A stretch of DNA of 64,000 nucleotides from Bradyrhizobium genosp. L (GTDB taxonomy: Bacteria > Pseudomonadota > Alphaproteobacteria > Rhizobiales > Xanthobacteraceae), in contig NZ_CP061378.1 of the NCBI RefSeq assembly GCF_015624485.1, positions 2,914,001-2,978,000 on the forward strand. The letters are read 5' to 3'. Under the pieces are notes generated by a model. The model saw only the letters and a list, made by a program, of their open reading frames with translations, had not been told where the DNA came from and searched no databases. Both the position numbers and the translations under genes were made by a program. This document shows positions 1 to 64,000 of the stretch, piece by piece (position 1 is the stretch's first letter; each line of letters begins with the position of its first letter).

Positions 1-466
1 CCTTGCGCGCGAAGCCCATATTGGCGATGTCGTTCTTGCGCAGATTGACCTCGGCTGGGCTGCCGGCGCCTTCGACCAGCACGAGATCGGCGCGAGCCTT
101 GAGCCGCGCAAAGCTCTCCTCGACCGCGCCCATCAGCGACGGCTTCATTGCGGCATATTCCCGCGCGCGTGCGGTCGCGATCCGCTTGCCCTGCACGATG
201 ATCTGGGCGCCGACGTCGCTCTCCGGCTTCAGCAGCACCGGGTTCATGTCGGTGTGTGGCGCTGCGCCGGCGGCGAGCGCCTGCAGCGCCTGGGCACGTC
301 CGATCTCGCCACCATCGACGGTGACGGCTGCATTGTTCGACATGTTCTGCGGCTTGAACGGCAGCACGCGCAGGCCGCGTCGCGCCGCAGCGCGCGCGAG
401 GCCCGCGACGATCAGCGATTTGCCGACGTCCGAGCCTGCTCCCTGGATCATCAATGCGCGCGCCAT
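1..466 (-). CDS. cobQ: cobyric acid synthase CobQ, N-terminal part (cut by window edge)
   Basis: The first 155 residues of adenosylcobyric acid synthase are visible; the rest lies left of the window. The enzyme amidates four side chains (b, d, e, g) of adenosylcobyrinic a,c-diamide using glutamine and ATP. The N-terminus [17 protein letters not shown] is the family's deviant P-loop, and the [10 protein letters not shown] and [12 protein letters not shown] stretches are CobQ signatures. The ATG at 466 lies 11 bases after the cobO stop, so cobO and cobQ form one leftward unit. The Gln-amidotransferase domain cannot be checked here. Confidence 0.95.
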
Positions 467-477
467 GATGATTGTCG

Positions 478-1131
478 TCAGAACTCCACGCCCGGCTGGG
501 CTTTGATGCCGGAGCGGAACGGATGCTTCACCAGCGTCATTTCGGTGACGAGGTCGGCGATCTCGATCAGCTCATCCTTGGCGTTGCGCCCGGTAAGCAC
601 GACATGGGTCATCGGCGGCTTCGACGCCTTCAGGAAGTCGACGATTTCTGCGACCGCCAGATAATCGTAGCGCAGTGCGATGTTGATCTCGTCGAGCACG
701 ACCATGCGCAGGCTCGGATCGGAGATCAGCTCCTTGGCCTTCTCCCAGCCGGCCCGCGCCGCGGCGATGTCGCGGGCGCGGTCCTGGGTCTCCCAGGTGA
801 AACCTTCGCCCATCGCGTGGAATTGGCAGAGATCGCCGAAATGTTCCGTGAGCAGGCGGCGTTCGCCGGTATCCCAGGCGCCCTTGATGAATTGCACCAC
901 GGCGCAGGGGAAGCCATGCGCCACGCAGCGCACGATCATGCCGAACGCAGAGGAGGATTTTCCCTTTCCGGCGCCGGTATGAACGATGATCAGGCCCTTT
1001 TCGCCGCTTTTGGTCGCCATGATACGGTCGCGGGCAACCTTGATCCTGGCCATCTTGGCGGTATGGCGCGCACCGAGGGAATCTTCGGTATCGAGGGCCT
1101 CGTCGTGCGTCTCGTCTCCCTCAGAGATCAT
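478..1131 (-). CDS. cobO: cob(I)yrinic acid a,c-diamide adenosyltransferase CobO
   Basis: This 217-residue ATP:corrinoid adenosyltransferase (CobA/BtuR type) attaches the 5'-deoxyadenosyl group to reduced cobalt. The P-loop [10 protein letters not shown] is near residues 51-60, followed by the family motifs VVQFIKG and VVLDEIN. The open frame reaches a TTG at 1152, but the ATG at 1131 has AAGGAA about six bases upstream, so I start there. It is divergent from the riboswitch-led operon; only about 50 bases separate its start from the riboswitch, so its promoter must lie within or antisense to that element. It is followed by cobQ. Confidence 0.95.
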
Positions 1132-1179
1132 GGCGTTCCTTCGGCTTGACAAGTTCGAGCCACGGACGAATGGTGGGTC

Positions 1180-1375
1180 CGCGTTGGTTCCTGTCCTACG
1201 ACAGGCGAAGAGGGAATGCGATAGGCCAAAACCGGAAGGCTAGGCCCGAAGCGCAGCCGCCCCCGCGACCGTGACCGGAGAGAGACCCAAAGCCACTGGT
1301 TCCAGCTGGAATCGGGAAGGCGGGGATCGAAGGCGAAAGCCTGCTCCGCAAGCCGGGAGACCTGCCAACGCAGAC
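1180..1375 (+). ncRNA. cobalamin (B12) riboswitch aptamer
   Basis: The core has the usual conserved blocks in order: GAAGCGCAGCCGCCCCCGCGAC (its centre) near 1250, GCCACTGG near 1292, GGAAGGCGGGGAT near 1315, and the B12 box AGCCGGGAGACCTGCC at 1351-1366. The 5' boundary is approximate. It precedes the DUF1636-cobW-cobN string and should repress it when adenosylcobalamin is abundant. That regulation is known for the class and is inferred here. Confidence 0.93.
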
Positions 1376-1439
1376 GTTGAGACCGGCGGACGGGGTGTTC
1401 CGCGACGGGGAACGGACCTGTCTCGACCGGTTCGTGTGC

Positions 1440-1477
1440 CTCATCGCCTCCGCTGTCAATTTAGGATGGGCGATGAG
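1440..1477 (+). promoter_or_regulatory. start-codon-sequestering hairpin (riboswitch expression platform)
   Basis: Bases 1440-1448 (CTCATCGCC) are perfectly complementary to 1469-1477 (GGCGATGAG). That second arm contains the ATG (1473-1475) of the first gene, and the AGGA ribosome site (1463-1466) lies in the loop. No T-run follows, so this looks like translational rather than transcriptional control. Direct sequence observation; the regulatory role is inferred. Confidence 0.7.
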
Positions 1478-1847
1478 CGTTACACTTCATGTCTGCATCA
1501 CGTGCAAGGCCGGCCAGACGCTGGCGGAAGGCGAGACCGCGCCCGGCGCGCGCCTGCATGCCGCGCTTGTCGAGGCCGGCATGCCCGACGACGTCGATCT
1601 GGTTCCGGTCGAATGCCTGTCCGCCTGCAACCAGGGCTGCTCGGTCGCGCTCAGCGCCCCGGGGCGGTGGTCCTATGTCTATGGACGGCTGTCGGAAGCC
1701 AATGCCAAGGACGTCATTGCTGGTGCATCCGCCTATGCCGCTGCGCCCGACGGCATCGTGCCGTGGCGCAGCCGGCCCGAGATCTTCCGCAAGCAGTCGC
1801 TTGCCCGTATTCCACCCATCGCCGTCGTGCCTGAGGCCGCTGAATGA
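1473..1847 (+). CDS. DUF1636 metal-binding protein of the cobalamin operon
   Basis: This is a 124-residue protein with a thioredoxin-like ferredoxin-type cysteine pattern: VCITCKAG (C8, C11) and later ECLSACNQGC near residues 50-60. DUF1636 proteins sit beside cobW and cobN in many alphaproteobacterial cobalamin clusters and are annotated as metal-binding proteins; no reaction is established to my knowledge. The start at 1473 is chosen because AGGA precedes it and it sits in the sequestering hairpin, rather than the upstream ATG at 1377. Its stop overlaps the cobW start (ATGA). It may help deliver or sense cobalt, or bind an Fe-S cluster; this is inference. Confidence 0.8.
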   Translation: MSVTLHVCITCKAGQTLAEGETAPGARLHAALVEAGMPDDVDLVPVECLSACNQGCSVALSAPGRWSYVYGRLSEANAKDVIAGASAYAAAPDGIVPWRSRPEIFRKQSLARIPPIAVVPEAAE

Positions 1848-2878
1848 ACACGCTGACAAAAGTCCCGGTGACGGTCGTGACCGGCTTTCTCGGATCCGGC
1901 AAGACGACGCTGATCCAGCATCTGATCCGGAACGCCAACGGCAAGAAGCTCGCGGTGCTGGTCAACGAATTCGGCAGCGAAGGCGTCGATGGCGAGATCC
2001 TGAAGTCGTGCGCCGACGATAATTGTCCGACCGAAAACATCGTCGAGCTCGCCAATGGCTGCATCTGCTGCACCGTCGCCGACGATTTCATCCCGGCGAT
2101 GGAGCAATTGCTGGCGCGCCGCGTGAGGCCCGATCACATCGTGATCGAGACATCCGGGCTCGCACTGCCGAAGCCGCTGTTGAAGGCGTTCGACTGGCCG
2201 GAGATCCGGTCGCGGATCACGGTCGATGGCGTGATCGCGCTGGCCGATGCGGCGGCCGTCGCGGCCGGCCGTTTCGCGCCGGATCCTGCCGCGGTGGATG
2301 CGCAGCGCGCGGCCGACGACAATATCGACCATGAGACGCCGCTGTCGGAGGTGTTCGAGGATCAGATCGCCTGCGCCGATATCGTGCTGCTGACCAAGGC
2401 CGATCTGGCTGGGGCCGACGGGCTCAAGGCTGCCAAAGCGGCGATCGCGGCCGAGATGCCGCGAGAGGTGCCAATGTTGCCCATCATCGATGGTGCGGTC
2501 GACGCGCGTGTGATCCTCGGCCTTGGAGCTGCGGCGGAGGACGATCTTGCAGCGCGTCCGTCTCACCATGACGGCGAAGAGGAACACGAGCACGACGATT
2601 TCAATTCCGTGGTGATCAATCTCCCCGAAATTGCTGATGTCGACGCGCTGATCGCGTCGATCAAGGGCCTGGCGCGCGAGCAGAACGTGCTGCGCGCCAA
2701 AGGCTACATCGCGGTCGAAGGCAAGCCGATGCGTCTGCTGGTGCAGTCGGTCGGCGAGCGGGTGCGGCATCAATTCGACATGCCCTGGGGCACGCGTCCC
2801 CGGCAGTCGAAGCTCGTCGTGATCGGCGAGCACGGCGATATCGATGAAGCCGCCATCAAGGCGCGTCTAGGGGTCTGA
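1844..2878 (+). CDS. cobW: CobW-type GTPase / metallochaperone
   Basis: This 344-residue COG0523 G3E GTPase has a Walker A motif GFLGSGKTT at residues 14-22, the metal-binding CICC at residues 73-76, a TKAD guanine-recognition variant, and a histidine/acid-rich stretch (HHDGEEEHEHDD) near residue 235. The CobW C-terminal domain follows. Family members bind GTP and Co/Zn; in cobalamin operons CobW is thought to supply cobalt to the CobN chelatase. It is read directly into cobN, whose ATG starts on the last base of the cobW stop codon. Confidence 0.93.
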   Translation: MNTLTKVPVTVVTGFLGSGKTTLIQHLIRNANGKKLAVLVNEFGSEGVDGEILKSCADDNCPTENIVELANGCICCTVADDFIPAMEQLLARRVRPDHIVIETSGLALPKPLLKAFDWPEIRSRITVDGVIALADAAAVAAGRFAPDPAAVDAQRAADDNIDHETPLSEVFEDQIACADIVLLTKADLAGADGLKAAKAAIAAEMPREVPMLPIIDGAVDARVILGLGAAAEDDLAARPSHHDGEEEHEHDDFNSVVINLPEIADVDALIASIKGLAREQNVLRAKGYIAVEGKPMRLLVQSVGERVRHQFDMPWGTRPRQSKLVVIGEHGDIDEAAIKARLGV

Positions 2879-5800
2879 TGCACGTCGTTTTCCGCGAGAG
2901 CCGCGGTCTCGAGGAGACCGCGACACCAAGGGACATCGGCCAGGATCCGGCCGATCTCGTGATGCTCTCGTTCTCCGACAGCGACCTGGCGGCGTTCGCG
3001 GCCGGCTGGCGGCGTGGCCGGAGCTCGCTGCCGTCGCTGCGGCTTGCCAATCTCGCGGAGCTGCGCCATCCGCTCTCGGTCGACACCTATGTCGAGCGAA
3101 CCTTGTCGCCGCAGGCGCGCGGCATCCTGGTGCGGCTGATCGGCGGGGAGCCGTATTGGTCATACGGGCTTGCAGCCATGCATCGGCTGGCGAGGGAGCG
3201 CGGCATCGCGCTGGTGGTGCTGCCGGCCGACGGCCGCGACGATCCGCGGCTCGATGAATTCTCGACGCTGCCGGTCTCGACGCTGCGGCGGCTGAAGCTG
3301 CTGTGCGACAAGGGCGGACCCGTTGCGGCGCAGGCCGTGATCGCGCAACTGGCGCTGGCGTCTGGACTCTATGCCGGGCCAGTCACCGGCGAGATCGATC
3401 TCCCCGAGATTGGTTGCTACGATGCACGGCTCGGCGTTGTCGCCGCGCTGCCGGCGCCGGACACACGGCCGCGGGCGCTGGTGACCTTCTATCGCTCCTA
3501 TCTCACCGCCGGCGATATGGCGCCCGTCGATGCGCTGATCGAAGCGCTGCGGCAGCAGGGCTTTGCTGCGCACGGCGTGTTCGTCACGTCGCTGAAGGCG
3601 CCGGGGGTACGGGATTGGCTGCACGAACAATTCGCGCAATGTCCGCCTGCCGCCATCGTCAATGCGACCGCGTTCTCCGCCGTCGGCGATGACGGCACCA
3701 CGCCGTTCGATGCGGTAGCGTGCCCGGTGTTCCAGGTCGCGTTGTCGACGGCGAAGCGCGAAGACTGGGCGGAGTCGCTGCGCGGTCTCGCACCCGGCGA
3801 TCTGGCGATGCATGTGGTGCTGCCGGAGGTCGACGGCCGGCTGTTTGCGGGTGTCGTCAGCTTCAAGTCGGCAGCCGAGCGTGATCCCGATCTGCAATTC
3901 GCGCATCTGGCACATCGGCCGGACGCCGAGCGGGTCGCCGCCGTGGCCGCGCGCGTCGCGGCCTGGCACCGGCTCGCGACTAAGCCGGCGCATGACAAGC
4001 AACTCGCGATCGTGCTGTCGAACTATCCGGGTCGCCCGCACCAGATCGCGCATGCCGTCGGTCTCGATGCGCTCGCCTCGGTCGAGGCTGTGCTCGCCGA
4101 GCTTGCCGCCGCCGGTTTCGACGTCGAGGCAGTCGAGATGCTCGGCGATGTTCTCTTGCGCGAGACATTAACATGGAGCGTCGCCGACTATCGCGTGGCG
4201 GCTTCCAGCCTGTCGCAGCAGTTGCAAGACGATCTCGCGCGCGCCTGGGGCGCGCCGAAGGATGATCCCGACTGTCGCGACGGCGCGTTTCATTTCGCGG
4301 CGATCCGGAGCGGCAAGTCGATCATCGCGGTTCAGCCCGAGCGCGGCGAGATCGGTCACCGCGATGCTGACTATCACGATCTCTCGCGCACGCCGCGCCA
4401 TGCCTATGTCGCGTTCCATCTGTGGCTCCGGCAGCAGGGCATCGACGCCGTCGTGCACATGGGCGCGCATGGCACGCTCGAATGGCTGCCCGGCAAGTCG
4501 GTTGCGCTGTCGGCTTCGTGCTGGCCGGAAGCATTGATCGCCGATCTGCCTGTCATCTATCCCTTCATCGTCAACGATCCCGGCGAGGCGGCACAGGCCA
4601 AGCGGCGGATCGGCGCGGTGACGATCGGCCATCTGCCGCCGCCGTTGGCGCAGGCCGCGGTGCCGGAGGGCCTACGCCGGCTCGAACAGTTGCTCGACGA
4701 ATATTCGACCGCCGACGGGCTCGATCCGGCGCGACGCCAGCGCCTGATCGCGGCGATCCGCGACGAAGCACGGCTGGCCGGGCTGGAAGACGATCTCGGC
4801 CTGGCCGCATCGGTCGCTGCGGCGGAGGCCATTCCGCAGATCGACCGCTTCGTCTGCGATCTCAAGGAGAGCCAGTTTGGCGACGGCCTGCATGTGTTCG
4901 GGCAGGGCGCTTGCGGCGAAGCCGAGACGCGCGCACTGCTTGACGCGCTCGCTGGACGGCGCGTCGCGCCGGGACCTGCGGGTTCGCCCTATCGTGGGCG
5001 GAGCGACGTGCTGCCGACCGGGCGCAATCTGTTTGCCGTCGATCCGCGCGCCGTGCCGACACCGTCGGCGCATGCGCAGGGCGTCAAGCTCGCCGAAGAG
5101 CTGCTGCGCCGCCATTTGCAGGACCACGGCGACTGGCCGAAAGGGCTCGTCGTCGACCTCTGGGGCTCCTCGACGATGCGCACGGCCGGGGAGGACTTTG
5201 CGATGGCCCTGCATCTTGCCGGTATCGCGCCGCGCTGGGATCACGGTTCGGGCCGGGTGTCGGGTTACGACATCATCGCGCCCGCGGAACTCGGCCGTCC
5301 GCGCATCGACGTCACGCTGCGCGTATCGGGCCTGTTCCGCGACGTCTTTTCGGGGCTTGCCCAGTTGTTCGAGGCGGCCGCCGAGGCGCTGTCTGCGCGC
5401 AGCGACGAAGCTGATGAGAACCCCTACATGCAGCGGATCGCGCGCGTGTTTGGTCCTCGGCCCGGACACTATGGTGCCGGCATCGCCGCGATACCCGACG
5501 AGTTCACGCAGGATTCGCGTGAGGCGGCCGGCGAAGCCTGGCTCTCGGCATCCTCCTGGTCCCTTGCGTCTGACGGCGAGATGCGGCCCGACCGCGCCGG
5601 GATTGAAGCACGGCTCGCGACGGCGGACAGTTTTGTGCATACCCAGGATTTGCCGGAGACCGACCTGCTGCTGGCAGCCGACTACGCCGCCCACGAGGCC
5701 GGTGTTGCGGCGGCAGCGGCGCGCCTCGGCACCAAGGCGCCATCGCTCTATCACCTCGATTCGACACGGCCGGATCAGCCGCATGCCCGCTCGCTGACCG

Positions 5801-6129
5801 AGGAGATCTCGCGGGTGGTGCGTGCCCGCGCCGCCAATCCAGCGTGGATCGCGGGCATGATGCGCCACGGCTTTCGTGGCGCCGCGGAGATCACGGCAAC
5901 GCTCGAGCACATGGCGGCGTTCGCGCATCTTGCCGGCACGGTACCGCCGCATCTGTTCGACCTCTATTACGATGCGACGCTCGGCGACAGCGAGGTTCGC
6001 GCCTTCATGGCGCGCGAGAATCCGGCTGCATTGGCCGCGATCGAAACCTGCTTCACCCGGCTGCACGAGGCGTCGCTGTGGAAGACGCGGCGCAATTCGA
6101 TCGCGGCGGCACTGCAGGAGGCCTCATGA
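2878..6129 (+). CDS. cobN: cobaltochelatase large subunit CobN
   Basis: The 1083-residue CobN subunit inserts Co2+ into hydrogenobyrinic acid a,c-diamide together with the AAA+ CobS/CobT pair, which is not in this window. The CobN/BchH-type magnesium/cobalt chelatase signature HMGAHGTLEWLPGKS lies near residue 527. The protein is somewhat shorter than the 1275-residue Pseudomonas denitrificans enzyme as I remember it, but the frame is intact and the conserved C-terminal part is present. It overlaps cobW by one base and cobG by four (ATGA). Confidence 0.95.
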   Translation: MHVVFRESRGLEETATPRDIGQDPADLVMLSFSDSDLAAFAAGWRRGRSSLPSLRLANLAELRHPLSVDTYVERTLSPQARGILVRLIGGEPYWSYGLAAMHRLARERGIALVVLPADGRDDPRLDEFSTLPVSTLRRLKLLCDKGGPVAAQAVIAQLALASGLYAGPVTGEIDLPEIGCYDARLGVVAALPAPDTRPRALVTFYRSYLTAGDMAPVDALIEALRQQGFAAHGVFVTSLKAPGVRDWLHEQFAQCPPAAIVNATAFSAVGDDGTTPFDAVACPVFQVALSTAKREDWAESLRGLAPGDLAMHVVLPEVDGRLFAGVVSFKSAAERDPDLQFAHLAHRPDAERVAAVAARVAAWHRLATKPAHDKQLAIVLSNYPGRPHQIAHAVGLDALASVEAVLAELAAAGFDVEAVEMLGDVLLRETLTWSVADYRVAASSLSQQLQDDLARAWGAPKDDPDCRDGAFHFAAIRSGKSIIAVQPERGEIGHRDADYHDLSRTPRHAYVAFHLWLRQQGIDAVVHMGAHGTLEWLPGKSVALSASCWPEALIADLPVIYPFIVNDPGEAAQAKRRIGAVTIGHLPPPLAQAAVPEGLRRLEQLLDEYSTADGLDPARRQRLIAAIRDEARLAGLEDDLGLAASVAAAEAIPQIDRFVCDLKESQFGDGLHVFGQGACGEAETRALLDALAGRRVAPGPAGSPYRGRSDVLPTGRNLFAVDPRAVPTPSAHAQGVKLAEELLRRHLQDHGDWPKGLVVDLWGSSTMRTAGEDFAMALHLAGIAPRWDHGSGRVSGYDIIAPAELGRPRIDVTLRVSGLFRDVFSGLAQLFEAAAEALSARSDEADENPYMQRIARVFGPRPGHYGAGIAAIPDEFTQDSREAAGEAWLSASSWSLASDGEMRPDRAGIEARLATADSFVHTQDLPETDLLLAADYAAHEAGVAAAAARLGTKAPSLYHLDSTRPDQPHARSLTEEISRVVRARAANPAWIAGMMRHGFRGAAEITATLEHMAAFAHLAGTVPPHLFDLYYDATLGDSEVRAFMARENPAALAAIETCFTRLHEASLWKTRRNSIAAALQEAS

Positions 6130-7289
6130 GCGCGGTCGCGATCAAGGGCTGGTGTCCCGGCGCGCTGCGGCCGATGCCGTCGGGCGACGGGCTCGTGGTG
6201 CGCATCCGCCCGCGCGGCGGACGGTTGGATGCGGCGCAAGCGGCTGGGATCGCCGACCTTGCGGGACGATACGGCAACGGCCTGATCGATCTGACTAGCC
6301 GCGCCAATCTGCAGATCCGCGGTGTCACCGATCAAAGCTTCCCGCCGCTGAGCGATGGCCTCGCACTGCTCGGATTGCTCGACCCGGATGAGCGGACCGA
6401 GGCGCGCCGCAACATCCTGGTGACGCCGTTCTGGGCCGACGGCGATGACACCGCGCCGCTCGCGGCCGAACTCGAGCTTGGTCTGGCGAATTTTCCGTTC
6501 GACCTTCCGACCAAGTTCGGCTTTGCGATCGACGACGGCCGTGAGCGGGTGCTGGCGGGCAATTCCGCGGATATCAGGATCGAGCGCGACCGCGACGGAA
6601 AGCTACTGGTGCGCGCCGATGGCGCGAGGCGCGGCCGTTCAGTCACGCGCAGCGAGGCCGTGCAGGTCGCGCTTGCTTTGGCCGAATGGTTCGTCGCGTC
6701 CGACGGCGACAACGGCGAGCGGAAGCGGATGGCAGCCAGTCTGGCCGCCGGTACGCACCAGCCGAAGTCGCTGCAAGGCGATGCCGAGCCCGCGCCACAG
6801 GCCGCCGATCCGGTTCCAGGCCTGTGTGCGCTCGGCGCGATCGTTGGGGTCGCGTTCGGGCAATTGCCATACCGGACGCTCAGCCATCTCGCCGCGTCCG
6901 CGCAGGCACTGCGCGTGACGCCGTGGCGGATGCTGCTGGCCGAGGGGTTGCGCGAGATGCCCCGCGATGCCGATCTCATCACGCGCGCCGATGATCCGGC
7001 GCTCCGCGTCGTTGCCTGCAGTGGCGCGCCGCGCTGCGGTGAGGCGTTTGCCGACACGCGCGCGCTGGCGTCGCGACTGGCGCCGCTCATCCCGCAAGAT
7101 GCCCGGCTTCACGTCTCCGGCTGCGGCAAAGGCTGCGCGCATGCCGGTCCGGCCGACATCACGCTGGTTGCGACGCGCGAGGGATTTGAACTGATCCGCG
7201 GCGGGTCGACCCGCGATGCGCCGGCCATGCGTGGATTGACTGCTGCCGGCCTCATCGCAGATCCTGCCGCGCTGGCGGGAGGCCGCTGA
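6126..7289 (+). CDS. cobG: precorrin-3B synthase CobG
   Basis: This 387-residue member of the nitrite/sulfite reductase family hydroxylates C20 and forms the gamma-lactone of precorrin-3A with O2. The N-terminal ferredoxin-like half contains TSRANLQIRG, and the C-terminal half carries the 4Fe-4S cysteines in CSGAPRCGEAF and SGCGKGCAH. Its presence marks the aerobic pathway. The ATG at 6126 overlaps the cobN stop; in-frame upstream codons are CobN antiframe and carry no CobG-like sequence. The last base of its stop begins cobH. Confidence 0.94.
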   Translation: MSAVAIKGWCPGALRPMPSGDGLVVRIRPRGGRLDAAQAAGIADLAGRYGNGLIDLTSRANLQIRGVTDQSFPPLSDGLALLGLLDPDERTEARRNILVTPFWADGDDTAPLAAELELGLANFPFDLPTKFGFAIDDGRERVLAGNSADIRIERDRDGKLLVRADGARRGRSVTRSEAVQVALALAEWFVASDGDNGERKRMAASLAAGTHQPKSLQGDAEPAPQAADPVPGLCALGAIVGVAFGQLPYRTLSHLAASAQALRVTPWRMLLAEGLREMPRDADLITRADDPALRVVACSGAPRCGEAFADTRALASRLAPLIPQDARLHVSGCGKGCAHAGPADITLVATREGFELIRGGSTRDAPAMRGLTAAGLIADPAALAGGR

Positions 7290-7918
7290 TGCCGCACAGC
7301 TACGAGACCGACGGTGCGGCGATCTATCGGCAGTCCTTTGCGACCATCCGCGCGGAGGCCGATCTGGCGCGCTTCACACCCGACGAAGAGCCGGTGGTGG
7401 TGCGCATGATCCATGCCGCGGGCATGATCGGACTCGAAGCGCAGATTCGCTTTACCCCGGGCATGGCAGCCTTCGCGCGCGCGGCCTTGCAGAACGGCGC
7501 GCCGATCCTCTGCGACGCGCGGATGGTGTCGGAGGGAATTACGCGTGCGCGGCTGCCGGCCGGCAACGCCGTGATCTGCACGCTCGGCGATCCCGCGGTG
7601 CCTGTGCTTGCGCAATCGATGCGCAACACGCGCTCTGCGGCGGCGCTCGAGCTGTGGCGGCCGCATCTTGACGGTGCGATCGTCGCCGTCGGCAATGCAC
7701 CGACCGCGCTGTTTCATCTGCTCAACATGCTGGAAGACCGCGACTGCCCGCGGCCGGCGGCGATCATCGGCTGTCCGGTCGGCTTCGTCGGCGCCGCCGA
7801 GTCCAAGGCCGCCTTGATGGCCGATCCGCCGGCGCCGGCGCTGACGGTCGCGGGACGTCTCGGCGGTTCGGCGATCACGGTCGCGGCGGTCAATGCGCTC
7901 GCGAGCCGGAGCGAATAG
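7289..7918 (+). CDS. cobH: precorrin-8X methylmutase CobH
   Basis: A 209-residue CobH/CbiC mutase that moves the C11 methyl to C12, giving hydrogenobyrinic acid. The catalytic histidine is in RMIHAAGMIG (His42), corresponding to the His43 region of the Pseudomonas denitrificans enzyme. The conserved C-terminal motif GCPVGFVGAAESK binds the substrate acid groups. Its start shares one base with the cobG stop, and cobI begins immediately after. Confidence 0.96.
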   Translation: MPHSYETDGAAIYRQSFATIRAEADLARFTPDEEPVVVRMIHAAGMIGLEAQIRFTPGMAAFARAALQNGAPILCDARMVSEGITRARLPAGNAVICTLGDPAVPVLAQSMRNTRSAAALELWRPHLDGAIVAVGNAPTALFHLLNMLEDRDCPRPAAIIGCPVGFVGAAESKAALMADPPAPALTVAGRLGGSAITVAAVNALASRSE

Positions 7919-7919
7919 G

Positions 7920-8651
7920 ATGGGACGCATCATCTGCTGCGGCCTCGGCCCAGGTGATTCCGACCTGATGAGCGTACGGGCCGATCGCATCGTGCGCGCC
8001 GCCAAGCACGTCGCTTATTTCCGCAAGAAGGGCCAGCCGGGACAGGCGCGCCGCATCGTCGAAGGCTTGCTCGCCGCCGATGTCAGCGAATACCCGATGG
8101 AATATCCCGTCACAACGGAGATCGCGTTCGACAGCCCCGAATATGCGCGGCTGCTCGGAAGCTTCTATGACGAATGGGCCGAGCGGCTGGCGCGGCTTGC
8201 GGGCGCGATCGACGTCATCGTGCTCTGCGAGGGCGATCCCTATTTCTACGGCTCGTTCATGCACCTGCACGCGCGCCTGCAGGGGCGCGTCGCGCTCGAG
8301 GTGGTCGCCGGCATTCCGGGCATGGTCGGCTGCTGGAATGCGGTCGGCCAGCCGATTGCGCTCGGCGACGACGTGACGACCGTGCTGATGGGCACGCTGC
8401 CGGAAGCCGAGCTCGCCCAGCGGATGCGCACGACAGACGCGCTCGTCGTCATGAAGACCGGGCGTAACCTGCCCAAGATCCGCCGCGCGCTGGCGTCCGC
8501 CGGACGGCTCGATGCTGCCTGGCTGGTCGAGCGCGGCACCATGCCGGATCAGCGCGTCGCCCGGCTTGCCGATCTCGGCGACGCCGATGCGCCGTATTTT
8601 GCGATCGTGCTGGTGCACGGGCAGGGGCGACGCAGGGAGACGGGCGAATGA
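7920..8651 (+). CDS. cobI: precorrin-2 C20-methyltransferase CobI
   Basis: The 243-residue SAM-dependent tetrapyrrole methylase makes precorrin-3A. The N-terminal CGLGPGDSDLMSVRA, the VLCEGDPYFYGSFM motif and the VAGIPGMVG loop are typical of CobI/CbiL. I start at the ATG at 7920, two bases after the cobH stop and directly before the GxGPGD motif, rather than at the in-frame upstream codon at 7893. Four-base overlap with cobJ. Confidence 0.95.
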   Translation: MGRIICCGLGPGDSDLMSVRADRIVRAAKHVAYFRKKGQPGQARRIVEGLLAADVSEYPMEYPVTTEIAFDSPEYARLLGSFYDEWAERLARLAGAIDVIVLCEGDPYFYGSFMHLHARLQGRVALEVVAGIPGMVGCWNAVGQPIALGDDVTTVLMGTLPEAELAQRMRTTDALVVMKTGRNLPKIRRALASAGRLDAAWLVERGTMPDQRVARLADLGDADAPYFAIVLVHGQGRRRETGE

Positions 8652-9382
8652 CGGGCACGCTGGCCATCGCAGGCCTTGGGCCGGGCGATGAGGCGTTGAT
8701 CACGCCGGAGGTCTCGCGCGCGCTCGCGGCTGCGACCGACATCGTCGGCTATGCGCCCTATGTCGCGCGCGTGCCGCCGCGCGACGGGCTGACGCTGCAT
8801 CCGTCTGACAATCGCGTCGAGCTGCAGCGTGCCGGCGAGGCGCTGCGGCTGGCCTCGGAAGGGCGGCACGTCGTTGTGGTCTCCTCGGGCGACCCCGGCG
8901 TGTTCGCGATGGCGTCGGCGGTGTTCGAAGCGCTTGAACAAACGCCCCAATGGTGCGACCTGCCGATTCGCGTCCTGCCCGGCGTCACGGCCATGCTGGC
9001 GGCGGCAGCGAGCGCCGGCGCGCCGCTCGGCCATGATTTCTGCGCGATCAACCTCTCCGACAACCTGAAGCCATGGCCGGTGATCGAGCAGCGGCTGCGG
9101 CTCGCAGCGCAAGCCGACTTCGCGATCGCGATGTACAATCCGCGCTCGGCCAGCCGGCCCGACGGCTTCGGTCGCGTGCTCGAGATCCTGCGCGAGGCGG
9201 GCTGCGGCGAGCGCATCGTGATCTTCGCGCGCGCGGTCTCGACACGAGAGCAGCGGATCGAGGCGGTCACGCTGCGTGACGCGACCCCCGGGATGGCCGA
9301 CATGCGGACGCTCGTGATCGTGTGCAATTCGGCGACGCGGCAAGTCGGCCGCTGGGTCTATGCGCCGAGGCAGGTCCGATGA
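8648..9382 (+). CDS. cobJ: precorrin-3B C17-methyltransferase CobJ
   Basis: This 244-residue TP-methylase drives ring contraction to precorrin-4. It shows the family motifs AGLGPGDEALITPE, SSGDPGVFAMAS and MYNPRSASRPDG. The ATG overlaps the cobI stop. Its 3' end overlaps the convergent cobK gene by 25 bases (9358-9382), so the two transcripts are complementary there. Confidence 0.95.
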   Translation: MTGTLAIAGLGPGDEALITPEVSRALAAATDIVGYAPYVARVPPRDGLTLHPSDNRVELQRAGEALRLASEGRHVVVVSSGDPGVFAMASAVFEALEQTPQWCDLPIRVLPGVTAMLAAAASAGAPLGHDFCAINLSDNLKPWPVIEQRLRLAAQADFAIAMYNPRSASRPDGFGRVLEILREAGCGERIVIFARAVSTREQRIEAVTLRDATPGMADMRTLVIVCNSATRQVGRWVYAPRQVR

Positions 9383-10107
9383 CCGAGCCACGCCATCACC
9401 TCGGCGACACTCTCGACCCGCGGCCGCGCGGGCAGATGTGGTCGCGCGATGATGATGACGGGAAGGCCCAGCGCGCGGGCCGCATCGATCTTGGCGCGCG
9501 CACCCGTTCCGCCGGAATTGCGGGCGACGATCCATTGGATGCCGCGGGTTCGCATCGTCTCCAGTTCACCGGCGAGCGTGAAGGGGCCGCGCGATACGAT
9601 GACGTCGGCATCCGGCAGGGGCAGCGCGTCCTCCGGCGGATCGACGAACCGCAACGTATAGGCATGCTGCGGCCTGGCGCCGAACGGCGCGAGGTGCTGA
9701 CGGCCGATCGCGAGGAACACGTGCGCACGCTGATCGGGCAAGGCCGTAACGGCCGACGCGACGTCCGGGACATCGATCCAGACGTCGCCGGATGCCTTGA
9801 TCCATGGCGCGCGTTCGAGGGCGAGCAGGGGCGTTCCGGTTTCGGCACATGCCGCAATCGCGTTTCGGCTCATCTCGGCGGCGAAGGGATGGGTAGCGTC
9901 GATCACATGGGTGATGCGTTCCTCGCGGAGATAGTCGGCAAGACCGCTCACGCCACCGAAGCCGCCGACACGCGTCGGCAGCTTCTGCACGGCGGGTGCG
10001 CGGGTCCGGCCGCCATAGGAATACACCGCGTCGATCCCAGCCCGCGCGATGTCTTCCGCGAGCACATTGGCATCGGCTGTTCCGCCCAGGATCAGGGCGC
10101 GCATCAT
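9358..10107 (-). CDS. cobK: precorrin-6A reductase CobK (antisense within the cob operon)
   Basis: This 249-residue NADPH-dependent precorrin-6A reductase has an N-terminal LILGGTADANVLAEDI nucleotide loop, then IDATHPFAAEMS and VARNSGGTGARAKIDAA, all CobK/CbiJ signatures. It is the only gene on the minus strand inside the rightward cob string. Its start codon (10105-10107) overlaps that of cobL on the other strand, and its 3' end overlaps cobJ. An alternative ATG at 10104 would shorten it by one residue. The AGGGA upstream of its start lies inside cobL. Confidence 0.93.
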   Translation of the reverse strand: MMRALILGGTADANVLAEDIARAGIDAVYSYGGRTRAPAVQKLPTRVGGFGGVSGLADYLREERITHVIDATHPFAAEMSRNAIAACAETGTPLLALERAPWIKASGDVWIDVPDVASAVTALPDQRAHVFLAIGRQHLAPFGARPQHAYTLRFVDPPEDALPLPDADVIVSRGPFTLAGELETMRTRGIQWIVARNSGGTGARAKIDAARALGLPVIIIARPHLPARPRVESVAEVMAWLGHRTCLGA

Positions 10108-11287
10108 GGGTAGTCCCTGGTTGACCATCATCGGCATCGGCGAAGATGGCCTTGCCGGCCTCTCGGACGCAAGCCGAAAGGCACTCCGCGAAGCCGAGAC
10201 GGTGTTCGGCGGCGGGCGGCATCTTGCGCTCGCTGGCGTCACCGAGCGCGGCCGCGTCTGGCCGGTGCCGTTCGATGCCGATATCGTGCTGAGCTGCCGT
10301 GGCCGCCCGACCGTGGTGCTCGCCTCGGGCGATCCGTTTTGGCACGGCGCCGGTGGAAGCCTTGCCGAGAAGCTGCAGGCCGGCGAGTGGATCGCCCATT
10401 CCGGACTATCGACATTTTCGCTTGCAGCGGCACGCTTGGGCTGGCGGCTCGAACATGTCGTCTGCCTCGGCCTGCATGCCGCGCCGTTCGAGCGCCTGGT
10501 GCCGCATCTGGCGCGCAGTGCGCAGATCATCTGTCTGGTGCGCGATGGCCAGGCGGCCGCCGACCTCGCAAAATGGCTGACGGAGCACGGCTGGGGTGAA
10601 TCATCGCTGTGGACGCTATCCGCGCTCGGCGGCCCGCGCGAAGCGATCAGCCAGCATCGCGCGGACGGCTACGCGGCCGATCCGAACGACAGGCTTGTGG
10701 CCGTTGCGCTGGAGGCGAGGGGTGCGCAGGGAATCGCGCGCAGCTCAGGCCTTCCCGATGCGCTGTTCCTCCATGACGGGCAATTGACCAAGCGACCGAT
10801 CCGCGCGCTAGCGCTTTCGGCGCTCTCGCCGCGGCCCGGCGAGCGACTGTGGGATGTCGGCGCCGGCTCGGGCTCGATCTCGATCGAATGGGCCTTGTGC
10901 GGCGGCGCCGCTGTCGCCATCGAGGTGCGCGGCGATCGCGCGGCGAACATCCGCGGCAATGCCGAGAGTTTTGGGCTGACGCATCGCATCACCGTCATCG
11001 AGGGAACGGCGCCGAGAGTTCTCGCCGATCTCGCGACGCCGGATGCCGTGTTCATCGGCGGAGGTCTCGATGTTGTGCTGTTCGAAACCGTGTGGTCGCG
11101 GCTTGCGCCGGTCACGCGACTGGTCGCGCATGCGGTGACGCTGGAAACCGAGGCACTCCTCTCCGATCTGCATCGGCGCCACGGCGGCGAACTGATGCGC
11201 CTGGAGATCGCCCACGCCGATGAATTGGGCCGCTACCGGTCGTGGAAGGCGTCGCGGCCGGTCGTGCAGTGGAGTGTGGTCCGATGA
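10106..11287 (+). CDS. cobL: precorrin-6Y C5,15-methyltransferase (decarboxylating) CobL
   Basis: A 393-residue two-domain enzyme. Residues 1 to about 200 are the CbiE-like C5 methylase (LTIIGIGEDGLAGLS, FGGGRHLAL, LASGDPFWHG). The C-terminal CbiT-like Rossmann methylase has WDVGAGSGSISIEW near residue 255 and performs C15 methylation with decarboxylation. The ATG at 10106 overlaps the cobK start on the opposite strand. With no leader of its own, it probably depends on read-through from cobJ across cobK. Its stop overlaps cobE. Confidence 0.94.
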   Translation: MGSPWLTIIGIGEDGLAGLSDASRKALREAETVFGGGRHLALAGVTERGRVWPVPFDADIVLSCRGRPTVVLASGDPFWHGAGGSLAEKLQAGEWIAHSGLSTFSLAAARLGWRLEHVVCLGLHAAPFERLVPHLARSAQIICLVRDGQAAADLAKWLTEHGWGESSLWTLSALGGPREAISQHRADGYAADPNDRLVAVALEARGAQGIARSSGLPDALFLHDGQLTKRPIRALALSALSPRPGERLWDVGAGSGSISIEWALCGGAAVAIEVRGDRAANIRGNAESFGLTHRITVIEGTAPRVLADLATPDAVFIGGGLDVVLFETVWSRLAPVTRLVAHAVTLETEALLSDLHRRHGGELMRLEIAHADELGRYRSWKASRPVVQWSVVR

Positions 11288-11652
11288 AGGTCGCCGGCCT
11301 GGGGTTCCGGCGCGAGGCCAGCCTTGGCTCGCTGCGCGATGCGCTTGACGCAGCCGGTGGTCCCGACGGCCTTGCGGCGGTCGTCACGGTGAGTGACAAG
11401 GCGGATGCGGCAGTGTTGAAGTCCCTTGCGCAAGAGCTGGGATTGCCGATCAGGGGCATTCCGGCCGAGCTGTTGGCCGGGATCGAAACTGTGACGCAAT
11501 CCGAATTCATCGATGCCAGCTTTGGCACCGGCTCGGTTGCCGAGGCCGCAGCGCTGGCTGCGGCGGGACGCGGGGCGCGGCTGATTGCGGCCCGGGTGGT
11601 GTCGCAGGATCGGATGGCGACCGCGGCGATCGCGGAAGGAGACGGCGAATGA
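11284..11652 (+). CDS. cobE: CobE / CbiG C-terminal-domain protein
   Basis: This 122-residue protein is the CobE family, equal to the C-terminal domain of CbiG. Visible family features are [13 protein letters not shown], a central LGLPIRGIP, and a glycine/serine-rich [13 protein letters not shown] block. CobE is found in aerobic cobalamin operons; its precise function is unsettled and it may bind a corrinoid intermediate. The ATG overlaps the cobL stop (ATGA), and its own stop overlaps cobM. Confidence 0.88.
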
Positions 11653-12434
11653 CGGTGCATTTCATCGGCGCGGGACCCGGCGCCGCCGATCTGCTGACCT
11701 TGCGCGGGCGCGATCTCATCGCGTCCTGTCCGGTGTGTCTCTATGCCGGCTCGCTGGTGCCCGAGGGCGTGCTGGCGCATTGCCGTGATGACGCGCGCAT
11801 CGTCAACACCGCGCCGTTGTCGCTCGACGAGATCATCGCGGAGATGGCGGCTGCGCATGCCGACGGCAAGGACGTCGCGCGGCTGCACTCCGGCGATCTC
11901 TCGGTCTGGTCGGCGATGGGCGAGCAGCTGCGCCGCCTGCGCGCGTTGCAGATTCCCTATTCGGTGACACCAGGCGTGCCGGCCTTCGCGGCGGCTGCGG
12001 CGGCGCTGGAGGCCGAGCTCACGCTGCCCGGCCTTGCCCAATCGGTGGTGCTGACGCGCACGCCGGGCCGGGCCAGCGCGATGCCGGAGGGCGAGACGCT
12101 TGCGGCGTTCGCGGCGACCGGCGCGGTGCTCGCGATCCATCTCTCGATCCATATGCTCGACAAGGTCACAGCCGAGCTCACGCCGCATTACGGTGCGGAG
12201 TGTCCGGTCGCGATCGTCTGGCGCGCGAGCTGGCCGGACCAGCGCATCGTGCGCGCCACGCTTGCGACCCTCGATGCCGCCGTCGGCGCCGAGCTCGAAC
12301 GCACCGCGCTGATCCTGGTCGGCAAGACACTGGGCGCAGACGAATTCGCCGACAGCCGCCTCTATGCAGCCGACTACGATCGCCGTTATCGCCCGGTCGG
12401 CGCGGAACCGCGCTTTCCGGAACCATCGCGATGA
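11649..12434 (+). CDS. cobM: precorrin-4 C11-methyltransferase CobM
   Basis: This 261-residue TP-methylase produces precorrin-5. Diagnostic stretches are [45 protein letters not shown] and the [15 protein letters not shown] loop. Both ends overlap neighbours by four bases (cobE and cobB). Length and motif order are normal for the family. Confidence 0.96.
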
Positions 12435-13741
12435 CGGCGGGGCTGATGATCTCGGCGCCGGCCTCCGGTGTCGGCAAGACCACGCTGACGCTGGCGTTGG
12501 CGCGTGCCTATCGCGATCGCGGGCTCAAGGTGCAATGCTTCAAGAGTGGGCCGGATTATATCGACCCTGCCTTTCATGCGGTCGCGACGGGGCGCGCGTC
12601 CGTCAATCTCGACAGCTGGGCGATGGAACGCGATGTGATCGCGCATCTCGCAAGCCGCGCTGCCGATGCCGATCTCGTTTTGGCCGAGGGATCGATGGGC
12701 CTGTTCGACGGCGTTGCCGCGCGCGGCGTCTCCGGCACCGGCGCAACCGCCGACATCGCTGAAACGATGGGATGGCCGGTGCTGCTGGTGATCGACCCCT
12801 CCGGCCAGGCCCAGACGGCGGCGGCGATCACAGCGGGACTGCGCGATTTTCGCGCCGGCGTCGAGCTCGCAGGCGTCGTCCTCAACCGCGTTGCAAGTCC
12901 GCGGCACGAGGACCTGGTGCGCGGCGCCATGGCGGCCGCCGGCATTGCCGTGCACGGCGCGCTGCCGCGTCATGCAGGAATCAATTTGCCGAAGCGGCAT
13001 CTTGGCCTGGTGCAGGCGGAAGAGCAGGCCGAGATCGACGGCTTGATCGGTGAAGCGGCGCGATTCGTGGCCGAGCATGTCGATCTCGACGCGGTGCTGC
13101 GATCGGCCCGTGCGTGGTCGCCGCATGCTGCCGCCGGTCGTGTCAGGGTGACGCCGCCCGGCCAGCGCATTGCATTGGCGCGCGACACCGCATTCTCCTT
13201 CGTCTACCCGCATATGCTGGAGGCGTGGCGCGATGTCGGCGCCGAGATCGTGACCTTCTCGCCGCTTGCCGACGAAGGTCCCGATGCCGGCGCCGATGTG
13301 TGCTGGCTGCCCGGCGGCTATCCGGAGCTGCATGCCGGCCGGCTTGCCGCCAATGCGCGGTTCCTTCGGAGCTTGCGCGGCTTCGCCGAGACGCGGCCGG
13401 TGCATGGCGAATGCGGAGGATATATGGTGCTGGGCCGCGCCCTGACCGACGCCGATGGTGCGCGCCACGAGATGGCCGGATTGCTCGGCCTCGAGACCAG
13501 CTATGCCAAGCGCCGCATGCATCTGGGTTACCGCCTCGCCGAGCTCGTTGCGGCGATGCCCGGGCACGGCCCTGGTGCACGGCTGCGCGGCCATGAATTC
13601 CACTATTCGACGATCGTTACGGAGCCCGACGTGCCGCTCGCAGTCGTCCGCGATGCGACTGGCGCGACCGTGGCCGAGACCGGCTCGCGTCGCGGCCACG
13701 CGACGGGCACCTTCTTCCATTTGATTGCGGAGGACCGGTGA
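12431..13741 (+). CDS. cobB: hydrogenobyrinic acid a,c-diamide synthase CobB
   Basis: A 436-residue glutamine-dependent amidase for the a and c acetate groups. The ATP-binding N-terminus has [17 protein letters not shown], then [13 protein letters not shown] and EGSMGLFDG. The C-terminal class I-like glutaminase domain has [13 protein letters not shown] and the nucleophile in [12 protein letters not shown] chose the ATG at 12431, which overlaps the cobM stop, over the open frame that extends 231 bases further upstream inside cobM. It is followed by cobA with a GTGA overlap. Confidence 0.95.
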
Positions 13742-14466
13742 GCGGTTTTGTCTCCTTTGTCTCGGCCGGCCCCGGCGATCCCGAACTGCTGACGGTGAAG
13801 GGCGCCGCGCGGTTGCGCGACGCCGACGTCGTGCTCTATGACGACCTCGCTTCGGGGGCGATCCTCGATCTTGCACGCAGCGGCGCCAATCTCGTCGCGG
13901 TCGGCAAGCGCGCCGGCCGCCTGTCGGCCGGGCAGCATCACGTCAGCCGGCTGCTGGTCGACTATGCCGCGACCGGCATGCGCGTCGTGCGGCTGAAATC
14001 GGGCGACGCCGGAATTTTCGGTCGGCTCGAGGAAGAGATCGAGGCGCTGCGCGCGGCAGGCATCGGCTACGAGATCATTCCCGGCGTGACTTCGGCCTCC
14101 GTCGCGGCCGCGCAGGCCGGCATTCCCTTGACGCGACGCCTGACGTCGCGGCGGGTCCAGTTCGTGACCGGCGCCGACGTCACCGGCGAACTGCCGGCTG
14201 ATCTGAATTGGACGGCGCTGGCGGATCCGGAAGCGACCACCGTCGTCTATATGGGGAGACGAACGTTCCCGGCGCTCGCAGCGCAGCTGATTGCACACGG
14301 CCTTGCTCCCGATACGCCCGCATTGCTGGCAGAGCAGCTCGGCCACGCCGATGAACGACTGGTCCGGACGACGATCGCAGAGCTTGCCGGGCAACTCACG
14401 CAGGCGGGTGTGGCAACGGCGGCGGCGGTCATTCTGTTTGGCGCGCTGGCTCCGGGGCAGGGGTGA
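13738..14466 (+). CDS. cobA: uroporphyrinogen-III C-methyltransferase CobA
   Basis: The 242-residue SUMT enzyme methylates uroporphyrinogen III at C2 and C7 to precorrin-2, the entry step of the pathway. Motifs: VSAGPGDPELLTVKGA, VVLYDDLAS, RLKSGDAGIFGR and EIIPGVTSASVAAA. It is a stand-alone SUMT without the CysG oxidase/chelatase domain. It starts with GTG at 13738 overlapping the cobB stop. The gene is near the end of the operon although it acts first. Confidence 0.95.
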   Translation: MSGFVSFVSAGPGDPELLTVKGAARLRDADVVLYDDLASGAILDLARSGANLVAVGKRAGRLSAGQHHVSRLLVDYAATGMRVVRLKSGDAGIFGRLEEEIEALRAAGIGYEIIPGVTSASVAAAQAGIPLTRRLTSRRVQFVTGADVTGELPADLNWTALADPEATTVVYMGRRTFPALAAQLIAHGLAPDTPALLAEQLGHADERLVRTTIAELAGQLTQAGVATAAAVILFGALAPGQG

Positions 14467-14473
14467 TGCGGCC

Positions 14474-15223
14474 ATGCTGACGCTGTCCCTGATCGGCATC
14501 GGTTGCGGCGATCCGCAGCAGCTCACGCAGGCGGCGATCGGCGCGATCAACGCCGCCGACCTGATCCTGATCCCGCGCAAGGGAAGCGCGAAATCCGATC
14601 TCGCCGAGCTGCGGCGGACGATTTGTGCTGATGTGCTGAGCAACGGGCGAACGCGTATCGCCGAGTTCGACCTGCCGGTGCGCGATGCCGGCGAGGAGGA
14701 TTATCGCAAGGGTGTCGATGATTGGCATGACGCGGTCGCGGCCATCTGGTTGCAGGAAATCGCGCGCCATCTCGGCGGCGAGGGCCGCGTGGCAATGCTG
14801 ATCTGGGGCGATCCGTCGCTCTATGATTCGAGCCTGCGGATTGCGCGCAGGCTTGCTCCGCTGCCGACCATCGAAGTGATCCCAGGCATCACGTCGATCC
14901 AGGCGCTGTGCGCGGCGCATGCCGTGCCGCTTAATGAGATCGGCGAGCCCTTTCTGGTAACGACGGGTCGGCGCCTGCGTGAGGATGGTTGGCCGTCGGG
15001 TGTGGACACCGTGGTGGTGATGCTCGATGGCGGCGCAGCGTTCCAGACCCTCGATCCCGACGGCGTGCGGATCTGGTGGGGTGCCTATCTCGGCATGCCC
15101 GACCAGATCATCATGGCCGGCGAGCTTCGCGACGTCGGCCCACGCATCGTCGCCGCGCGGCTTGAGGCGCGCGCCAGGCACGGCTGGATCATGGACAGCT
15201 ATATTCTCAAGCGGCGCGCCTGA
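14474..15223 (+). CDS. cobF: precorrin-6A synthase (deacetylating) CobF
   Basis: The 249-residue C1-methyltransferase releases the extruded acetyl group as acetate, a step specific to the aerobic route. N-terminal LTLSLIGIGCGDPQQLT, ADLILIPRKGSAKSDLAELRR and LIWGDPSLYDSSLRI are CobF hallmarks. The ATG at 14474 is the first one whose frame stays open after the cobA stop. It is the last gene of the string; five bases separate it from the convergent zinc-ribbon gene. Confidence 0.94.
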   Translation: MLTLSLIGIGCGDPQQLTQAAIGAINAADLILIPRKGSAKSDLAELRRTICADVLSNGRTRIAEFDLPVRDAGEEDYRKGVDDWHDAVAAIWLQEIARHLGGEGRVAMLIWGDPSLYDSSLRIARRLAPLPTIEVIPGITSIQALCAAHAVPLNEIGEPFLVTTGRRLREDGWPSGVDTVVVMLDGGAAFQTLDPDGVRIWWGAYLGMPDQIIMAGELRDVGPRIVAARLEARARHGWIMDSYILKRRA

Positions 15224-15228
15224 TCGCG

Positions 15229-15420
15229 CTAGCCTTTGAACGCGCGGATCGAGGGCTGGATGGTCAGGCGGTAGGCGACAAGCCTGTCGCCGTCGAACAG
15301 CTCCAGCGTCGTTTCACAGACCGGACAACGATACTGGCCTTCGGTCCCAGCCTCGGAGGCGAGCTCAAGGCGTCGAAACCCAGCCCCACAGCGTGGGCAC
15401 GTCACATCGTCCTTTTTCAT
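15229..15420 (-). CDS. small zinc-ribbon protein
   Basis: A 63-residue protein with two CxxC knuckles, VTCPRCGAGF at the N-terminus and YRCPVCETTLEL about 20 residues later, which would bind one zinc. A GTG at 15429 would add MSR to the N-terminus; I prefer the ATG at 15420. No enzymatic domain is present. It is convergent with cobF. Function is unknown; such small ribbons are common next to Rhizobiales housekeeping genes. The 185 bases upstream hold no recognisable gene. Confidence 0.65.
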   Translation of the reverse strand: MKKDDVTCPRCGAGFRRLELASEAGTEGQYRCPVCETTLELFDGDRLVAYRLTIQPSIRAFKG

Positions 15421-15605
15421 GCGGCTCACCCCAGAACAGCACCGGCCGGCTAATCTAACGCAGCCGACACGGCGGAACTATGTTCACGGCCGCCAACGGC
15501 GATGCGGGATGGCTGCCATGTCGCTGCGCCGACGGTTCCACCCTCGCGCAATTGCCGGTGAGCTGGAGGGCTCGCCGGCAACGCATCGCCATCCGCAGCG
15601 GCCAC

Positions 15606-16112
15606 CTATTGCCGCGTCAGGCGAACCAGGTCCTGTTTCAGCAAATAGAGCGAGACCGCGAGCAGGACGACATCCTTCATCAGGAACGGCACGTTGCCGG
15701 TCATCGCGGGAAAACCTCCGGCCGCGACATCCCAGCCATCAGGCATGAACGGGATGATGGTGACGGTCGCGATGAAGGTGCCGGTCGAGCCGAGGGCGCC
15801 GAGCACGCCGAGCCGCTTGTCCCAGAAGCCTGCGAGCAGCAGCGATCCGAAGGTCCACTCGGAGGCGCCGAGGAAATAGCTGGCGCCGGCGTGGCCGAAG
15901 GCCGGATACAGCCACCAGATCAGCGGACCGTTGCTGATGAACGGGACCAGCCGTTCGAATTCGTAGGGAAACCACTTCTGGTAACCGAAGAACAGGAACA
16001 TGATCACCATCGCGGCGCGGACGACGTGATAGTCGAGATCATGCGCGAGCAGGCCGGAGCGATCGAGGGCGCCGAGAAGCGGGTTTTGCGTGGTGCTGGA
16101 AAGCGTGGTCAT
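15606..16112 (-). CDS. DUF417 inner-membrane protein (RclC/YkgB-like)
   Basis: A 168-residue protein of the DUF417 family, which includes Escherichia coli RclC (YkgB). Four hydrophobic segments are visible, and the FFGYQKWFPYEFERLVPFIS motif after the first helix is the family signature. The ATG at 16112 is chosen because AAAGGA lies nine bases upstream; an upstream ATG at 16136 has no ribosome site. It follows the AhpD-like gene on the same strand (33-base gap) and lies next to an RclR-like AraC regulator, so a role in reactive-oxidant resistance is likely but inferred. Confidence 0.85.
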   Translation of the reverse strand: MTTLSSTTQNPLLGALDRSGLLAHDLDYHVVRAAMVIMFLFFGYQKWFPYEFERLVPFISNGPLIWWLYPAFGHAGASYFLGASEWTFGSLLLAGFWDKRLGVLGALGSTGTFIATVTIIPFMPDGWDVAAGGFPAMTGNVPFLMKDVVLLAVSLYLLKQDLVRLTRQ

Positions 16113-16145
16113 GGTCGTGATCCTTTCGTTCGACATCTGCGCGCT

Positions 16146-16682
16146 CTAGGCGACCGCGGGAAAGTCGATGTCGGTGTCGTTGATGCGGTTGAAGACGTTG
16201 GTGAACACGGTGGTCGCGAACGCCAGGCTGATTTCGACCAGCTGACCGTCGCTGTAGCCGACAGCCCTGATCGCGGCGAAGTCCGCGTCGCTGACCGTTC
16301 CGCTCGACTGCGCGAGCTTGCGGACGAAGCCGACCAGCGCGTCGCGCTTGGCGTCGCCGGTCGGCTCGTCGTCTCGGATATGCTTGAGCACGTCGGCCTT
16401 CACGCCGGCGAGCTTGGCGAGATGCGAATGCGCGGCGACACAATAATCGCAGCCGCCGGCGGCGCTGATCACGAGCTTGATGACCTCCCGATCGCTCTTG
16501 CTCAGGCTGCCGCCGGCAAGCACGGCGTCGGCGGCGAGGATCGACTTGAGCGCGGCCGGGCCATGCGCGGCGATCGCCGCATAGGTGTTCGGCACGCTGC
16601 CGACCGTCTTCTTGATCTGGGCGTAGATCTGGCCCGAGGGGCCGGTGTCGGTTTCGAGATTGGGGACTGAAAGGCGGGACAT
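16146..16682 (-). CDS. AhpD/carboxymuconolactone decarboxylase-family protein
   Basis: A 178-residue peroxidase-related protein. The redox CxxC with its following histidine is in GGCDYCVAAHSHLAKLAG, preceded by the SKSDREVIKLVIS helix, as in AhpD. It has GGAG eight bases before the ATG at 16682. It is first in a leftward pair with the DUF417 gene and divergent from the AraC regulator. It probably handles peroxide or electrophile stress; substrate unknown. Confidence 0.85.
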   Translation of the reverse strand: MSRLSVPNLETDTGPSGQIYAQIKKTVGSVPNTYAAIAAHGPAALKSILAADAVLAGGSLSKSDREVIKLVISAAGGCDYCVAAHSHLAKLAGVKADVLKHIRDDEPTGDAKRDALVGFVRKLAQSSGTVSDADFAAIRAVGYSDGQLVEISLAFATTVFTNVFNRINDTDIDFPAVA

Positions 16683-16762
16683 GGTGGCACTCCGTGTTGG
16701 GGGTGGTGAACGATTGCGAAGTGACGGTATGTCTGCTGAATGAGAGTTTGAATGTTACAAAA

Positions 16763-16782
16763 GCTCAATTATATGCTCAAAT
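16763..16782. promoter_or_regulatory. direct repeat and -10-like box between ahpD-like and araC-like genes
   Basis: Two direct repeats, GCTCAATT at 16763-16770 and GCTCAAAT at 16775-16782, are spaced 12 bases start to start, as expected for AraC-family half sites. A TATAAT on the minus strand (ATTATA at 16768-16773) lies within them and could be the -10 of the AhpD/DUF417 pair. Pattern seen; function inferred. Confidence 0.4.
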
Positions 16783-16812
16783 GTCTCGCGTGAGATGCTT
16801 GAGAGGTCAGCC

Positions 16813-17793
16813 ATGGATTGGCTCAGCCGGCTGTTCGAGATGATCCCGGTGCGCGGGCGGCTCGACCTGCGCTGCAGCTATGGGGCGCCCTGGCGGATCG
16901 ATCAGGGGCCGGCTGCGGCTGGCGAGATTCCCTATCACGCGGTGCTCGCGGGCTCCGCGATCCTTGACGATCCGGCAGGCGGCCGGCCGTTGCAGCTGAA
17001 GGCCGGCGACATTCTGCTGCTGCCAGGCAATCCGCGGCATGTCATGCATGACGGCGGCGGAGCCGCGCCGCTGCCGGCGCGCAACCGGCCGGCGCAGAAT
17101 TTCACGATCAGCGAAAACCTCGGCTCCGATCAGCGGCTCGACCTGTTGTGCGGGCACTTCGCGATCACGCCTCCGCACGATCGTCTGCTGCGCAGCTATC
17201 TGCCGCCGCGTCTCGTCGTGCATGCCGGCGCGCAGGCCGGCGAGGGGACCGAAGCGCAGCTCGCCGGGCTGGTGTCGCTGATGCGCAGCGAGGCGGTGGA
17301 CGATCGTCTCGGCGGCCGCGCCATGCTGAACGCGCTGTCGACGGCGATGTTCGCGCTGGCGCTGCGGCTTGCGAGCGAAACCGGCGCCGCACCGCGCGGC
17401 CTGCTGGCGATGGCCGGTCATCCCCGCCTGGCGCCCGCGGTCGCAGCGATGTTCAGGGAGCCCGCAAGCGCCTGGTCGCTGCCGGAGCTCGCCCAGCTCT
17501 GCAACATGTCGCGGGCAACGCTGGCCCGCCAGTTTCAGGAGAAGCTCGGGCGATCGGCGAGCGACCTGCTCACTGATATCAGGATGACGCTCGCGGCGAA
17601 CGAGCTGAAAACCTCGTCGCTCGCCACGGGCGCTGTCGCTGATATGGTCGGCTACCAGTCGGAGGCCGCCTTTCAGCGCGCCTTCAAGAGCCACATGGGC
17701 GTGACCCCGGCGCAGTGGCGAAAGGGGCAGTCGCCCGGACGAGCGGCCGATGACGAGATGCCATCGGCCACCGCGAGCGACGTCACGCCCTGA
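16813..17793 (+). CDS. AraC-family regulator with cupin domain (RclR-like)
   Basis: A 326-residue regulator. Residues 1 to about 180 form a cupin_6 domain (FEMIPVRGRLDLRC, LKAGDILLLPGNPRHVMHD). Residues about 205-305 carry the double helix-turn-helix (WSLPELAQLCNMSRATLARQF and DMVGYQSEAAFQRAFKSHMG). The ATG at 16813 has AGAGG eight bases upstream; the ATG at 16795 is less well placed. It is divergent from the AhpD-like/DUF417 pair, matching the RclR-RclC layout, so it is the likely oxidant-responsive activator of that pair. Its 3' end overlaps the convergent peroxiredoxin gene by 11 bases. Confidence 0.88.
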   Translation: MDWLSRLFEMIPVRGRLDLRCSYGAPWRIDQGPAAAGEIPYHAVLAGSAILDDPAGGRPLQLKAGDILLLPGNPRHVMHDGGGAAPLPARNRPAQNFTISENLGSDQRLDLLCGHFAITPPHDRLLRSYLPPRLVVHAGAQAGEGTEAQLAGLVSLMRSEAVDDRLGGRAMLNALSTAMFALALRLASETGAAPRGLLAMAGHPRLAPAVAAMFREPASAWSLPELAQLCNMSRATLARQFQEKLGRSASDLLTDIRMTLAANELKTSSLATGAVADMVGYQSEAAFQRAFKSHMGVTPAQWRKGQSPGRAADDEMPSATASDVTP

Positions 17794-18457
17794 CGGCAGC
17801 CGCTTGCTGCAGAACCGGGATCATGTCTTCAGGCTCGGGGCGACGGGTGTAGTCGGGGTTGACTTCGGAGTAGAGGATCACGCCGTCCTGGCCGATCACG
17901 TAGCGCGCCGGCATCGGCAGCGTCCAGCTCGGATCGTCGTTGAATACGGGCAGATCGTTCTTGAACTGCTTGTAAAGCGCGACCAGATAGTCGGGCAAAT
18001 GGAAGCGCAGTCCGAAGGCCTCGCTGACCTTGCCCTTCGCATCGGACAGGATCGGGAAGGACAGCTTATTCTGACGCACCGACTTGCGGCTGTTCGGCGC
18101 GGTCTGCGGCGAGATCGCGATCAGCGAAGCGCCGTATTTGTCGAACTCCGGCTTGGCGGCTTCGAGCGCCTGCAGCTCCATGTTGCAATATGGGCACCAG
18201 ACGCCGCGGTAGAAGCTGAGCACCAGCGGGCCGCGCTGCAGCAGATCCGCCGAGTTGACGACGTTGCCGTCGGCATTCCCGAGCGAGAAGGACGGAGCGA
18301 TGTCGCCGGCCTTTTTCGCGCGCTGCGCGGCGCCCGACGCGATCAACTCAGCGGTGGCGCGGTGCATGATCTCGATGTCCGAGCGCGGACGGCTGTAGGG
18401 CGGCTTGCCGGCTTCGAAATCGGCCTTGAAGGCATCGAGCTTGGCTTGCAGCGACAT
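17783..18457 (-). CDS. peroxiredoxin-like AhpC/TSA-family protein
   Basis: This 224-residue thioredoxin-fold protein has the active-site block VLSFYRGVWCPYCNMEL near residue 85, so it has a CxxC rather than the lone peroxidatic cysteine of classical AhpC. The fold continues with LIAISPQTAPNSRK and ends with MPARYVIGQDGVILYSEVNPDY. AGAGGAGAA lies ahead of the ATG at 18457. It is transcribed in the same direction as the LysR gene 155 bases upstream. Probably a thiol peroxidase or disulfide reductase. Confidence 0.85.
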   Translation of the reverse strand: MSLQAKLDAFKADFEAGKPPYSRPRSDIEIMHRATAELIASGAAQRAKKAGDIAPSFSLGNADGNVVNSADLLQRGPLVLSFYRGVWCPYCNMELQALEAAKPEFDKYGASLIAISPQTAPNSRKSVRQNKLSFPILSDAKGKVSEAFGLRFHLPDYLVALYKQFKNDLPVFNDDPSWTLPMPARYVIGQDGVILYSEVNPDYTRRPEPEDMIPVLQQAAAVRA

Positions 18458-18612
18458 GGCGGTTCTCCTCTTGATGTCTGCGTGGAGGGGCGGCGGCGCC
18501 GTCCTCTCGTCGAACTTGCACGCAGGAAACTAAGGGAAACCGGCGTCCGAGGTAGCGGGGCCATCGGACTACTTTATATTCCCCTTGGGAATAAAGCTGG
18601 CGGCCGGCTCGG

Positions 18613-19491
18613 TCAGGCGCCGAAAGTCTGCTCGAAGAAATCCACGAAGGCCCGCGCCTTGGCGGTCGCGGCGCGGCCGGACGGAAGCACGGCCCAGAGG
18701 TCGAGCGCGGGCAGGCTCCATCCCGAGAGCACGGCGCGCACGGCGCCCGACCGGATCTCGGGACTGAACATCCATTCCGATGCGACAGCGAGCCCGGCAT
18801 CGGCGAGTACCGCGGCGCGGACGCCTTCGGCCGCCGTGACCCGCAGCCGGCTCTGCACGGTCACGGCTACTTCGGTGCTGTCGCGCTGGAACGACCACAC
18901 GCTGCCTTCCCTGAGATAGACGATCGCCTGATGCCGGCTCAGCTCGCTCGGCGTCGACGGTGTGCCGGCGCGATCGAAATAGGCCGGCGTGGCCAGCACC
19001 AGGCGCCTGCATCTGGCGACGCGGCGCGCCGTCAACGTCGAATCCTGCATCTTGCCCATCCGTAAGGCCACGTCGATGCCTTCCTGCACCAGGTCGATCT
19101 GGCGATCATCGAGCACGATTTCGAGCTCCAGCTCGGGATTGCGCGCGAGGAATTTTGGCAGCATCGGAATGAGATGGATGCGGGCGAAGGTGACGGCGGC
19201 GCAGATCCGCAGACGCCCTTTCAACCCGGCGCCGGCGCCGCGCGCGGCGAGCTCGGCCTCGGCGGCTTCCTCCAGCGCACGTCGGGCGCGCTCGAGATAG
19301 CCGAGACCGGCTTCGGTCGGCGTGAGACCGCGCGTCGAGCGGGCGAGCAGCTTGACCCCGAGATAGTCCTCGAGCTGCGCGACGGACTTGGAGATCGCGG
19401 GCTGTCCGACCCGAAGCTGTCGGGCCGCTCCGGAGAACGATCCCGTCTCGACGACCCGCACGAACGTCTCCATCGCGGCCAGACGATCCAT
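18613..19491 (-). CDS. LysR-family transcriptional regulator
   Basis: A 292-residue LTTR with an N-terminal winged helix (RLAAMETFVRVVETGSFSGA, then VGQPAISKSVAQLEDYLGVKL) and a PBP2-type effector domain from about residue 90. I choose the ATG at 19491, which has GGAG about seven bases upstream; the frame opens at a GTG at 19503. It lies upstream of the peroxiredoxin-like gene in the same direction and may regulate it. A palindrome just ahead of its start suggests autoregulation. Confidence 0.9.
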   Translation of the reverse strand: MDRLAAMETFVRVVETGSFSGAARQLRVGQPAISKSVAQLEDYLGVKLLARSTRGLTPTEAGLGYLERARRALEEAAEAELAARGAGAGLKGRLRICAAVTFARIHLIPMLPKFLARNPELELEIVLDDRQIDLVQEGIDVALRMGKMQDSTLTARRVARCRRLVLATPAYFDRAGTPSTPSELSRHQAIVYLREGSVWSFQRDSTEVAVTVQSRLRVTAAEGVRAAVLADAGLAVASEWMFSPEIRSGAVRAVLSGWSLPALDLWAVLPSGRAATAKARAFVDFFEQTFGA

Positions 19492-19502
19492 CCTATTCTC
19501 CA

Positions 19503-19529
19503 CAGGAATGAGCGATTTCGCTCATCCTG
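19503..19529. promoter_or_regulatory. palindrome at the LysR gene start
   Basis: ATGAGCGA (19508-19515) and TCGCTCAT (19518-19525) form perfect 8-base arms with a 2-base spacer. Allowing one bulged A, the arms extend to CAGG/CCTG (19503-19529). The element covers the region just upstream of the LysR start, so it is a candidate autoregulatory operator. Seen directly; role inferred. Confidence 0.5.
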
Positions 19530-19646
19530 TCTGCCATGATCGGCGGCGCTTGGCCACCGGCTCGGGACAGGGGAGAAAGGCTGCGCGTGCCGTGATGATG
19601 CCTGACGGCAGATCGCGAGAACCCGCGGGGGTTTTTTGCTGCCGTT

Positions 19647-20858
19647 TCAGTCGGCCGACAGCGGATCGCCCGTCAGCGACCAGCTTTCGCCGTCGAACGT
19701 CGCAATTCGCAAGGTGCGGAACGGCGTGTAGTCGCCGGGCCTGGTGCTGATCGTGACGCCTGGGAGCATCATCGGCAGCCGCTCGCCGTTGAGCGAGGTC
19801 GCCTGCTTGACCAGATTCTCGCGCGTCAGCTGGTCGCCGCATTTGCGCAAGGCGAGCTCGACGGCGTGGACGTTCATATAGGCGACCAGCACCGAATAGT
19901 CGTCCGGGTTGGCCGCGGGCGCGTAGGTCTTCAGGAAGGTCTTGTAGGCCTTGACCTCGTCGTCATTGGCCCAGGCCGGATCGCCGGGCTGCTTGAGGAA
20001 TTGCGTCGTTACCAGCCCCTTCGAGGCCTCGAGGCCCGCCGGCTTCAAAATGGTCTCGACCGAGGCCGTCGAGCCGCCGATCACGTGCAGGGGCTTCCAG
20101 CCGAGCTCGTAGACCTTGCGGATCGATTGTGCGGCGGCCTTCGATGAGGATTGCTCGATCAAGGTATCGACGCCGGCGGCCTTCAACTGGACGATTTGCG
20201 AATCGATCGTGGGATCGGTGAGTTCATAGGACGCCTCGGCGACGATCTGCGAGGCCTTGGGGCCGAGGCCCGCACGCAGGCCCTTCAGATAATCCTTGCC
20301 GTAATCGTCATTCTGGGTGAGCACGCCGATCTTGGCGTCGGGCTTGGCGCCGAGGATGTATTTGGCGACGACCCGGCCTTCGGTCTCGAAATCCGGATAG
20401 AGCGGGATCGTCCACGGGAAGGTCTTCGGATCGTTGAAGCGGCGGCCGCCCGCGGTGATGAAGAGCTGCGGCACCTGCTTGCCGTTGAGATATTTCTGGA
20501 TCGCGACGTTCGGCGCGGTGCCGATGGTGCCGACCTCGGCGAGCACGCCGACATCCTCGATCAGCTTGCGCGACTGCTCGACCGCTTTCGGGGCGCTGTA
20601 GGCGTTGTCGAGCTGCGTGAAGGCGATCTTGCGGCCGTTGATGCCGCCTTGCGCGTTCAGCATCTCGAAATAGCCGACGACGGCGCGGCCCGCGCCGGCG
20701 CCGAATGCGGAAGCCGGACCGCTGAGCGGCGTGGATTGGCCGAGCTTGATCTCGGTATCGCTGGCGCCCGGACCGTAGGCCTTTTGCGCGTAGACGGGCG
20801 TCGCCAGCAGGCCGCACAGTGCGACCACCGCCAGCGCGCGGTTGGTGGTGTGGTTCAA
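19647..20858 (-). CDS. branched-chain-amino-acid-type ABC transporter substrate-binding protein
   Basis: A 403-residue periplasmic binding protein of the LivK (peripla_BP_6) type. The signal peptide NRALAVVALCGLLATPVYAQ ends near residue 23, and the mature part opens with DTEIKLGQSTPLSGPASAFG. The best start is TTG at 20858, preceded by GGAGGAG at seven bases; no ATG fits. No permease or ATPase genes are adjacent, so it must use a transporter elsewhere or act as a scavenging receptor. It lies downstream of the acyl-CoA dehydrogenase on the same strand, suggesting uptake of that pathway's substrate. Confidence 0.88.
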   Translation of the reverse strand: MNHTTNRALAVVALCGLLATPVYAQKAYGPGASDTEIKLGQSTPLSGPASAFGAGAGRAVVGYFEMLNAQGGINGRKIAFTQLDNAYSAPKAVEQSRKLIEDVGVLAEVGTIGTAPNVAIQKYLNGKQVPQLFITAGGRRFNDPKTFPWTIPLYPDFETEGRVVAKYILGAKPDAKIGVLTQNDDYGKDYLKGLRAGLGPKASQIVAEASYELTDPTIDSQIVQLKAAGVDTLIEQSSSKAAAQSIRKVYELGWKPLHVIGGSTASVETILKPAGLEASKGLVTTQFLKQPGDPAWANDDEVKAYKTFLKTYAPAANPDDYSVLVAYMNVHAVELALRKCGDQLTRENLVKQATSLNGERLPMMLPGVTISTRPGDYTPFRTLRIATFDGESWSLTGDPLSAD

Positions 20859-20908
20859 GATCGTCTCCTCCGTGTTCAAAATTCTTTTCTTGTGAAAATC
20901 GATTTGGG

Positions 20909-22048
20909 TTAGCGCAGCAGCTCGCGCGCGATCACGACGCGCTGGATCTGGTTGGTGCCTTCGAAGATCTGGGTCAGCTTGGCGTCGCGCATCATGCGCT
21001 CGACGGGATAGTCCATGGTGTAGCCGTAGCCGCCGAAGATCTGCACGGCATCGGTCGTCACCTTCATCGCCATGTCGCTGCCGACGCATTTGGCCATGCT
21101 GGCGAGCACGTTGAGGCGCTTCCAGTCGCCGACGTCGCCGGCCCGCGCGCATTCATAGACCAGCGCGCGCGCCGCCTCGATCTGCATCGCCATGTCGGCG
21201 AGCATGAACTGCACGCCCTGGAATTCGGAGATCGATTTCTTGAACTGCTTGCGCTCCTTGGCGTAAGCGATGCAGGCATCGAGCGCGCCCTGCGCCAGGC
21301 CGACCGACTGGGCGCCGATGGTCGGGCGGTTGAGATCGAGCGCGCGCATCGAGGTGCGAAAGCCCTTGCCTTCCTCGCCGACCAGGTTCTCCACGGGCAC
21401 CCGTACATTGTCGAAGAAGATCGGCGTGTTGGGCGCGCCGCGAAACCCCATCTTGCGTTCGTGACGGCCGAAGGTGATGCCCGGCATCGTCTTCGGCTCG
21501 ACGATGAAGGCGGAAATGCCGTCGGCGCCGGCACCGTCGCTGGTCCGCGCCATCACCACGATATAGTCGGCGGCGACGCCATAGCTGCACCACTGCTTGC
21601 GGCCGTTCAGCACGTAGCAGTCGCCGTCCTTCTTGGCGCGGGTGTTGAGCGCTGCGACGTCGGAGCCGGCCTGCGGCTCGGAGATCGCGATCGCGGTGAC
21701 GATGCCGCCCTGCGCAATGATCGGGAGATATTTCCTGCGCTGCTCCTCCGAGCCGAAATGCAGCAGCGGCATGATGAACATGGTGTTGAGCGCCGCGATC
21801 GAGGCGCAGGCGGGCGAGACCTTCGAGATCTCCTCGCGCGCGATGCAGGCCATCGTCAGGTTGCCGTTCGGGCCGCCATATTGCTCGGGCACCCAGAGCT
21901 GCATCAGCCCCATCTCGCCGAACAGTTTCACCAGCTCGAGCGGAAAGCGGTCGGTCTCGTCGACTTCGGCGGCGATCGGCGCCACGTGCCTGGCGACCAT
22001 CCTGCGGACGTTGTCGCGGAATGCGACCTGCTCCTCGGTAAAACTCAT
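20909..22048 (-). CDS. acyl-CoA dehydrogenase
   Basis: A 379-residue single-domain acyl-CoA dehydrogenase using FAD. Visible blocks: [18 protein letters not shown] (FAD/substrate loop), [32 protein letters not shown], and the C-terminal [21 protein letters not shown] with [18 protein letters not shown]. In the butyryl/short-branched group the base glutamate lies in the IFEGTNQI region, and it is present here. The ATG at 22048 is the natural start. The gene is divergent from the GntR regulator across an operator-like palindrome, and the binding protein follows it. Confidence 0.92.
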
Positions 22049-22093
22049 GCGGGCTCCCCGTCGTTTTCTTTGCCGGACGCCAAAATAGGGCTT

Positions 22094-22114
22094 CCATTGA
22101 ATGGGTGATCCATT
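22094..22114. promoter_or_regulatory. overlapping inverted repeats, candidate FadR-like operator
   Basis: CCATT-GA-ATGG (22094-22104) and AATGG-GTGAT-CCATT (22100-22114) overlap in the 80-base gap between the divergent acyl-CoA dehydrogenase and GntR genes. The arms are perfect. Position and spacing suit a GntR/FadR-type operator controlling both directions; the binding protein is inferred. Confidence 0.5.
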
Positions 22115-22128
22115 TAATAATCCACCGC

Positions 22129-22992
22129 ATGAGCACCAAGTCAAGCCCCCGCGCGCCGCTGCGCGCCCGCGCCGCATCTCCCACCCGGCGCGAGCGCGCC
22201 GCCGATCTCCGTGCGGCGGCGGCGACCTCGCCGGCGTTCAAGCCGATCCACACGCGGCGGACGTTCGAGGAGATCTGCGAGCGCATCCGCGAGCAGCTGG
22301 CGCTCGGCGTGCTGAAGCCGGGCGACAAACTGCCGCCGGAACGCGAGCTGGCGCAACAGCTCGGCGTCAGCCGCAACGTGCTGCGGGAGGCGCTGCGCAG
22401 CCTGGAGATGGCCGGCGTGCTGCGGCTGCAGAAGGGCGTCAAGGGCGGCGCCTTCATCCAGCAGGGCGACACCCGCCGGATGAACGAGGTGATGCGGGAC
22501 ATGCTGAGCCTCGGGACGATCTCGGTGCGGGAATTGTCCGAGGCGCGCGTCCACGTGCTCGACCTCGTGGTGCGGCTCGCCTGCGCCAATGCGCGGCGCG
22601 CCGATCTCGACGCGCTGGAGGCGAATATCGTGCGGACGGAGCTTGCCACCAAGGAAGGTCGCCTGCTCGATCGGGTGGAATGTTCGCGCGAGTTCTACAA
22701 GCTGCTGGCGGCGTCGACCGCCAACAAGGTGATCGCGATGATCGTGGACTCTGTCACCGAGATCCACATGCGCTTTGTCTATGCCAAGGTCGCCTCGAGC
22801 GGGGTTGCGATGGCGCGGCTGACGGAAAAGCGTCGCCAGTTCCTCGCCGCGCTCAGCGACCGGGACGTGAATTTGGCGAGCAAGCTGTTGCGCGCCCATT
22901 TGGAATCCGTGCAGCGGATGCTGGAGCAGGACCCAGGCGCGATGTCGCTGCACGTCGCGCTGGCGGACGTTCAGCCGGGAATGCGCCGCTGA
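22129..22992 (+). CDS. GntR-family (FadR subfamily) transcriptional regulator
   Basis: A 287-residue regulator. The winged helix runs through residues about 40-105 ([40 protein letters not shown]), and the all-helical FCD effector domain follows to the C-terminus. A GTG at 22105 would add eight residues but falls inside the operator-like repeat, so I prefer the ATG at 22129. It is divergent from the acyl-CoA dehydrogenase and upstream of the enoyl-CoA hydratase, so it probably represses this catabolic unit until a CoA ester or acid effector binds. Confidence 0.9.
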
Positions 22993-23047
22993 CAGAAATC
23001 CCGGCGCGCCGATCAACATGCAAACAGCAACAACAAGGGAGGCAAAC

Positions 23048-23857
23048 ATGTCCAACTACGCAAAGTACGAATGTCTGAAGGTCGAGGTCGCGGACAAGGT
23101 CGCGACCGTGACCTTGAACCGTCCGCAGGCGCGCAACGCCATCAATCAGAAGCTGATCCGCGAATTGCGCACGATCTGGGATGACCTTGCCGACGATCAC
23201 GCCGTCAATGTCGTGGTGCTGACAGGTGCGGGCGAGTTCTTCAGCGTCGGCGGCGACGTCAAGGCGATGTCGGAACGACCCGGCGGCGACGTGCTGGAGG
23301 AGGGTGAGGTCCACGATCCCATGATCAGCCGGCGCGGCGTCACCCGCCAACTCGAGCTCGACAAGCCGATCATCGCGGCGATCAACGGCGATGCGATCGG
23401 GCTGGCGGCGACCCACGCGCTGCTCTGCGACATCACCGTGATGGCCGAGGACGCGCGGATCGGCGATACCCACGTCTCGCGGGTCGGCCTCGTCGCGGGC
23501 GACGGCGGCACGGTGATCTGGCCGCTGCTGATCGGCATCAACAAGGCCAAGGAGTATCTGATCCGCGGCACGCTGCTGAAGGGCCACGAGGCCGAACGGA
23601 TCGGACTGGTCAATCACATCGCGCCGCGCGCCGACGTGCTGGCGAAGGCCCGCGAGATCGCGGTCGAGCTCGCCAACGGCCCGACCTGGGCGATCCGCTG
23701 GACCAAGCTGTCGATCAACCAGATCGTCAAGGAGCGCGTCAACATGCTGCTGGAGGCCTCGATGGCGCTGGAGCAGGTCACCTTCGAGACCGCTGACCAC
23801 AAGGAAGCGACGATGTCGTTCAAGGAGAAGCGCAAGCCGAAATTCGGCCAGAGCTAG
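23048..23857 (+). CDS. enoyl-CoA hydratase/isomerase family protein
   Basis: A 269-residue crotonase-fold enzyme. The oxyanion-hole segments are GEFFSVGGDVKAMSERPG near residue 60 and AINGDAIGLAATHALLCD near residue 115, and the catalytic-region loop ARIGDTHVSRVGLVAGDGG follows. In that last loop the usual GlyGly and acid pattern is replaced by VAGDGG, so dehydration, isomerisation or hydrolysis cannot be told apart. The ATG at 23048 follows GGGAGG; the frame opens further upstream at 23018. Eight bases separate it from the tandem acyl-CoA dehydrogenase. Confidence 0.88.
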   Translation: MSNYAKYECLKVEVADKVATVTLNRPQARNAINQKLIRELRTIWDDLADDHAVNVVVLTGAGEFFSVGGDVKAMSERPGGDVLEEGEVHDPMISRRGVTRQLELDKPIIAAINGDAIGLAATHALLCDITVMAEDARIGDTHVSRVGLVAGDGGTVIWPLLIGINKAKEYLIRGTLLKGHEAERIGLVNHIAPRADVLAKAREIAVELANGPTWAIRWTKLSINQIVKERVNMLLEASMALEQVTFETADHKEATMSFKEKRKPKFGQS

Positions 23858-23865
23858 CGCCGGCG

Positions 23866-26091
23866 ATGTCGGCGCCCGAAGTCGCAGGAGACGACGTAGC
23901 GGCGATGCTCGGGGAATCCGTGCGCGGATTCCTCGCAGAGCATTGGCGCGCAGACGCCATGAAGGACGCGGCGTCCGCTGATGCGGTCACCGCGATCTGG
24001 CAGAAGCTGGTTGGGCAGGGGATTGCGGCGCTCGGCGCCAATCCGGAGGAGGGCGGCCTTCGCGAAATCCTGGTGGTGATGGCCGAGCTCGGCCGCGCCG
24101 CCTGTCCCGCGCCGATGGGTGCCACAGCGCTCGCCAATCTTGTGCTTGCGGCCGCCACCGATGACATCGCGCTGGAGTTGCGGAAGCGGCTTCATGCCGG
24201 CGCGGCCTGCGTTGCGGTTTCGTTTGGTGGCCTCGACCCGGATCCCGGCGCGGGCACGGTCCAGCTCAGCGGCGGCGCAGCGTCGGGACTGCTTCGCTTC
24301 GTCGAGGCGGCGGGAAGTGCCACGCATCTGCTGGTGCCGGTCGATGCGTCGCGACTGGCGCTGGTCGATCTCAACGCGGCCGGCGTAAGCCGCGTGCCGA
24401 CCCGAGCGATGGGCGCGTGGGGAAGTTGGGAGGTCAAGCTCGACTCGGTCCCGGTCAGGCTGATCGATTTCGAAACCCCCAGCGTGGACGATCTCCGGCT
24501 GGTGGCAAGGACAGCGCTGCTGGCCCGCGCACACGGTGCTGCCCGGCGCGCGTTCGAGCTGGTCGTGGACTACGCCAGGGAACGCCAGCAGTTCGGGCAG
24601 CCGATCGGAAAGTTTCAGGCGATCCAGCACAAGCTCGCCAACTGCCTGATCGATCTCGAAGGCGTGCGGCTCGTGCTGCATCACACCGCGCGGCTGTACG
24701 AGGCGCGGGATCCCCACTGGCGCTATTTTGCCGATTGCGCGTCGGCTTTCGCGAGCGCGGCGTTGCGGCGCGTTTCGCTGGAGACGCAGCACGCCTTCGG
24801 TGCCATCGGCTATGCCGAGGAGCATGAAGCGCCGCATCATTTCAAGCGCGTCCATCTCGATACCATTGCGCTCGGCGGCGCCGCGCACGCCAGGCGCGCG
24901 CTTGCATCGCATTTGTTCGACGATGGCGGCGCCGGGCTGCCGGAGTACGATCTCGGTCCAGCCGGCAATGCGCTGCGGGAACAAGTCAGGGAATGGCTCG
25001 CCCAGCATTGGTCCGGCGACGCAAAGTCCGCCTTTGACGGCCGGCCGTTCGCCAAGCGCGAGTTCGACGCCGCGTTCGCGCGGGAGATCGGCCAGACCGG
25101 CTGGATTGGCCTCGGCTGGCCGGAAAAATTCGGTGGCCAGGCGCGTTCGCCGCTGGAGCAGATCGCCTTCATGGAGACGATGGAGCGCGGCGAGGCGCCG
25201 CGGATCGGCGCGTCGATCCAGGCCAACGCGCTGATGATGTTCGGCACTGCCGAGCAACAGGCAAAATATCTGCCGGAGATCCTGCGTGGCGAGGCCATGC
25301 ACGGCATGGGCTACAGCGAACCGCAGGCGGGATCCGACCTTGCCGCGCTACGCACCAGCGCGGAGCGGGACGGCGATCACTGGGTGATCACCGGCCAGAA
25401 GATCTGGACCACGACGTGGTGGGGCAAGTACATGTTCCTCGCCGCGCGGACCGACAAGCAGGCGAAGCCGCCGCATGCCGGCATCAGCATGTTCATCGTG
25501 CCGATGAATACGCCGGGGATCACGATCCGCCCCGCGACCACGATGTATGACGGCTCGTTCGCCAACATCTTCTACGACGACGTGCGGATCCCGCTGGAGA
25601 ACCTGGTCGGCGAGGTGAATGGCGGCTGGAAGGTCTTGACCGGCGCGCTCGCCTTCGAGCGCGGCCTGGTCGGCGGCGGCATCGTGCTCAAGGTCGCGCA
25701 TGCCTTCGAGCAGTTGCGTCGGCACGTGCTGAACAGCGGCGCCGGGAGCGATCCGATCATTCGCGACCGGATGGCGACGCTTGCGAGCGAGATCGAGGTC
25801 GGCCGCCAGCTCATGATGTATTGCGCCGAGCTAGCGTCCGACGGCGTCACGCCGCCCGAGTATGGCGCGATCAGCAAGGTGTTTTCCGGTGAGCTGATGG
25901 AGCGCTTCGGTGAGGCGGCGCTCGATCTGCTCGGCTCCCGCGCCGCGCTGTCCGAGCAGATGCCTGATGCGATCGACAACGGCCGGTTCGAGCAGAATTT
26001 GCGGCACTCGTTGATGTGGGTGATCAGCATCGGCACCAACGAGATCCAGCGCAGCTTGATCGCGCAGCGCGCGCTCGGCCTGCCGAGATAG
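23866..26091 (+). CDS. tandem (two-domain) acyl-CoA dehydrogenase
   Basis: A 741-residue fusion of two acyl-CoA dehydrogenase units. The N-terminal unit (about 1-350) keeps the helical C-terminal part (ALLARAHGAARRAFELVVDY, RQQFGQPIGKFQAIQHKLA) but has a degenerate middle. The C-terminal unit (about 365-741) has the full signature ([52 protein letters not shown]). Single-chain two-domain enzymes parallel the alpha2beta2 FadE pairs of steroid catabolism, where one subunit is catalytically reduced. It sits between the hydratase and a CoA-transferase. Confidence 0.9.
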   Translation: MSAPEVAGDDVAAMLGESVRGFLAEHWRADAMKDAASADAVTAIWQKLVGQGIAALGANPEEGGLREILVVMAELGRAACPAPMGATALANLVLAAATDDIALELRKRLHAGAACVAVSFGGLDPDPGAGTVQLSGGAASGLLRFVEAAGSATHLLVPVDASRLALVDLNAAGVSRVPTRAMGAWGSWEVKLDSVPVRLIDFETPSVDDLRLVARTALLARAHGAARRAFELVVDYARERQQFGQPIGKFQAIQHKLANCLIDLEGVRLVLHHTARLYEARDPHWRYFADCASAFASAALRRVSLETQHAFGAIGYAEEHEAPHHFKRVHLDTIALGGAAHARRALASHLFDDGGAGLPEYDLGPAGNALREQVREWLAQHWSGDAKSAFDGRPFAKREFDAAFAREIGQTGWIGLGWPEKFGGQARSPLEQIAFMETMERGEAPRIGASIQANALMMFGTAEQQAKYLPEILRGEAMHGMGYSEPQAGSDLAALRTSAERDGDHWVITGQKIWTTTWWGKYMFLAARTDKQAKPPHAGISMFIVPMNTPGITIRPATTMYDGSFANIFYDDVRIPLENLVGEVNGGWKVLTGALAFERGLVGGGIVLKVAHAFEQLRRHVLNSGAGSDPIIRDRMATLASEIEVGRQLMMYCAELASDGVTPPEYGAISKVFSGELMERFGEAALDLLGSRAALSEQMPDAIDNGRFEQNLRHSLMWVISIGTNEIQRSLIAQRALGLPR

Positions 26092-26101
26092 GAGGAAACG
26101 G

Positions 26102-27301
26102 ATGGACAAGAAAGCCACGGCGCCGCTCGAAGGCCTGCGCGTGCTCGATTTTTCGATCATGCTGGCGGGACCGTATTGCGCGCGGCTGCTTGCCGATGTC
26201 GGCGCCGACGTCATCAAGATCGAGCCGCCTGAGGGCGACGACATGCGGCTGCGGACCCCGCTGCGCGATGGCCACAGCACCTATTTCGGCCAGCTCAACG
26301 CCGGCAAGCGCAGCCTGGCGCTCGACCTCAAGAACGCCGACGCCATCAAGCTCGTGCATCAGCTGGTCGCGGAGACCGACATCCTGGTCGAGAATTTCCG
26401 CCCCGGCGTGATGGATCGCCTCGGGCTCGGCTATGAGGCGCTGCGCGTGATCAATCCGCGGCTGATCTATTGCTCGATCTCGGGCTACGGGCAGTCCGGC
26501 CCTGCTGCCGAGCGCGCGGCCTATGCCATGATCGTGCACGCCGAGAGCGGCCTCGATCAGTCGCTGGCGCGCTATGCCGGCGACCGGGAGCGGCCGGCGT
26601 CCGGCGCGATCTTCGTTGCCGACGTGCTTGGCGGTATCTTCGGCTATTCCGCGATCCAGACGGCCTTGGTTCAACGCACGCGCACCGGAGAGGGCCAACG
26701 GATCGACGTCGCGCTGATGGATTGCATGCTGAACCTGCTGGTCTACGAACTGCAGGAGGCGCAATTCCCGATCCGCGCGCCGCGGCCGACCTATGGCCCG
26801 GTCCGCACCCGCGACGGTGATATCCTGATCGCTCCGGTCACGCCGCGCAATTTTTCCGCGCTGTGCGAGGTGACGGGGCAGGCCGAACTGACCAGCGATC
26901 CCCGCTTTGCGACGATCCCGGCGCGCGGCGCCAACTGGACCGCCATGATGCAGGTGATCGAGAAATGGACTGAGCGGCACACGGTGCGCGAATGCATCGA
27001 TGCACTCGATCGTGCCGGCGTTCCCTGCGCGGAATACCGGACACCAGGCGCGGCGCTGAGCGATCCGCATCTGGTGCAGCGCGGTGCCTTCGCGAAAGTG
27101 ACGGATGGCGCCGGCGAGTTCGTCGGCGTCAATGCACCGTGGAAGATGTCGGCGGCGGATACGACAATCGGCAATGAAGTCCCGGCCATCGGCGCGCAGC
27201 GGGACGAGGTGTTGACGCGTGTGCTCGGCCTGTCCGGCGAGGCGATCGCGCGACTTGCCGAAACGGGAGCATTTGGAAGCCGCGGAGAGACGCGCCTGTA
27301 G
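26102..27301 (+). CDS. class III CoA-transferase (CaiB/BaiF family)
   Basis: A 399-residue family III CoA-transferase. Typical landmarks are GLRVLDFSIMLAGPYCARLL, GADVIKIEPPEGDDMR, FGQLNAGKRSLALDLK and LVENFRPGVMDRLGLG. The family's catalytic aspartate should lie in the AIFVADVLGGIFGYSAIQTAL region (Asp near residue 178). AGGAGG lies ahead of the ATG at 26102, ten bases after the dehydrogenase. It probably activates the acid substrate of this island by transferring CoA from a product or succinyl-CoA. Confidence 0.9.
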   Translation: MDKKATAPLEGLRVLDFSIMLAGPYCARLLADVGADVIKIEPPEGDDMRLRTPLRDGHSTYFGQLNAGKRSLALDLKNADAIKLVHQLVAETDILVENFRPGVMDRLGLGYEALRVINPRLIYCSISGYGQSGPAAERAAYAMIVHAESGLDQSLARYAGDRERPASGAIFVADVLGGIFGYSAIQTALVQRTRTGEGQRIDVALMDCMLNLLVYELQEAQFPIRAPRPTYGPVRTRDGDILIAPVTPRNFSALCEVTGQAELTSDPRFATIPARGANWTAMMQVIEKWTERHTVRECIDALDRAGVPCAEYRTPGAALSDPHLVQRGAFAKVTDGAGEFVGVNAPWKMSAADTTIGNEVPAIGAQRDEVLTRVLGLSGEAIARLAETGAFGSRGETRL

Positions 27302-27307
27302 CCGACA

Positions 27308-27324
27308 CGGCAACTGGGTTGCCG
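27308..27324. promoter_or_regulatory. short perfect hairpin between CoA-transferase and P450
   Basis: CGGCAAC (27308-27314) and GTTGCCG (27318-27324) are perfect 7-base arms around TGG. No T-run follows, so it is not a classical intrinsic terminator. It could be a protein-binding palindrome or an mRNA-processing hairpin between the two genes. Confidence 0.35.
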
Positions 27325-27392
27325 CCGGCCGGTGCCGATCATGCGAGAGGTTGGAAGAACTGCATAAAACATAAATCATCGGGGAGGCCGGA

Positions 27393-28628
27393 ATGCTTGA
27401 CATCGCGTTGGACAATACGATTGCCGACCACAAGACCTACGGGAACGTCGACCTGCAGCATCGCATCTTTGCAGGCTTGCGGCGTGACGATCCGATCCAT
27501 TGGACGCAGCCCGACGGCTACCGTCCATTCTGGACGATCGCCAGACATGCCGACATCATCGAGATCGAACGCCAGCCCGATCGCTTCATCAATGCGCCGC
27601 GCACCAAGCTGCTCAGCATCGAGTTCGAGAGCAAGGTGAGGGAAGCGATGAACGGCAGGCCCATGCTGGTCCGGGCGCTGCCGCAGATGGATAATCCTGA
27701 TCACGCCAAGTATCAGAAGTTGACCCACGCCTGGTTCCAGCCGCGGCATATCCGGACCCTGGCGGAGCGCATGGAGGCGCTGGCCAAGGAAAGCGTCGAC
27801 CGGCTGCTTGCGTTCGGCGGCGCATGCGACTTCTACAGCGAGATTGCGATCTACTATCCGTTGCGTGTCCTGATGACGATCCTCGGGCTGCCGCGCAGCG
27901 ACGAGCAGCGTCTTCTGAAGATCACCCAGGCCTATTTCGGCGGCGGCGATCCCGAGATGCAGAAGGGATCGGATCTCATCGACGCCACCATCGCCTATGT
28001 CGACTATTTCAAGGACGTCGCACAGGAGCGCCGGCAGAATCCGAAGGACGACGTCGCGACGGTGGTGGCGACGTCGGAGATCGACGGCCGGCCGATCGAG
28101 GATTTCGAGGCGTATTCCTACTACATCGCGCTTGCGAGCGCCGGCCACGACACCACGAGTGCCACCATCGCGGGCGGATTGCTGGCGCTGATCGAGAACC
28201 CGGATTGGATCGACCGGCTACGCAACGATTCCGGCCTCGTGCCCGATGCGGCCGAGGAGATGGTGCGCTGGGTCTCGCCGGTCAAGCACTTCTTCCGGAC
28301 CGCCGCCGTCGACTACGAGATTCGCGGCAAGACGATCAAGGCTGGCGACAGCCTGTTCATCAGCTATCCCTCGGGCAATCGCGACGAGGAGGCGTTCGAT
28401 CGTCCCTTCGAATTCATTCCGGATCGCTCGCCCAATCGCCATCTCGGTTATGGCTACGGCATTCACGCCTGCATTGGCCGGCATCTGGCCAAGGCGGAGA
28501 TCGTGGCGTTCTTCCGCGAGCTGGTCGGCCGCGTCGATCGGATCGAGCTTGCGGGCGAGCCGGCCTGGACCGAGACATCGTTCCTCGGCGGCGTGAAGCG
28601 CCTGCCGGTGCGCTGTCGCGCCAGGTAG
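27393..28628 (+). CDS. cytochrome P450
   Basis: A 411-residue soluble bacterial P450. The I-helix oxygen-activation motif AGHDT is at residues 250-254 (SAGHDTTSATIAGG), the ExxR pair is E289/R292, and the heme ligand is Cys360 in LGYGYGIHACIGRHLAKAE. The N-terminus lacks a membrane anchor, so it needs ferredoxin and reductase partners, which are not adjacent. GGGAGG precedes the ATG at 27393. Its place after acyl-CoA genes suggests hydroxylation of an alicyclic, terpenoid or steroid-like substrate; the specific substrate cannot be read from sequence. Confidence 0.93.
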   Translation: MLDIALDNTIADHKTYGNVDLQHRIFAGLRRDDPIHWTQPDGYRPFWTIARHADIIEIERQPDRFINAPRTKLLSIEFESKVREAMNGRPMLVRALPQMDNPDHAKYQKLTHAWFQPRHIRTLAERMEALAKESVDRLLAFGGACDFYSEIAIYYPLRVLMTILGLPRSDEQRLLKITQAYFGGGDPEMQKGSDLIDATIAYVDYFKDVAQERRQNPKDDVATVVATSEIDGRPIEDFEAYSYYIALASAGHDTTSATIAGGLLALIENPDWIDRLRNDSGLVPDAAEEMVRWVSPVKHFFRTAAVDYEIRGKTIKAGDSLFISYPSGNRDEEAFDRPFEFIPDRSPNRHLGYGYGIHACIGRHLAKAEIVAFFRELVGRVDRIELAGEPAWTETSFLGGVKRLPVRCRAR

Positions 28629-28630
28629 CG

Positions 28631-29125
28631 TCAATCGTCCGCGGACGTGACCGGCGGCGGGGCCTTGGCGATCGCCAACAGGCATTTGAGGAAATGCGCG
28701 CGGTCTTCCTTGCGCAGCGGGGCGAGCATGACGTTCTGCAACTCGGCTGCGACCGGAACGACCGCCAGCAACGCTTCCTCGCCCTTGGCGGTGATCTGCA
28801 CCTGGAGCGAGCGGCGATCGTCCGGATGGGTCTTCTTCGAGACCAGCCTGCGCTCGACCATCCGCTTCAGCATTTCGCTGAGCGTGTTGCGATCGCAACT
28901 GATACGATCTGCCAGCACGGAGGGGGTGAGGGCGCCCATCTGGTACAGCGCCATCAGCACGCCGAACTGGCGCGGCGTGATGTCGCTCTGACGCGTCATG
29001 CTCTGATAAAGCCCGTCGTAGCGGGCCTCCAGCAGCCGGATCAGAAATCCGATGCCGCCCTCGAGTTGCCAGTCGTGGGCAAGTTGCGCGGCTGCGTCTG
29101 CCTTCGTTGCCGTGTTGGCCGCCAT
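28631..29125 (-). CDS. MarR-family transcriptional regulator
   Basis: A 164-residue winged-helix regulator with SDITPRQFGVLMALYQMGAL, the recognition helix region LADRISCDRNTLSEMLKRMV and the wing RRLVSKKTHPDDRRSLQVQI. An in-frame ATG at 29161 would add 12 residues; neither start has a strong ribosome site, and I prefer 29125 because of normal family length. It converges on the P450 gene and is divergent from the HicB-like/Rieske operon, so it probably represses the latter via the palindrome at 29277-29288. Confidence 0.88.
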   Translation of the reverse strand: MAANTATKADAAAQLAHDWQLEGGIGFLIRLLEARYDGLYQSMTRQSDITPRQFGVLMALYQMGALTPSVLADRISCDRNTLSEMLKRMVERRLVSKKTHPDDRRSLQVQITAKGEEALLAVVPVAAELQNVMLAPLRKEDRAHFLKCLLAIAKAPPPVTSADD

Positions 29126-29276
29126 GCCGTCGCTCGATCCCCGCGGTTGCAAGATTCGCATAGCCGTTAGCAGCTTGGATATTGGCTCTCAACCCCTTGG
29201 AAAGCCAGAAGGGCAGTAAGGTTTCAAGAACCGATGCAAACATGGCTCAGCCCTTGCCATCCGCAACGGCATATAG

Positions 29277-29288
29277 TACGTATACGTA
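29277..29288. promoter_or_regulatory. perfect palindrome TACGTATACGTA, candidate MarR operator
   Basis: A self-complementary 12-mer in the gap between the divergent MarR gene and the HicB-like gene, about 42 bases before the latter's TTG start. Size and AT-rich symmetry suit a MarR operator or the -10 region it covers. Seen directly; binding is inferred. Confidence 0.45.
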
Positions 29289-29329
29289 TCAATGACGATG
29301 CAAAGACATCGTTCCGAGGGAGGTTCGTC

Positions 29330-29653
29330 TTGGACCTGCGTGAGCTGTTGTCGATTCCCTATCTGCTCGAGGCGGAGGCGGTGGAAACCGCACCGGGCCA
29401 GTGGTTGATCCGTCTCGCCTATCCCGAGCTGCCGGGCTGTACCGCCGAAGCTGATGTCGTCGAGGATGCGCTGCGGAACCTCGAACGGCGCCGCATCGAG
29501 ATCATCGTGGGCATGGTGGAGCAGGGCAAACAGCCTCCGATCCCGCGACAGCCGCTCACGGCATCCGACCCACTCTGGACCGCACAGGATCTCGGCCTGT
29601 CCCAGCGCATCGCCGCGCTGCTCGGCGGCGCGCGCCCAATGCCATCGAATTGA
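29330..29653 (+). CDS. HicB-like small protein preceding a Rieske oxygenase
   Basis: A 107-residue protein. Residues about 5-65 (LLSIPYLLEAEAVETAPGQW, AYPELPGCTAEADVVEDALR) follow the HicB/UPF0150 partial-RNaseH pattern of beta strands and the LPGC turn. There is no neighbouring HicA toxin and no C-terminal helix-turn-helix, so it is not an ordinary antitoxin. I start at TTG 29330 because GGGAGG lies six bases upstream; the frame is open back to 29234. It is 13 bases ahead of the Rieske oxygenase, so the two should be cotranscribed. It may bind the oxygenase or act as a regulator. Confidence 0.65.
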   Translation: MDLRELLSIPYLLEAEAVETAPGQWLIRLAYPELPGCTAEADVVEDALRNLERRRIEIIVGMVEQGKQPPIPRQPLTASDPLWTAQDLGLSQRIAALLGGARPMPSN

Positions 29654-29666
29654 ATGGAGGCACATC

Positions 29667-30986
29667 ATGCTCTCGCACGAAGATAACGAACGCCTGGTGA
29701 GGGTCGGAAAGGGAACGCCGCTCGGCGAGCTGTTCCGCCTTTACTGGATTCCGTTCCTGCCGTCGGCTGATCTCACCAAGGACGGGCAGCCCAAACGCAT
29801 CCGCCTTCTCGGCGAGGACCTTGTCGCCTTTCGCGACTCCGAGGATCGCGTCGGGCTGATCGACCAGGCCTGTCCGCACCGCGGTGCGCCGCTGGTGTTC
29901 GGGCGCAACGAGGATTGCGGCCTGCGCTGCGTCTATCACGGCTGGAAGTTCGATGTGACCGGCGCGGTGACCGACATGCCGGCGGAGCCGGCGCGCAGCC
30001 GGCTGAAGGAGCGGGTGCGGATCAAGGCCTATCCTTGTCGCGAGCGCAACGGGATGATCTGGACCTATATGGGCCCCGACCGGGCCGAGCTGCCGCCGCT
30101 GCCCAATGTCGAATGGAATCTGGTGCCGGAGGCGCAGGTGCACATCTCCGTCCGCGTTCAGGAGTGCAACTGGCTGCAGGCGGTCGAAGGCGAGATCGAT
30201 TCGGCGCACGCGCCGCTGCTGCATGGCCGGCTCGACGCGCAGGGCACGACCAGCGCCTGGATCCAGAAGCGTGACCTGCGCCCGACCTTCGAATGCATCA
30301 AGCAGGATTTCGGCATGAGCATCGCGGCGCGGCGCAATTACGACGCCAACACGCTGTACTGGCGCGTCAACCAGTTCATGCTGCCGTTCTATACGCTGGT
30401 GCCGCCGCTGTCGCCGTTCCCCGATCTCAGCGGTCACGCCTGGGTGCCGATCGACGACGAGAACACGCTCTGCATCATGTTCTCCTATCATCCGTCGGAG
30501 CCGCTGTTGCCGAAGACGCGGCAGGTTTTTGCCGAAGGACACAAGGGCCGCGAGAGCGGCCACGCCAGCCGCCACGCGCTGGTGCAGCATCCGGTGACCG
30601 TGCCCTACGCGGGGTACTGGACCAAATACAATCCGCAGAACGGGTTTCAGTTCGACTACCAGGCGCAGCAGACCACCTGGTTCTCCGGCCTGCCGGGGCT
30701 CTGGGTGCAGGATGGCGCCTGCCAGAGCGGCGTCTCGCCGATCTTCGATCGCACCAGGGAGAATCTCTGTTCCAGCGACACGGGTATCGCGATGACGCGG
30801 CGCTTCATCCTGGAGGCGCTCGGCGCCTATCGCGATCACGGCACCAGGCCGAAGGGCGTGAGCGACCCCGATGTCTTCATGGTGCGGGCGGTGTCGCTGC
30901 GACTGCCGCCGGAGGATTCCTGGGTCGATGTCGGCGCCCCCTTCATGCGCGCCAGGCTCGGCGCGGATTTCGGATACGAGCTGTGA
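29667..30986 (+). CDS. Rieske non-heme iron oxygenase, single large subunit
   Basis: A 439-residue ring-hydroxylating oxygenase of the phthalate-dioxygenase-like (alpha-only) type. The 2Fe-2S Rieske ligands are CPHRG near residue 70 and CVYHGWKF near residue 90. The mononuclear iron site is EGEIDSAHAPLLHGRLD near residues 173-187 (D..H....H). GGAGG precedes the ATG at 29667. It is followed three bases later by its reductase. It probably performs O-demethylation or ring hydroxylation of an aromatic acid; substrate unknown. Confidence 0.92.
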   Translation: MLSHEDNERLVRVGKGTPLGELFRLYWIPFLPSADLTKDGQPKRIRLLGEDLVAFRDSEDRVGLIDQACPHRGAPLVFGRNEDCGLRCVYHGWKFDVTGAVTDMPAEPARSRLKERVRIKAYPCRERNGMIWTYMGPDRAELPPLPNVEWNLVPEAQVHISVRVQECNWLQAVEGEIDSAHAPLLHGRLDAQGTTSAWIQKRDLRPTFECIKQDFGMSIAARRNYDANTLYWRVNQFMLPFYTLVPPLSPFPDLSGHAWVPIDDENTLCIMFSYHPSEPLLPKTRQVFAEGHKGRESGHASRHALVQHPVTVPYAGYWTKYNPQNGFQFDYQAQQTTWFSGLPGLWVQDGACQSGVSPIFDRTRENLCSSDTGIAMTRRFILEALGAYRDHGTRPKGVSDPDVFMVRAVSLRLPPEDSWVDVGAPFMRARLGADFGYEL

Positions 30987-30989
30987 GCC

Positions 30990-31952
30990 ATGGCTGAGCC
31001 GCTTCTCGAGCTCCGCGTCAAGCGCATCAGTTATGAGGCCGAGAGCATCAACTCCTATGAGCTGGTGTCGCCGACTGGTTCCGATCTCGCTGCCTTCACT
31101 GCCGGCAGCCATATCGATCTTCATCTAAGCGGCGGCATGATCCGCAGCTACTCGCTGGTGAACGACCAGCGCGAACGGCATCGCTACCTCATTGCGGTCA
31201 ACAAGGACGCGAAGGGCCGCGGTGGCTCCCGCCTGGTCCATGACACTCTCAGGGTGGGCGATATCATCGCGGTATCGCCGCCGCGGAACAATTTTGCGCT
31301 TCACGAGGACGCCGAGCTCACGGTCCTGGTCGCGGGCGGGATCGGGATCACGCCGCTGCTCTCGATGATCCGCCGGCTCGAGACATTGGGGCGCGCATGG
31401 AAGCTGTTCTACGCCGCGCGGACGCAGGCCGCCGCGGCATTCATCGACGAGCTCAGCGCGCTGCGACCGAACGTCCACGCCAACCTGCATCTGGATTTCG
31501 ACGATCAGCGCTCAGGCGGCGTGTTCGATCTTGCCGGCATCGTGAACAACACGCCGGCGCATGCGCATCTCTATTGCTGCGGGCCCGTGCCGATGCTCGC
31601 AGCCTTTGAGGCGGCAACGGCCGATCGCCCCACCGGCCACGTACATGTCGAGTATTTCCAGGCCAGGGAAGCGCCTGCGACCGACGGAGGATTCGAGGTC
31701 AGGCTGGCGCGCAGCGGCCGCACCATCGCAATTCGGCCTGGCAAGACCATCCTCGATGCGCTGCTGGAAGCCGGAATAGCCGCAAACTACGCCTGCACGG
31801 AAGGCGTCTGCGGCACCTGCGAGACCCGCGTGATCGACGGCATTCCCGACCATCGCGACCAGTTCCTGAGCAAGGACGAGCAGGCGGCGAACACCAGCAT
31901 CATGATCTGCTGTTCGGGATCGAAATCGCGTTCGCTGGTGCTGGATCTCTGA
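30990..31952 (+). CDS. phthalate-dioxygenase-reductase-type oxidoreductase (FMN + 2Fe-2S)
   Basis: A 320-residue class IA reductase. The flavin-binding barrel (GSHIDLHLSGGMIRSYSLVN) comes first, then the NAD domain (LVAGGIGITPLLSMIRRLE), and a C-terminal plant-type ferredoxin with the CTEGVCGTCETRV ligands near residue 270. It passes electrons from NADH to the preceding Rieske oxygenase, from which only three bases separate it. The same architecture, with DHRD and LVLDL at the C-terminus, appears again at 53040-54002. Confidence 0.93.
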   Translation: MAEPLLELRVKRISYEAESINSYELVSPTGSDLAAFTAGSHIDLHLSGGMIRSYSLVNDQRERHRYLIAVNKDAKGRGGSRLVHDTLRVGDIIAVSPPRNNFALHEDAELTVLVAGGIGITPLLSMIRRLETLGRAWKLFYAARTQAAAAFIDELSALRPNVHANLHLDFDDQRSGGVFDLAGIVNNTPAHAHLYCCGPVPMLAAFEAATADRPTGHVHVEYFQAREAPATDGGFEVRLARSGRTIAIRPGKTILDALLEAGIAANYACTEGVCGTCETRVIDGIPDHRDQFLSKDEQAANTSIMICCSGSKSRSLVLDL

Positions 31953-31985
31953 AGACAAAACAACATCGATATGGGGCGGAAACAC

Positions 31986-33203
31986 ATGAAACTCCTTTCT
32001 TGCATTCTCGGAGCCTCTCTCGCCGTTGCGACGTGCTCGACGGTGCTTGCCGAGCCGCGCGCGATAAAGATCGGCGTGCTCAACGACGCCTCGGGTCCGT
32101 ATTCGGACAACGCCGGCGAAGGTTCGGTGACAGCGGCCAGGATGGCGGCCGAGGACTTCATGCGACAGCATCCGGACTTCAAGGTCGAGATCATCTCGGC
32201 CGATCACCAGAACAAGGCGGATGTCGGCGCGGCGATTGCGCGGCGCTGGGTCGAGCAGGAAAAGGTCGACGCGGTGGCCGACGTGCCCAACTCGGCTGTC
32301 GGTCTCGCCGTCAACGAGGTCGTTCGCGGCGGCAAGGCGGCGCTGATCGCCTCCAGCGCGGCCTCGTCGGATCTGACCGGCAAATATTGTTCGCCCAACA
32401 CGATCCAATGGACCTTCGACACCTGGGCGGCCTCGCACACGCTCGGCAGCTATCTGGTGCGTCACGGCGGCAGGAAGTGGTACTTCATCGCGACCGACAA
32501 CGCGCTCGGCAAATCGATGGTGCGCGACGGCACCGCGGTGATCGGCGCGGGCGGTGGCACCGTGCTCGGCTCGGTCAATGTGCCGATCAACAATGCGGAC
32601 TATGCCTCGTTCATCCTGCAAGCGGACTCCTCGGGCGCCGATGTGATCGCCTTCGCGACCGCCGGCGGCGACACGGTGAGCCTGATCAAGCAGTCCGCCG
32701 AGTTCGGGCTGAAGCAGAACGGCCGGACCTTCGCCGCGCTGCTGACCACCACCAACGACGTCGAAGCCAGCGGGCTTGCGGTCGGGCAGGGACTCGTGAT
32801 CACCCAGCCGTTCTATTGGGACCTGAACGACGCCAGCCGCGCCTGGTCGGCGAAATTCACGGAGCGGCAGCACGGCCAATCGCCGACCGCGTTCCACGCC
32901 GGCGTGTATTCGTCGGTATCAGCCTATCTCAACGCGGCGCTGGCAGCGGGAACCAACGACGCCCAGCCGGTGATCGCGAAGCTGAAGGAAAAGCCGATCG
33001 ATGACGCGCTGTTCGGTCCCGTCGTCGTCCGCGCCGACGGCCGTGCCATCCACAACATGTATATCCTGAAAGTTAAGGACCCGAAGTCGTCGAAGAGCAA
33101 GTGGGACATTCTGGAGAATGTCGGCGTGCTCAGCGGACCGGAGGCGTTCCGGCCGGTCGATCAGGGCGGATGCGCGCTCGTCGAGCAGTCGAAGAGCAAC
33201 TGA
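31986..33203 (+). CDS. ABC transporter substrate-binding protein (LivK type)
   Basis: A 405-residue periplasmic binding protein. The signal peptide LLSCILGASLAVATCSTVLA ends near residue 23, and the mature part begins AEPRAIKIGVLNDASGPYSD. The ATG at 31986 follows GGCGGA; the upstream ATG at 31971 is 15 bases earlier and less likely. No transporter membrane genes are adjacent. It lies between the Rieske pair and a CoA-transferase, so it probably captures the aromatic or alicyclic acid degraded here. It differs from the binding protein at 19647 and may have another specificity. Confidence 0.88.
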   Translation: MKLLSCILGASLAVATCSTVLAEPRAIKIGVLNDASGPYSDNAGEGSVTAARMAAEDFMRQHPDFKVEIISADHQNKADVGAAIARRWVEQEKVDAVADVPNSAVGLAVNEVVRGGKAALIASSAASSDLTGKYCSPNTIQWTFDTWAASHTLGSYLVRHGGRKWYFIATDNALGKSMVRDGTAVIGAGGGTVLGSVNVPINNADYASFILQADSSGADVIAFATAGGDTVSLIKQSAEFGLKQNGRTFAALLTTTNDVEASGLAVGQGLVITQPFYWDLNDASRAWSAKFTERQHGQSPTAFHAGVYSSVSAYLNAALAAGTNDAQPVIAKLKEKPIDDALFGPVVVRADGRAIHNMYILKVKDPKSSKSKWDILENVGVLSGPEAFRPVDQGGCALVEQSKSN

Positions 33204-33241
33204 CGCGCGGTGCAGCGGAAAGACAGCCAGTAGGTAGAGAC

Positions 33242-34534
33242 ATGTTGGACAAGATCGAAACAGACTTTCCGGCGCACACGCCGCGTCCCTCCAATGCGCC
33301 GCGGGCGCTAGAAGGGATACGGGTGGTCGATTTCTCGCATTTCATCGCCGGTCCGTTTGCGACGATGATCCTGGCCGACATGGGGGCCGATGTCATCAAG
33401 GTGGAAACGCCCGGCCGCGGTGACGATCTCCGCCGCTATCCGCCACTGCATGCCGAGCTCAAGCACGGTGCGCCGTTCCTGTGGACCAACCGCAACAAGC
33501 GCAGCGTCGCGCTCGACCTCAAATCGCCCGAGGGCGTTGCGGTGGCGCGTGACCTGATCGCGACCGCCGACGTCGTGGTCGAGAATTTTTCGACCGGCGT
33601 CATGGCGCGGTTCGGGTTGGATTATGAAGCCTGTCGCAAGATCAAGCCTGATCTCGTCTACTGCTCGGTGTCGGCCTATGGCCGCGAAGGCTCGTTCGCC
33701 GACCGGCTCGGTTTCGACCCGATTGCGCAGGTCGAGAGCGGCTTCGTCTCGATGAACGGCTATGCCGACCGCGAAGGCGTGCGCGCGCTGTCGCCGGTGA
33801 TGGACATCTCGACCGCGATGATGGCCTGCAACGCCATCCTCGGCGCGCTGGTCTCGCGCGAGCGGGGCGGCCCGGGCCAGCAGGTCGAGGTCTCCTTGTT
33901 CGACAACGCGGTGCTGATGACCGGCTATGCCACGATGCAGCATCTGTTCAGCGGCATGGATCCGCAGCGGCATGGCAACACCAGCCCGGACACCTGTCCG
34001 TCCGGCGTGTTCCAGGCGAAAGACTGCACCTTCTATATCAACTGCGGCAACGACAAGATCTTTCAGCGCCTGATGGCGCAGGTGATCGAACGCGCCGATC
34101 TGGCGGAGGCAGCGATCTATGCGACAGGCCCCGAGCGGATCCGCCGCCGCGACGAGCTGTTCGCAATCCTCGGCGAGGTCTTCGCGCAACAGCCATGGTC
34201 GCACTGGCAAGCGCGGATGCGCGCAGCCGGCGTTCCCTGCGGCCAGGTCCGCACCGTCGGCGAAGCGATCCGCTCGCCGGAGGCGAGGGAACGCGGGATC
34301 GTCACCCGCATTCCACACGACACCGTGGGTTGGGTGCCGAACGTGAACCTGCCGATCCGCTATTCAGCGACGCCGATCGTCGATCCCGTCGCGGCACCTG
34401 CGGTTGGCCAGCACACGGAGCGCGTGCTGCGTGAGCTGCTCGGCTATGACGAGGCGCGTCTGACACAGCTTGCGCAGGCGGGGGCGTTCGGCGATGCTGC
34501 GGCCGTTGCATCGCGACGGGAGGCCAAGGCATGA
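33242..34534 (+). CDS. class III CoA-transferase (CaiB/BaiF family), second copy
   Basis: A 430-residue CoA-transferase with the landmarks GIRVVDFSHFIAGPFATMIL, GADVIKVETPGRGDDLRR, NKRSVALDLKSPEG and VVENFSTGVMARFG. The aspartate of the active site is expected in the ALSPVMDISTAMMACNAIL segment (Asp near 186). The frame is open upstream to 33101, but the ATG at 33242 lies in the gap after the binding protein and starts the conserved N-terminus. It overlaps the thiolase-like gene by four bases (ATGA), so these three genes are coupled. Confidence 0.9.
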   Translation: MLDKIETDFPAHTPRPSNAPRALEGIRVVDFSHFIAGPFATMILADMGADVIKVETPGRGDDLRRYPPLHAELKHGAPFLWTNRNKRSVALDLKSPEGVAVARDLIATADVVVENFSTGVMARFGLDYEACRKIKPDLVYCSVSAYGREGSFADRLGFDPIAQVESGFVSMNGYADREGVRALSPVMDISTAMMACNAILGALVSRERGGPGQQVEVSLFDNAVLMTGYATMQHLFSGMDPQRHGNTSPDTCPSGVFQAKDCTFYINCGNDKIFQRLMAQVIERADLAEAAIYATGPERIRRRDELFAILGEVFAQQPWSHWQARMRAAGVPCGQVRTVGEAIRSPEARERGIVTRIPHDTVGWVPNVNLPIRYSATPIVDPVAAPAVGQHTERVLRELLGYDEARLTQLAQAGAFGDAAAVASRREAKA

Positions 34535-35727
34535 GCGCGCGGGCGAGACACGAGCGCACGCTGAGAGGCCGCGTCGCCGTCGTCGGCATCGGCGAGACCG
34601 ACTATTACCGGCACGGCGGTTCGCCCGACGCGGAGTTCAAGCTTGCGCTCAAGGCGATCCTGGCGGCCTGCGAGGACGCCGGCCTCGACCCGCGCGAGAT
34701 CGACGGCTTCTCGTCCTACAGCGAGGATCGCAGCGAGGCCTCGCGGCTGGCCGCCGCATTGGGGACGTACAGGTTGCGGACCGCAACGATGCAGTGGGGC
34801 GGCGGAGGCGGCGGCTGCTGCGCGGCGGTCGGCAACGCGGCGGCCGCGATCGTCGCCGGCCTTGCCGATTGCGTCGTCGTGTTCCGCTCGCTGGCGCAAG
34901 GCCAGTATGGCCGCTTCGGACAGACGACCGGGCTCAACACCGTCTCGGGCGAACGCGCTTATCTGATGCCGTACGGCGTGCTGGCGCCGCCGCAACGCTT
35001 TGCGATGCGGGTGACCCGCTATATGCACGAGCATGGCGTCCGGCAGGAGGCCCTGCGCGCGATCGCGCTGGCATCCTATCGGCACGCGCAGGCCAATCCG
35101 CGCGCGGTGATGTATGGCCGGCCGCTCGATGTTGCCAAATACGAAGCGTCGCGCTGGATCGTGGAGCCGTTCCATCTCTACGATTGCTGCATGGAGAACG
35201 ACGGTGCCGCGGCGATTGTGCTCGTCGCCGAGGAGCGCGCCAAAGACTTCAAGCACAAGCCGGCCTATCTGCTCGGGGCCGCCATGGGCTCCGGCCATCG
35301 CGCGGCGGCGACCGCGCACAACTCGCCGCTTTACGCGACCTCCAGCTTCGACACGGTCGCGCCGGATCTTTATCGCATGGCCGGCGTCGGGCCGTCCGAT
35401 GTCGGCGTGGTCCAGGCCTATGAGAACTTCACCGGCGGCGTCGTGATGGCGCTGGCCGAGCACGGCTTCTTCAAGCCGGAGGAGGCCAACGACTTTTTGA
35501 CCGTCGAGAACCTGACCGCGCCATCCGGGCGGCTGCCGCTCAACACCAGCGGCGGCAACCTCGCCGATTGCTACATGCACGGCTTCGAGCTCGTGGTCGA
35601 AGCAGTCCGCCAGGTGCGCGGCACGTCGACCAGCCAGGCAAAACGAAGCGATGTCGCGATGGTCATCGGTGGCCCGATGGTGACGCCGGCGTCCAATCTC
35701 CTTCTCGGCTCGGAGGCTGTGCTATGA
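34531..35727 (+). CDS. thiolase-like protein (SCP2/Ltp2-type)
   Basis: A 398-residue thiolase-fold protein, opening with GRVAVVGIGETDYYRHGG. The usual nucleophilic cysteine region reads GGGGGGCCAAVGNAAAAI, and the C-terminal part has VVQAYENFTGGVV (Tyr near residue 297) and PLNTSGGNLADCYMHGF. Typical degradative-thiolase CxG and GHP motifs are not obvious, and the gene is coupled to a DUF35 gene. That pairing matches the Ltp2-ChsH2 retro-aldolases of steroid side-chain catabolism, so carbon-carbon cleavage of a beta-hydroxyacyl-CoA is more likely than thiolysis. This is an inference. Confidence 0.85.
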   Translation: MSARARHERTLRGRVAVVGIGETDYYRHGGSPDAEFKLALKAILAACEDAGLDPREIDGFSSYSEDRSEASRLAAALGTYRLRTATMQWGGGGGGCCAAVGNAAAAIVAGLADCVVVFRSLAQGQYGRFGQTTGLNTVSGERAYLMPYGVLAPPQRFAMRVTRYMHEHGVRQEALRAIALASYRHAQANPRAVMYGRPLDVAKYEASRWIVEPFHLYDCCMENDGAAAIVLVAEERAKDFKHKPAYLLGAAMGSGHRAAATAHNSPLYATSSFDTVAPDLYRMAGVGPSDVGVVQAYENFTGGVVMALAEHGFFKPEEANDFLTVENLTAPSGRLPLNTSGGNLADCYMHGFELVVEAVRQVRGTSTSQAKRSDVAMVIGGPMVTPASNLLLGSEAVL

Positions 35728-36182
35728 GCAAGACCGCGAGCTCGCACTATCTTCCTGCCGGGCTGCCTGGTCCGGCCGCCGAGACCGATGGCCTGTCGAC
35801 GCCCTATTGGAGCGGCTTGCGTGAGAATCGTCTGCGCGTGCAGCGCTGCAACCGCTGCCAAACCTGGCAGTTCGGGCCGGAGTGGATCTGCCACCACTGC
35901 CACGCCTTCGATCCCGGATGGATCGAGGTCGAGCCGGTCGGCCGCATCTTCAGCTGGGAGCGCGTCTGGCATCCGTCGCACGCGGCGCTGAAGCAGCACG
36001 GACCCTACATCGCGGTGCTGGTCGAATTGCCGCACGCCGGCGGCGTCCGCATGGTCGGCAACCTGATCGGCGATCCCTTACAGGATGTCATCATCGGCGC
36101 CGATGTCGAAGGTGTTTTTGAGCACCATGCCGATGCGGATCCAGCATTTTCACTGCTGCAATGGCGCCTCCGCGCCAGCTGA
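35724..36182 (+). CDS. DUF35 / OB-fold zinc-ribbon acyl-CoA-associated protein
   Basis: A 152-residue protein with an N-terminal zinc ribbon (CNRCQTWQFGPEWICHHC, near residues 40-60) and a C-terminal OB fold (IFSWERVWHPSH, GPYIAVLVELPHAGGVRMVG). The family partners thiolase-like proteins and resembles the aldolase-binding DUF35 domain of ChsH2. It overlaps the thiolase-like gene by four bases. It is the last gene of the rightward island; the inverted repeat at 36279-36299 lies about 100 bases downstream. Confidence 0.88.
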   Translation: MSKTASSHYLPAGLPGPAAETDGLSTPYWSGLRENRLRVQRCNRCQTWQFGPEWICHHCHAFDPGWIEVEPVGRIFSWERVWHPSHAALKQHGPYIAVLVELPHAGGVRMVGNLIGDPLQDVIIGADVEGVFEHHADADPAFSLLQWRLRAS

Positions 36183-36278
36183 CAGGCGGGAGCGCGATCA
36201 CGGGGATGCACGCTTGCGCGCGGGCTCCAGCGCACGATGCCTGCTTCGGACTTGCTATCGATGCGCGAACTGGTCGGA

Positions 36279-36299
36279 TCGTCTACCTGAACTAGACGA
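36279..36299. repeat. inverted repeat in the 305-base gap before amiC
   Basis: TCGTCTA (36279-36285) and TAGACGA (36293-36299) form perfect 7-base arms around a 7-base spacer. There is no T-run after it. It may be a regulatory palindrome for amiC or a weak transcript end for the DUF35 gene. The rest of 36183-36487 holds no recognisable gene, and I see no convincing promoter. Confidence 0.4.
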
Positions 36300-36487
36300 A
36301 TAGCGACGCGCCTGCGGTTGTCCGCGTTCCTCTAAGGTGCGTCTGCCTTCCTTTTCGCCACCGGCGCACATTGTTCAGTCCTTGTGCATCGGCAGACGCC
36401 GTGCAATTCTCCGCGGCCGGCAACCCAGTCGAGAGCAACAAGAACAACAATCACTCTCGTCCCTCCTGCGATGTTGAGGGCTTGATC

Positions 36488-37642
36488 ATGTCGAACCTTG
36501 CAGAGACGACGTCCGCGCCATGGCGGATCGGAGTGCTGTTTTCGCGGACCGGCTTCATGTCGGTCATCGAGGAAACCCAATATCAGGGCACGCAACTCGC
36601 GATCGAGGAGGTCAACGACGCCGGCGGCGTGTGCGGCCGCGAGCTGGTTCCATTCGCCTACGATCCCGGTTCAGACTCATCGGCCTATGGCCACTACGCG
36701 AAGCGGCTGATGATCGAGGACCAGGTCAGCACGATCTTCGGCTGCTACACCTCGTCGAGCCGCAAGGCGGTGCTGCCGGTCGTCGAGCGGTTGAACGGTC
36801 TGCTCTGGTATCCGACCCTCTACGAGGGTTTCGAGGCCTCGCCCAACGTCATCTACACCGGCGCATCGCCGAACCAGAACAGCCTCGCGCTGTGCCGCTA
36901 CCTGATGGATAGCTTCGGCAAGCGGTTCTATTTCGTCGGCTCCGATTACATCTATCCGCGCGAGTCGAACCGCGTGATGCGCGAATTGCTCAAGGCCAAT
37001 GGCGGTTCGGTGGTCGGCGAGCGCTACGTCAACGTCTACGCCCGCTGGCAGGATTTCCTGCCGATCATCCAGGACATCAAGCGACTGCGGCCCGACGTGA
37101 TCTTTTCCACCGTGGTCGGGGAGGGCACGGTGTTCCTCTATCAAGCCTATGCCAATGTCGGGCTCGATCCCAGGCAGATGCCGATCGCGAGCCTGACCAC
37201 CACGGAGGCCGAGATCGCGGCGATGGGTTTCGACGTCGGCGAGGGGCACATCACGGCGGCATCCTACTTCCAGGGCATCGAAGGCAGCGCCAACGAGGCG
37301 TTCGTGCAGCGTTTCAAGAAGCGGTTCGGCGACGGTGTCTCGACCAATATGTGCGCCGAAGCGTCGTACTTCCAGTTGCGTTTATTCGCCAAGGCGCTCG
37401 AGCAGGTCAACACGCTCGACACCGAGGTGTTGCGCTCGATGGTGTTCGGCTCGAGCTTCGAGGCGCCGCAGGGCGCGGTCACCGTCAACCCGATGTCGGG
37501 CCATACCGACTTGTGGACCCGCATCGGGCGTGCCAATCATGATGGACAGTTCGATGTCGTGCGCCAGTCCAAGGAAGCGGTGCATGCGGATCCGTTCTTG
37601 ATCGGCTATGGTCGCGCAACGCAAACGGGAAGCGTCCAATGA
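36488..37642 (+). CDS. amiC: AmiC-type cytosolic amide sensor / negative regulator
   Basis: A 384-residue protein of the periplasmic-binding fold without any signal peptide, like Pseudomonas aeruginosa AmiC (385 residues). Shared stretches are GCYTSSSRKAVLPVVER, YPTLYEGFEASPNVIYTG, VGSDYIYPRESNRVM, FSTVVG and ASLTTTEAEIAAM. In the known system AmiC binds AmiR and holds it inactive until an amide such as acetamide binds. Here amiC overlaps amiR by four bases, which gives matched amounts of both. The ATG at 36488 follows GAGGG; the frame is open upstream to 36371. Confidence 0.93.
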   Translation: MSNLAETTSAPWRIGVLFSRTGFMSVIEETQYQGTQLAIEEVNDAGGVCGRELVPFAYDPGSDSSAYGHYAKRLMIEDQVSTIFGCYTSSSRKAVLPVVERLNGLLWYPTLYEGFEASPNVIYTGASPNQNSLALCRYLMDSFGKRFYFVGSDYIYPRESNRVMRELLKANGGSVVGERYVNVYARWQDFLPIIQDIKRLRPDVIFSTVVGEGTVFLYQAYANVGLDPRQMPIASLTTTEAEIAAMGFDVGEGHITAASYFQGIEGSANEAFVQRFKKRFGDGVSTNMCAEASYFQLRLFAKALEQVNTLDTEVLRSMVFGSSFEAPQGAVTVNPMSGHTDLWTRIGRANHDGQFDVVRQSKEAVHADPFLIGYGRATQTGSVQ

Positions 37643-38280
37643 ACGAGATTTCGCGTAAGCCGTCCGCCAGCCGCGAGATGGGTGGACGGAAGACCATGGT
37701 GCAGGAGCTTGCCGATCTGTCGGCGGTCGTGGTCGCCCCGGTCGACGATCAGACCGGGATGTTGCTGCGCGAGCTGCAGCGCTTCCGGATGCGGGTCCGC
37801 CAGGTGTGGCCGATGCCGGAGAGCGTGCCGGCCGATGCCGACGTGGTGTACTGCGAGTACTCGCCCGACCTGGCGCGGCGGCTGCCGTGGATTCCCGGCG
37901 ACGCGCGCTCTGCGCTGGTCGTCATCCTGCCGGTCACGGAAGCCATTCACGCCGACGCGCTGTGCAACGCGACGCCGAATGCGATCCTGCCGCGGCCGTT
38001 CACGCCGAACGCGGTGCTGTCGAGCCTCGTGCTGGCGCGCAGCCAATATGGCTACGAGCGGCGGCTGCGCAGCAAGATCGAGAAGCTCGACGACAATTTG
38101 CGCTCGATGCGCACGGTGGAACGCGCCAAGGCCATCCTGATGGCGACGCGGCAGATGCCGGAGACCGAGGCCTATGGCTTCATCCGGCGGCAGGCGATGG
38201 ATCGTCGCGTGTCGGCGAGCGCGGTCGCTGCGGCGATTGTTGACTCGTTCGAACTGCTTGGCTACGATCATCAACAGTAA
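37639..38280 (+). CDS. amiR: AmiR-type ANTAR-domain transcription antiterminator
   Basis: A 213-residue protein with a pseudo-receiver domain (residues about 20-140) that lacks the usual phospho-acceptor aspartate (the strand reads DVVYCEYSPDLA). A coiled-coil linker (RSKIEKLDDNLRSMRTVERA) follows, then the ANTAR domain (AKAILMATRQMPETEAYGFI, RRQAMDRRVSASAVAAAIVD). Control therefore comes through AmiC rather than phosphorylation, as in Pseudomonas. The gene ends one base before the first leader hairpin, so its target RNA is probably the segment 38281-38386 just downstream. Confidence 0.93.
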   Translation: MNEISRKPSASREMGGRKTMVQELADLSAVVVAPVDDQTGMLLRELQRFRMRVRQVWPMPESVPADADVVYCEYSPDLARRLPWIPGDARSALVVILPVTEAIHADALCNATPNAILPRPFTPNAVLSSLVLARSQYGYERRLRSKIEKLDDNLRSMRTVERAKAILMATRQMPETEAYGFIRRQAMDRRVSASAVAAAIVDSFELLGYDHQQ

Positions 38281-38315
38281 GCCCCAATAGCGGGGCCGGC
38301 GGCGACAGCGCCGCC
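38281..38315 (+). promoter_or_regulatory. tandem six-base-loop hairpins, candidate ANTAR antiterminator RNA
   Basis: Hairpin P1 is GCCCC (38281-38285), loop AATAGC, GGGGC (38292-38296). Hairpin P2 is GGCGGC (38298-38303), loop GACAGC, GCCGCC (38310-38315). One base separates them. The two loops share A, AG and C at matching positions. The published ANTAR target is two hairpins with six-base loops carrying an A and a G three positions apart; here they fall at loop positions 2 and 5 rather than 1 and 4. Fold is by eye; role inferred from position and the AmiR neighbour. Confidence 0.65.
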
Positions 38316-38333
38316 TTCGACACAACCGGCAAC

Positions 38334-38386
38334 AAAGCCCTCCCAATGCTCGCGTCAGCGCGCATCGGGAGGGCTTTTTGTTTTTT
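38334..38386 (+). terminator. intrinsic terminator in the leader, between amiR and the amide transporter genes
   Basis: AAAGCCCTCCC (38334-38344) pairs perfectly with GGGAGGGCTTT (38367-38377), and the stem continues inside (ATGC/GCAT and CGC/GCG around a GTCA loop). A T-rich tail TTTTTGTTTTTT follows. It stands 22 bases before the binding-protein start, so transcription would stop before the transporter and amidase genes unless antiterminated. Confidence 0.9.
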
Positions 38387-38407
38387 CAGTCCTGAAGGGA
38401 GCGAGGG

Positions 38408-39658
38408 ATGAGCATTACGAGGCGGAAGTTACTGAGAAATACGGCGGCGTTCGGCGCCTTCACCGGCGCCGGCTTTCCGCACATCTGGATCAAGAATGCC
38501 GATCTTGCCCAGGCGGCCGGCGGCGAGATCAAGGTCGGCGTGCTGTTCTCGCTGACGGGAACGACCGCGATCATCGAGGAATCCCTCAACAAGGCGACGT
38601 TGCTGGCGATCGAGGAGATCAACGCGGCCGGCGGCATCAAGGGCAGCAAGATCGTGCCGATCGTCGAGGATCCCGCCTCCGATCCCGCGACTTTCTCGGA
38701 GAAGGCGCGCAAGCTCGTCGTCGGCGACAAATGCGTCAGCGTGTTCGGTTCCTACACCTCGGCGAGCCGCAAGGCGGTGCTGCCGGTGTTCGAGCGGCAG
38801 AACAATCTCTATTGGTATCCGACGCTCTACGAAGGCCGCGAGTGCTCGAAAAACGTCATCTACACCGGCGCGGTGCCGAACCAGCAGCAGGATGAGTTCG
38901 TGCCCTGGCTGGTCAAGAAATTCGGCAAGAAGTTCTACCTGATCGGCTCGAACTACATCTATCCGAAGGAAGAGAACAACTACTGCAAGAAGCTGTTGGA
39001 GAAGCTCGGCGGCGAAGTCGTCGCCGAGGAGTATGTGCCGCTCGGCCACTCCGAATTCTCGTCCGTCATCAACAAGATCCGCTCGACCCAGCCGAACGTG
39101 ATCTTCTCTACCGTGGTCGGCGATTCCGTCGTCGCGCTGCATCGCCAGTATCGCGCCGCCGGCCTCGATCCGGAGAAGATGCCGATGGCGAGCCTGACCA
39201 CGTCCGAGAACGAGGTCGCGGCGATGGGCGGCGAGGCCGCCGCCGGCCACTTCACCTCGGCGCCGTACTTCATGGTGCACAAGTCGCCGGAGAACGAAAA
39301 ATTCGTCGAGGCCTACAAGAAGCGCTGGGGCGCCGACAAGGTCACGCATTTCGTGTCGGAGGCCTGCTACTTCCAGACCTACCTGTTCAAGCAGGCGGTC
39401 GAGAAGCTCGCGACCAGCGACATCACTCCGCCGAACATCCGCGACGCCGTGAAGGGCGAGGAGACCATCGCGCCGCAGGGTAAGGTCCGGATCGAGCCGG
39501 AGAATCTTCACACCTGGCTGTGGCCGAAGATCGCGCAGGCCAAGTCGAACGGCCAGTTCGAGATCCTCGTCGAGACCAAGGAATGGCTGAAGCCGGTGCC
39601 CTACGCGGCCTATCCCGGGCAGTCCTGCACCGAAAAGGGCCTGGTCGAGAAGAGCTGA
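38408..39658 (+). CDS. urea/amide-type ABC transporter substrate-binding protein (Tat-exported)
   Basis: A 416-residue UrtA/FmdD-like binding protein. The N-terminus MSITRRKLLRNTAAFGAF is a twin-arginine signal, followed by a hydrophobic stretch to about residue 36. The mature part has GEIKVGVLFSLTGTTAIIEE, YPTLYEGRECSKNVIYTGAV, GSNYIYPKEENNYCKKLLEK and ASLTTSENEVAAM, which parallel AmiC. It is first after the terminator, with GGAGCGAGGG ahead of the ATG. It probably captures short-chain amides or urea-like compounds for the permeases that follow. Confidence 0.9.
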   Translation: MSITRRKLLRNTAAFGAFTGAGFPHIWIKNADLAQAAGGEIKVGVLFSLTGTTAIIEESLNKATLLAIEEINAAGGIKGSKIVPIVEDPASDPATFSEKARKLVVGDKCVSVFGSYTSASRKAVLPVFERQNNLYWYPTLYEGRECSKNVIYTGAVPNQQQDEFVPWLVKKFGKKFYLIGSNYIYPKEENNYCKKLLEKLGGEVVAEEYVPLGHSEFSSVINKIRSTQPNVIFSTVVGDSVVALHRQYRAAGLDPEKMPMASLTTSENEVAAMGGEAAAGHFTSAPYFMVHKSPENEKFVEAYKKRWGADKVTHFVSEACYFQTYLFKQAVEKLATSDITPPNIRDAVKGEETIAPQGKVRIEPENLHTWLWPKIAQAKSNGQFEILVETKEWLKPVPYAAYPGQSCTEKGLVEKS

Positions 39659-39748
39659 CGACGGGGGCCGACGAAGGCCGTCGGCGTGCGGCGCCGGCGG
39701 CCATCGCCCAGCGATCATCGGACGAACGGATCACAAGCGGAACTTGGC

Positions 39749-40618
39749 GTGGACCAATTCATCGAACAGATCATCACGGGCCTCAGCATCGGCTCGATCC
39801 TGCTGTTGGTCGCGCTCGGGCTGTCGATCATCTACGGGTCGATGGGCATCATCAATCTCGCCCATGGCGAGTTCGTGATGCTCGGCGCTTACGCGGCCTG
39901 GGTGTTTCACACCTATTTCGGGCTCGGTCTGCTGGCGAGCCTGGTTCCGATCTTCCTCGTGGTCGCGGCATTCGGCTGGGTGATCGAGCGCTTCGTATTA
40001 AGCTTGCTCAACAACCGGCCGCTGGACACGATCCTCGCGACCTGGGGCGTCGGCATCATGCTGCAGCAGGGGGTGCGGCTGATGGTCGGCAGCGAATTGC
40101 GCTACGTGCAATTGCCGCCGGCGCTGTCCGGCAGCATGGACGTGCTCGGCCTGTCGGTGTCGTCCTATCGGGTGTTCCTGTTCGTCATCTCGATCGCGCT
40201 GTTCGCGGCAACCTGGTTGCTGATGAACCGCACCACGGTCGGGATGAAGCTGCGCGCCATCATTCAGGATCGTTCGGTCGCGGCGTCGTTCGGCATCAAC
40301 GCCAAGCGGGTCTACGCGCTGACCTTTGCATACGGTGCCGGGCTCGCGGGCCTTGCCGGGGCGCTGGTGTCGCCGCTGAAAAGCGTGTCGCCCGACATGG
40401 GCACCGGCTATGTCGTCGACGCCTTCATGGTGGTGGTGCTCGGCGGCGTGCAGAGCCTTGCCGGCACGGTGGCGAGTGCCTTCATCCTCGGCGAGCTCTC
40501 CGGCGGCATCGCCTTCCTGCAGAACGACACGGTGGCCAAGGCGATCGTGCTGCTCGCCATCGTCGTCCTCATCCGTTTCCGCCCGGAAGGGCTGTTCACC
40601 GCACGCGTGCGGGCCTGA
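39749..40618 (+). CDS. ABC transporter permease, LivH/UrtB type
   Basis: A 289-residue inner-membrane permease with about eight hydrophobic segments. IIYGSMGIINLAHGEFVMLGAY is the LivH signature, and the C-terminus ends with IVLIRFRPEGLFTARVR. I start at GTG 39749 (MDQFIEQIITGLSIGS), which begins the conserved sequence; the frame is open back to 39686 but with unrelated residues. Ninety bases separate it from the binding protein. It forms the transport channel with the LivM-type partner. Confidence 0.9.
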   Translation: MDQFIEQIITGLSIGSILLLVALGLSIIYGSMGIINLAHGEFVMLGAYAAWVFHTYFGLGLLASLVPIFLVVAAFGWVIERFVLSLLNNRPLDTILATWGVGIMLQQGVRLMVGSELRYVQLPPALSGSMDVLGLSVSSYRVFLFVISIALFAATWLLMNRTTVGMKLRAIIQDRSVAASFGINAKRVYALTFAYGAGLAGLAGALVSPLKSVSPDMGTGYVVDAFMVVVLGGVQSLAGTVASAFILGELSGGIAFLQNDTVAKAIVLLAIVVLIRFRPEGLFTARVRA

Positions 40619-40630
40619 GATCGCCGCTTC

Positions 40631-41770
40631 ATGTCATCGAACGTCTCCACATCAAACGGATTGCAGCGGCTGACGGTGCAGCTCGCGCCGCTGCTCGTCG
40701 TCTGCGCGCTGGTGTTTGCGCTGCCGTTGCTGCTCAACAACGATTTCCTGCTCAACAAGGTCGCGCGCTATCTGGTGCTCGGCATCCTCACGATCTCGCT
40801 CGGCCTGTCCTGGGGATTCGGCGGCATCCTCAATCTCGGCCAGGCCATGAGCTTCGGGCTCGGCTCCTACGCGATGGCGATGGCGTTGAAGCTCAAGACC
40901 GTTCCGGTGCATACGGGGGCGAGCGGGCTGCCGGACTTCATGGTCTGGAACAATGTCCCGCAGCTGCCGTGGTTCTGGGTGCCGTTCCGCTCGCTGAGCT
41001 TTGCGATCGCCGCCGGCATGATCGTGCCGGCGCTGGTCGCGGCGGCACTCGGCTGGTTCATGTTCCGCGGTCGTGTCACCGGCGTCTACGTCTCGATCAT
41101 CACGCTCGCCACCATGGTGGTGCTCAACCTCGTGATCATCGACCAGCAGAGCTACACCGGCGGCTTCAACGGCATCACCGATCTCGCCCAGCTCGAGATT
41201 TTCGGCGTCGCCTTCGATGCCTATGGCCGCGCCACCTACTATCTCGTCGCTGGCTGCGTGCTGCTCAGCCTGCTGGTCGCCTTTGCCTTCACGAAGTCGC
41301 GGGCCGGCCTGATCGTGCAGGCGATCCGCGACCATGAGAGCCGGGTGCGCTATTTCGGCTACGACGTCGCGCTCTACCAGATTTTCGTGTTCGCGCTGTC
41401 GGCGGCGATCGCGGGGCTTGCCGGCATGCTCTACACGGTGGTGATGGAGTTTGCCTCGCCGACCTTCCTCGGCGTGCAGTTGTCGCTCTCGGTCGTGGTG
41501 TGGTGCGCGGTGGGCGGCCGGCAGAGCCTGGTCGGCGCTTTCCTCGGTGCTGTGCTGGTGGCGGGCATGCAGGGCGCGCTGTCGGAATCCGCCGCGTTCC
41601 TGGAGACCTGGACGCTGGTGATGGGCGCACTGTTCGTGCTCGTGGTGCTGTTCCTGCCCAAAGGATTGGCCGGCCTCGCGCAGGCCGCGCTGCGCTGGAT
41701 GGTGCAGCGCCGGCAGGCCGCGGGCGCGGGCGTTGCGCAGGGCGTCGGCCAGACGGAGGGCAGCACATGA
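40631..41770 (+). CDS. ABC transporter permease, LivM/UrtC type
   Basis: A 379-residue permease with about ten hydrophobic segments. Typical stretches are LTISLGLSWGFGGILNLGQAM, GVYVSIITLATMVVLN, AIRDHESRVRYFGYDVALYQ and VVWCAVGGRQSLVGAFLGAV. It is 12 bases downstream of the LivH-type gene and overlaps the first ATPase gene by four bases. The second half of the transmembrane channel. Confidence 0.92.
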   Translation: MSSNVSTSNGLQRLTVQLAPLLVVCALVFALPLLLNNDFLLNKVARYLVLGILTISLGLSWGFGGILNLGQAMSFGLGSYAMAMALKLKTVPVHTGASGLPDFMVWNNVPQLPWFWVPFRSLSFAIAAGMIVPALVAAALGWFMFRGRVTGVYVSIITLATMVVLNLVIIDQQSYTGGFNGITDLAQLEIFGVAFDAYGRATYYLVAGCVLLSLLVAFAFTKSRAGLIVQAIRDHESRVRYFGYDVALYQIFVFALSAAIAGLAGMLYTVVMEFASPTFLGVQLSLSVVVWCAVGGRQSLVGAFLGAVLVAGMQGALSESAAFLETWTLVMGALFVLVVLFLPKGLAGLAQAALRWMVQRRQAAGAGVAQGVGQTEGST

Positions 41771-42519
41771 CCTCCCATCTCGATCTGCGCGACGTCTCGG
41801 TGAGCTTCAACGGTTTCAAGGCGCTCAACGCGCTGAACATGAGCGTTCGCAAGGGCGAATTGCGCTGCCTGATCGGGCCGAACGGCGCCGGCAAGACGAC
41901 CGCGCTCGACATCATCTGCGGCAAGGTCAAGCCGACCGCCGGCACCGTGACATTCGACGGCACCGCGCTGCAGGATCTCGAGGAATACGAGATCGCCCGC
42001 GCCGGTGTCGGCCGCAAGTTCCAGGTGCCGAGCGTGTTTCGCGAGCTCACCGTCAGCGAAAATCTCGAAGTGGCGCGGGCCCGTCACACCAGCGTGCTCG
42101 GCAATCTGCGCTGGGATGTCCGGAATTCCGGGCGTGAGCCGGTCCAGCGTCTCGCCGAGCTGGTCGGGCTGACCGAACAGCTCGACCGGCCGGCCGCCTA
42201 TCTCTCGCATGGCCAGACCCAGTGGCTAGAGATCGGCATGCTGGTCGCGCAGGACGCCGAGCTGATCCTGATGGATGAACCCACCGCCGGCATGACGGCG
42301 CAGGAGACCCGCAAGACCGCCGAACTGTTCGCGCGGCTGAAGGGACGGCACACCCTGATTGTGGTCGAGCACGACATGGGTTTCGTCAAGGCGATCGGCG
42401 ACATCATTTCGGTGATGCATATGGGCCAGATGCTCGCCGAGGGCACGGCGGCGGAGGTGGAGGCGCATCCCGAAGTGCGCCGCGCCTACCTCGGATCGGG
42501 AGGCATCAGCCATGCTTGA
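41767..42519 (+). CDS. ABC transporter ATPase, UrtD type
   Basis: A 250-residue ATPase. Walker A is GPNGAGKTTALD near residue 38, the signature loop is the UrtD-specific LSHGQTQWLEIGMLVAQD, and Walker B is ELILMDEPTAGMT. The unusual HGQTQW signature, in place of LSGGQ, is characteristic of the urea-type HAAT systems and separates this transporter from branched-chain amino acid ones. The ATG at 41767 overlaps the LivM stop; the frame is open further upstream inside that gene. Confidence 0.93.
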   Translation: MTSHLDLRDVSVSFNGFKALNALNMSVRKGELRCLIGPNGAGKTTALDIICGKVKPTAGTVTFDGTALQDLEEYEIARAGVGRKFQVPSVFRELTVSENLEVARARHTSVLGNLRWDVRNSGREPVQRLAELVGLTEQLDRPAAYLSHGQTQWLEIGMLVAQDAELILMDEPTAGMTAQETRKTAELFARLKGRHTLIVVEHDMGFVKAIGDIISVMHMGQMLAEGTAAEVEAHPEVRRAYLGSGGISHA

Positions 42520-43204
42520 GCTGACCGATATCGACGCCTTCTACGGCAACAGCCGCGCCTTGCAGGGCATCAACCTCACGGTCGGCGGCGGCGAATTCCT
42601 CGCGGTGCTCGGCCGCAACGGTGTCGGCAAGACCACGCTGATGCGCAGCATCCTCGGGCTGATGGACCGCGTGACAGGGCGGCTGTCGCTCGACGGCAAC
42701 GACATCTCTCCTCTACGGACCTATCAGCGCGCCAAGGCCGGCATCGCCTATGTGCCGCAGGGCCGCGGCATCCTGCCGCGCTTCACCGTGCGCGAGAACC
42801 TGACGCTCGGCACCTTCGCCGCGCGGTCGCCGAACGGCATCGAGGAGTGGGTGCTCGAGCTGTTTCCGGTGCTCAAGGAGTTCCTCAACCGCCACGGCGG
42901 CAATCTGTCCGGCGGCCAGCAGCAGCAGCTTGCGATCGCGCGCGCCCTGCTGGCGCAGCCGAAAGTCATCCTGCTCGACGAGCCGACCGAAGGCATTCAG
43001 CCGAATATCGTCGAGCAGATCGAGGACGTGATCGTCAAGCTCAACCGCGAGCGCGGCATCACGGTCGTTCTCGTCGAGCAGAACGTCACGTTCGCACGGC
43101 GCGCGTCACACCGCTTCGCATTGCTCGAAAAGGGTCGCGTGGTCGCCAAGGGCGCGATCGGCGAACTCACCGATGATCTCATCCAGCTGCACATGGCGGT
43201 GTAG
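42512..43204 (+). CDS. ABC transporter ATPase, UrtE/LivF type
   Basis: A 230-residue ATPase. Walker A GRNGVGKTTLMRSILG is near residue 33, the Q-loop region reads VPQGRGILPRFTV, the signature is NLSGGQQQQLAIARALL, and Walker B is VILLDEPTEGIQPN. Its start overlaps the UrtD-type gene by eight bases in another frame. It completes the five-gene transporter; amiE follows 27 bases later. Confidence 0.94.
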   Translation: MLELTDIDAFYGNSRALQGINLTVGGGEFLAVLGRNGVGKTTLMRSILGLMDRVTGRLSLDGNDISPLRTYQRAKAGIAYVPQGRGILPRFTVRENLTLGTFAARSPNGIEEWVLELFPVLKEFLNRHGGNLSGGQQQQLAIARALLAQPKVILLDEPTEGIQPNIVEQIEDVIVKLNRERGITVVLVEQNVTFARRASHRFALLEKGRVVAKGAIGELTDDLIQLHMAV

Positions 43205-43231
43205 CCAGCTTTCACTGAAGGGAGTCGAAAC

Positions 43232-44269
43232 ATGCTGCATGGTGATATTTCTTCCAGCAAGGACACGGTCGGCGTCGCCGTGGTCAATTACAAGATGCCG
43301 CGGCTGCACACCAAGGCCGAGGTGCTGGACAACGCGCGCAACATCGCCAAGATGGTCGAGGGCATGAAGCTCGGCCTGCCGGGCATGGACCTCGTGATCT
43401 TCCCGGAATATTCCACCCACGGCATCATGTACGACTCCAAGGAGATGTACGAGACCGCGTCGTCGGTGCCGGGCGAGGAAACCCGCATCTTCGCCGACGC
43501 CTGCCGCAAGGCCAACGTCTGGGGCGTGTTCTCGCTGACCGGCGAGCGCCACGAGGAGCACCCGAACAAGGCGCCCTACAACACGCTGATCCTGATGAAC
43601 GACAAGGGCGAGATCGTGCAGAAGTATCGCAAGATCATGCCCTGGGTGCCGATCGAGGGCTGGTATCCCGGCGACTGCACCTACGTCTCGGACGGGCCGA
43701 AGGGGCTGAAGATCAGCCTGATCATCTGCGACGACGGCAACTATCCGGAGATCTGGCGCGATTGCGCGATGCGCGGCGCCGAGCTGATCATCCGCTGCCA
43801 GGGCTACATGTATCCGGCCAAGGAGCAGCAGATCCAGATATCGAAGTCGATGGCCTGGGCCAACAACTGCTACGTCGCGGTCGCCAACGCCTCCGGCTTC
43901 GACGGCGTCTACTCCTATTTCGGCCATTCGGCGCTGATCGGCTTCGACGGCCGCACGCTCGGCGAATGCGGCACCGAGGAGAACGGCATCCAGTATGCGC
44001 AGCTTTCGGTGTCGCTGATCCGCGATGCCCGCCGCAACATGCAGTCGCAGAACCATCTCTTCAAGCTGATGCATCGCGGCTACACCGGCCTGATCAACTC
44101 CGGCGAGGGCGACCGCGGCCACGCGGTCTGCCCCTACACGTTCTACAAGAACTGGATCACGGATCCTGAAGGCACGCGGGAGATGGTCGAGGCCATGACG
44201 CGTCCGACCGTCGGCACCGACGAATGCCCGATCGAAGGCATTCCGAACCAGAAGGTAGCGCATCGCTGA
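43232..44269 (+). CDS. amiE: aliphatic amidase AmiE
   Basis: A 345-residue nitrilase-superfamily amidase that is very close to Pseudomonas aeruginosa AmiE (346 residues). The catalytic residues fall at the same numbers: Glu59 (VIFPEYS), Lys134 (QKYRKIMPW), Glu142 (PIEGWYPG) and Cys166 ([10 protein letters not shown]). It hydrolyses short-chain aliphatic amides such as acetamide and propionamide to the acid and ammonia in the cytoplasm. It sits downstream of the amide transporter in the AmiR-controlled operon, with AAGGGAG ahead of the ATG. Confidence 0.97.
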
Positions 44270-44356
44270 CCGAAGCGAGCTGCGTCGGCGCCCGATTCCG
44301 CGCCGGCGCAGGTCGATGCGATCGTCGGAACATTTTGCACGGACATTGGGGGTATC

Positions 44357-45688
44357 ATGAGTGGTCAATTGAATAGCGACGCGGTTCATCCGGCCGAGGG
44401 ACAGATCGACGATCTTCTCGGCCATGAATTCGAGCACGAAGCCGTGCCGATGAACGCCCGGCGCAGCGCGTTCTCGGTCACGATGGTGTGGCTGGGTTTT
44501 CCGATGATCATCACCGGCGCGATGACGGGATCGCTGCTGGTTCTTGGAATGGGGTTCAAGAACGCGCTGGTGGCGATGATTCTCGGCAATCTGATCATGT
44601 TCGCCTATGTCGGCGCGCTCGGCCTGATCGGCACGCGGCGCGGCATGAACTTCGCCCTGATCGCTAGCATCGTGTTCGGGAAGAAGGGCTACGTGCTGGC
44701 ATCCGGTCTGCTGTCGACCCTGCTGCTCGGCTGGTACGCCGTGCAGACCGGCATTACCGGCGCCTTGATCTCCTCGACTTACGGCCTCAATTATGTGGCG
44801 ATGACTGTGGTCGCGGGCATTCTCTACATCGGGATCACCTTCGTCGGGGTGAGGGGCCTGCACTGGATCGGGCTGGCATCGGTGCCGCTGTTCGTCGTGC
44901 TCGGTCTCTTTGTCGCGACCGACGCAGCCTCGACGACGACAGCGGCGGCGATCTTCGCCTATCCCGGCAACAACGGCGCGGCCAGCATGTCGATGGGCGT
45001 CGGGCTGACGGTCGTGCTCGCGTTGTTCATCGACGCCGGTACGGTGACCGCGGACTTCAATCGCTGGGCGCCGAGTGCGCGCGCCTCGCTCGTCGCCACG
45101 TTCAGCGCGTTTCCGTTCGCCAATCTGGTGGCGATGCTGGTCGGCGGCGTGATGACCGCGGCGCTGGCCGTGCCGAACGCCAATCCGTTCGGCGTCGACA
45201 ACATGTTCGGCTATATGAACGGCAAGCAGATGACCTGGCTGAGCATTCTCGCCTTCGTCTTCCTCTACACCAATCTCGGCTCGGTCTGCTCGCACTGCCT
45301 GTACAATGCGGCCACGGGGTGGTCGCGCATTCTCGGCACCAACATGCGATTGATGGCGGTGGTGCTCGGCGCGCTCGGCATCGTCGTCGCCGCAGGGAAT
45401 GTCTGGGCCTTCTTCATCCAATGGCTGTCGCTGCTCGGCATCCTGGTGCCGCCGATCGGTGCGATCATCCTGGTCGATCAGTATCTGCTCCGCGCCGACG
45501 CGCAGGCCGATGTCGACTGGCGGGCCAAGCCCTTCGTTGCGTGGGGCATCGGGTCGCTCTGCGCCTTCGCGGTTGAAAATCTGATGCCGGGGTTGTCCAC
45601 TGCGGTGTCCGCGGCGCTCGTCGCCGGTATCGTGTATCTGGTGATCGCGCGGGAGCCCTCCGCGCAGAAGGTCGCGCGTGCGGCCTGA
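44357..45688 (+). CDS. NCS1-family permease (cytosine/purine/allantoin type)
   Basis: A 443-residue membrane protein with about 12 hydrophobic helices. The N-terminal MNARRSAFSVTMVWLGFPMI, the VGLTVVLALFIDAGTVTADFNRW segment in helix 6 and the LVPPIGAIILVDQYLL segment are NCS1 features similar to CodB. It is 87 bases downstream of amiE, with a GGGGG run ahead of its ATG. It would add proton- or sodium-driven uptake of a nitrogen compound to the operon. Whether it carries amides or a nucleobase-like compound is open. Confidence 0.88.
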   Translation: MSGQLNSDAVHPAEGQIDDLLGHEFEHEAVPMNARRSAFSVTMVWLGFPMIITGAMTGSLLVLGMGFKNALVAMILGNLIMFAYVGALGLIGTRRGMNFALIASIVFGKKGYVLASGLLSTLLLGWYAVQTGITGALISSTYGLNYVAMTVVAGILYIGITFVGVRGLHWIGLASVPLFVVLGLFVATDAASTTTAAAIFAYPGNNGAASMSMGVGLTVVLALFIDAGTVTADFNRWAPSARASLVATFSAFPFANLVAMLVGGVMTAALAVPNANPFGVDNMFGYMNGKQMTWLSILAFVFLYTNLGSVCSHCLYNAATGWSRILGTNMRLMAVVLGALGIVVAAGNVWAFFIQWLSLLGILVPPIGAIILVDQYLLRADAQADVDWRAKPFVAWGIGSLCAFAVENLMPGLSTAVSAALVAGIVYLVIAREPSAQKVARAA

Positions 45689-45721
45689 GCGACGCGCCTG
45701 AGCAAGCAAGGAGCCACATCG

Positions 45722-46741
45722 ATGAGCCTCGACTATCAGATATATGATCTCGGCAATCTGACCCTGCAGCGCGGCGCGACGCTGCGCGACTGCAAGCTCG
45801 CTTACAAGACGTTCGGGCAGCTCAATGCGGCCAAGGACAACGTGATCGTCTATCCGACCTGGTATTCCGGCCAGCACTACGACAATGAGTGGCTGGTCGG
45901 CCCCGGAATGGCGCTCGATCCCGCAAAATACTTCATCATCATCCCCAACATGCTCGGCAACGGCTTGTCGTCGTCGCCGAGCAACACGCCGGAGCCCTAT
46001 AACGGGCCGCGCTTCCCGCAGGTCACGGCCTGCGACAATGTGCGGGCCCAGCACCGGCTGGTGACCGAGAAATTCGGCATCGAGCACATCCGCATGGTGG
46101 TCGGATGGTCGATGGGCGCCTTGCAGACGTTCCATTGGGGCGCGCTGTACCCCGACATGATGGATTTGCTGGCGCCATTCTGCGGCTCGGCGAAATGCTC
46201 CCGCCACAACATCGTCTTCCTTGAAGGCGTCAAGGCAGCGCTGACGGCGGACGCTGCCTGGAAGGAGGGCTGGTACACCGAGAAGCCGGCCCGCGGCCTG
46301 CGCGCCGCCGCGCGCGTCTATGCCGGCTGGGGCTTTTCGCAGGCCTTCTATCGCGAACAGCTCGATATCAAGACGTTGGGCTATTCCTCGCTGGAGGATT
46401 TTCTGGTCGCTTTCTGGGAGGGCTTCTTCCTGCCGAAGGATCCGAACAATCTGCTGACCATGCTGTGGACCTGGCAGAACGGCGATATCAGCGACAACGA
46501 GCTCTACAAGCGCGACTTCAAGGCCGCGCTCGGCGCCATCAAGGCCAGGACCTATGTGATGCCGGGGCAGACCGACCTCTATTTCCCACCCGAGGACAGC
46601 GAGTTCGAGGTCGCGAACATGCCGAACGCCAAGTTCGTGCCGGTGCCGTCGATCTGGGGCCATTTCGCGGGCGGGCCGGGAACCAATCCGGTCGACGTCG
46701 GCTTCATCGACGCCAGGCTGAAGGAGCTGCTCGCATCGTGA
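45722..46741 (+). CDS. MetX-like alpha/beta hydrolase
   Basis: A 339-residue alpha/beta-hydrolase of the homoserine O-acetyltransferase (MetX) group. The nucleophile is Ser130 in GWSMGALQTFHWG, the acid is in MPGQTDLYFPPEDSEF, and the histidine in PSIWGHFAGGPG. The oxyanion region is YPTWYSGQHYDNEWLVGPG. It has AAGGAG before the ATG. A role in methionine synthesis is unlikely in this setting; it is more probably an ester or amide hydrolase or acyltransferase for the compound imported here. It precedes the MoxR gene. Confidence 0.82.
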   Translation: MSLDYQIYDLGNLTLQRGATLRDCKLAYKTFGQLNAAKDNVIVYPTWYSGQHYDNEWLVGPGMALDPAKYFIIIPNMLGNGLSSSPSNTPEPYNGPRFPQVTACDNVRAQHRLVTEKFGIEHIRMVVGWSMGALQTFHWGALYPDMMDLLAPFCGSAKCSRHNIVFLEGVKAALTADAAWKEGWYTEKPARGLRAAARVYAGWGFSQAFYREQLDIKTLGYSSLEDFLVAFWEGFFLPKDPNNLLTMLWTWQNGDISDNELYKRDFKAALGAIKARTYVMPGQTDLYFPPEDSEFEVANMPNAKFVPVPSIWGHFAGGPGTNPVDVGFIDARLKELLAS

Positions 46742-46774
46742 CGCCGCTCCTTGCGACATGCCGTCAGCGCGATC

Positions 46775-47602
<828 letters not shown>

Positions 47603-47611
47603 GACAGAAGC

Positions 47612-49903
47612 GTGGCGGTCGCGCACATCAGTTCGCTCGAAAACATCCGCTCCGGCCGCAGGCTGGCGGAAGTTCTGCGCGGCCATGATGATATCGGCAC
47701 AGCGGTACGGACGACGCGCGCGACGCTTGAGGGCCGGCCCGAACTGGCCAATCGCCTCGCGATTTGGGACGTGGCCGTGCGCGGCCTGTTCGAGGCCAAT
47801 CTCGGCGAGGCCGTGGTCTTCAACTTTCTGCGGCTGTCGGAGCACTGGCCGGCGCAGCGTTCGGCCCACGATCTGCTCGCGATCGGCCGCGGCGCTGCCG
47901 ACATCGGCCGCAGCGCCGGAAGCCGCGTCGCCCATGCGGCGTTGACCGAACTGTCAAAGGTCCTGCCTCGGCTGGCAGGAGCAGGTGAGGTCACGACTGT
48001 GCTCGCTGCGCTTTGCGAACTCGCGGATGCCGGGCCGGAATCCGTGGGACTTGCGATTGTTCGCCTGGAGCAGTTGCTTGGGCACGCCAGCGCAGAGGAT
48101 TTTTCCGCCTGGGTATCCGCCGGCCTGCGCGCTAGCGGAGGTCGCGCGGCGCGGCGACGGGCTTACTTCGCGCTCGACGACGCGCTCTCGGCACGCCTGT
48201 TTGCGCTGGGTCGTACCAGTGATGATTTCGCCCGGCTGGAGAAGCGCCTCGCGGCGACGATGACGGCGCTTTGGAACCGCAAGCCGCGCTTTCGCAAGCT
48301 CGCAATTGCGCCGACGCCGGTGCCGCGACGGACCTCGCTGGCGGGCGGCCTCGTCGGCTTGCCCGAGACGTTTGCCGGATTTGACGGCGCGCGCGCCGAC
48401 GCCATCTATCTTGCGGCAGTCGCGCATGCCGGTGCGCATTTCGTGCATTCCACCGCGCGATTTCCGGTCGGCCGGCTGAAGGCGCTGCAGCTTGCGCTGG
48501 TCTCGCTGATCGAGGACGCCAGGGTGGAGACGCTGGCGCTGCGCGAGATGCCCGGCCTGCGCCGGCTGTGGCTGCCGTTTCACACCGCGACGCCGTCCGG
48601 CCAGGCCACCGCGGCAGGATTGATGACGCGGCTGGCGCGAGCGTTGATCGATCCGGGCTATCAGGATTCCGACGGCTGGGTCGCGAAAGGGCGGGCGCTG
48701 TTCGTCGCCGCCTCCGACCGCTGGAGCGATCCTGCCATCAGCCGCGAGATCGGCGGGCTGCTCGGCAACGACATCGGGCAGATGCGGCTGCAGTTCAACG
48801 CCAAGAGCTATGTCGTCGAACCCGCCTATCGCGACGATAATCTCGCGCTATGGGATTTCGGCGACCAGCCGGATAGCCCGACCGAGACGATCGAGCTTGC
48901 GGTGGATTCGGTGCGGATCGAGCAGCGCGAGGACGCAACCGGGCCGTCGCGCGATGACGACGCGAAGCCGGATGAGACGCTGCGTGCTCGCGCCAGCCAG
49001 GTTACTTTGCTAGACGGGCTTCCGGTCGCGACCTACCCGGAATGGGATTATGCCGCCGACATCGATCGGATGGACTGGACGACGATCCTGGAGGCGGATG
49101 CGGCCGCTTCCGCCGGAGCCGTTGCGCCGCCCGCGGAGTCGGAGGCGATGCGCAGCATCGCGCGGCTGACCCGTGACGCGTCGATCGGCCGCAGGCTCCG
49201 CCTCAAGGGCCAGCGCGACGGCGATGCGCTCGACATCGACGCTGCGATCGCGCTCGCGATCGAGCGCCGTGCCGGCCACCTCGGTGAATCCAGGGTCTAC
49301 CAGCGCGACGCGCCGGGCCCGCGCGACCTTGCCATTCTCTTGCTGATGGACCTGTCGCAATCGACCGCCGATCGCGACCGCGCCGGCCGGACCGTGCTCG
49401 ACGTCGAGCGCAAGGCCGCCGCGATCATGGCCACGGCGGTCAACGCGGCCAATGATGCGATCGCCGTGCATGGCTTCAGCTCGGATGGTCGCGAGCGCGT
49501 GCGCTATCTGCGGGTCAAGGGCTTTGACGAGCCGATGGACGCGGTGGTGCATTCCCGGCTCGCAAGGCTCGCGAGCGGCCATTCGACGCGGCTCGGCACC
49601 GCGTTGCGCCACGCCGGCGGCTATCTGGCGGGCCGCCGCGCCTTCCGCAAGGTGCTGCTGGTGCTGACGGACGGCGAGCCTTCGGACATCGATGTGCCCG
49701 ACCCGCAATACCTCACCGAGGATGCGCGCCGCGCGGCGCAGCAGCTGCGGCGCGGCGGCATCGACATCTTCGCCTTTGGCATCGGCGGAGGCCGGTTTCA
49801 CCAGCTCGACCGCATCTTCGGCGAGCGCCGCGCGCTACGCGTGCCACGCATCGATGTGCTGCCGCAGCGGGTGATGCAGCTCTATGCGGAGTTGAAGAAA
49901 TAG
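47612..49903 (+). CDS. VWA-domain protein (NorD/CbbO-like partner of MoxR ATPase)
   Basis: A 763-residue cytoplasmic protein. The first 540 residues are helical and of NorD/CbbO type; the C-terminal von Willebrand A domain has the MIDAS motif LLMDLSQST (Asp580) and the second loop LVLTDGEPSDIDVPD. It starts with GTG at 47612, ten bases after the MoxR stop. In known pairs the VWA protein docks the AAA+ ring onto the client enzyme. The client here is unknown; amidase and hydrolase are the nearest candidates. Confidence 0.88.
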   Translation: MAVAHISSLENIRSGRRLAEVLRGHDDIGTAVRTTRATLEGRPELANRLAIWDVAVRGLFEANLGEAVVFNFLRLSEHWPAQRSAHDLLAIGRGAADIGRSAGSRVAHAALTELSKVLPRLAGAGEVTTVLAALCELADAGPESVGLAIVRLEQLLGHASAEDFSAWVSAGLRASGGRAARRRAYFALDDALSARLFALGRTSDDFARLEKRLAATMTALWNRKPRFRKLAIAPTPVPRRTSLAGGLVGLPETFAGFDGARADAIYLAAVAHAGAHFVHSTARFPVGRLKALQLALVSLIEDARVETLALREMPGLRRLWLPFHTATPSGQATAAGLMTRLARALIDPGYQDSDGWVAKGRALFVAASDRWSDPAISREIGGLLGNDIGQMRLQFNAKSYVVEPAYRDDNLALWDFGDQPDSPTETIELAVDSVRIEQREDATGPSRDDDAKPDETLRARASQVTLLDGLPVATYPEWDYAADIDRMDWTTILEADAAASAGAVAPPAESEAMRSIARLTRDASIGRRLRLKGQRDGDALDIDAAIALAIERRAGHLGESRVYQRDAPGPRDLAILLLMDLSQSTADRDRAGRTVLDVERKAAAIMATAVNAANDAIAVHGFSSDGRERVRYLRVKGFDEPMDAVVHSRLARLASGHSTRLGTALRHAGGYLAGRRAFRKVLLVLTDGEPSDIDVPDPQYLTEDARRAAQQLRRGGIDIFAFGIGGGRFHQLDRIFGERRALRVPRIDVLPQRVMQLYAELKK

Positions 49904-49908
49904 CTGCG

Positions 49909-50436
49909 TCAGGCGTGCTTGTCGAGCCGGCGCTTCAGCAAGGTCAGGTGTTGCAGCAGGTCGGATTGCGCGACCGGCGACAGCTCGCCGATCAGGGCGA
50001 TCACCCATTCCTCGTGCCGGCGCGCCATCAGGCCGAATTCCCTGGCGCCGTCTTGCGACAACCGCAGGCGGAAGGTGCGGCGATCCTCGGGCGAGACCTC
50101 GCGATGGATCAACCCATCGGCTTCCAGCTTCTGCACCAGCGCGGTGATGGCGCCGTTCGAGACCATCAGGAGGTCGGACACCTCGGACATGCTCGCGCCC
50201 TCGGGATTGCGCGCGAGTTGCGCCAGCAAATCGAAGCGGGCGAGCGTGGTGTTGAACTCCTTGCGCAGCCGCGCGTTCAGCGCCTTCTCGATTCGGGTGG
50301 CGCAGGCAAGCAGCCGCAGCCAGATGCGCAGCTCGAGATGCGCACCATCGGAGTCCTGGGCGAGTTCGATAGGCCGCAGCGGAGGCGGCCGTGCGCTCTT
50401 GGGAGATCGGGCCTTTCGCTTGACCGTGGCATCCAT
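49909..50436 (-). CDS. MarR-family transcriptional regulator
   Basis: A 175-residue winged-helix protein with RLRKEFNTTLARFDLLAQLA, the recognition helix MVSNGAITALVQKLEADGLI and the wing SPEDRRTFRLRLSQDGARE. A basic N-terminal tail (KRKARSPKSARPPP) precedes the fold. The frame opens at a GTG at 50451; I prefer the ATG at 50436. It lies at the end of the leftward unit with the SDR and dioxygenase genes and is the natural regulator of that set, presumably responding to the aromatic or indolic substrate. Confidence 0.88.
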   Translation of the reverse strand: MDATVKRKARSPKSARPPPLRPIELAQDSDGAHLELRIWLRLLACATRIEKALNARLRKEFNTTLARFDLLAQLARNPEGASMSEVSDLLMVSNGAITALVQKLEADGLIHREVSPEDRRTFRLRLSQDGAREFGLMARRHEEWVIALIGELSPVAQSDLLQHLTLLKRRLDKHA

Positions 50437-50456
50437 GGCTGGCGTTCTCACACAAG

Positions 50457-51185
50457 CTAAATCGAAATCGACCCGATGCTGGCGCCGCCGCAGACGTAAA
50501 GCGTCTGCCCGGTGATGAAGTCGGCATCGGGTGAACTGAAGAATCTGACGGCTCGCGCAACGTCGCTGGATTTGCCGAGCCGGCCGAGCGGGATCGACTG
50601 TGCCAGCTTCCTCGCGCGCTCGGATTCCACCGACATCACGCTCTCGAACATCTCGGTGTCGCCGATCGGGCCGGGCGCCACGACATTGACCGTGATCCCG
50701 AACGGCGCGAGCTCCAGCGCCCAGGTCCGCGCCATGCCGATGATGCCGGCCTTGGTCGCGGAATAGACGGTGCGCGTGACGGCGCCGAGCGCCGCGCGGG
50801 ACGACAGCAAGACGATGCGGCCGAAGCGCGCCCGTTTCATCGACGGCAGCGCAGCCTGGGCCAGCGCGATGGCGGCGCCGAAATGCAGCTGGGCGAGGGC
50901 GCCGACATCCTCGTCCTCGACCTCGTCCAGCAGCCTGGCGCGGATCGCGCCCGCATTGTGCACGACATGGGTGATCGCGACCTTCGCGGCGATCTCCGTC
51001 GCGATCTGCCGTGTTGCCGTCGCATCGAGCAGATCCACCTCATAGGCGGAGAGCTTCGGATGGCTCCAGTCCGGCTTGCGCCGCGACAGCGAGATCACGT
51101 CATAGTCCTCGGCAAGCAGGCTCTGCGCGATCGCCGCTCCGATCCCGGTATTGCCGCCGCTGACGATCGCCGTGTAATCAGCCAC
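50457..51185 (-). CDS. short-chain dehydrogenase/reductase (SDR)
   Basis: A 242-residue SDR. The cofactor loop is IVSGGNTGIGAAIAQSL, then HVVHNAGAIRARLLDE, the catalytic Ser and YxxxK in LLSSRAALGAVTRTVYSATK, and a normal C-terminal VAPGPIGDTEMF. It starts with GTG at 51185, which has AGGAGG upstream; the frame to 51233 reads into the preceding gene. It follows the two-subunit Rieske dioxygenase, so oxidation of a cis-diol or related hydroxylated product is a reasonable role. Confidence 0.9.
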   Translation of the reverse strand: MADYTAIVSGGNTGIGAAIAQSLLAEDYDVISLSRRKPDWSHPKLSAYEVDLLDATATRQIATEIAAKVAITHVVHNAGAIRARLLDEVEDEDVGALAQLHFGAAIALAQAALPSMKRARFGRIVLLSSRAALGAVTRTVYSATKAGIIGMARTWALELAPFGITVNVVAPGPIGDTEMFESVMSVESERARKLAQSIPLGRLGKSSDVARAVRFFSSPDADFITGQTLYVCGGASIGSISI

Positions 51186-51198
51186 GCTTGTCGTCCTC

Positions 51199-51711
51199 CT
51201 ACATGAAGAGCTGGATGTTGCCGAAGGCAGCATCGCAATTGATCAGGTCGACGCGCTTGAGCTTGATTCTGAGCCTGCCGTCCTCGACGCTGAGATGATG
51301 CGTGGCCCAGGCGGCATAGAGCGTTTGCTCGTCCATGCGGGTCTCGATGTAATGCATCGGGGTCCAGGTGACGTAGCTATTCGCCGCGGGATCGCGCGAA
51401 TCCACCTGCGGCGTCTGCAGCACGTGATGGCAGCGGCTTTTCGGCTTCTGGCTGAAGGTCCGCGCGCCCTTGAGCCGTTCGACCCGGATCGAGAGCAGCA
51501 GCTTGTCCTCGTACATCAGCGAGCAGGTCAACCGCGGGTCGGTTTGATTCCATTCCAGCGGCATCCAGTAGTAGGCGTCGTCGGCGTACAGAGCGAGCCA
51601 TTCGTCGAACCGCTGCTGATCGATCAGCCGCGCCTCGCGCACCACGAAGTCGATCAGTTCCTGATCGGTCGGGATTGCGTGGACGGCAGGGGATTCGGCG
51701 AGCATCGTCAT
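51199..51711 (-). CDS. aromatic-ring-hydroxylating dioxygenase, small (beta) subunit
   Basis: A 170-residue SnoaL-fold beta subunit, with LIDFVVREARLIDQQRFDEW at the N-terminus and the family segments DDAYYWMPLEW and SRCHHVLQTPQVDS. It supports the alpha3beta3 oligomer and is not catalytic. It starts one base after the alpha subunit stop and overlaps nothing else. Paired with the large subunit at 51713. Confidence 0.9.
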   Translation of the reverse strand: MTMLAESPAVHAIPTDQELIDFVVREARLIDQQRFDEWLALYADDAYYWMPLEWNQTDPRLTCSLMYEDKLLLSIRVERLKGARTFSQKPKSRCHHVLQTPQVDSRDPAANSYVTWTPMHYIETRMDEQTLYAAWATHHLSVEDGRLRIKLKRVDLINCDAAFGNIQLFM

Positions 51712-51712
51712 C

Positions 51713-53026
51713 TCACATCCCCATCGTCATGAACTTGGTCCAGGCCCGGAACTGGTGACGCATCGGCCATTCGCTGGTGCCGTTGATCGCGACGTTGGTC
51801 TGGCCGGCCTCGTCGGGGCTGTATAGGCGCTGCAGATTGACCCATTCGTTGCCGTTGGAATGCAGCCCCTCCTGGGCGCGCTCGTACATTTCGAGATCGT
51901 CATGGCCGACGATCGAGGTCGGCGCGTTGATCAGGCGGTTGTACATCAACGTACGCTCGAGCAGCATGTCGGGCGCGTCGACCAGCTGGAACGTCCAGGA
52001 CTCCACCAGTGTCTTGTTGGCCGCGATCGGCTTGAACAGCCGCAACAGCTGGATCGGCCCCTTGATCATGATGTTGGGGAAGTAGACCGTGTTGTGCCTG
52101 GCCTCGCCGAGGATCGCCTTGGCGCGTTCCTCACCATAGGCCGCAATCATCTTCTCGAAATAGCCCGGCACCGCCGAGTAATCGGAATGGATCGAGTGAT
52201 GCACGCCGGTATGGCCGTGGCCGTTGTCCCAGATCCGGATCCCCATGTTCTCGAAGAACTCGTAGGGACTCATGAAGGGGGCGATGATCTCGACCGCCAT
52301 CGGCTTCTTGGTGCCGGGTGGGGCTTTCTTCCAGACCTCGACCACGGTGCCGGCGGAAGATTCATGCGCCACCATCGGATGGCAGGTGTCGGTCTGGTTC
52401 TCGACCAGCATCTTCCAGTTGCAGTTGTGCATGTAGCGCAGCACGCCGCCGGCAACCTTGAGCCGGCCGACCGGCGAGCGGTCGATCATGTTGTCGAAGC
52501 TCGACAGGCTGTCGCCGAAAAACTCCTCGAAATCGAGGCCGCCGTCATTGATCTTGGCGAACACGAAGCCGCGGTAATTCCTGACATGGCGCACCGGCGC
52601 CATGCCACCAGCCGCACGACTCTGCTCGAAACCGGTGTTCTCGTAGCCCTTCTTCAGGGGAATCGCCAGTAGCGAGCCGTCGGTCTTGAAGCTCCAGGCG
52701 TGATAGGGACAGCGGAAGAATTTTCCGGTGTTGCCGCAGGTCTCCGACGTGATGCGCGTGCCCTTGTGCGGGCAGCGGTTGTGCAGCACATGCACCTTGC
52801 CGTCGCTGTGGCGCACCAGCAGCACCGGCTGGGTGCCGATCGTGGTGCCGTAATAGTCGCCGGGATTGGGCACCTGGCTGTCGTGGCCGACATAGACCCA
52901 GCTGTTCGGGAACAGGTGCTCCATCTCGAGCCGAAACACGTCTTCGCTGACATAGACGTCGCGATGAACCTCCTGGTCGCGGACCAAAGCGCGGATCGCT
53001 TCGGAGTTGCCGGCATAGCTGGTCAT
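51713..53026 (-). CDS. aromatic-ring-hydroxylating dioxygenase, large (alpha) subunit
   Basis: A 437-residue Rieske oxygenase. The 2Fe-2S ligands are CPHKGTRIT near residue 85 and CPYHAWSFK near residue 105. The mononuclear iron site is ENQTDTCHPMVAHES near residue 210 (D..H....H). The GGGAGGAA box precedes the ATG at 53026. It is followed by the beta subunit and preceded by the reductase, giving a complete two-component dioxygenase. I place it among the biphenyl/benzoate-type alpha subunits; the substrate is proposed to be an indolic or aryl acid. Confidence 0.93.
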   Translation of the reverse strand: MTSYAGNSEAIRALVRDQEVHRDVYVSEDVFRLEMEHLFPNSWVYVGHDSQVPNPGDYYGTTIGTQPVLLVRHSDGKVHVLHNRCPHKGTRITSETCGNTGKFFRCPYHAWSFKTDGSLLAIPLKKGYENTGFEQSRAAGGMAPVRHVRNYRGFVFAKINDGGLDFEEFFGDSLSSFDNMIDRSPVGRLKVAGGVLRYMHNCNWKMLVENQTDTCHPMVAHESSAGTVVEVWKKAPPGTKKPMAVEIIAPFMSPYEFFENMGIRIWDNGHGHTGVHHSIHSDYSAVPGYFEKMIAAYGEERAKAILGEARHNTVYFPNIMIKGPIQLLRLFKPIAANKTLVESWTFQLVDAPDMLLERTLMYNRLINAPTSIVGHDDLEMYERAQEGLHSNGNEWVNLQRLYSPDEAGQTNVAINGTSEWPMRHQFRAWTKFMTMGM

Positions 53027-53039
53027 GCGTGTTCCTCCC

Positions 53040-54002
53040 TCACAGGTCGAGCACGAGCTTCTTGGTCTTGGCGCGCGAGACACAGATCTGCATCACCTTG
53101 TTCGACGCCTTCTCGGCGTCGCTCAGGATGTAGTCGCGATGATCGGGGATGCCGTCGATCACGGCGGTCTGGCAGATCCCGCAATCGCCGCGCTTGCAGT
53201 CGTGGATCGGATCCTCGCCGGCCTCGATCAGCACGTCGAGGATGGTCTTGCCGGCAGGAATCTCGTAGATGCGGCCGCTGCTCTTCAGCTCGACCTCGAA
53301 GCTGCCGTCGCCGGATTTCTCTTCCGGAGCGGTGAAGATCTCGAAATGCAGCCGGCCCTGTGGCCAATTCAATTGTTTCGCCAGCGCGATCGCGGATTCG
53401 ATCATCGGCAGCGGGCCGCAGAGATAGAGCGGCACGCCGGGCGCGAGCCGCGCCATCAGGCCTTCGAGATCGAAGAAGCGGCCGGCCTCGTCATCGGCGT
53501 GAATCGTTGCATTGGCGCCGGCGAGCCGCTCGATCTCGCCGAGAAAGGCGAGCTCGGCCCGGCTGCGGCCGGCGTAATGGAACGAGAACGGTCGGTTCGC
53601 GCCGCTGAGCTCGCAGGCCATCGTCAGCAGCGGCGTGACACCGATGCCGCCCGCGACCAGCGCCACTTCGCCGGCGCTTGCACCCGGCGAAAAATTGTTC
53701 GCCGGCGGCGAGACCGTCAGGCGATCGCCGATCTTGAGGCTGTGCATGTAGGTCGAGCCGCCGTGGCTCCTGGCTTCCTGCAGCACGGCGATGCGGTAAC
53801 TGGTCGGATGCTCGGTCGCGCGGGATGAGTGGGTCTCGATCAGCGAATAGGAACGGCGACCGACATCGGGCAGATGCACATCGATATGGGCGCCGGCGGC
53901 CCAGCCAGGCATCGGCGCACCATTGGCGCGCGCCAGCACGAATTCGCGGATGCGCGGCGTCAACAGCTCGGTGTTCGACACGACGACTTCGAAGTGGTCC
54001 AT
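53040..54002 (-). CDS. dioxygenase reductase (FMN/NAD + plant-type 2Fe-2S ferredoxin)
   Basis: A 320-residue reductase with a flavin barrel (GAHIDVHLPDVGRRSYSLIE), an NAD domain (LVAGGIGVTPLLTMACELSG) and a C-terminal ferredoxin with CKRGDCGICQTAV near residue 270. The ordering matches the phthalate dioxygenase reductase. It lies 13 bases upstream of the large subunit in the same direction. Its C-terminal DHRDYILSDAEKASN matches the reductase at 30990-31952 closely enough to suggest a common ancestor. Confidence 0.93.
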   Translation of the reverse strand: MDHFEVVVSNTELLTPRIREFVLARANGAPMPGWAAGAHIDVHLPDVGRRSYSLIETHSSRATEHPTSYRIAVLQEARSHGGSTYMHSLKIGDRLTVSPPANNFSPGASAGEVALVAGGIGVTPLLTMACELSGANRPFSFHYAGRSRAELAFLGEIERLAGANATIHADDEAGRFFDLEGLMARLAPGVPLYLCGPLPMIESAIALAKQLNWPQGRLHFEIFTAPEEKSGDGSFEVELKSSGRIYEIPAGKTILDVLIEAGEDPIHDCKRGDCGICQTAVIDGIPDHRDYILSDAEKASNKVMQICVSRAKTKKLVLDL

Positions 54003-54005
54003 GCT

Positions 54006-55550
54006 TCAAGCGTCCTCGAACAGCGTCTCGACGGTGCGCAGCGCGCCGTCGAGCTCGACGCCATCGGCGTCCTTCAGTGCGACCTTGACGAGCCGCTGCA
54101 CCCATTCGGCGGCATCACGCCGCCCGGCCAGGCGGTCCGCGGCGCGCATCACCTTGTCGAATTTGGTTTCGCCTCGCGAGTGGGTGTCCGAATAGCCGCC
54201 GACGAGGCGGCGCGCCTCGCAGACGGCGGTCGCGAGCGCAGCGTCGGTCGCGGCGAGTTTCTGGATGCGCCGTGCCCAATCGTCGAGGTGGCGCGTCTCG
54301 CGCGCATGCCGCAGCGTGCCGCGGCGGAAGCGGCGCAGGCCGGCGACACAGTACAGCAGCAGGAAGGAGAGCGGCGCCGTGGTGCGAAGCTTGCGCCCGC
54401 GGTCGACCAACCTGGCGAGCCGTTCGCTGCGCTCGACCCTCTCGCCGAGCCGCGGCGGCAAGAGCCCGGCCATCTCCTCGATCCGTGGATGCATGAACTC
54501 GGTGATCGCCAGCACCTGATCGTCGCCGCTCCGCGCCTCGCGGCGCACCCGGTCGAAACGCGCGGCGCGCGTCTTGAGATCGGCGACCCGGATCACGTCG
54601 TCATAGGCCATCGCGATCGCGAGATACTTTGCGAAGGCTTGCAGCAGGCCGGTGGCGTCGCGCGGCATGGCTTCCAGCCGGTCGAGATACTCAGCCCCAT
54701 AGGCGACGTCCTGATAATCGACCACCCGCTGCAGGCCGGCGGCGACGATTCCGTGCAGTTCGCCGGGCAATTTCTGCGCGCGCGCGACCAGGGCGTCGTA
54801 GCCGGCGTGACCGATCGGCTCCAGCTTTGGTAACCGCTTGGCGAGCGGCGGCTTCGCGGTGGGCTTGATCGTCGGGTCCTGCTTGAGCTCGGCGATGGCG
54901 CGCTCGCGGCCGGCGGCGAACGCGCGCAGGCTGGCATCGACGCCGACACCCGCGGCGCGGATGGTTTCCTCGAAATCCTGCGTCGCGAACGGCAGGGCCG
55001 CGGAGCCTGCCAGGGCGCCGAACAACACCGCGGAGACCGCGCTGCCGGTGGCATCGGCAATCTCGGCCATGTCGAAGGCGATGAAGCGGTTGGCCGCGAC
55101 ATTGGCGGCGTCATAGACCTGCGAAGCGTCGGCGGTGCCGTCGCCCGGCGCCGTCTTCTCGATCACGGCGAGCGAGCGGTGCGAGGAGCCGATCAGCAGG
55201 GTGCGGTCGGGCGAGACCAGGCCGCGCAGCATGGCGCGGCCGGCTTCCATCAATTCGGCGCCGATCACGATGTCGACCTTGCCCGGCGCCGGCATCAGCG
55301 ACAGCACAGGATGGCGGTCAGGTTTGCTCGCGTCAGGCGCGATCATTTCGATGTAGTAGATGGTGGCGCCGGTGCGCTGCGCGACACCGGGCACCGACGT
55401 CGATTGCGCGTACCAGCCGCGGCGTTCGGCGAGCGCCACGATCCAGTCGACCAGGACGCCGCCGCCTTGGCCGCCCATCGCCAGCACCGCGATGCTGATC
55501 GGGCGTGCCTGGCTGAGGCCGACAGAGGAGGGCGCGATGGCGACGTTCAT
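54006..55550 (-). CDS. indolepyruvate ferredoxin oxidoreductase, beta-subunit-like (IorB) with DUF6537
   Basis: A 514-residue protein. The N-terminal 200 residues are the IorB/2-oxoacid oxidoreductase gamma domain (ISIAVLAMGGQGGGVLVDWIV, TSVPGVAQRTGATIYYIEM), and the helical C-terminal part is DUF6537. The ATG at 55550 overlaps the iorA-like stop; the open frame runs further to 55691 but in the antiframe of that gene. Together with IorA it decarboxylates an aryl 2-oxo acid to the acyl-CoA, or converts a related aryl acid. Confidence 0.88.
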   Translation of the reverse strand: MNVAIAPSSVGLSQARPISIAVLAMGGQGGGVLVDWIVALAERRGWYAQSTSVPGVAQRTGATIYYIEMIAPDASKPDRHPVLSLMPAPGKVDIVIGAELMEAGRAMLRGLVSPDRTLLIGSSHRSLAVIEKTAPGDGTADASQVYDAANVAANRFIAFDMAEIADATGSAVSAVLFGALAGSAALPFATQDFEETIRAAGVGVDASLRAFAAGRERAIAELKQDPTIKPTAKPPLAKRLPKLEPIGHAGYDALVARAQKLPGELHGIVAAGLQRVVDYQDVAYGAEYLDRLEAMPRDATGLLQAFAKYLAIAMAYDDVIRVADLKTRAARFDRVRREARSGDDQVLAITEFMHPRIEEMAGLLPPRLGERVERSERLARLVDRGRKLRTTAPLSFLLLYCVAGLRRFRRGTLRHARETRHLDDWARRIQKLAATDAALATAVCEARRLVGGYSDTHSRGETKFDKVMRAADRLAGRRDAAEWVQRLVKVALKDADGVELDGALRTVETLFEDA

Positions 55551-57709
55551 GCCGCCTCCTGCTCGAACATGACGCGCCGGCCGGCCCGCCAGCGCTGCAA
55601 CGCGCCGATCATGCGGCGCCAGAGCCGGTCGAACCACACTTCGGACGCGCTCGGATTGGACACGATGTCGGCGCGATAGAACGAGGGGCACAGCACGGCG
55701 GCGTCGGCGACCTCACCGCAGTGACCGCAGCCGACGCATGAATTGTCGACGGCGGCGACCGGATTGTCCTTCAGCGGATCGCTGGTCGGCTTCACCGACA
55801 GCGAGGGGCAGCCGGACAGGCGGATGCAGGCGTGGTCGCCGGAGCAGACGTCCTCGTCCACACCAAAACGTTCGCGCACGACCCGCTCGCCACGCTTGGC
55901 CGCGGCCGCCGCCAAAGGTTTCACGCGCCGCTGCTTGTTCAGCATGCACTCGGACGAGGCGACGATGATCTTCGGTCCCTTCTCCTCCGTGGTCAGCGCC
56001 TCGCGCAAAGTGTCGCGCATCCGTGTCACGTCGTAGGTACGGTCGATCTGGCGCACCCACTTGGCTCCGACGCCCTTCACCGCCTCGACGATCGGATGCT
56101 TGGTCGAGCGCGAACGGTTGTCGGCGCGCGAGGAGGGGATGTCCTGGCCGCCGGTCGCGGCGGAATAGTAATTGTCGACCACCACGATCACGCCGTCGTG
56201 CTGGTTGAAGACGGCGTTGCCGATGCCGCTGGTCAGCCCGTTGTGCCAGAAGCCGCCGTCGCCCATCATCGAGATCGAGCGCTTGGCCGCGGGAACGTTG
56301 AACGCCGAGGCCGAGGCGGGGCCGAGCCCGTAGCCCATCGTGGTGGCGCCGATATTGAACGGCGGCAGGATCGAGAACAGATGGCAACCGATATCGGCGG
56401 CGATGTGGTGCGGGCCGAGCTCCTTTTCCACGAGCTTCATCGCGGAGAAGATCGGCCGCTCCGGACAGCCGGTGCAGAAGCCCGGCGGCCGCGGCGGCAC
56501 CACGTCGGCCAGTGCGCGGATCTTGTCGTCGACCTCGACCTGGTCGATGTTCGGCGCGCGCGCGGCATCCGGCAGCGCGTCGGAGCGCCAGCGGCGGACG
56601 AAGGCACCGATCGCCTGGCTCATGACCTGCGCGGTGTACTCGCCGGCCATCGGGAGCAGGTCCTTGCCGTGCAGCTTCGCCGGAATGTCGGCATTGCGCA
56701 GGATCTTGTGCAGCGCCTGCTCGATGAATTCGGGCTGGCCTTCCTCGACCATCAGCACCGCCTTCTTGCCGCGGCAGAACTCAATCACCTCGCGGTCGAC
56801 GATCGGGTAGGTCACGTTCATCACATAGAGCGGAACGCGGGTCTCGCCCCAGATGTCGGCAAGGCCGGCTTCGCGCAGCGCCGTGACGACGCCGTTATAC
56901 ATGCCGCCCTGCATGATGATGCCGATATCGTCGAGATCGCCGTTGAACGTCTCGTTCATGCCGCGAGCATGGATGAACTCGACCGCCGCGGGCCAGCGTT
57001 TCTCGACCTTCTCCTTCTCGTGCAGATAGGAGGCCGGCGGCAGCACGATGCGGTTGGTGTTGCGCTGCGGCTGCTCGAGCGCGCGCGACAACGGAAAACT
57101 GGGGCGGACATTGTCGCGGGTGGCAAAGCGGCCATGGACGTGGCAGGCGCGAATCCGCACCTCCAGCATCACGGGCGTATTCGATGCCTCGGATAGCTCG
57201 AAGCAATCATGCACGGCCTTGGCGATCGAGGCGACGTCGGGCCGCGGATCGACCAGCCAGAGCTGCGACTTCATCGCGAAGGCGTGCGAGCGCTCCTGCA
57301 TGATGGAGGAGCCTTCGCCGTAATCCTCGCCGATGATGATCAGGGCGCCGCCGGTCACCCCGCCCGAGGTGAGGTTGGCGAGCGCGTCGGAGGCGACGTT
57401 GATGCCGACTGGCGCCTTGAATGTGACCGCGCCGCGGATCGGATACATCACCGATGCGGCCAAGGTCGCCGCCGCGGTCGCCTCGCTGGCGCTGGTCTCG
57501 AAGTGCACGCCGAGATCGGAGAGGATATCCTGCGCGTCCGACAGCACGTCCATCAGATGCGAGATCGGCGCGCCCTGGTAGCCGCCGACATAGCTGACGC
57601 CGCATTCGAGCAGGGCCTTGGTGATGGCGAGGATGCCTTCGCCGCGGAATTCCTGGCCGGCGCCGAGCTTGAGGTCCTCCACCTCGCGCGCGAAAGAGCG
57701 TTCTGCCAT
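55547..57709 (-). CDS. indolepyruvate ferredoxin oxidoreductase, alpha-subunit-like (IorA)
   Basis: A 720-residue TPP enzyme. Pyrimidine-side (SHLMDVLSDAQDILSDLGVH) and TPP-binding (MMGDGGFWHNGLTSGIGNAV, near residues 480-500) domains are present. The C-terminal ferredoxin has DVCSGDHACIRLSGCPSL and CVGCGHCGEVADAAVLCP, giving two clusters. It starts with ATG at 57709 and is first in the leftward dioxygenase unit. Because it is fused and followed by IorB, it is a complete enzyme. Substrates could include indolepyruvate or a 2-oxoacid from the dioxygenase pathway. Confidence 0.9.
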   Translation of the reverse strand: MAERSFAREVEDLKLGAGQEFRGEGILAITKALLECGVSYVGGYQGAPISHLMDVLSDAQDILSDLGVHFETSASEATAAATLAASVMYPIRGAVTFKAPVGINVASDALANLTSGGVTGGALIIIGEDYGEGSSIMQERSHAFAMKSQLWLVDPRPDVASIAKAVHDCFELSEASNTPVMLEVRIRACHVHGRFATRDNVRPSFPLSRALEQPQRNTNRIVLPPASYLHEKEKVEKRWPAAVEFIHARGMNETFNGDLDDIGIIMQGGMYNGVVTALREAGLADIWGETRVPLYVMNVTYPIVDREVIEFCRGKKAVLMVEEGQPEFIEQALHKILRNADIPAKLHGKDLLPMAGEYTAQVMSQAIGAFVRRWRSDALPDAARAPNIDQVEVDDKIRALADVVPPRPPGFCTGCPERPIFSAMKLVEKELGPHHIAADIGCHLFSILPPFNIGATTMGYGLGPASASAFNVPAAKRSISMMGDGGFWHNGLTSGIGNAVFNQHDGVIVVVDNYYSAATGGQDIPSSRADNRSRSTKHPIVEAVKGVGAKWVRQIDRTYDVTRMRDTLREALTTEEKGPKIIVASSECMLNKQRRVKPLAAAAAKRGERVVRERFGVDEDVCSGDHACIRLSGCPSLSVKPTSDPLKDNPVAAVDNSCVGCGHCGEVADAAVLCPSFYRADIVSNPSASEVWFDRLWRRMIGALQRWRAGRRVMFEQEAA

Positions 57710-57749
57710 GCTCGTCTCCTCGGGCCTTCCACGGTATCCCGTGCGACCG

Positions 57750-57774
57750 AAACTAGTTTAGACATCAAACAAAA
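57750..57774. promoter_or_regulatory. palindromes upstream of the iorA-like gene
   Basis: AAACTAGTTT (57750-57759) is a perfect 10-base palindrome 40 bases upstream of the iorA-like ATG. It runs into GTTT-AGACATC-AAAC (57756-57770), a second inverted repeat. Together they look like an operator of the MarR type for the leftward dioxygenase unit. Seen directly; regulator assignment is inferred. Confidence 0.4.
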
Positions 57775-57899
57775 ATGAAGTCAATCGAAGTTGCGCCTTT
57801 GGCTGCGCGACGGTGCAGCAGCTCGATTTTTGCGCACAATGAGGCTTGTTTCGTAGAATTTGCACGCAGGGCTGTGGCTCCGCGAAACGAGCGGCTTGC

Positions 57900-57930
57900 T
57901 TGACATGATATTTTAAGAGTGAAACATTAT
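57900..57930 (+). promoter_or_regulatory. candidate promoter for the octopine-dehydrogenase-like gene
   Basis: A perfect TTGACA (57900-57905) is followed 19 bases later by CATTAT (57925-57930). The spacing is slightly long and the -10 box is weak. It lies about 75 bases upstream of the TTG start of the next gene. The 290-base gap 57714-58003 has no gene. Confidence 0.35.
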
Positions 57931-58003
57931 CGCGCGCGCCGCATTCCGCAGGAACAGAACGGCAAACCACGCCAGCGTGACGATTTTGAAGCGGGAGGAC
58001 GTC

Positions 58004-59095
58004 TTGAAGATCGCAGTGTTGGGTGGGGGAAATGGTTCGTTCGCCGCGGCCGGCGATCTCGCGCTGGCCGGGCACGAGGTCCGTTTGTGGCGGAGGAATT
58101 CCAGCGACGTCGAGGCGCAGCGTGCCCAGGGCGGCACGATCACGGTGATCGACCGGTCGGGCCGCCGCGAAGTCCGGCTCGCGGTCATCACGGCTTCGAT
58201 CGCGGAGGCGATCGAATCGGCCGATCTCATCCTGTGTCTGACACCCGCCTTCGCGCAGGCCGCGATCGCAGATCTTGCCGCGCCGCATTTGCGCGATGGC
58301 CAGGTCGTGTTCCTGCCGCCGGGCACGTTCGGCTCCTACATCTTCGCCCGCGCCGCGCGCGAGGCGGGCAATCGTGCGGAGATCGCGACCGCGGAGACCG
58401 GGACGTTGCCGTGGCTTGCGCGCAAGCAGGGCCCGTATGCGGTTCGTATTTCGGGCCGGGGCGCGCGGTTGCCGACCGGCGTGTTTCCGTTGCGCTCGGC
58501 CCGTCACGCGTTGGAGGTGATCGGACGCGCGTTTCCGAATGCGATCGAGCCCTGCGGCGACGCGCTTTCCGGTGCCCTGATGAATGCCGGCCCGATCATC
58601 CATCCGCCGCTGATCACGATGAATGCCGGGCCGATCGAACATTTCGACAAATGGGACATTCACAAGGAGGGAACCCAGCCCGCGATCCGTCGCGTCACCG
58701 ATGCGCTCGATGCCGAGCGCATCGCCATCCGTGAGGCGCTCGGCTATGGCGGGCCGCATTTCCCGCTCGCCGATCACTATTCGCGCGACGGCGAGCCCTG
58801 GATGTATGCGCGCGATGCACACGAGGAACTCACGGATTCCGGCGACTGGTCGGAACGCCTGGTTCTGGTCGCGCACCGCTACATGCTGGAGGATCTGCGC
58901 CTCGGCCTATCCTTCTTCGCGTCGGTAGCGGGGCTTGTCGGCGTGCCGACGCCGCTCGCGAAGGCGTTCCTCGCGATCGGCTCTGCCATCACTGGCGAGG
59001 ATTTCGCGGTGACCGGACGAACCCTGTCTTCGCTCGGACTCGGGCATCTCGATCGGGCCGCGCTGCAATCCCTTCTCGTCGAGGGCTTCAGATGA
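58004..59095 (+). CDS. NAD/NADP octopine/nopaline dehydrogenase family protein
   Basis: A 363-residue Rossmann protein of the octopine/nopaline dehydrogenase family. The N-terminal cofactor loop is KIAVLGGGNGSFAAAGDL, and the C-terminal domain has MNAGPIIHPPLITMNAGPIE and FDKWDIHKEGTQPAIRRV. I use the TTG at 58004, which follows GGGAGG, rather than the GTG at 57977. Enzymes of this fold reduce imines or 2-oxo acids; the specific reaction is unknown. Divergent from the iorA-like gene; ATGA overlap with the next gene suggests joint use. Confidence 0.85.
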   Translation: MKIAVLGGGNGSFAAAGDLALAGHEVRLWRRNSSDVEAQRAQGGTITVIDRSGRREVRLAVITASIAEAIESADLILCLTPAFAQAAIADLAAPHLRDGQVVFLPPGTFGSYIFARAAREAGNRAEIATAETGTLPWLARKQGPYAVRISGRGARLPTGVFPLRSARHALEVIGRAFPNAIEPCGDALSGALMNAGPIIHPPLITMNAGPIEHFDKWDIHKEGTQPAIRRVTDALDAERIAIREALGYGGPHFPLADHYSRDGEPWMYARDAHEELTDSGDWSERLVLVAHRYMLEDLRLGLSFFASVAGLVGVPTPLAKAFLAIGSAITGEDFAVTGRTLSSLGLGHLDRAALQSLLVEGFR

Positions 59096-60069
59096 AACCG
59101 CTGATCGGATGCCTCGGCGCCGGGCGCATGGGCCGTGGCATTGCCGTCGTGTTCGCGTTTGCCGGCCATCGGGTTGTCATCGTCGACTTCAAGGAGCGCG
59201 ATGCGGGTGCGTTCGATGCGCTGGCCGCCGAGGCGCGGGCAGAGATCCGAGCGACGCTGGAGATCCTCTCGCGGATCGATCTCCTCCCGGCGGAACTGGT
59301 TCCGGCGATAGCCGACCGCATCACGATTTTGCCGAGGCAACAAGCGGCGAGGGTGTTGCCAGATTGCGACGTCATCTTCGAAGGCATGCCCGAAATCCTC
59401 GCGCTGAAGCAGGCGGCGCTGGCCGAGGCCTCGCGGCTGGCCGGCGAACGCCCGATCATCGCCTCGACGACATCGACGATCCTGGTCGACGATCTCGCCG
59501 GCGCGATCGAACATCCCGGCCGCTTCCTCAACGCGCACTGGCTCAATCCGGCCTATCTGGTGCCGCTGATCGAGCTATCGCCGGGCAAGCTCACCGCTTC
59601 AGAGACCACGGCGCGGATGAAAGCGCTGCTCGAAGGCATCGGCAAGGTCCCGGTGGTCTGTGCGGCGCGGCCGGGCTTCATCGTGCCGCGGATCCAGACG
59701 CTGGCGATGAACGAGGCTGCGCGCATGGTGGAGGAGGGCGTTGCATCGGCGGAGGATATCGACAAGGCCATCATCCACGGCTTCGGTTTCCGCTTCGCGG
59801 TGCTCGGCCTGCTCGAATTCATCGACTGGGGCGGCGGCGACATCCTGCACCACGCCAGCCGCTATCTGGTTGAGGCGCTCGGCGACGGCCGCTACGCCGC
59901 GCCCGACATCATCGCCGCGAACATGCGCGACGGGCGCATCGGCATGAAGACCGGTCAGGGCTTCATGAACTATGACGGCGTCGATCACGCCGCCTACCGC
60001 GAAAAACGCCTCGCAGCCTTTGCCGCGGCGCTGCGGGCGATGGGCCTCGCCCGCGATCCCGTCGCGTGA
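59092..60069 (+). CDS. 3-hydroxyacyl-CoA dehydrogenase family protein
   Basis: A 325-residue NAD-dependent enzyme of the 3-hydroxybutyryl-CoA dehydrogenase type. The N-terminal cofactor loop is IGCLGAGRMGRGIAVVF. The catalytic-site region is FLNAHWLNPAYLVPLIEL, where the His (in NAHW) and Asn are the expected catalytic and substrate-contact residues. The C-terminal helical domain (GFIVPRIQTLAMNEAARMVE) is complete. Overlaps the preceding gene by four bases. A second, broken fragment of a close relative lies at 61595-61681. Confidence 0.9.
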   Translation: MKPLIGCLGAGRMGRGIAVVFAFAGHRVVIVDFKERDAGAFDALAAEARAEIRATLEILSRIDLLPAELVPAIADRITILPRQQAARVLPDCDVIFEGMPEILALKQAALAEASRLAGERPIIASTTSTILVDDLAGAIEHPGRFLNAHWLNPAYLVPLIELSPGKLTASETTARMKALLEGIGKVPVVCAARPGFIVPRIQTLAMNEAARMVEEGVASAEDIDKAIIHGFGFRFAVLGLLEFIDWGGGDILHHASRYLVEALGDGRYAAPDIIAANMRDGRIGMKTGQGFMNYDGVDHAAYREKRLAAFAAALRAMGLARDPVA

Positions 60070-60252
60070 CGCACGCTCGGTCTCGGCGGGCCAGAGCTGG
60101 GGCGTGTATTCCCAAATCCGCCCTGTCGGCTTTAGCCCCTAAAGCCAGACGTTGCCGGGCGACCGCGGTATGTCGGTTTTGGGCCATGAGCCGACATCGG
60201 AACGTGCGTCATGATATGAGAAAGCCACCAACCGCCCAGTCATGAGGTTCGT

Positions 60253-60486
60253 ATGATAACCGACCGTAACGCGCTATCCGCTGATGTCGAATACATCATC
60301 GACGCAAATGGTACAAAGACCGTTCTGGTGGTCGAAACCCCCTTGCAACTGGACCCTCCCGAGATCGATTTCGATAAGGCGGCAGTGGATGCGCTTCGCT
60401 CTGATCTGGAGCAGCATCGTGCGTCGAATCCCTACATCGACGCTGTCCGGCTCGCCGGAGACGGCTCGGACAAGCGGAGCAAATAA
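60253..60486 (+). CDS. hypothetical protein, 77 residues
   Basis: A small acidic protein (ADVEYIIDANGTKTVLVVET, KAAVDALRSDLEQHRASNPY) with no motif I recognise. A GAGG lies eight bases before the ATG. The predicted beta-strand-rich first half and helical second half could be a genuine small domain. No operon partner; it follows two palindromic repeats. Coding status is plausible but not certain. Confidence 0.5.
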   Translation: MITDRNALSADVEYIIDANGTKTVLVVETPLQLDPPEIDFDKAAVDALRSDLEQHRASNPYIDAVRLAGDGSDKRSK

Positions 60487-60620
60487 CGATAACCGGAACA
60501 CTCGGCGAGCACCGAATTAGGACTATCCCCTAAGCTCGTCGAGTCATCGCATGTCCGCAACGGGCCAGAAGCGGACGTTCGCAATTTGAAGCAGGCTGCC
60601 AACTGATCGCGTAATCCAGC

Positions 60621-60965
60621 TCATTTGATGAGGAGCTTCCGTGCATCTTCCACCGCTCGATCCAAGCGTATGCGGCGCTTACCTTGGCCTAGTTCTTCGC
60701 GATATTGACTAAGAGAGAAAACACGAAGTTCTTTGACGGTCATCGCCCCAGCAGCGCGCGGAATCTCAAAAGTAACAACCGTCCGGTCATCGATGAGCGC
60801 AGTGTATATGTCTTCGTATTGCTCTGAAATATGGTTTAACACATGAAAGACCGTGCCACCTTCGCCATTGGCCGCCATGAGGCTTATCAAATCGGCGTCT
60901 CGACTACTTTCTTGCGGGTGCAAGGTGCGAGACTTGTATTTGTCATGGTGCCCTTGCGGTGACAT
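60621..60965 (-). CDS. hypothetical protein, 114 residues
   Basis: An unrecognised protein with a mixed composition (LISLMAANGEGGTVFHVLNH, SEQYEDIYTALIDDRTVVTF) and a basic C-terminus (GQGKRRIRLDRAVEDARKLL). I prefer the ATG at 60965, preceded by GAGGGG, over frames open to 61031. Its codon composition is less GC-rich than in the flanking catabolic genes. It may be a transferred gene or a remnant. No domain assigned. Confidence 0.45.
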   Translation of the reverse strand: MSPQGHHDKYKSRTLHPQESSRDADLISLMAANGEGGTVFHVLNHISEQYEDIYTALIDDRTVVTFEIPRAAGAMTVKELRVFSLSQYREELGQGKRRIRLDRAVEDARKLLIK

Positions 60966-61089
60966 CCGTCTAACCCCTCTCATCCCTTCGGACGAAAATG
61001 ACAGCGTAGACCGAAGTCTGCAATGGGTCATTGGCCGACCTCATCCCGGACACTCGTAGGTCCGCTAGGGGCCAGAAGCGAAGTCGTCC

Positions 61090-61344
61090 TTAAGCGCCGC
61101 CGGTAACCTGAAGCCAAAGGATGTACAGCCCAAGCCCAGTCGAAAACCAAAGGACAAAACAGAAGATCAGCCTAAAAAGGTCGCTGTCACTACGCCGATA
61201 ATAGGAACGATCCGGGTTGGCTATCTGCTTTTCTTCACGGATCAGCTTGCCAGCACCCCGCGCGAGGGCCAATGTTCCGATCATAATCCAGAGTTGCAGT
61301 AGGCTGAACATGCACCCATACGCTATAATCCACATGTCAACCAT
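61090..61344 (-). CDS. small two-helix membrane protein, 84 residues
   Basis: Two hydrophobic segments are visible (residues about 5-27, IIAYGCMFSLLQLWIMIGTL, and about 58-80, LIFCFVLWFSTGLGLYILWL) separated by a charged loop (KLIREEKQIANPDRSYYRRS). The pattern is typical of small inner-membrane proteins. No homology recognised. Flanked by degraded palindromes; starts at ATG 61344 or 61335. Confidence 0.5.
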   Translation of the reverse strand: MVDMWIIAYGCMFSLLQLWIMIGTLALARGAGKLIREEKQIANPDRSYYRRSDSDLFRLIFCFVLWFSTGLGLYILWLQVTGGA

Positions 61345-61594
61345 TCACCCGACCGAACGATAAACTTTGATTGAACAGGCGAGAAGTCGGCTTTGGGTCA
61401 AAAGCCGCCCATGGTGGCCAAACCGGCTGGCGTCCGCTCTGCCAAAATGAGCTGACGTGCTGATGGACGGGTAGACCTTCGGCTTCGGGCCAGAAACTGA
61501 GAAAAGCGGCAACGCCGATTGCCAGCACTCCTGCTTTCATGGGAAAGGATGTACTTTCCAACTTCGCAGCATCTATCGGCAAGAGCAACTGGCT

Positions 61595-61681
61595 CCGAGG
61601 CGCGGGCGGAGATCCGATCGACGCTGGAGATCCTCTCGCGGATCGATCTCCTCCCGACGGAACTCGTTCCGGCGATAGCCG
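61595..61681 (+). pseudogene. 87-base fragment of a 3-hydroxyacyl-CoA dehydrogenase gene
   Basis: This stretch matches 59228-59314, inside the dehydrogenase gene, at 83 of 87 positions with no gap. The translated copy reads EARAEIRSTLEILSRIDLLP against EARAEIRATLEILSRIDLLP, and the flanks on both sides do not match. It is a broken piece of the same gene or of a paralogue. Nothing else of a coding nature is convincing in 61345-61815. Confidence 0.7.
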
Positions 61682-61815
61682 GTTGCTCCAGATCGTCGTC
61701 TGCGGCGTCAAGGAATATCCGGGCAATCCGACGGTTGAAGCCTAAGGGGACTCGTTCTCCTTCGGAATTCAAGCCGATCGGCGGCTCCCCCAAATGCCTG
61801 GAAGCCATCGATCTT

Positions 61816-62133
61816 TCAAGAAATCCGAATCGCCATCAGCAGCAACGCAGCAAAGCAACCGATCGGCGCGAGATGGGAAAACTCCCGATGTCGCAGGATG
61901 GTCAAAGCTGCCGCCGCGAGAATGGCGGCGCAGAGGGTCAAACCTGCTGCACGGGTTGCCGGTAGTGCGACCAGGATTGCGGCCGATATCTCCAATCCCC
62001 CGGTGACTCGGCACCACCACGCGGGATACCCCCATCGAACAAAGTTGCTCCGCGTCGTCGATGTCGCGATCGCATTGAACAGACCTGCACAGGCGAAGGC
62101 TGCGGCGAGCAGCCAAATGAATGTCGTGTGCAT
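61816..62133 (-). CDS. DoxX-like membrane protein
   Basis: A 105-residue protein with about four hydrophobic segments (FIWLLAAAFACAGLFNAI, GLEISAAILVALPATRAAGL, CAAILAAAALTILRHREF and the C-terminal FAALLLMAIR). The pattern, including WWCRVTGGLEISAAILVAL, fits the DoxX-like group. It starts three bases after the stop of the epimerase gene in the same direction, so they are translationally linked. Role is unknown. Confidence 0.75.
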   Translation of the reverse strand: MHTTFIWLLAAAFACAGLFNAIATSTTRSNFVRWGYPAWWCRVTGGLEISAAILVALPATRAAGLTLCAAILAAAALTILRHREFSHLAPIGCFAALLLMAIRIS

Positions 62134-62136
62134 GGC

Positions 62137-63027
62137 TTAAGCAACCGCCAGGGCATATGCGCGCAATTCGTCGATGATCGATGCCCGCCGGGGCTTCCAG
62201 CCGAGTTCGCGCTTTGCCTTCTCGCCCGAGATGATCTGATCGGAGGCGATCGCATCGGCAAAGCCCCAGAGGACCTTGCGCGCCTCGTCGAGCGGCCATG
62301 CCGCTACCCGACCCCCGGCACCGCCTAACTCGCTTGCTGCGCGTGCGATCTCGATGAGCCGCGGCGGCGAACCGTGCGCGCCATTGAAGACGGATCCCGC
62401 CGGTGCCCGTTCGAGCGCAAGCGCATAGAGCTCGGCCAGATCGTCGGCATGCACGGTCGACCAGCGATTTTGACCATCACCGACATGAAGCGCCGCGCCA
62501 TGTTCCTTGGCCGCTGCGACCATCATCATCGCGGCGCCGCCCCAGTTGCCGTATACCCAGGCAGGCCGGATCACGACCGGATGGACGCCCTCGGCTGCGG
62601 CCGCCAGGATCTCGCGTTCCAGCGCCTGGCGCCAGCGGACCATCTCGACCGGGTTGAGGGAAGTGTCCTCGGTCGCCGACGTGTCGCCCGTGGAGCCGTA
62701 GACCAAGCTGCCACTGGTATAGATGAAGCGCTTACCCGTTCCGCGCTGCGCTTCGAGGATTGCGCGCGTTGCAATCTCATCGAGCGACGCAGCGTTGTGG
62801 TCGTTGGGCGAAGCGGCATGGACGACGGCGTCCACGCCCCGCACCGCCGAGGCCAGGCTCGCCGGGTCGGCAAGCTCACCTCTCTCCACCACGAAGCCCA
62901 GGTCCACTAGCTTGGCCGCACTGGCTTCCGACCGGGCAAGCCCTACGACTTCATGACCTCCCTCTTTCAATCGATGCGCTACCGCACCGCCGATCAAGCC
63001 AGTCGCGCCTGTTACCAAAACTCGCAT
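62137..63027 (-). CDS. NAD-dependent epimerase/dehydratase family protein
   Basis: A 296-residue extended SDR. The cofactor loop is VLVTGATGLIGGAVAHRLKE, the diphosphate loop DAVVHAASPNDHNAAS, and the catalytic region TSGSLVYGSTGDTSATEDTS where YGS replaces the usual YxxxK spacing, so a normal epimerase activity is doubtful. GAGGTGATC precedes the ATG at 63027. Upstream in the same direction is a LysR gene; downstream is the DoxX-like gene. Confidence 0.85.
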   Translation of the reverse strand: MRVLVTGATGLIGGAVAHRLKEGGHEVVGLARSEASAAKLVDLGFVVERGELADPASLASAVRGVDAVVHAASPNDHNAASLDEIATRAILEAQRGTGKRFIYTSGSLVYGSTGDTSATEDTSLNPVEMVRWRQALEREILAAAAEGVHPVVIRPAWVYGNWGGAAMMMVAAAKEHGAALHVGDGQNRWSTVHADDLAELYALALERAPAGSVFNGAHGSPPRLIEIARAASELGGAGGRVAAWPLDEARKVLWGFADAIASDQIISGEKAKRELGWKPRRASIIDELRAYALAVA

Positions 63028-63128
63028 GTCGATCACCTCTTCTATTTCGGTGAATCCAACAAAGCGGAACGGCGATGCGGATGGAAATCGCAAGTCCTGA
63101 TGTGGCACTATCGATCAGACTGATGGCG

Positions 63129-64000
63129 TCAAGCCGACGCGGCGATCTTGGTGATGATGCCGCGCATCCAGGCGATTGCCCCATGCGTATCCGCCCGCCG
63201 GTGCCACATCAAATGGAGTGGCCAGGTGGGCAATTCGAGCGGCGGAGCATACACCGTTATTCCAGCTCCGGTATCAGCGAACCTTCGTGCAATCCGGGAG
63301 GCCAGCGTCGCGACCATGTCGGTTCCGGCGATCACGAAAGGTGCGGCCAGAAATTGCGGCAGGCTCAGCACGATGCGCCGTTCGAGGCCGAGATCGGCAA
63401 GCTTTCGATCGACGATCCCGGAACGGTCGCCTTCGGGAGAAACCAGAAGATGCGGCGCTGCTGCGAAAGCCTCGATGCTTGGACCACCTGCGAACGCCGG
63501 GTGTCCCTCTCGCACGACGCAGGCAAAACTCTCGAAAAACAGCGGGCTGCTCATGATGCGCGCTGACGTCTCGACGGGGAAACCGATCGCGAGGTTCGCC
63601 TCGCCGCTATCGAGCAGGGTGATAGCTTCATCGCGTCCGAACATCCCGCAGACCCGCACGTTGATGTGGGGGGCATCGACGCTGAGGCGGGCCATGAGTG
63701 GCGGCAACAAGACGAACGCCGCATAGTCGGTCATCGCGAGCGTGACGGTATTGTCGGCCGTCGCGGGATCGAAGCTATCGGCCTGTAGCGCGCTCCGGAG
63801 GAGCCGGAGCGCGTCCGAGACGGGACCAGCAAGGTCATGGGCGCGGGGTGTCGGCTGCATGCCTGAAGGCGTTCGCACGAATAGCTCATCCCCAAGAAGC
63901 TCTCGCAAGCGCGTGAGTGCTCCGCTCATCGCCGACTGGCTGAGGCCGATCCGCGATCCGGCGCGCGTCACGTGACGCTCCGCGTACAGCGCATCAAAGG
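63129..64000 (-). CDS. LysR-family regulator, N-terminus cut by window edge
   Basis: A LysR regulator with the helix-turn-helix RAGSRIGLSQSAMSGALTRL at the visible start and a full PBP2 effector domain (VTLAMTDYAAFVLLPPLMAR, IVLSLPQFLAAPFVIAGTDM). The frame continues beyond 64000 (FDALYAERHV precedes the apparent GTG), so about 20 N-terminal residues lie outside. Located 101 bases upstream of the epimerase gene in the same direction; likely its regulator. Confidence 0.85.
   Translation of the reverse strand, partial: FDALYAERHVTRAGSRIGLSQSAMSGALTRLRELLGDELFVRTPSGMQPTPRAHDLAGPVSDALRLLRSALQADSFDPATADNTVTLAMTDYAAFVLLPPLMARLSVDAPHINVRVCGMFGRDEAITLLDSGEANLAIGFPVETSARIMSSPLFFESFACVVREGHPAFAGGPSIEAFAAAPHLLVSPEGDRSGIVDRKLADLGLERRIVLSLPQFLAAPFVIAGTDMVATLASRIARRFADTGAGITVYAPPLELPTWPLHLMWHRRADTHGAIAWMRGIITKIAASA

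Follow-up and report, generated by a model that had tools for sequence, protein, structure and literature searches.

A probable AmiC/AmiR antitermination switch with A4 hexaloops ahead of an importer and amidase operon in Bradyrhizobium

The stretch of DNA analysed here (the window) comprises 64,000 nucleotides of Bradyrhizobium genosp. L (NZ_CP061378.1, positions 2,914,001 to 2,978,000). The locus under study encodes an amide sensor, an antiterminator, a five-gene ABC importer and an aliphatic amidase, as shown in Table 1. The closest solved relative of the sensor was AmiC (1pea, E 3e-90), and in the alignment their pockets agreed at 9 of 10 compared positions, with Leu for Pro at one. AmiR scored above cut-off for both Pfam AmiR_N and ANTAR and matched AmiR among solved structures (1qo0 chain D, E 9e-14), so an ANTAR protein is encoded alongside the leader. 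The amiE product matched 2plq in the PDB (E 2e-199). Homologues of AmiC, AmiR and the aliphatic amidase thus lie together in one locus, as in the Pseudomonas-type gene set. A preliminary description had claimed that amiC and amiR overlap, and that a five-gene ABC importer and then AmiE follow the leader. The overlap consists of an ATGA common to both genes (amiC ends at 37642, amiR starts at 37639), and the gene order was borne out by family models. This order was kept in 31 of 32 loci from a contig search, the single exception ending at its contig edge, and the comparison supports an amide importer and amidase behind an AmiC/AmiR-associated attenuator.

Beyond amiE lies an NCS1-type permease, which is possibly part of the same regulon. 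In Roseibium, a leader of the same type was found 81 bases 5' of an annotated cytosine permease. Of 32 related loci, 11 had a CbbQ/NorQ-type ATPase 3' of amiE, and most of the rest stop short of this position; in 7 of the 32, a relative of the VWA protein followed cbbQ.

Table 1. Genes and leader features of the locus, in window coordinates; all lie on the + strand.
Feature	Positions	Description	Basis
amiC	36488..37642	cytoplasmic amide sensor, AmiR inhibitor (by homology)	Pfam Peripla_BP_5
amiR	37639..38280	RNA-binding antiterminator with ANTAR domain (by homology)	
-35 TTGACT	38240..38245	candidate promoter in amiR 3' end	
-10 TACGAT	38263..38268	17 nt after -35; predicted start near 38275	
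P0 hairpin	38281..38296	GCCCC-AATAGC-GGGGC; first hairpin of the preliminary description	
PA hairpin	38298..38315	GGCGGC-GACAGC-GCCGCC; second hairpin of the preliminary description, first ANTAR-type hexaloop	
PB hairpin	38328..38339	GGC-AACAAA-GCC; predicted antiterminator hexaloop	
Intrinsic terminator stem	38334..38377	11 lower pairs	
T tract	38375..38386	TTTTTGTTTTTT	
Importer binding protein	38408..39658	UrtA-like, amide-type pocket	
Permease	39749..40618	UrtB family	TIGR03409 above cut-off
Permease	40631..41770	UrtC family	TIGR03408 above cut-off
ATPase	41767..42519	UrtD family	TIGR03411 above cut-off
ATPase	42512..43204	UrtE family	TIGR03410 above cut-off
amiE	43232..44269	aliphatic amidase	NF009802, 720 bits, cut-off 427
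NCS1-type permease	44357..45688		Pfam Transp_cyt_pur
Alpha/beta hydrolase	45722..46741	MetX-like	family models
CbbQ/NorQ-type ATPase	46751..47602		Pfam AAA_5 and CbbQ_C
VWA protein	47612..49903	NorD-like by position	Pfam VWA

The leader was said to stand directly behind amiR, and it begins at the base following the amiR stop codon. Both hairpins reported there with six-base loops, P0 (AATAGC) and PA (GACAGC), were present and one base apart. All P0 cells (100%) were paired in 19 distinct leaders, 6 rows gapped at the outermost pair being left aside, and two pairs were changed on both sides. Loop conservation had been proposed as a check. AATAGC was exact in 15 of 19 distinct nearest-clade leaders, the remainder carrying AATAGA, AACAGA or AAGGTT, and the P0 loop was different outside the clade. 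GACAGC was exact in only 5 of the 19. The PA hairpin itself was kept in close and distant relatives. A fold program drew PA as a tetraloop with a G-C pair closing ACAG. This drawing was rejected and the hexaloop taken as the conserved unit of PA, because relatives with GACACA, GACACT or AACAGC cannot form the closing pair. An alternative pairing of GCCGG (38295-38299) with CCGGC (38326-38330) was also set aside, as it was not kept in L034.

In this study, we found a further hairpin, PB, which the preliminary description had missed. The 11-base-stem terminator and T-tail had been placed 20 bases after the second hairpin; stem and T-tail were recovered, and the actual gap is 18 bases. The terminator arms, AAAGCCCTCCC at 38334-38344 and GGGAGGGCTTT at 38367-38377, form 11 pairs, and the PB 3' arm (38337-38339) lies inside the 5' arm, which is the overlap expected of an ANTAR leader. 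PA and PB were kept in relatives as two hexaloop hairpins, in line with the ANTAR dual-hairpin model, and their 12-nt linker falls within the published range of 2-25 nt (PMC8164766). PA and PB are the predicted ANTAR-type pair, and PB is the hairpin that would make the leader a switch.

An overlap of PB with the terminator arm was present in each of the 15 representatives chosen (15 of 15), the per-leader chance being 0.0015 to 0.1115. Its stem variants (GGC/GCC, GGGC/GCCC, AGGT/ACCT, AGC/GCT and GGGT/ACCC) were matched by the terminator arm, and stem and arm co-varied in L108 and L126. The stem has three pairs only, which counts against it. The leader fold gave z = -4.7, and none of 200 shuffles was equally stable. 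Prefix folds ending at 38342 to 38370 contained PB, and those reaching 38374 or beyond contained the terminator; when PB was enforced, the lower terminator was lost at a predicted cost of about 12 kcal/mol. A generic terminator scan of 36150-38450 reported none. The likely reason is that the scan accepts loops of up to 8 bases, whereas a mismatched upper part of 22 bases sits on top of the 11 pairs. When the window was searched against Rfam, the sole gathering-level match was a cobalamin riboswitch located far from this leader, and among the 29 matches listed for the leader at a permissive threshold all were below gathering scores.

In an 18-row alignment, 99.4% of PA and PB cells paired, compared with 29-63% when the partner was slid. 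Covariation in these rows was modest against shuffle controls, 29 of 500 reaching the observed values, and its score was higher at slides of +2 and +3 than in register, which counts against the pairing. A covariance model, R2, scored at least 23 bits in 14 of 31 sources outside the seed, and the best of eight comparison loci reached 19.4 bits. The 14 included named Rhizobium etli, Roseibium, Ciceribacter and Aestuarium records, with the match right behind amiR. Five sources at 17.8-21.8 bits overlapped the comparison loci, and L175, L062 and L112 had no match. L041 gave a weak leader match only, and in L040, from the same branch, a terminator behind amiR was not found. The Bradyrhizobium genome holds one clear copy of the motif: apart from the leader, R2 matched the reverse strand of the leader itself and, partially, one further site at 20.8 bits. 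A pattern search of the genome gave one match per strand, as did its reversed control. Other R1 matches in the genome were rejected as targets; they reached at most 22.2 bits, and in the four inspected (L162, L163, L164 and L166) no T-tract terminator was seen by eye. We claim no further AmiR target in this genome.

The textbook ANTAR hexaloop has G at position 4. PA (GACAGC) and PB (AACAAA) both have A at this position, as is the case across the clade, and PA has G at position 1. The leader thus departs from the A1 and G4 that were essential in the work on EutV and NasR, in the available parts of those reports (PMC3369931, PMC3369936). Relatives with G4 loops exist, and in 31 of 37 rows of the AmiR-relative tree PA and PB had the same base at loop position 4. 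In this natural family the two loops mostly change between G4 and A4 in concert, and each state is represented among close relatives, so the recognition rule should be testable by swaps of loop and protein. Searches that require A1 and G4 would miss such leaders. Within the near set, AmiR residue 193 was I in sequences with G4 and A, T or V in those with A4, which is a lead only: it is one of six AmiR positions separating the A4 and G4 sets, among few sequences of shared ancestry.

The 3' end of amiR probably contains a sigma-70-type promoter. TTGAC occurred in 24 of the 24 amiR tails listed, and at the same distance also in distant relatives and three named plasmid loci. The hexamers fall on the four codons of the amiR tail that were codon-invariant in nine divergent sequences (201, 202, 209 and 210), and codon 201 is GTT, which accounts for 12% of Val codons yet is invariant. 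Codons 203-208 between the hexamers were not all codon-invariant, 205 and 207 differing in one sequence each. The codon-invariance test gave p = 0.04, and a consensus promoter scan found 1 against 0.4 expected, which is within chance. The sensor genes had been described as lying upstream of the stop signal for basal expression. Their position was correct, and the expression picture is incomplete given the separate promoter evidence just before the leader. A sigma-54 promoter 5' of amiC was considered and rejected. Its GG-N10-GC at 36390 recurred in 9 of 26 upstream regions, the window's included, and was absent in the other 17, and the recurrences at the same place were all in near Bradyrhizobium relatives. 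A CTTGT...GTGCAAT element was seen near -85.

The importer permeases and ATPases reached the curated cut-offs of UrtB-E, whereas the binding protein scored 423 bits against the UrtA model, whose cut-off is 493. The urea-binding residues of UrtA include Ser122, Gln144, Tyr190 and Asn246, as given in the available part of PMC10392092. The binding protein keeps Ser122 and Tyr190 and has Leu, Val and Tyr in place of Gln144, Asn246 and Trp120. The AmiC encoded in this locus carries these same replacements, and the two pockets were identical at 10 compared positions. The importer is of the Urt type, but its predicted pocket is that of AmiC and not that of urea-binding UrtA.

We propose, with a probability of about 0.8, that the locus is an AmiC/AmiR antitermination switch with a PA/PB leader, A4 loops, an amiR-internal promoter, and the importer and amiE downstream. 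From the parts, their overlap, their conservation and the competing predicted folds, all read from sequence, we infer AmiR binding, the amide response, promoter use and the role of P0. Polymerase would start at the promoter in the amiR 3' end, read-through from amiCR also being possible, and the transcribed leader would carry P0, PA and PB. In P. aeruginosa, AmiC holds AmiR in the absence of amide. The same would apply here without amide, and the weak PB would form first and be displaced by the 11-bp terminator, with a stop near 38386. With amide, AmiC would free AmiR, and the ANTAR dimer would bind PA and then PB. AmiR-bound PB would lock the first terminator arm, and the terminator would lose the six lower pairs that adjoin the T tract. 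Polymerase would then run on into the importer and amidase genes, and possibly into the NCS1 permease, hydrolase and CbbQ/NorD-like genes. P0 is an extra hairpin and probably an additional recruiting element.

The preliminary description had pointed to P0 and PA, and in one alternative AmiR uses these two as its ANTAR pair, with no terminator-overlapping hairpin involved. Each can fold with a six-base loop, a single base lies between them, and their conservation is strong in the clade with AmiR identities of at least 65%. A hairpin before PA could also be drawn in most of nine wider relatives, with a six-base loop in three (L020, L104 and L063). However, neither P0 nor PA overlaps the terminator or has G at loop position 4. 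In the wider relatives the loops before PA were unrelated in sequence, with four bases preferred in L039 and L042, eight in L064, nine in L111, and none clear in L065 and L107, while PA and PB persisted. We regard this pairing as very improbable. It is also very improbable that the amiCR transcript ends at an ordinary terminator, with the importer promoter after it and the hairpins incidental. The terminator is indeed strong and directly behind amiR, but PA and PB were kept where linkers change, the conserved promoter-like hexamers lie before and not after the terminator, and the binding-protein start codon follows the T tract after only 21 bases.

The UrtB-E scores above curated cut-offs would suit a locus that senses and imports urea instead of amides; the binding protein below the UrtA cut-off, its three AmiC-like replacements and the aliphatic amidase that closes the importer operon argue against this, the least probable of the alternatives. 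Greater weight, though still on the unlikely side, is given to transcription of the leader solely from the amiC promoter, with TTGACT-TACGAT reflecting coding constraint. Promoters of Alphaproteobacteria are difficult to recognise, the consensus scan did not exceed chance, and the protein sequence is conserved in this part as well. The invariance of a rare Val codon, the variation between the hexamers and the recurrence of TTGAC in distant relatives speak against this reading.

The antitermination switch may also be part of a wider pattern, which we put forward tentatively and at somewhat under even odds: the AmiR code of the clade would have changed in both loops at once, A4 replacing G4, P0 would be the third hexaloop of a triple-hexaloop antiterminator, and with the embedded promoter these would form a portable switch module with exchanged importers. 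In three relatives, the importer was exchanged behind the conserved switch. Regulator and leader stay put and importer cassettes change behind them, with the sensor pocket unchanged.

The P. aeruginosa amidase operon, in the available part of its description, likewise has the AmiC sensor, the AmiR antiterminator, a P1/P2/terminator leader and an amidase target (PMC3369936). In contrast, the leader here comes after amiCR and is followed first by an ABC importer; its loops have A for G at position 4, it carries an additional hairpin, P0, and a promoter appears to lie inside amiR. The EutV/NasR ANTAR RNAs also have two hexaloops, the second overlapping the terminator, and a linker in the published range (PMC3369931, PMC8934654), whereas here neither loop has G4, PA lacks A1 and the nearest clade has three hexaloops. 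The combination of amiCR, ABC importer and amiE is already published, according to the available text of PMC13209695. The Klebsiella plasmid operon in that text, amiE-amiC-amiR-ABC importer, has the same gene content with four importer genes compared to five here, and P. veronii amiE-amiC-amiR-CbbQ-NorD has the amidase, amiCR and CbbQ/NorD in common with the window; a leader analysis for those operons was not found in this text. The UrtABCDE urea importer has its permease and ATPase families in common with the locus and differs in binding-protein score and pocket. The type of switch is known, and what appears to differ is the altered hairpins relative to the textbook leader, together with a promoter apparently hidden in the regulator gene.

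The preliminary description had placed an AmiC/AmiR antitermination switch ahead of an amide importer and amiE, and all the elements that it named were found: amiC, amiR, two hexaloop hairpins (designated P0 and PA), a terminator, its T tract, the importer and amiE. Past the T tract came the gene for the binding protein, those for two permeases and two ATPases, and then amiE. The terminator was present beyond the second hairpin, although the gap was 18 bases rather than the 20 proposed. The stability of the leader was well above that of shuffles (z -4.7, 0/200 shuffles as stable), and Rfam gave no family at gathering score for it.

In published ANTAR antitermination (PMC3369931, PMC8934654, PMC3369936), the second hairpin must have bases in common with the terminator. 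Neither P0 nor PA, which had been proposed as the ANTAR pair, shares bases with the terminator. From the leaders of relatives, we found a third hairpin, PB (GGC-AACAAA-GCC), whose 3' arm lies within the terminator 5' arm. A PB-like hexaloop was present in 15/15 hand-chosen representatives of the window's AmiR branch, and the chance of an equal or better one was 0.0015 to 0.1115 per leader when the upstream 30 bases were shuffled. This set omits two loci of the same branch, L040 and L041 (L-numbers denote related loci or genomes used in comparison), and L109 is also outside it. No terminator was found in L040; the automatic search gave no PB in L041, which had a 23.5-bit match to R1, the earlier covariance model of the leader motif; L109 carries a PB-type hairpin. 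The PB stem tracked changes in the terminator arm, with AGGT/ACCT in L108 and AGC/GCT in L126. In the plasmid loci L172 and L173, the stems GGGT/ACCT and GGGT/ACCC had changed together with the arm.

In predicted folds of a lengthening transcript, PB was present from 38342 to 38370, and the terminator took over at 38374. When PB and PA were enforced, the predicted terminator retained its upper part only and lost six pairs beside the T tract. The energy was then -49.9 compared with -61.6 kcal/mol, and a bound protein would pay the gap between the PB fold and the terminator fold. This modelled competition matches the published ANTAR logic, in which a weak PB would need stabilisation by protein binding. 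The terminator apex (AATGCTCGCG...GCGCGCAT) was invariant in 19/19 clade leaders, to 65% AmiR identity, a conservation that seems to exceed the needs of a plain terminator.

Features of the window and of related loci (R1 and R2, covariance models of the leader motif)
Feature	Locus	Position	Remark
Cobalamin riboswitch	window	1168-1383 +	103 bits, full-length match
Upstream gene set	window	31971-36182 +	
CTTGT...GTGCAAT	window	36380-36410 +	~85 bases before amiC
amiC	window	36488-37642	
amiR	window	37639-38280	
TTGACT-17-TACGAT	window	38240-38268	immediately upstream of P0
P0, six-base-loop hairpin	window	38281-38296	
PA, six-base-loop hairpin	window	38298-38315	
PB	window	38328-38339	
Terminator, 11 lower pairs	window	arms 38334-38344 and 38367-38377	
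Terminator apical part	window	38345-38366 +	
T tract	window	ends 38386	
CbbQ/NorQ-type ATPase and VWA (NorD-like) genes	window	46751-49903 +	Pfam
Tandem attenuators, amiR-importer gap	L171	4634-4708, 4735-4820	R2
Tandem attenuators, amiR-importer gap	L172	4571-4645, 4674-4755	R2
Tandem attenuators, amiR-importer gap	L173	4571-4646, 4674-4759	R2
Tandem attenuators, amiR-importer gap	L063	1381-1464, 1257-1342	R1
Tandem attenuators, amiR-importer gap	L107	1414-1491, 1292-1373	R1
Tandem attenuators, amiR-importer gap	L108	2077-2154, 2197-2277	R1
Leader-type match ahead of amiC homologue	L172, R. etli	2540-2623	
Leader-type match ahead of amiC homologue	L174, Agrobacterium	2558-2639	
Leader-type match, unannotated locus	L173, Ciceribacter	2471-2551	
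Leader-type match ahead of cytosine permease	L171, Roseibium	138-219	
Weak leader-type match ahead of cbtB	L174, Agrobacterium	7947-8030	20.4 bits
Second, divergent AmiC/AmiR-like pair	L003, same genome	contig 2404558-2407713	AmiC 36% identical

In the nearest clade (19 distinct leaders), every counted cell of P0, PA and PB paired; six rows were excluded because the outermost P0 pair had a gap in them. Changes on both sides were seen at two pairs of P0. This alignment is uninformative on PB because PB is invariant there. Across 18 rows of wider relatives, the alignment had 99.4% of its cells paired, compared with 28.9-63.3% when the partner was slid. Both-sided changes occurred in only 2 cells, the observed values were reached by 29/500 shuffles, and the covariation score at slides +2 and +3 was slightly above that of the true register. 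Therefore, register conservation and finds outside the seed outweigh covariation as evidence. The corrected model, R2, gave the window leader 87.5 bits and matched 14/31 other sources, all outside the seed, at 23 bits or more (L172, L171, L173, L176, L109, L046, L174, L140, L059, L044, L024, L123, L114 and L137; in L174 solely ahead of an amiC homologue). Scores were 17.8-21.8 bits in L022, L126, L128, L132 and L134 and at most 16.7 in L120, and L175, L062 and L112 were without any match at the E-value used. The best score on the remaining eight sources, loci of distant AmiR-like genes, was 19.4 bits. The reverse strand of the window terminator scored 29.8 bits, a palindrome effect.

A leader of the same type lay directly after amiR on plasmids of Rhizobium etli 8C-3, Roseibium algicola, Ciceribacter thiooxidans and Aestuarium zhoushanense, and the first three carry two in tandem. 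R2 gave no leader after amiR in the other 2/6 fetched records (Agrobacterium L174 and Variovorax L175). The window has a single attenuator, whereas some relatives have a tandem pair; its genome holds one clear leader copy. Since leader-type matches stand ahead of amiC homologues, the permease and cbtB, the regulator itself may be attenuated in some relatives, possibly as autoregulation, and a wider regulon of several units may be under the switch.

Importer permeases and ATPases were assigned to UrtB-E by NCBIfam, and the binding protein was UrtA-like, under the cut-off. Four UrtA residues hydrogen-bond urea: Ser122, Gln144, Tyr190 and Asn246 (PMC10392092). The binding protein retains Ser122 and Tyr190 and has Leu for Gln144 and Val for Asn246. 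The pocket of the window's AmiC reads YSYTLEYYVT, as does that of the binding protein in the same locus (10/10 compared positions, mapped by spacing along alignments), and in a printed alignment P. aeruginosa AmiC has Pro where both have Leu. We take the compared AmiC positions to be amide contacts. Since the pocket is shared, sensor and importer look, from their sequences, tuned to the same short-chain amide.

An AmiR match (E 1e-10) was present in 37/146 sampled genomes of the genus, 16 of them at 83-100% identity, the window's own included. The order amiC-amiR-leader-importer-amiE was retained in 31/32 contig-search loci; the 32nd, L088, ends too early to judge. L091, L034 and L098 retained the switch (AmiR 81-93% identical to the window's) with importer genes just 44-60% like the window's, five genes being seen in L091 and L098 and the binding protein alone in the short locus L034. 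Their binding protein was 87-96% identical to those of L028, L029, L030, L062 and L112, which sit behind the other AmiR family, and its pocket, YSYTYEYYVV, differs from the window's at two positions. AmiE was 97% (L091) and 91% (L098) identical to the window's. The pattern suggests that one importer cassette has been swapped for another while the switch stayed in place. CbbQ/NorQ-type and NorD-like genes follow the amidase operon; downstream of amiE, a CbbQ-type gene occurred in 11/32 related loci and a NorD-like one in 7/32, most others ending earlier. Upstream lie a further binding protein and CoA-transferase-like (our reading), thiolase-like and ChsH2-type OB-fold genes, a set adjoining amiC in 8/32 related loci. 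The window also holds a cobalamin riboswitch, and its genome a second AmiC/AmiR-like pair.

A consensus scan for promoters found one, TTGACT-17-TACGAT, against 0.4 expected, which is unremarkable. TTGAC was present in 24/24 compared amiR tails, spelled GTT-GAC or ATT-GAC, and of the Val codons in the compared amiR genes 12% are GTT. Among nine divergent tails, 11 degenerate codons were invariant in amino acid and only four in codon, exactly those of both hexamers (4/11 compared with 10/92 in the rest of the gene; p = 0.041, one-sided, sequences related). TTGACT-17-TAnnnT also lies near the amiR stop in the three named plasmid loci L171-L173. Given the conserved hexamers, the codon invariance and the plasmid loci, we think that the importer operon would be driven by its own promoter inside amiR. 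The basal amiCR expression proposed earlier is, we think, a matter apart. The CTTGT...GTGCAAT element recurs in near relatives and is a possible amiC promoter or operator.

The published ANTAR motif carries A1 and G4 (loop positions 1 and 4). The window loops are GACAGC (PA) and AACAAA (PB), and the leader failed the strict A1/G4 form and is therefore not classed as a canonical A1/G4 motif. In the 19 clade leaders, position 4 was A in 18/19 and G in 1/19 for each of P0, PA and PB. On a 38-row AmiR tree, PA equalled PB at this position in 31/37 loop-assigned rows (12 A/A, 19 G/G) and the remaining 6/37 were mixed or T. Manual assignment was used for four rows, and some of the automatic picks for distant rows may be wrong. 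The window's well-supported 18-row branch had 12 A/A, 4 G/G and 2 mixed. Our reading of these alignments is that position 4 would be a purine, with both loops shifting between G and A largely together. In the clade defined by AmiR identity of 65% or more, P0 loops (AATAGC, AATAGA, AACAGA, AAGGTT) followed the same pattern. Of nine wider relatives, L020 (CTTGAA), L104 (ATTGAA) and L063 (GAAAAG) allowed a hairpin ahead of PA with six bases in its loop; other loop sizes were favoured in L039, L042, L064 and L111, and in L065 and L107 the hairpin was not clear. P0 is probably a third recognition hairpin.

A4 loops, the triple hexaloop and a promoter inside amiR were not found described in the searched portion of the open-licence literature. 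PMC13209695 already describes, for plasmids, an ABC importer and amiE together with AmiCR, as well as amiECR with CbbQ/NorD, and PMC3369931 mentions ANTAR matches ahead of urea transporters. The leader is built like the canonical A1/G4 motif, and one model finds both this leader and G4 leaders.
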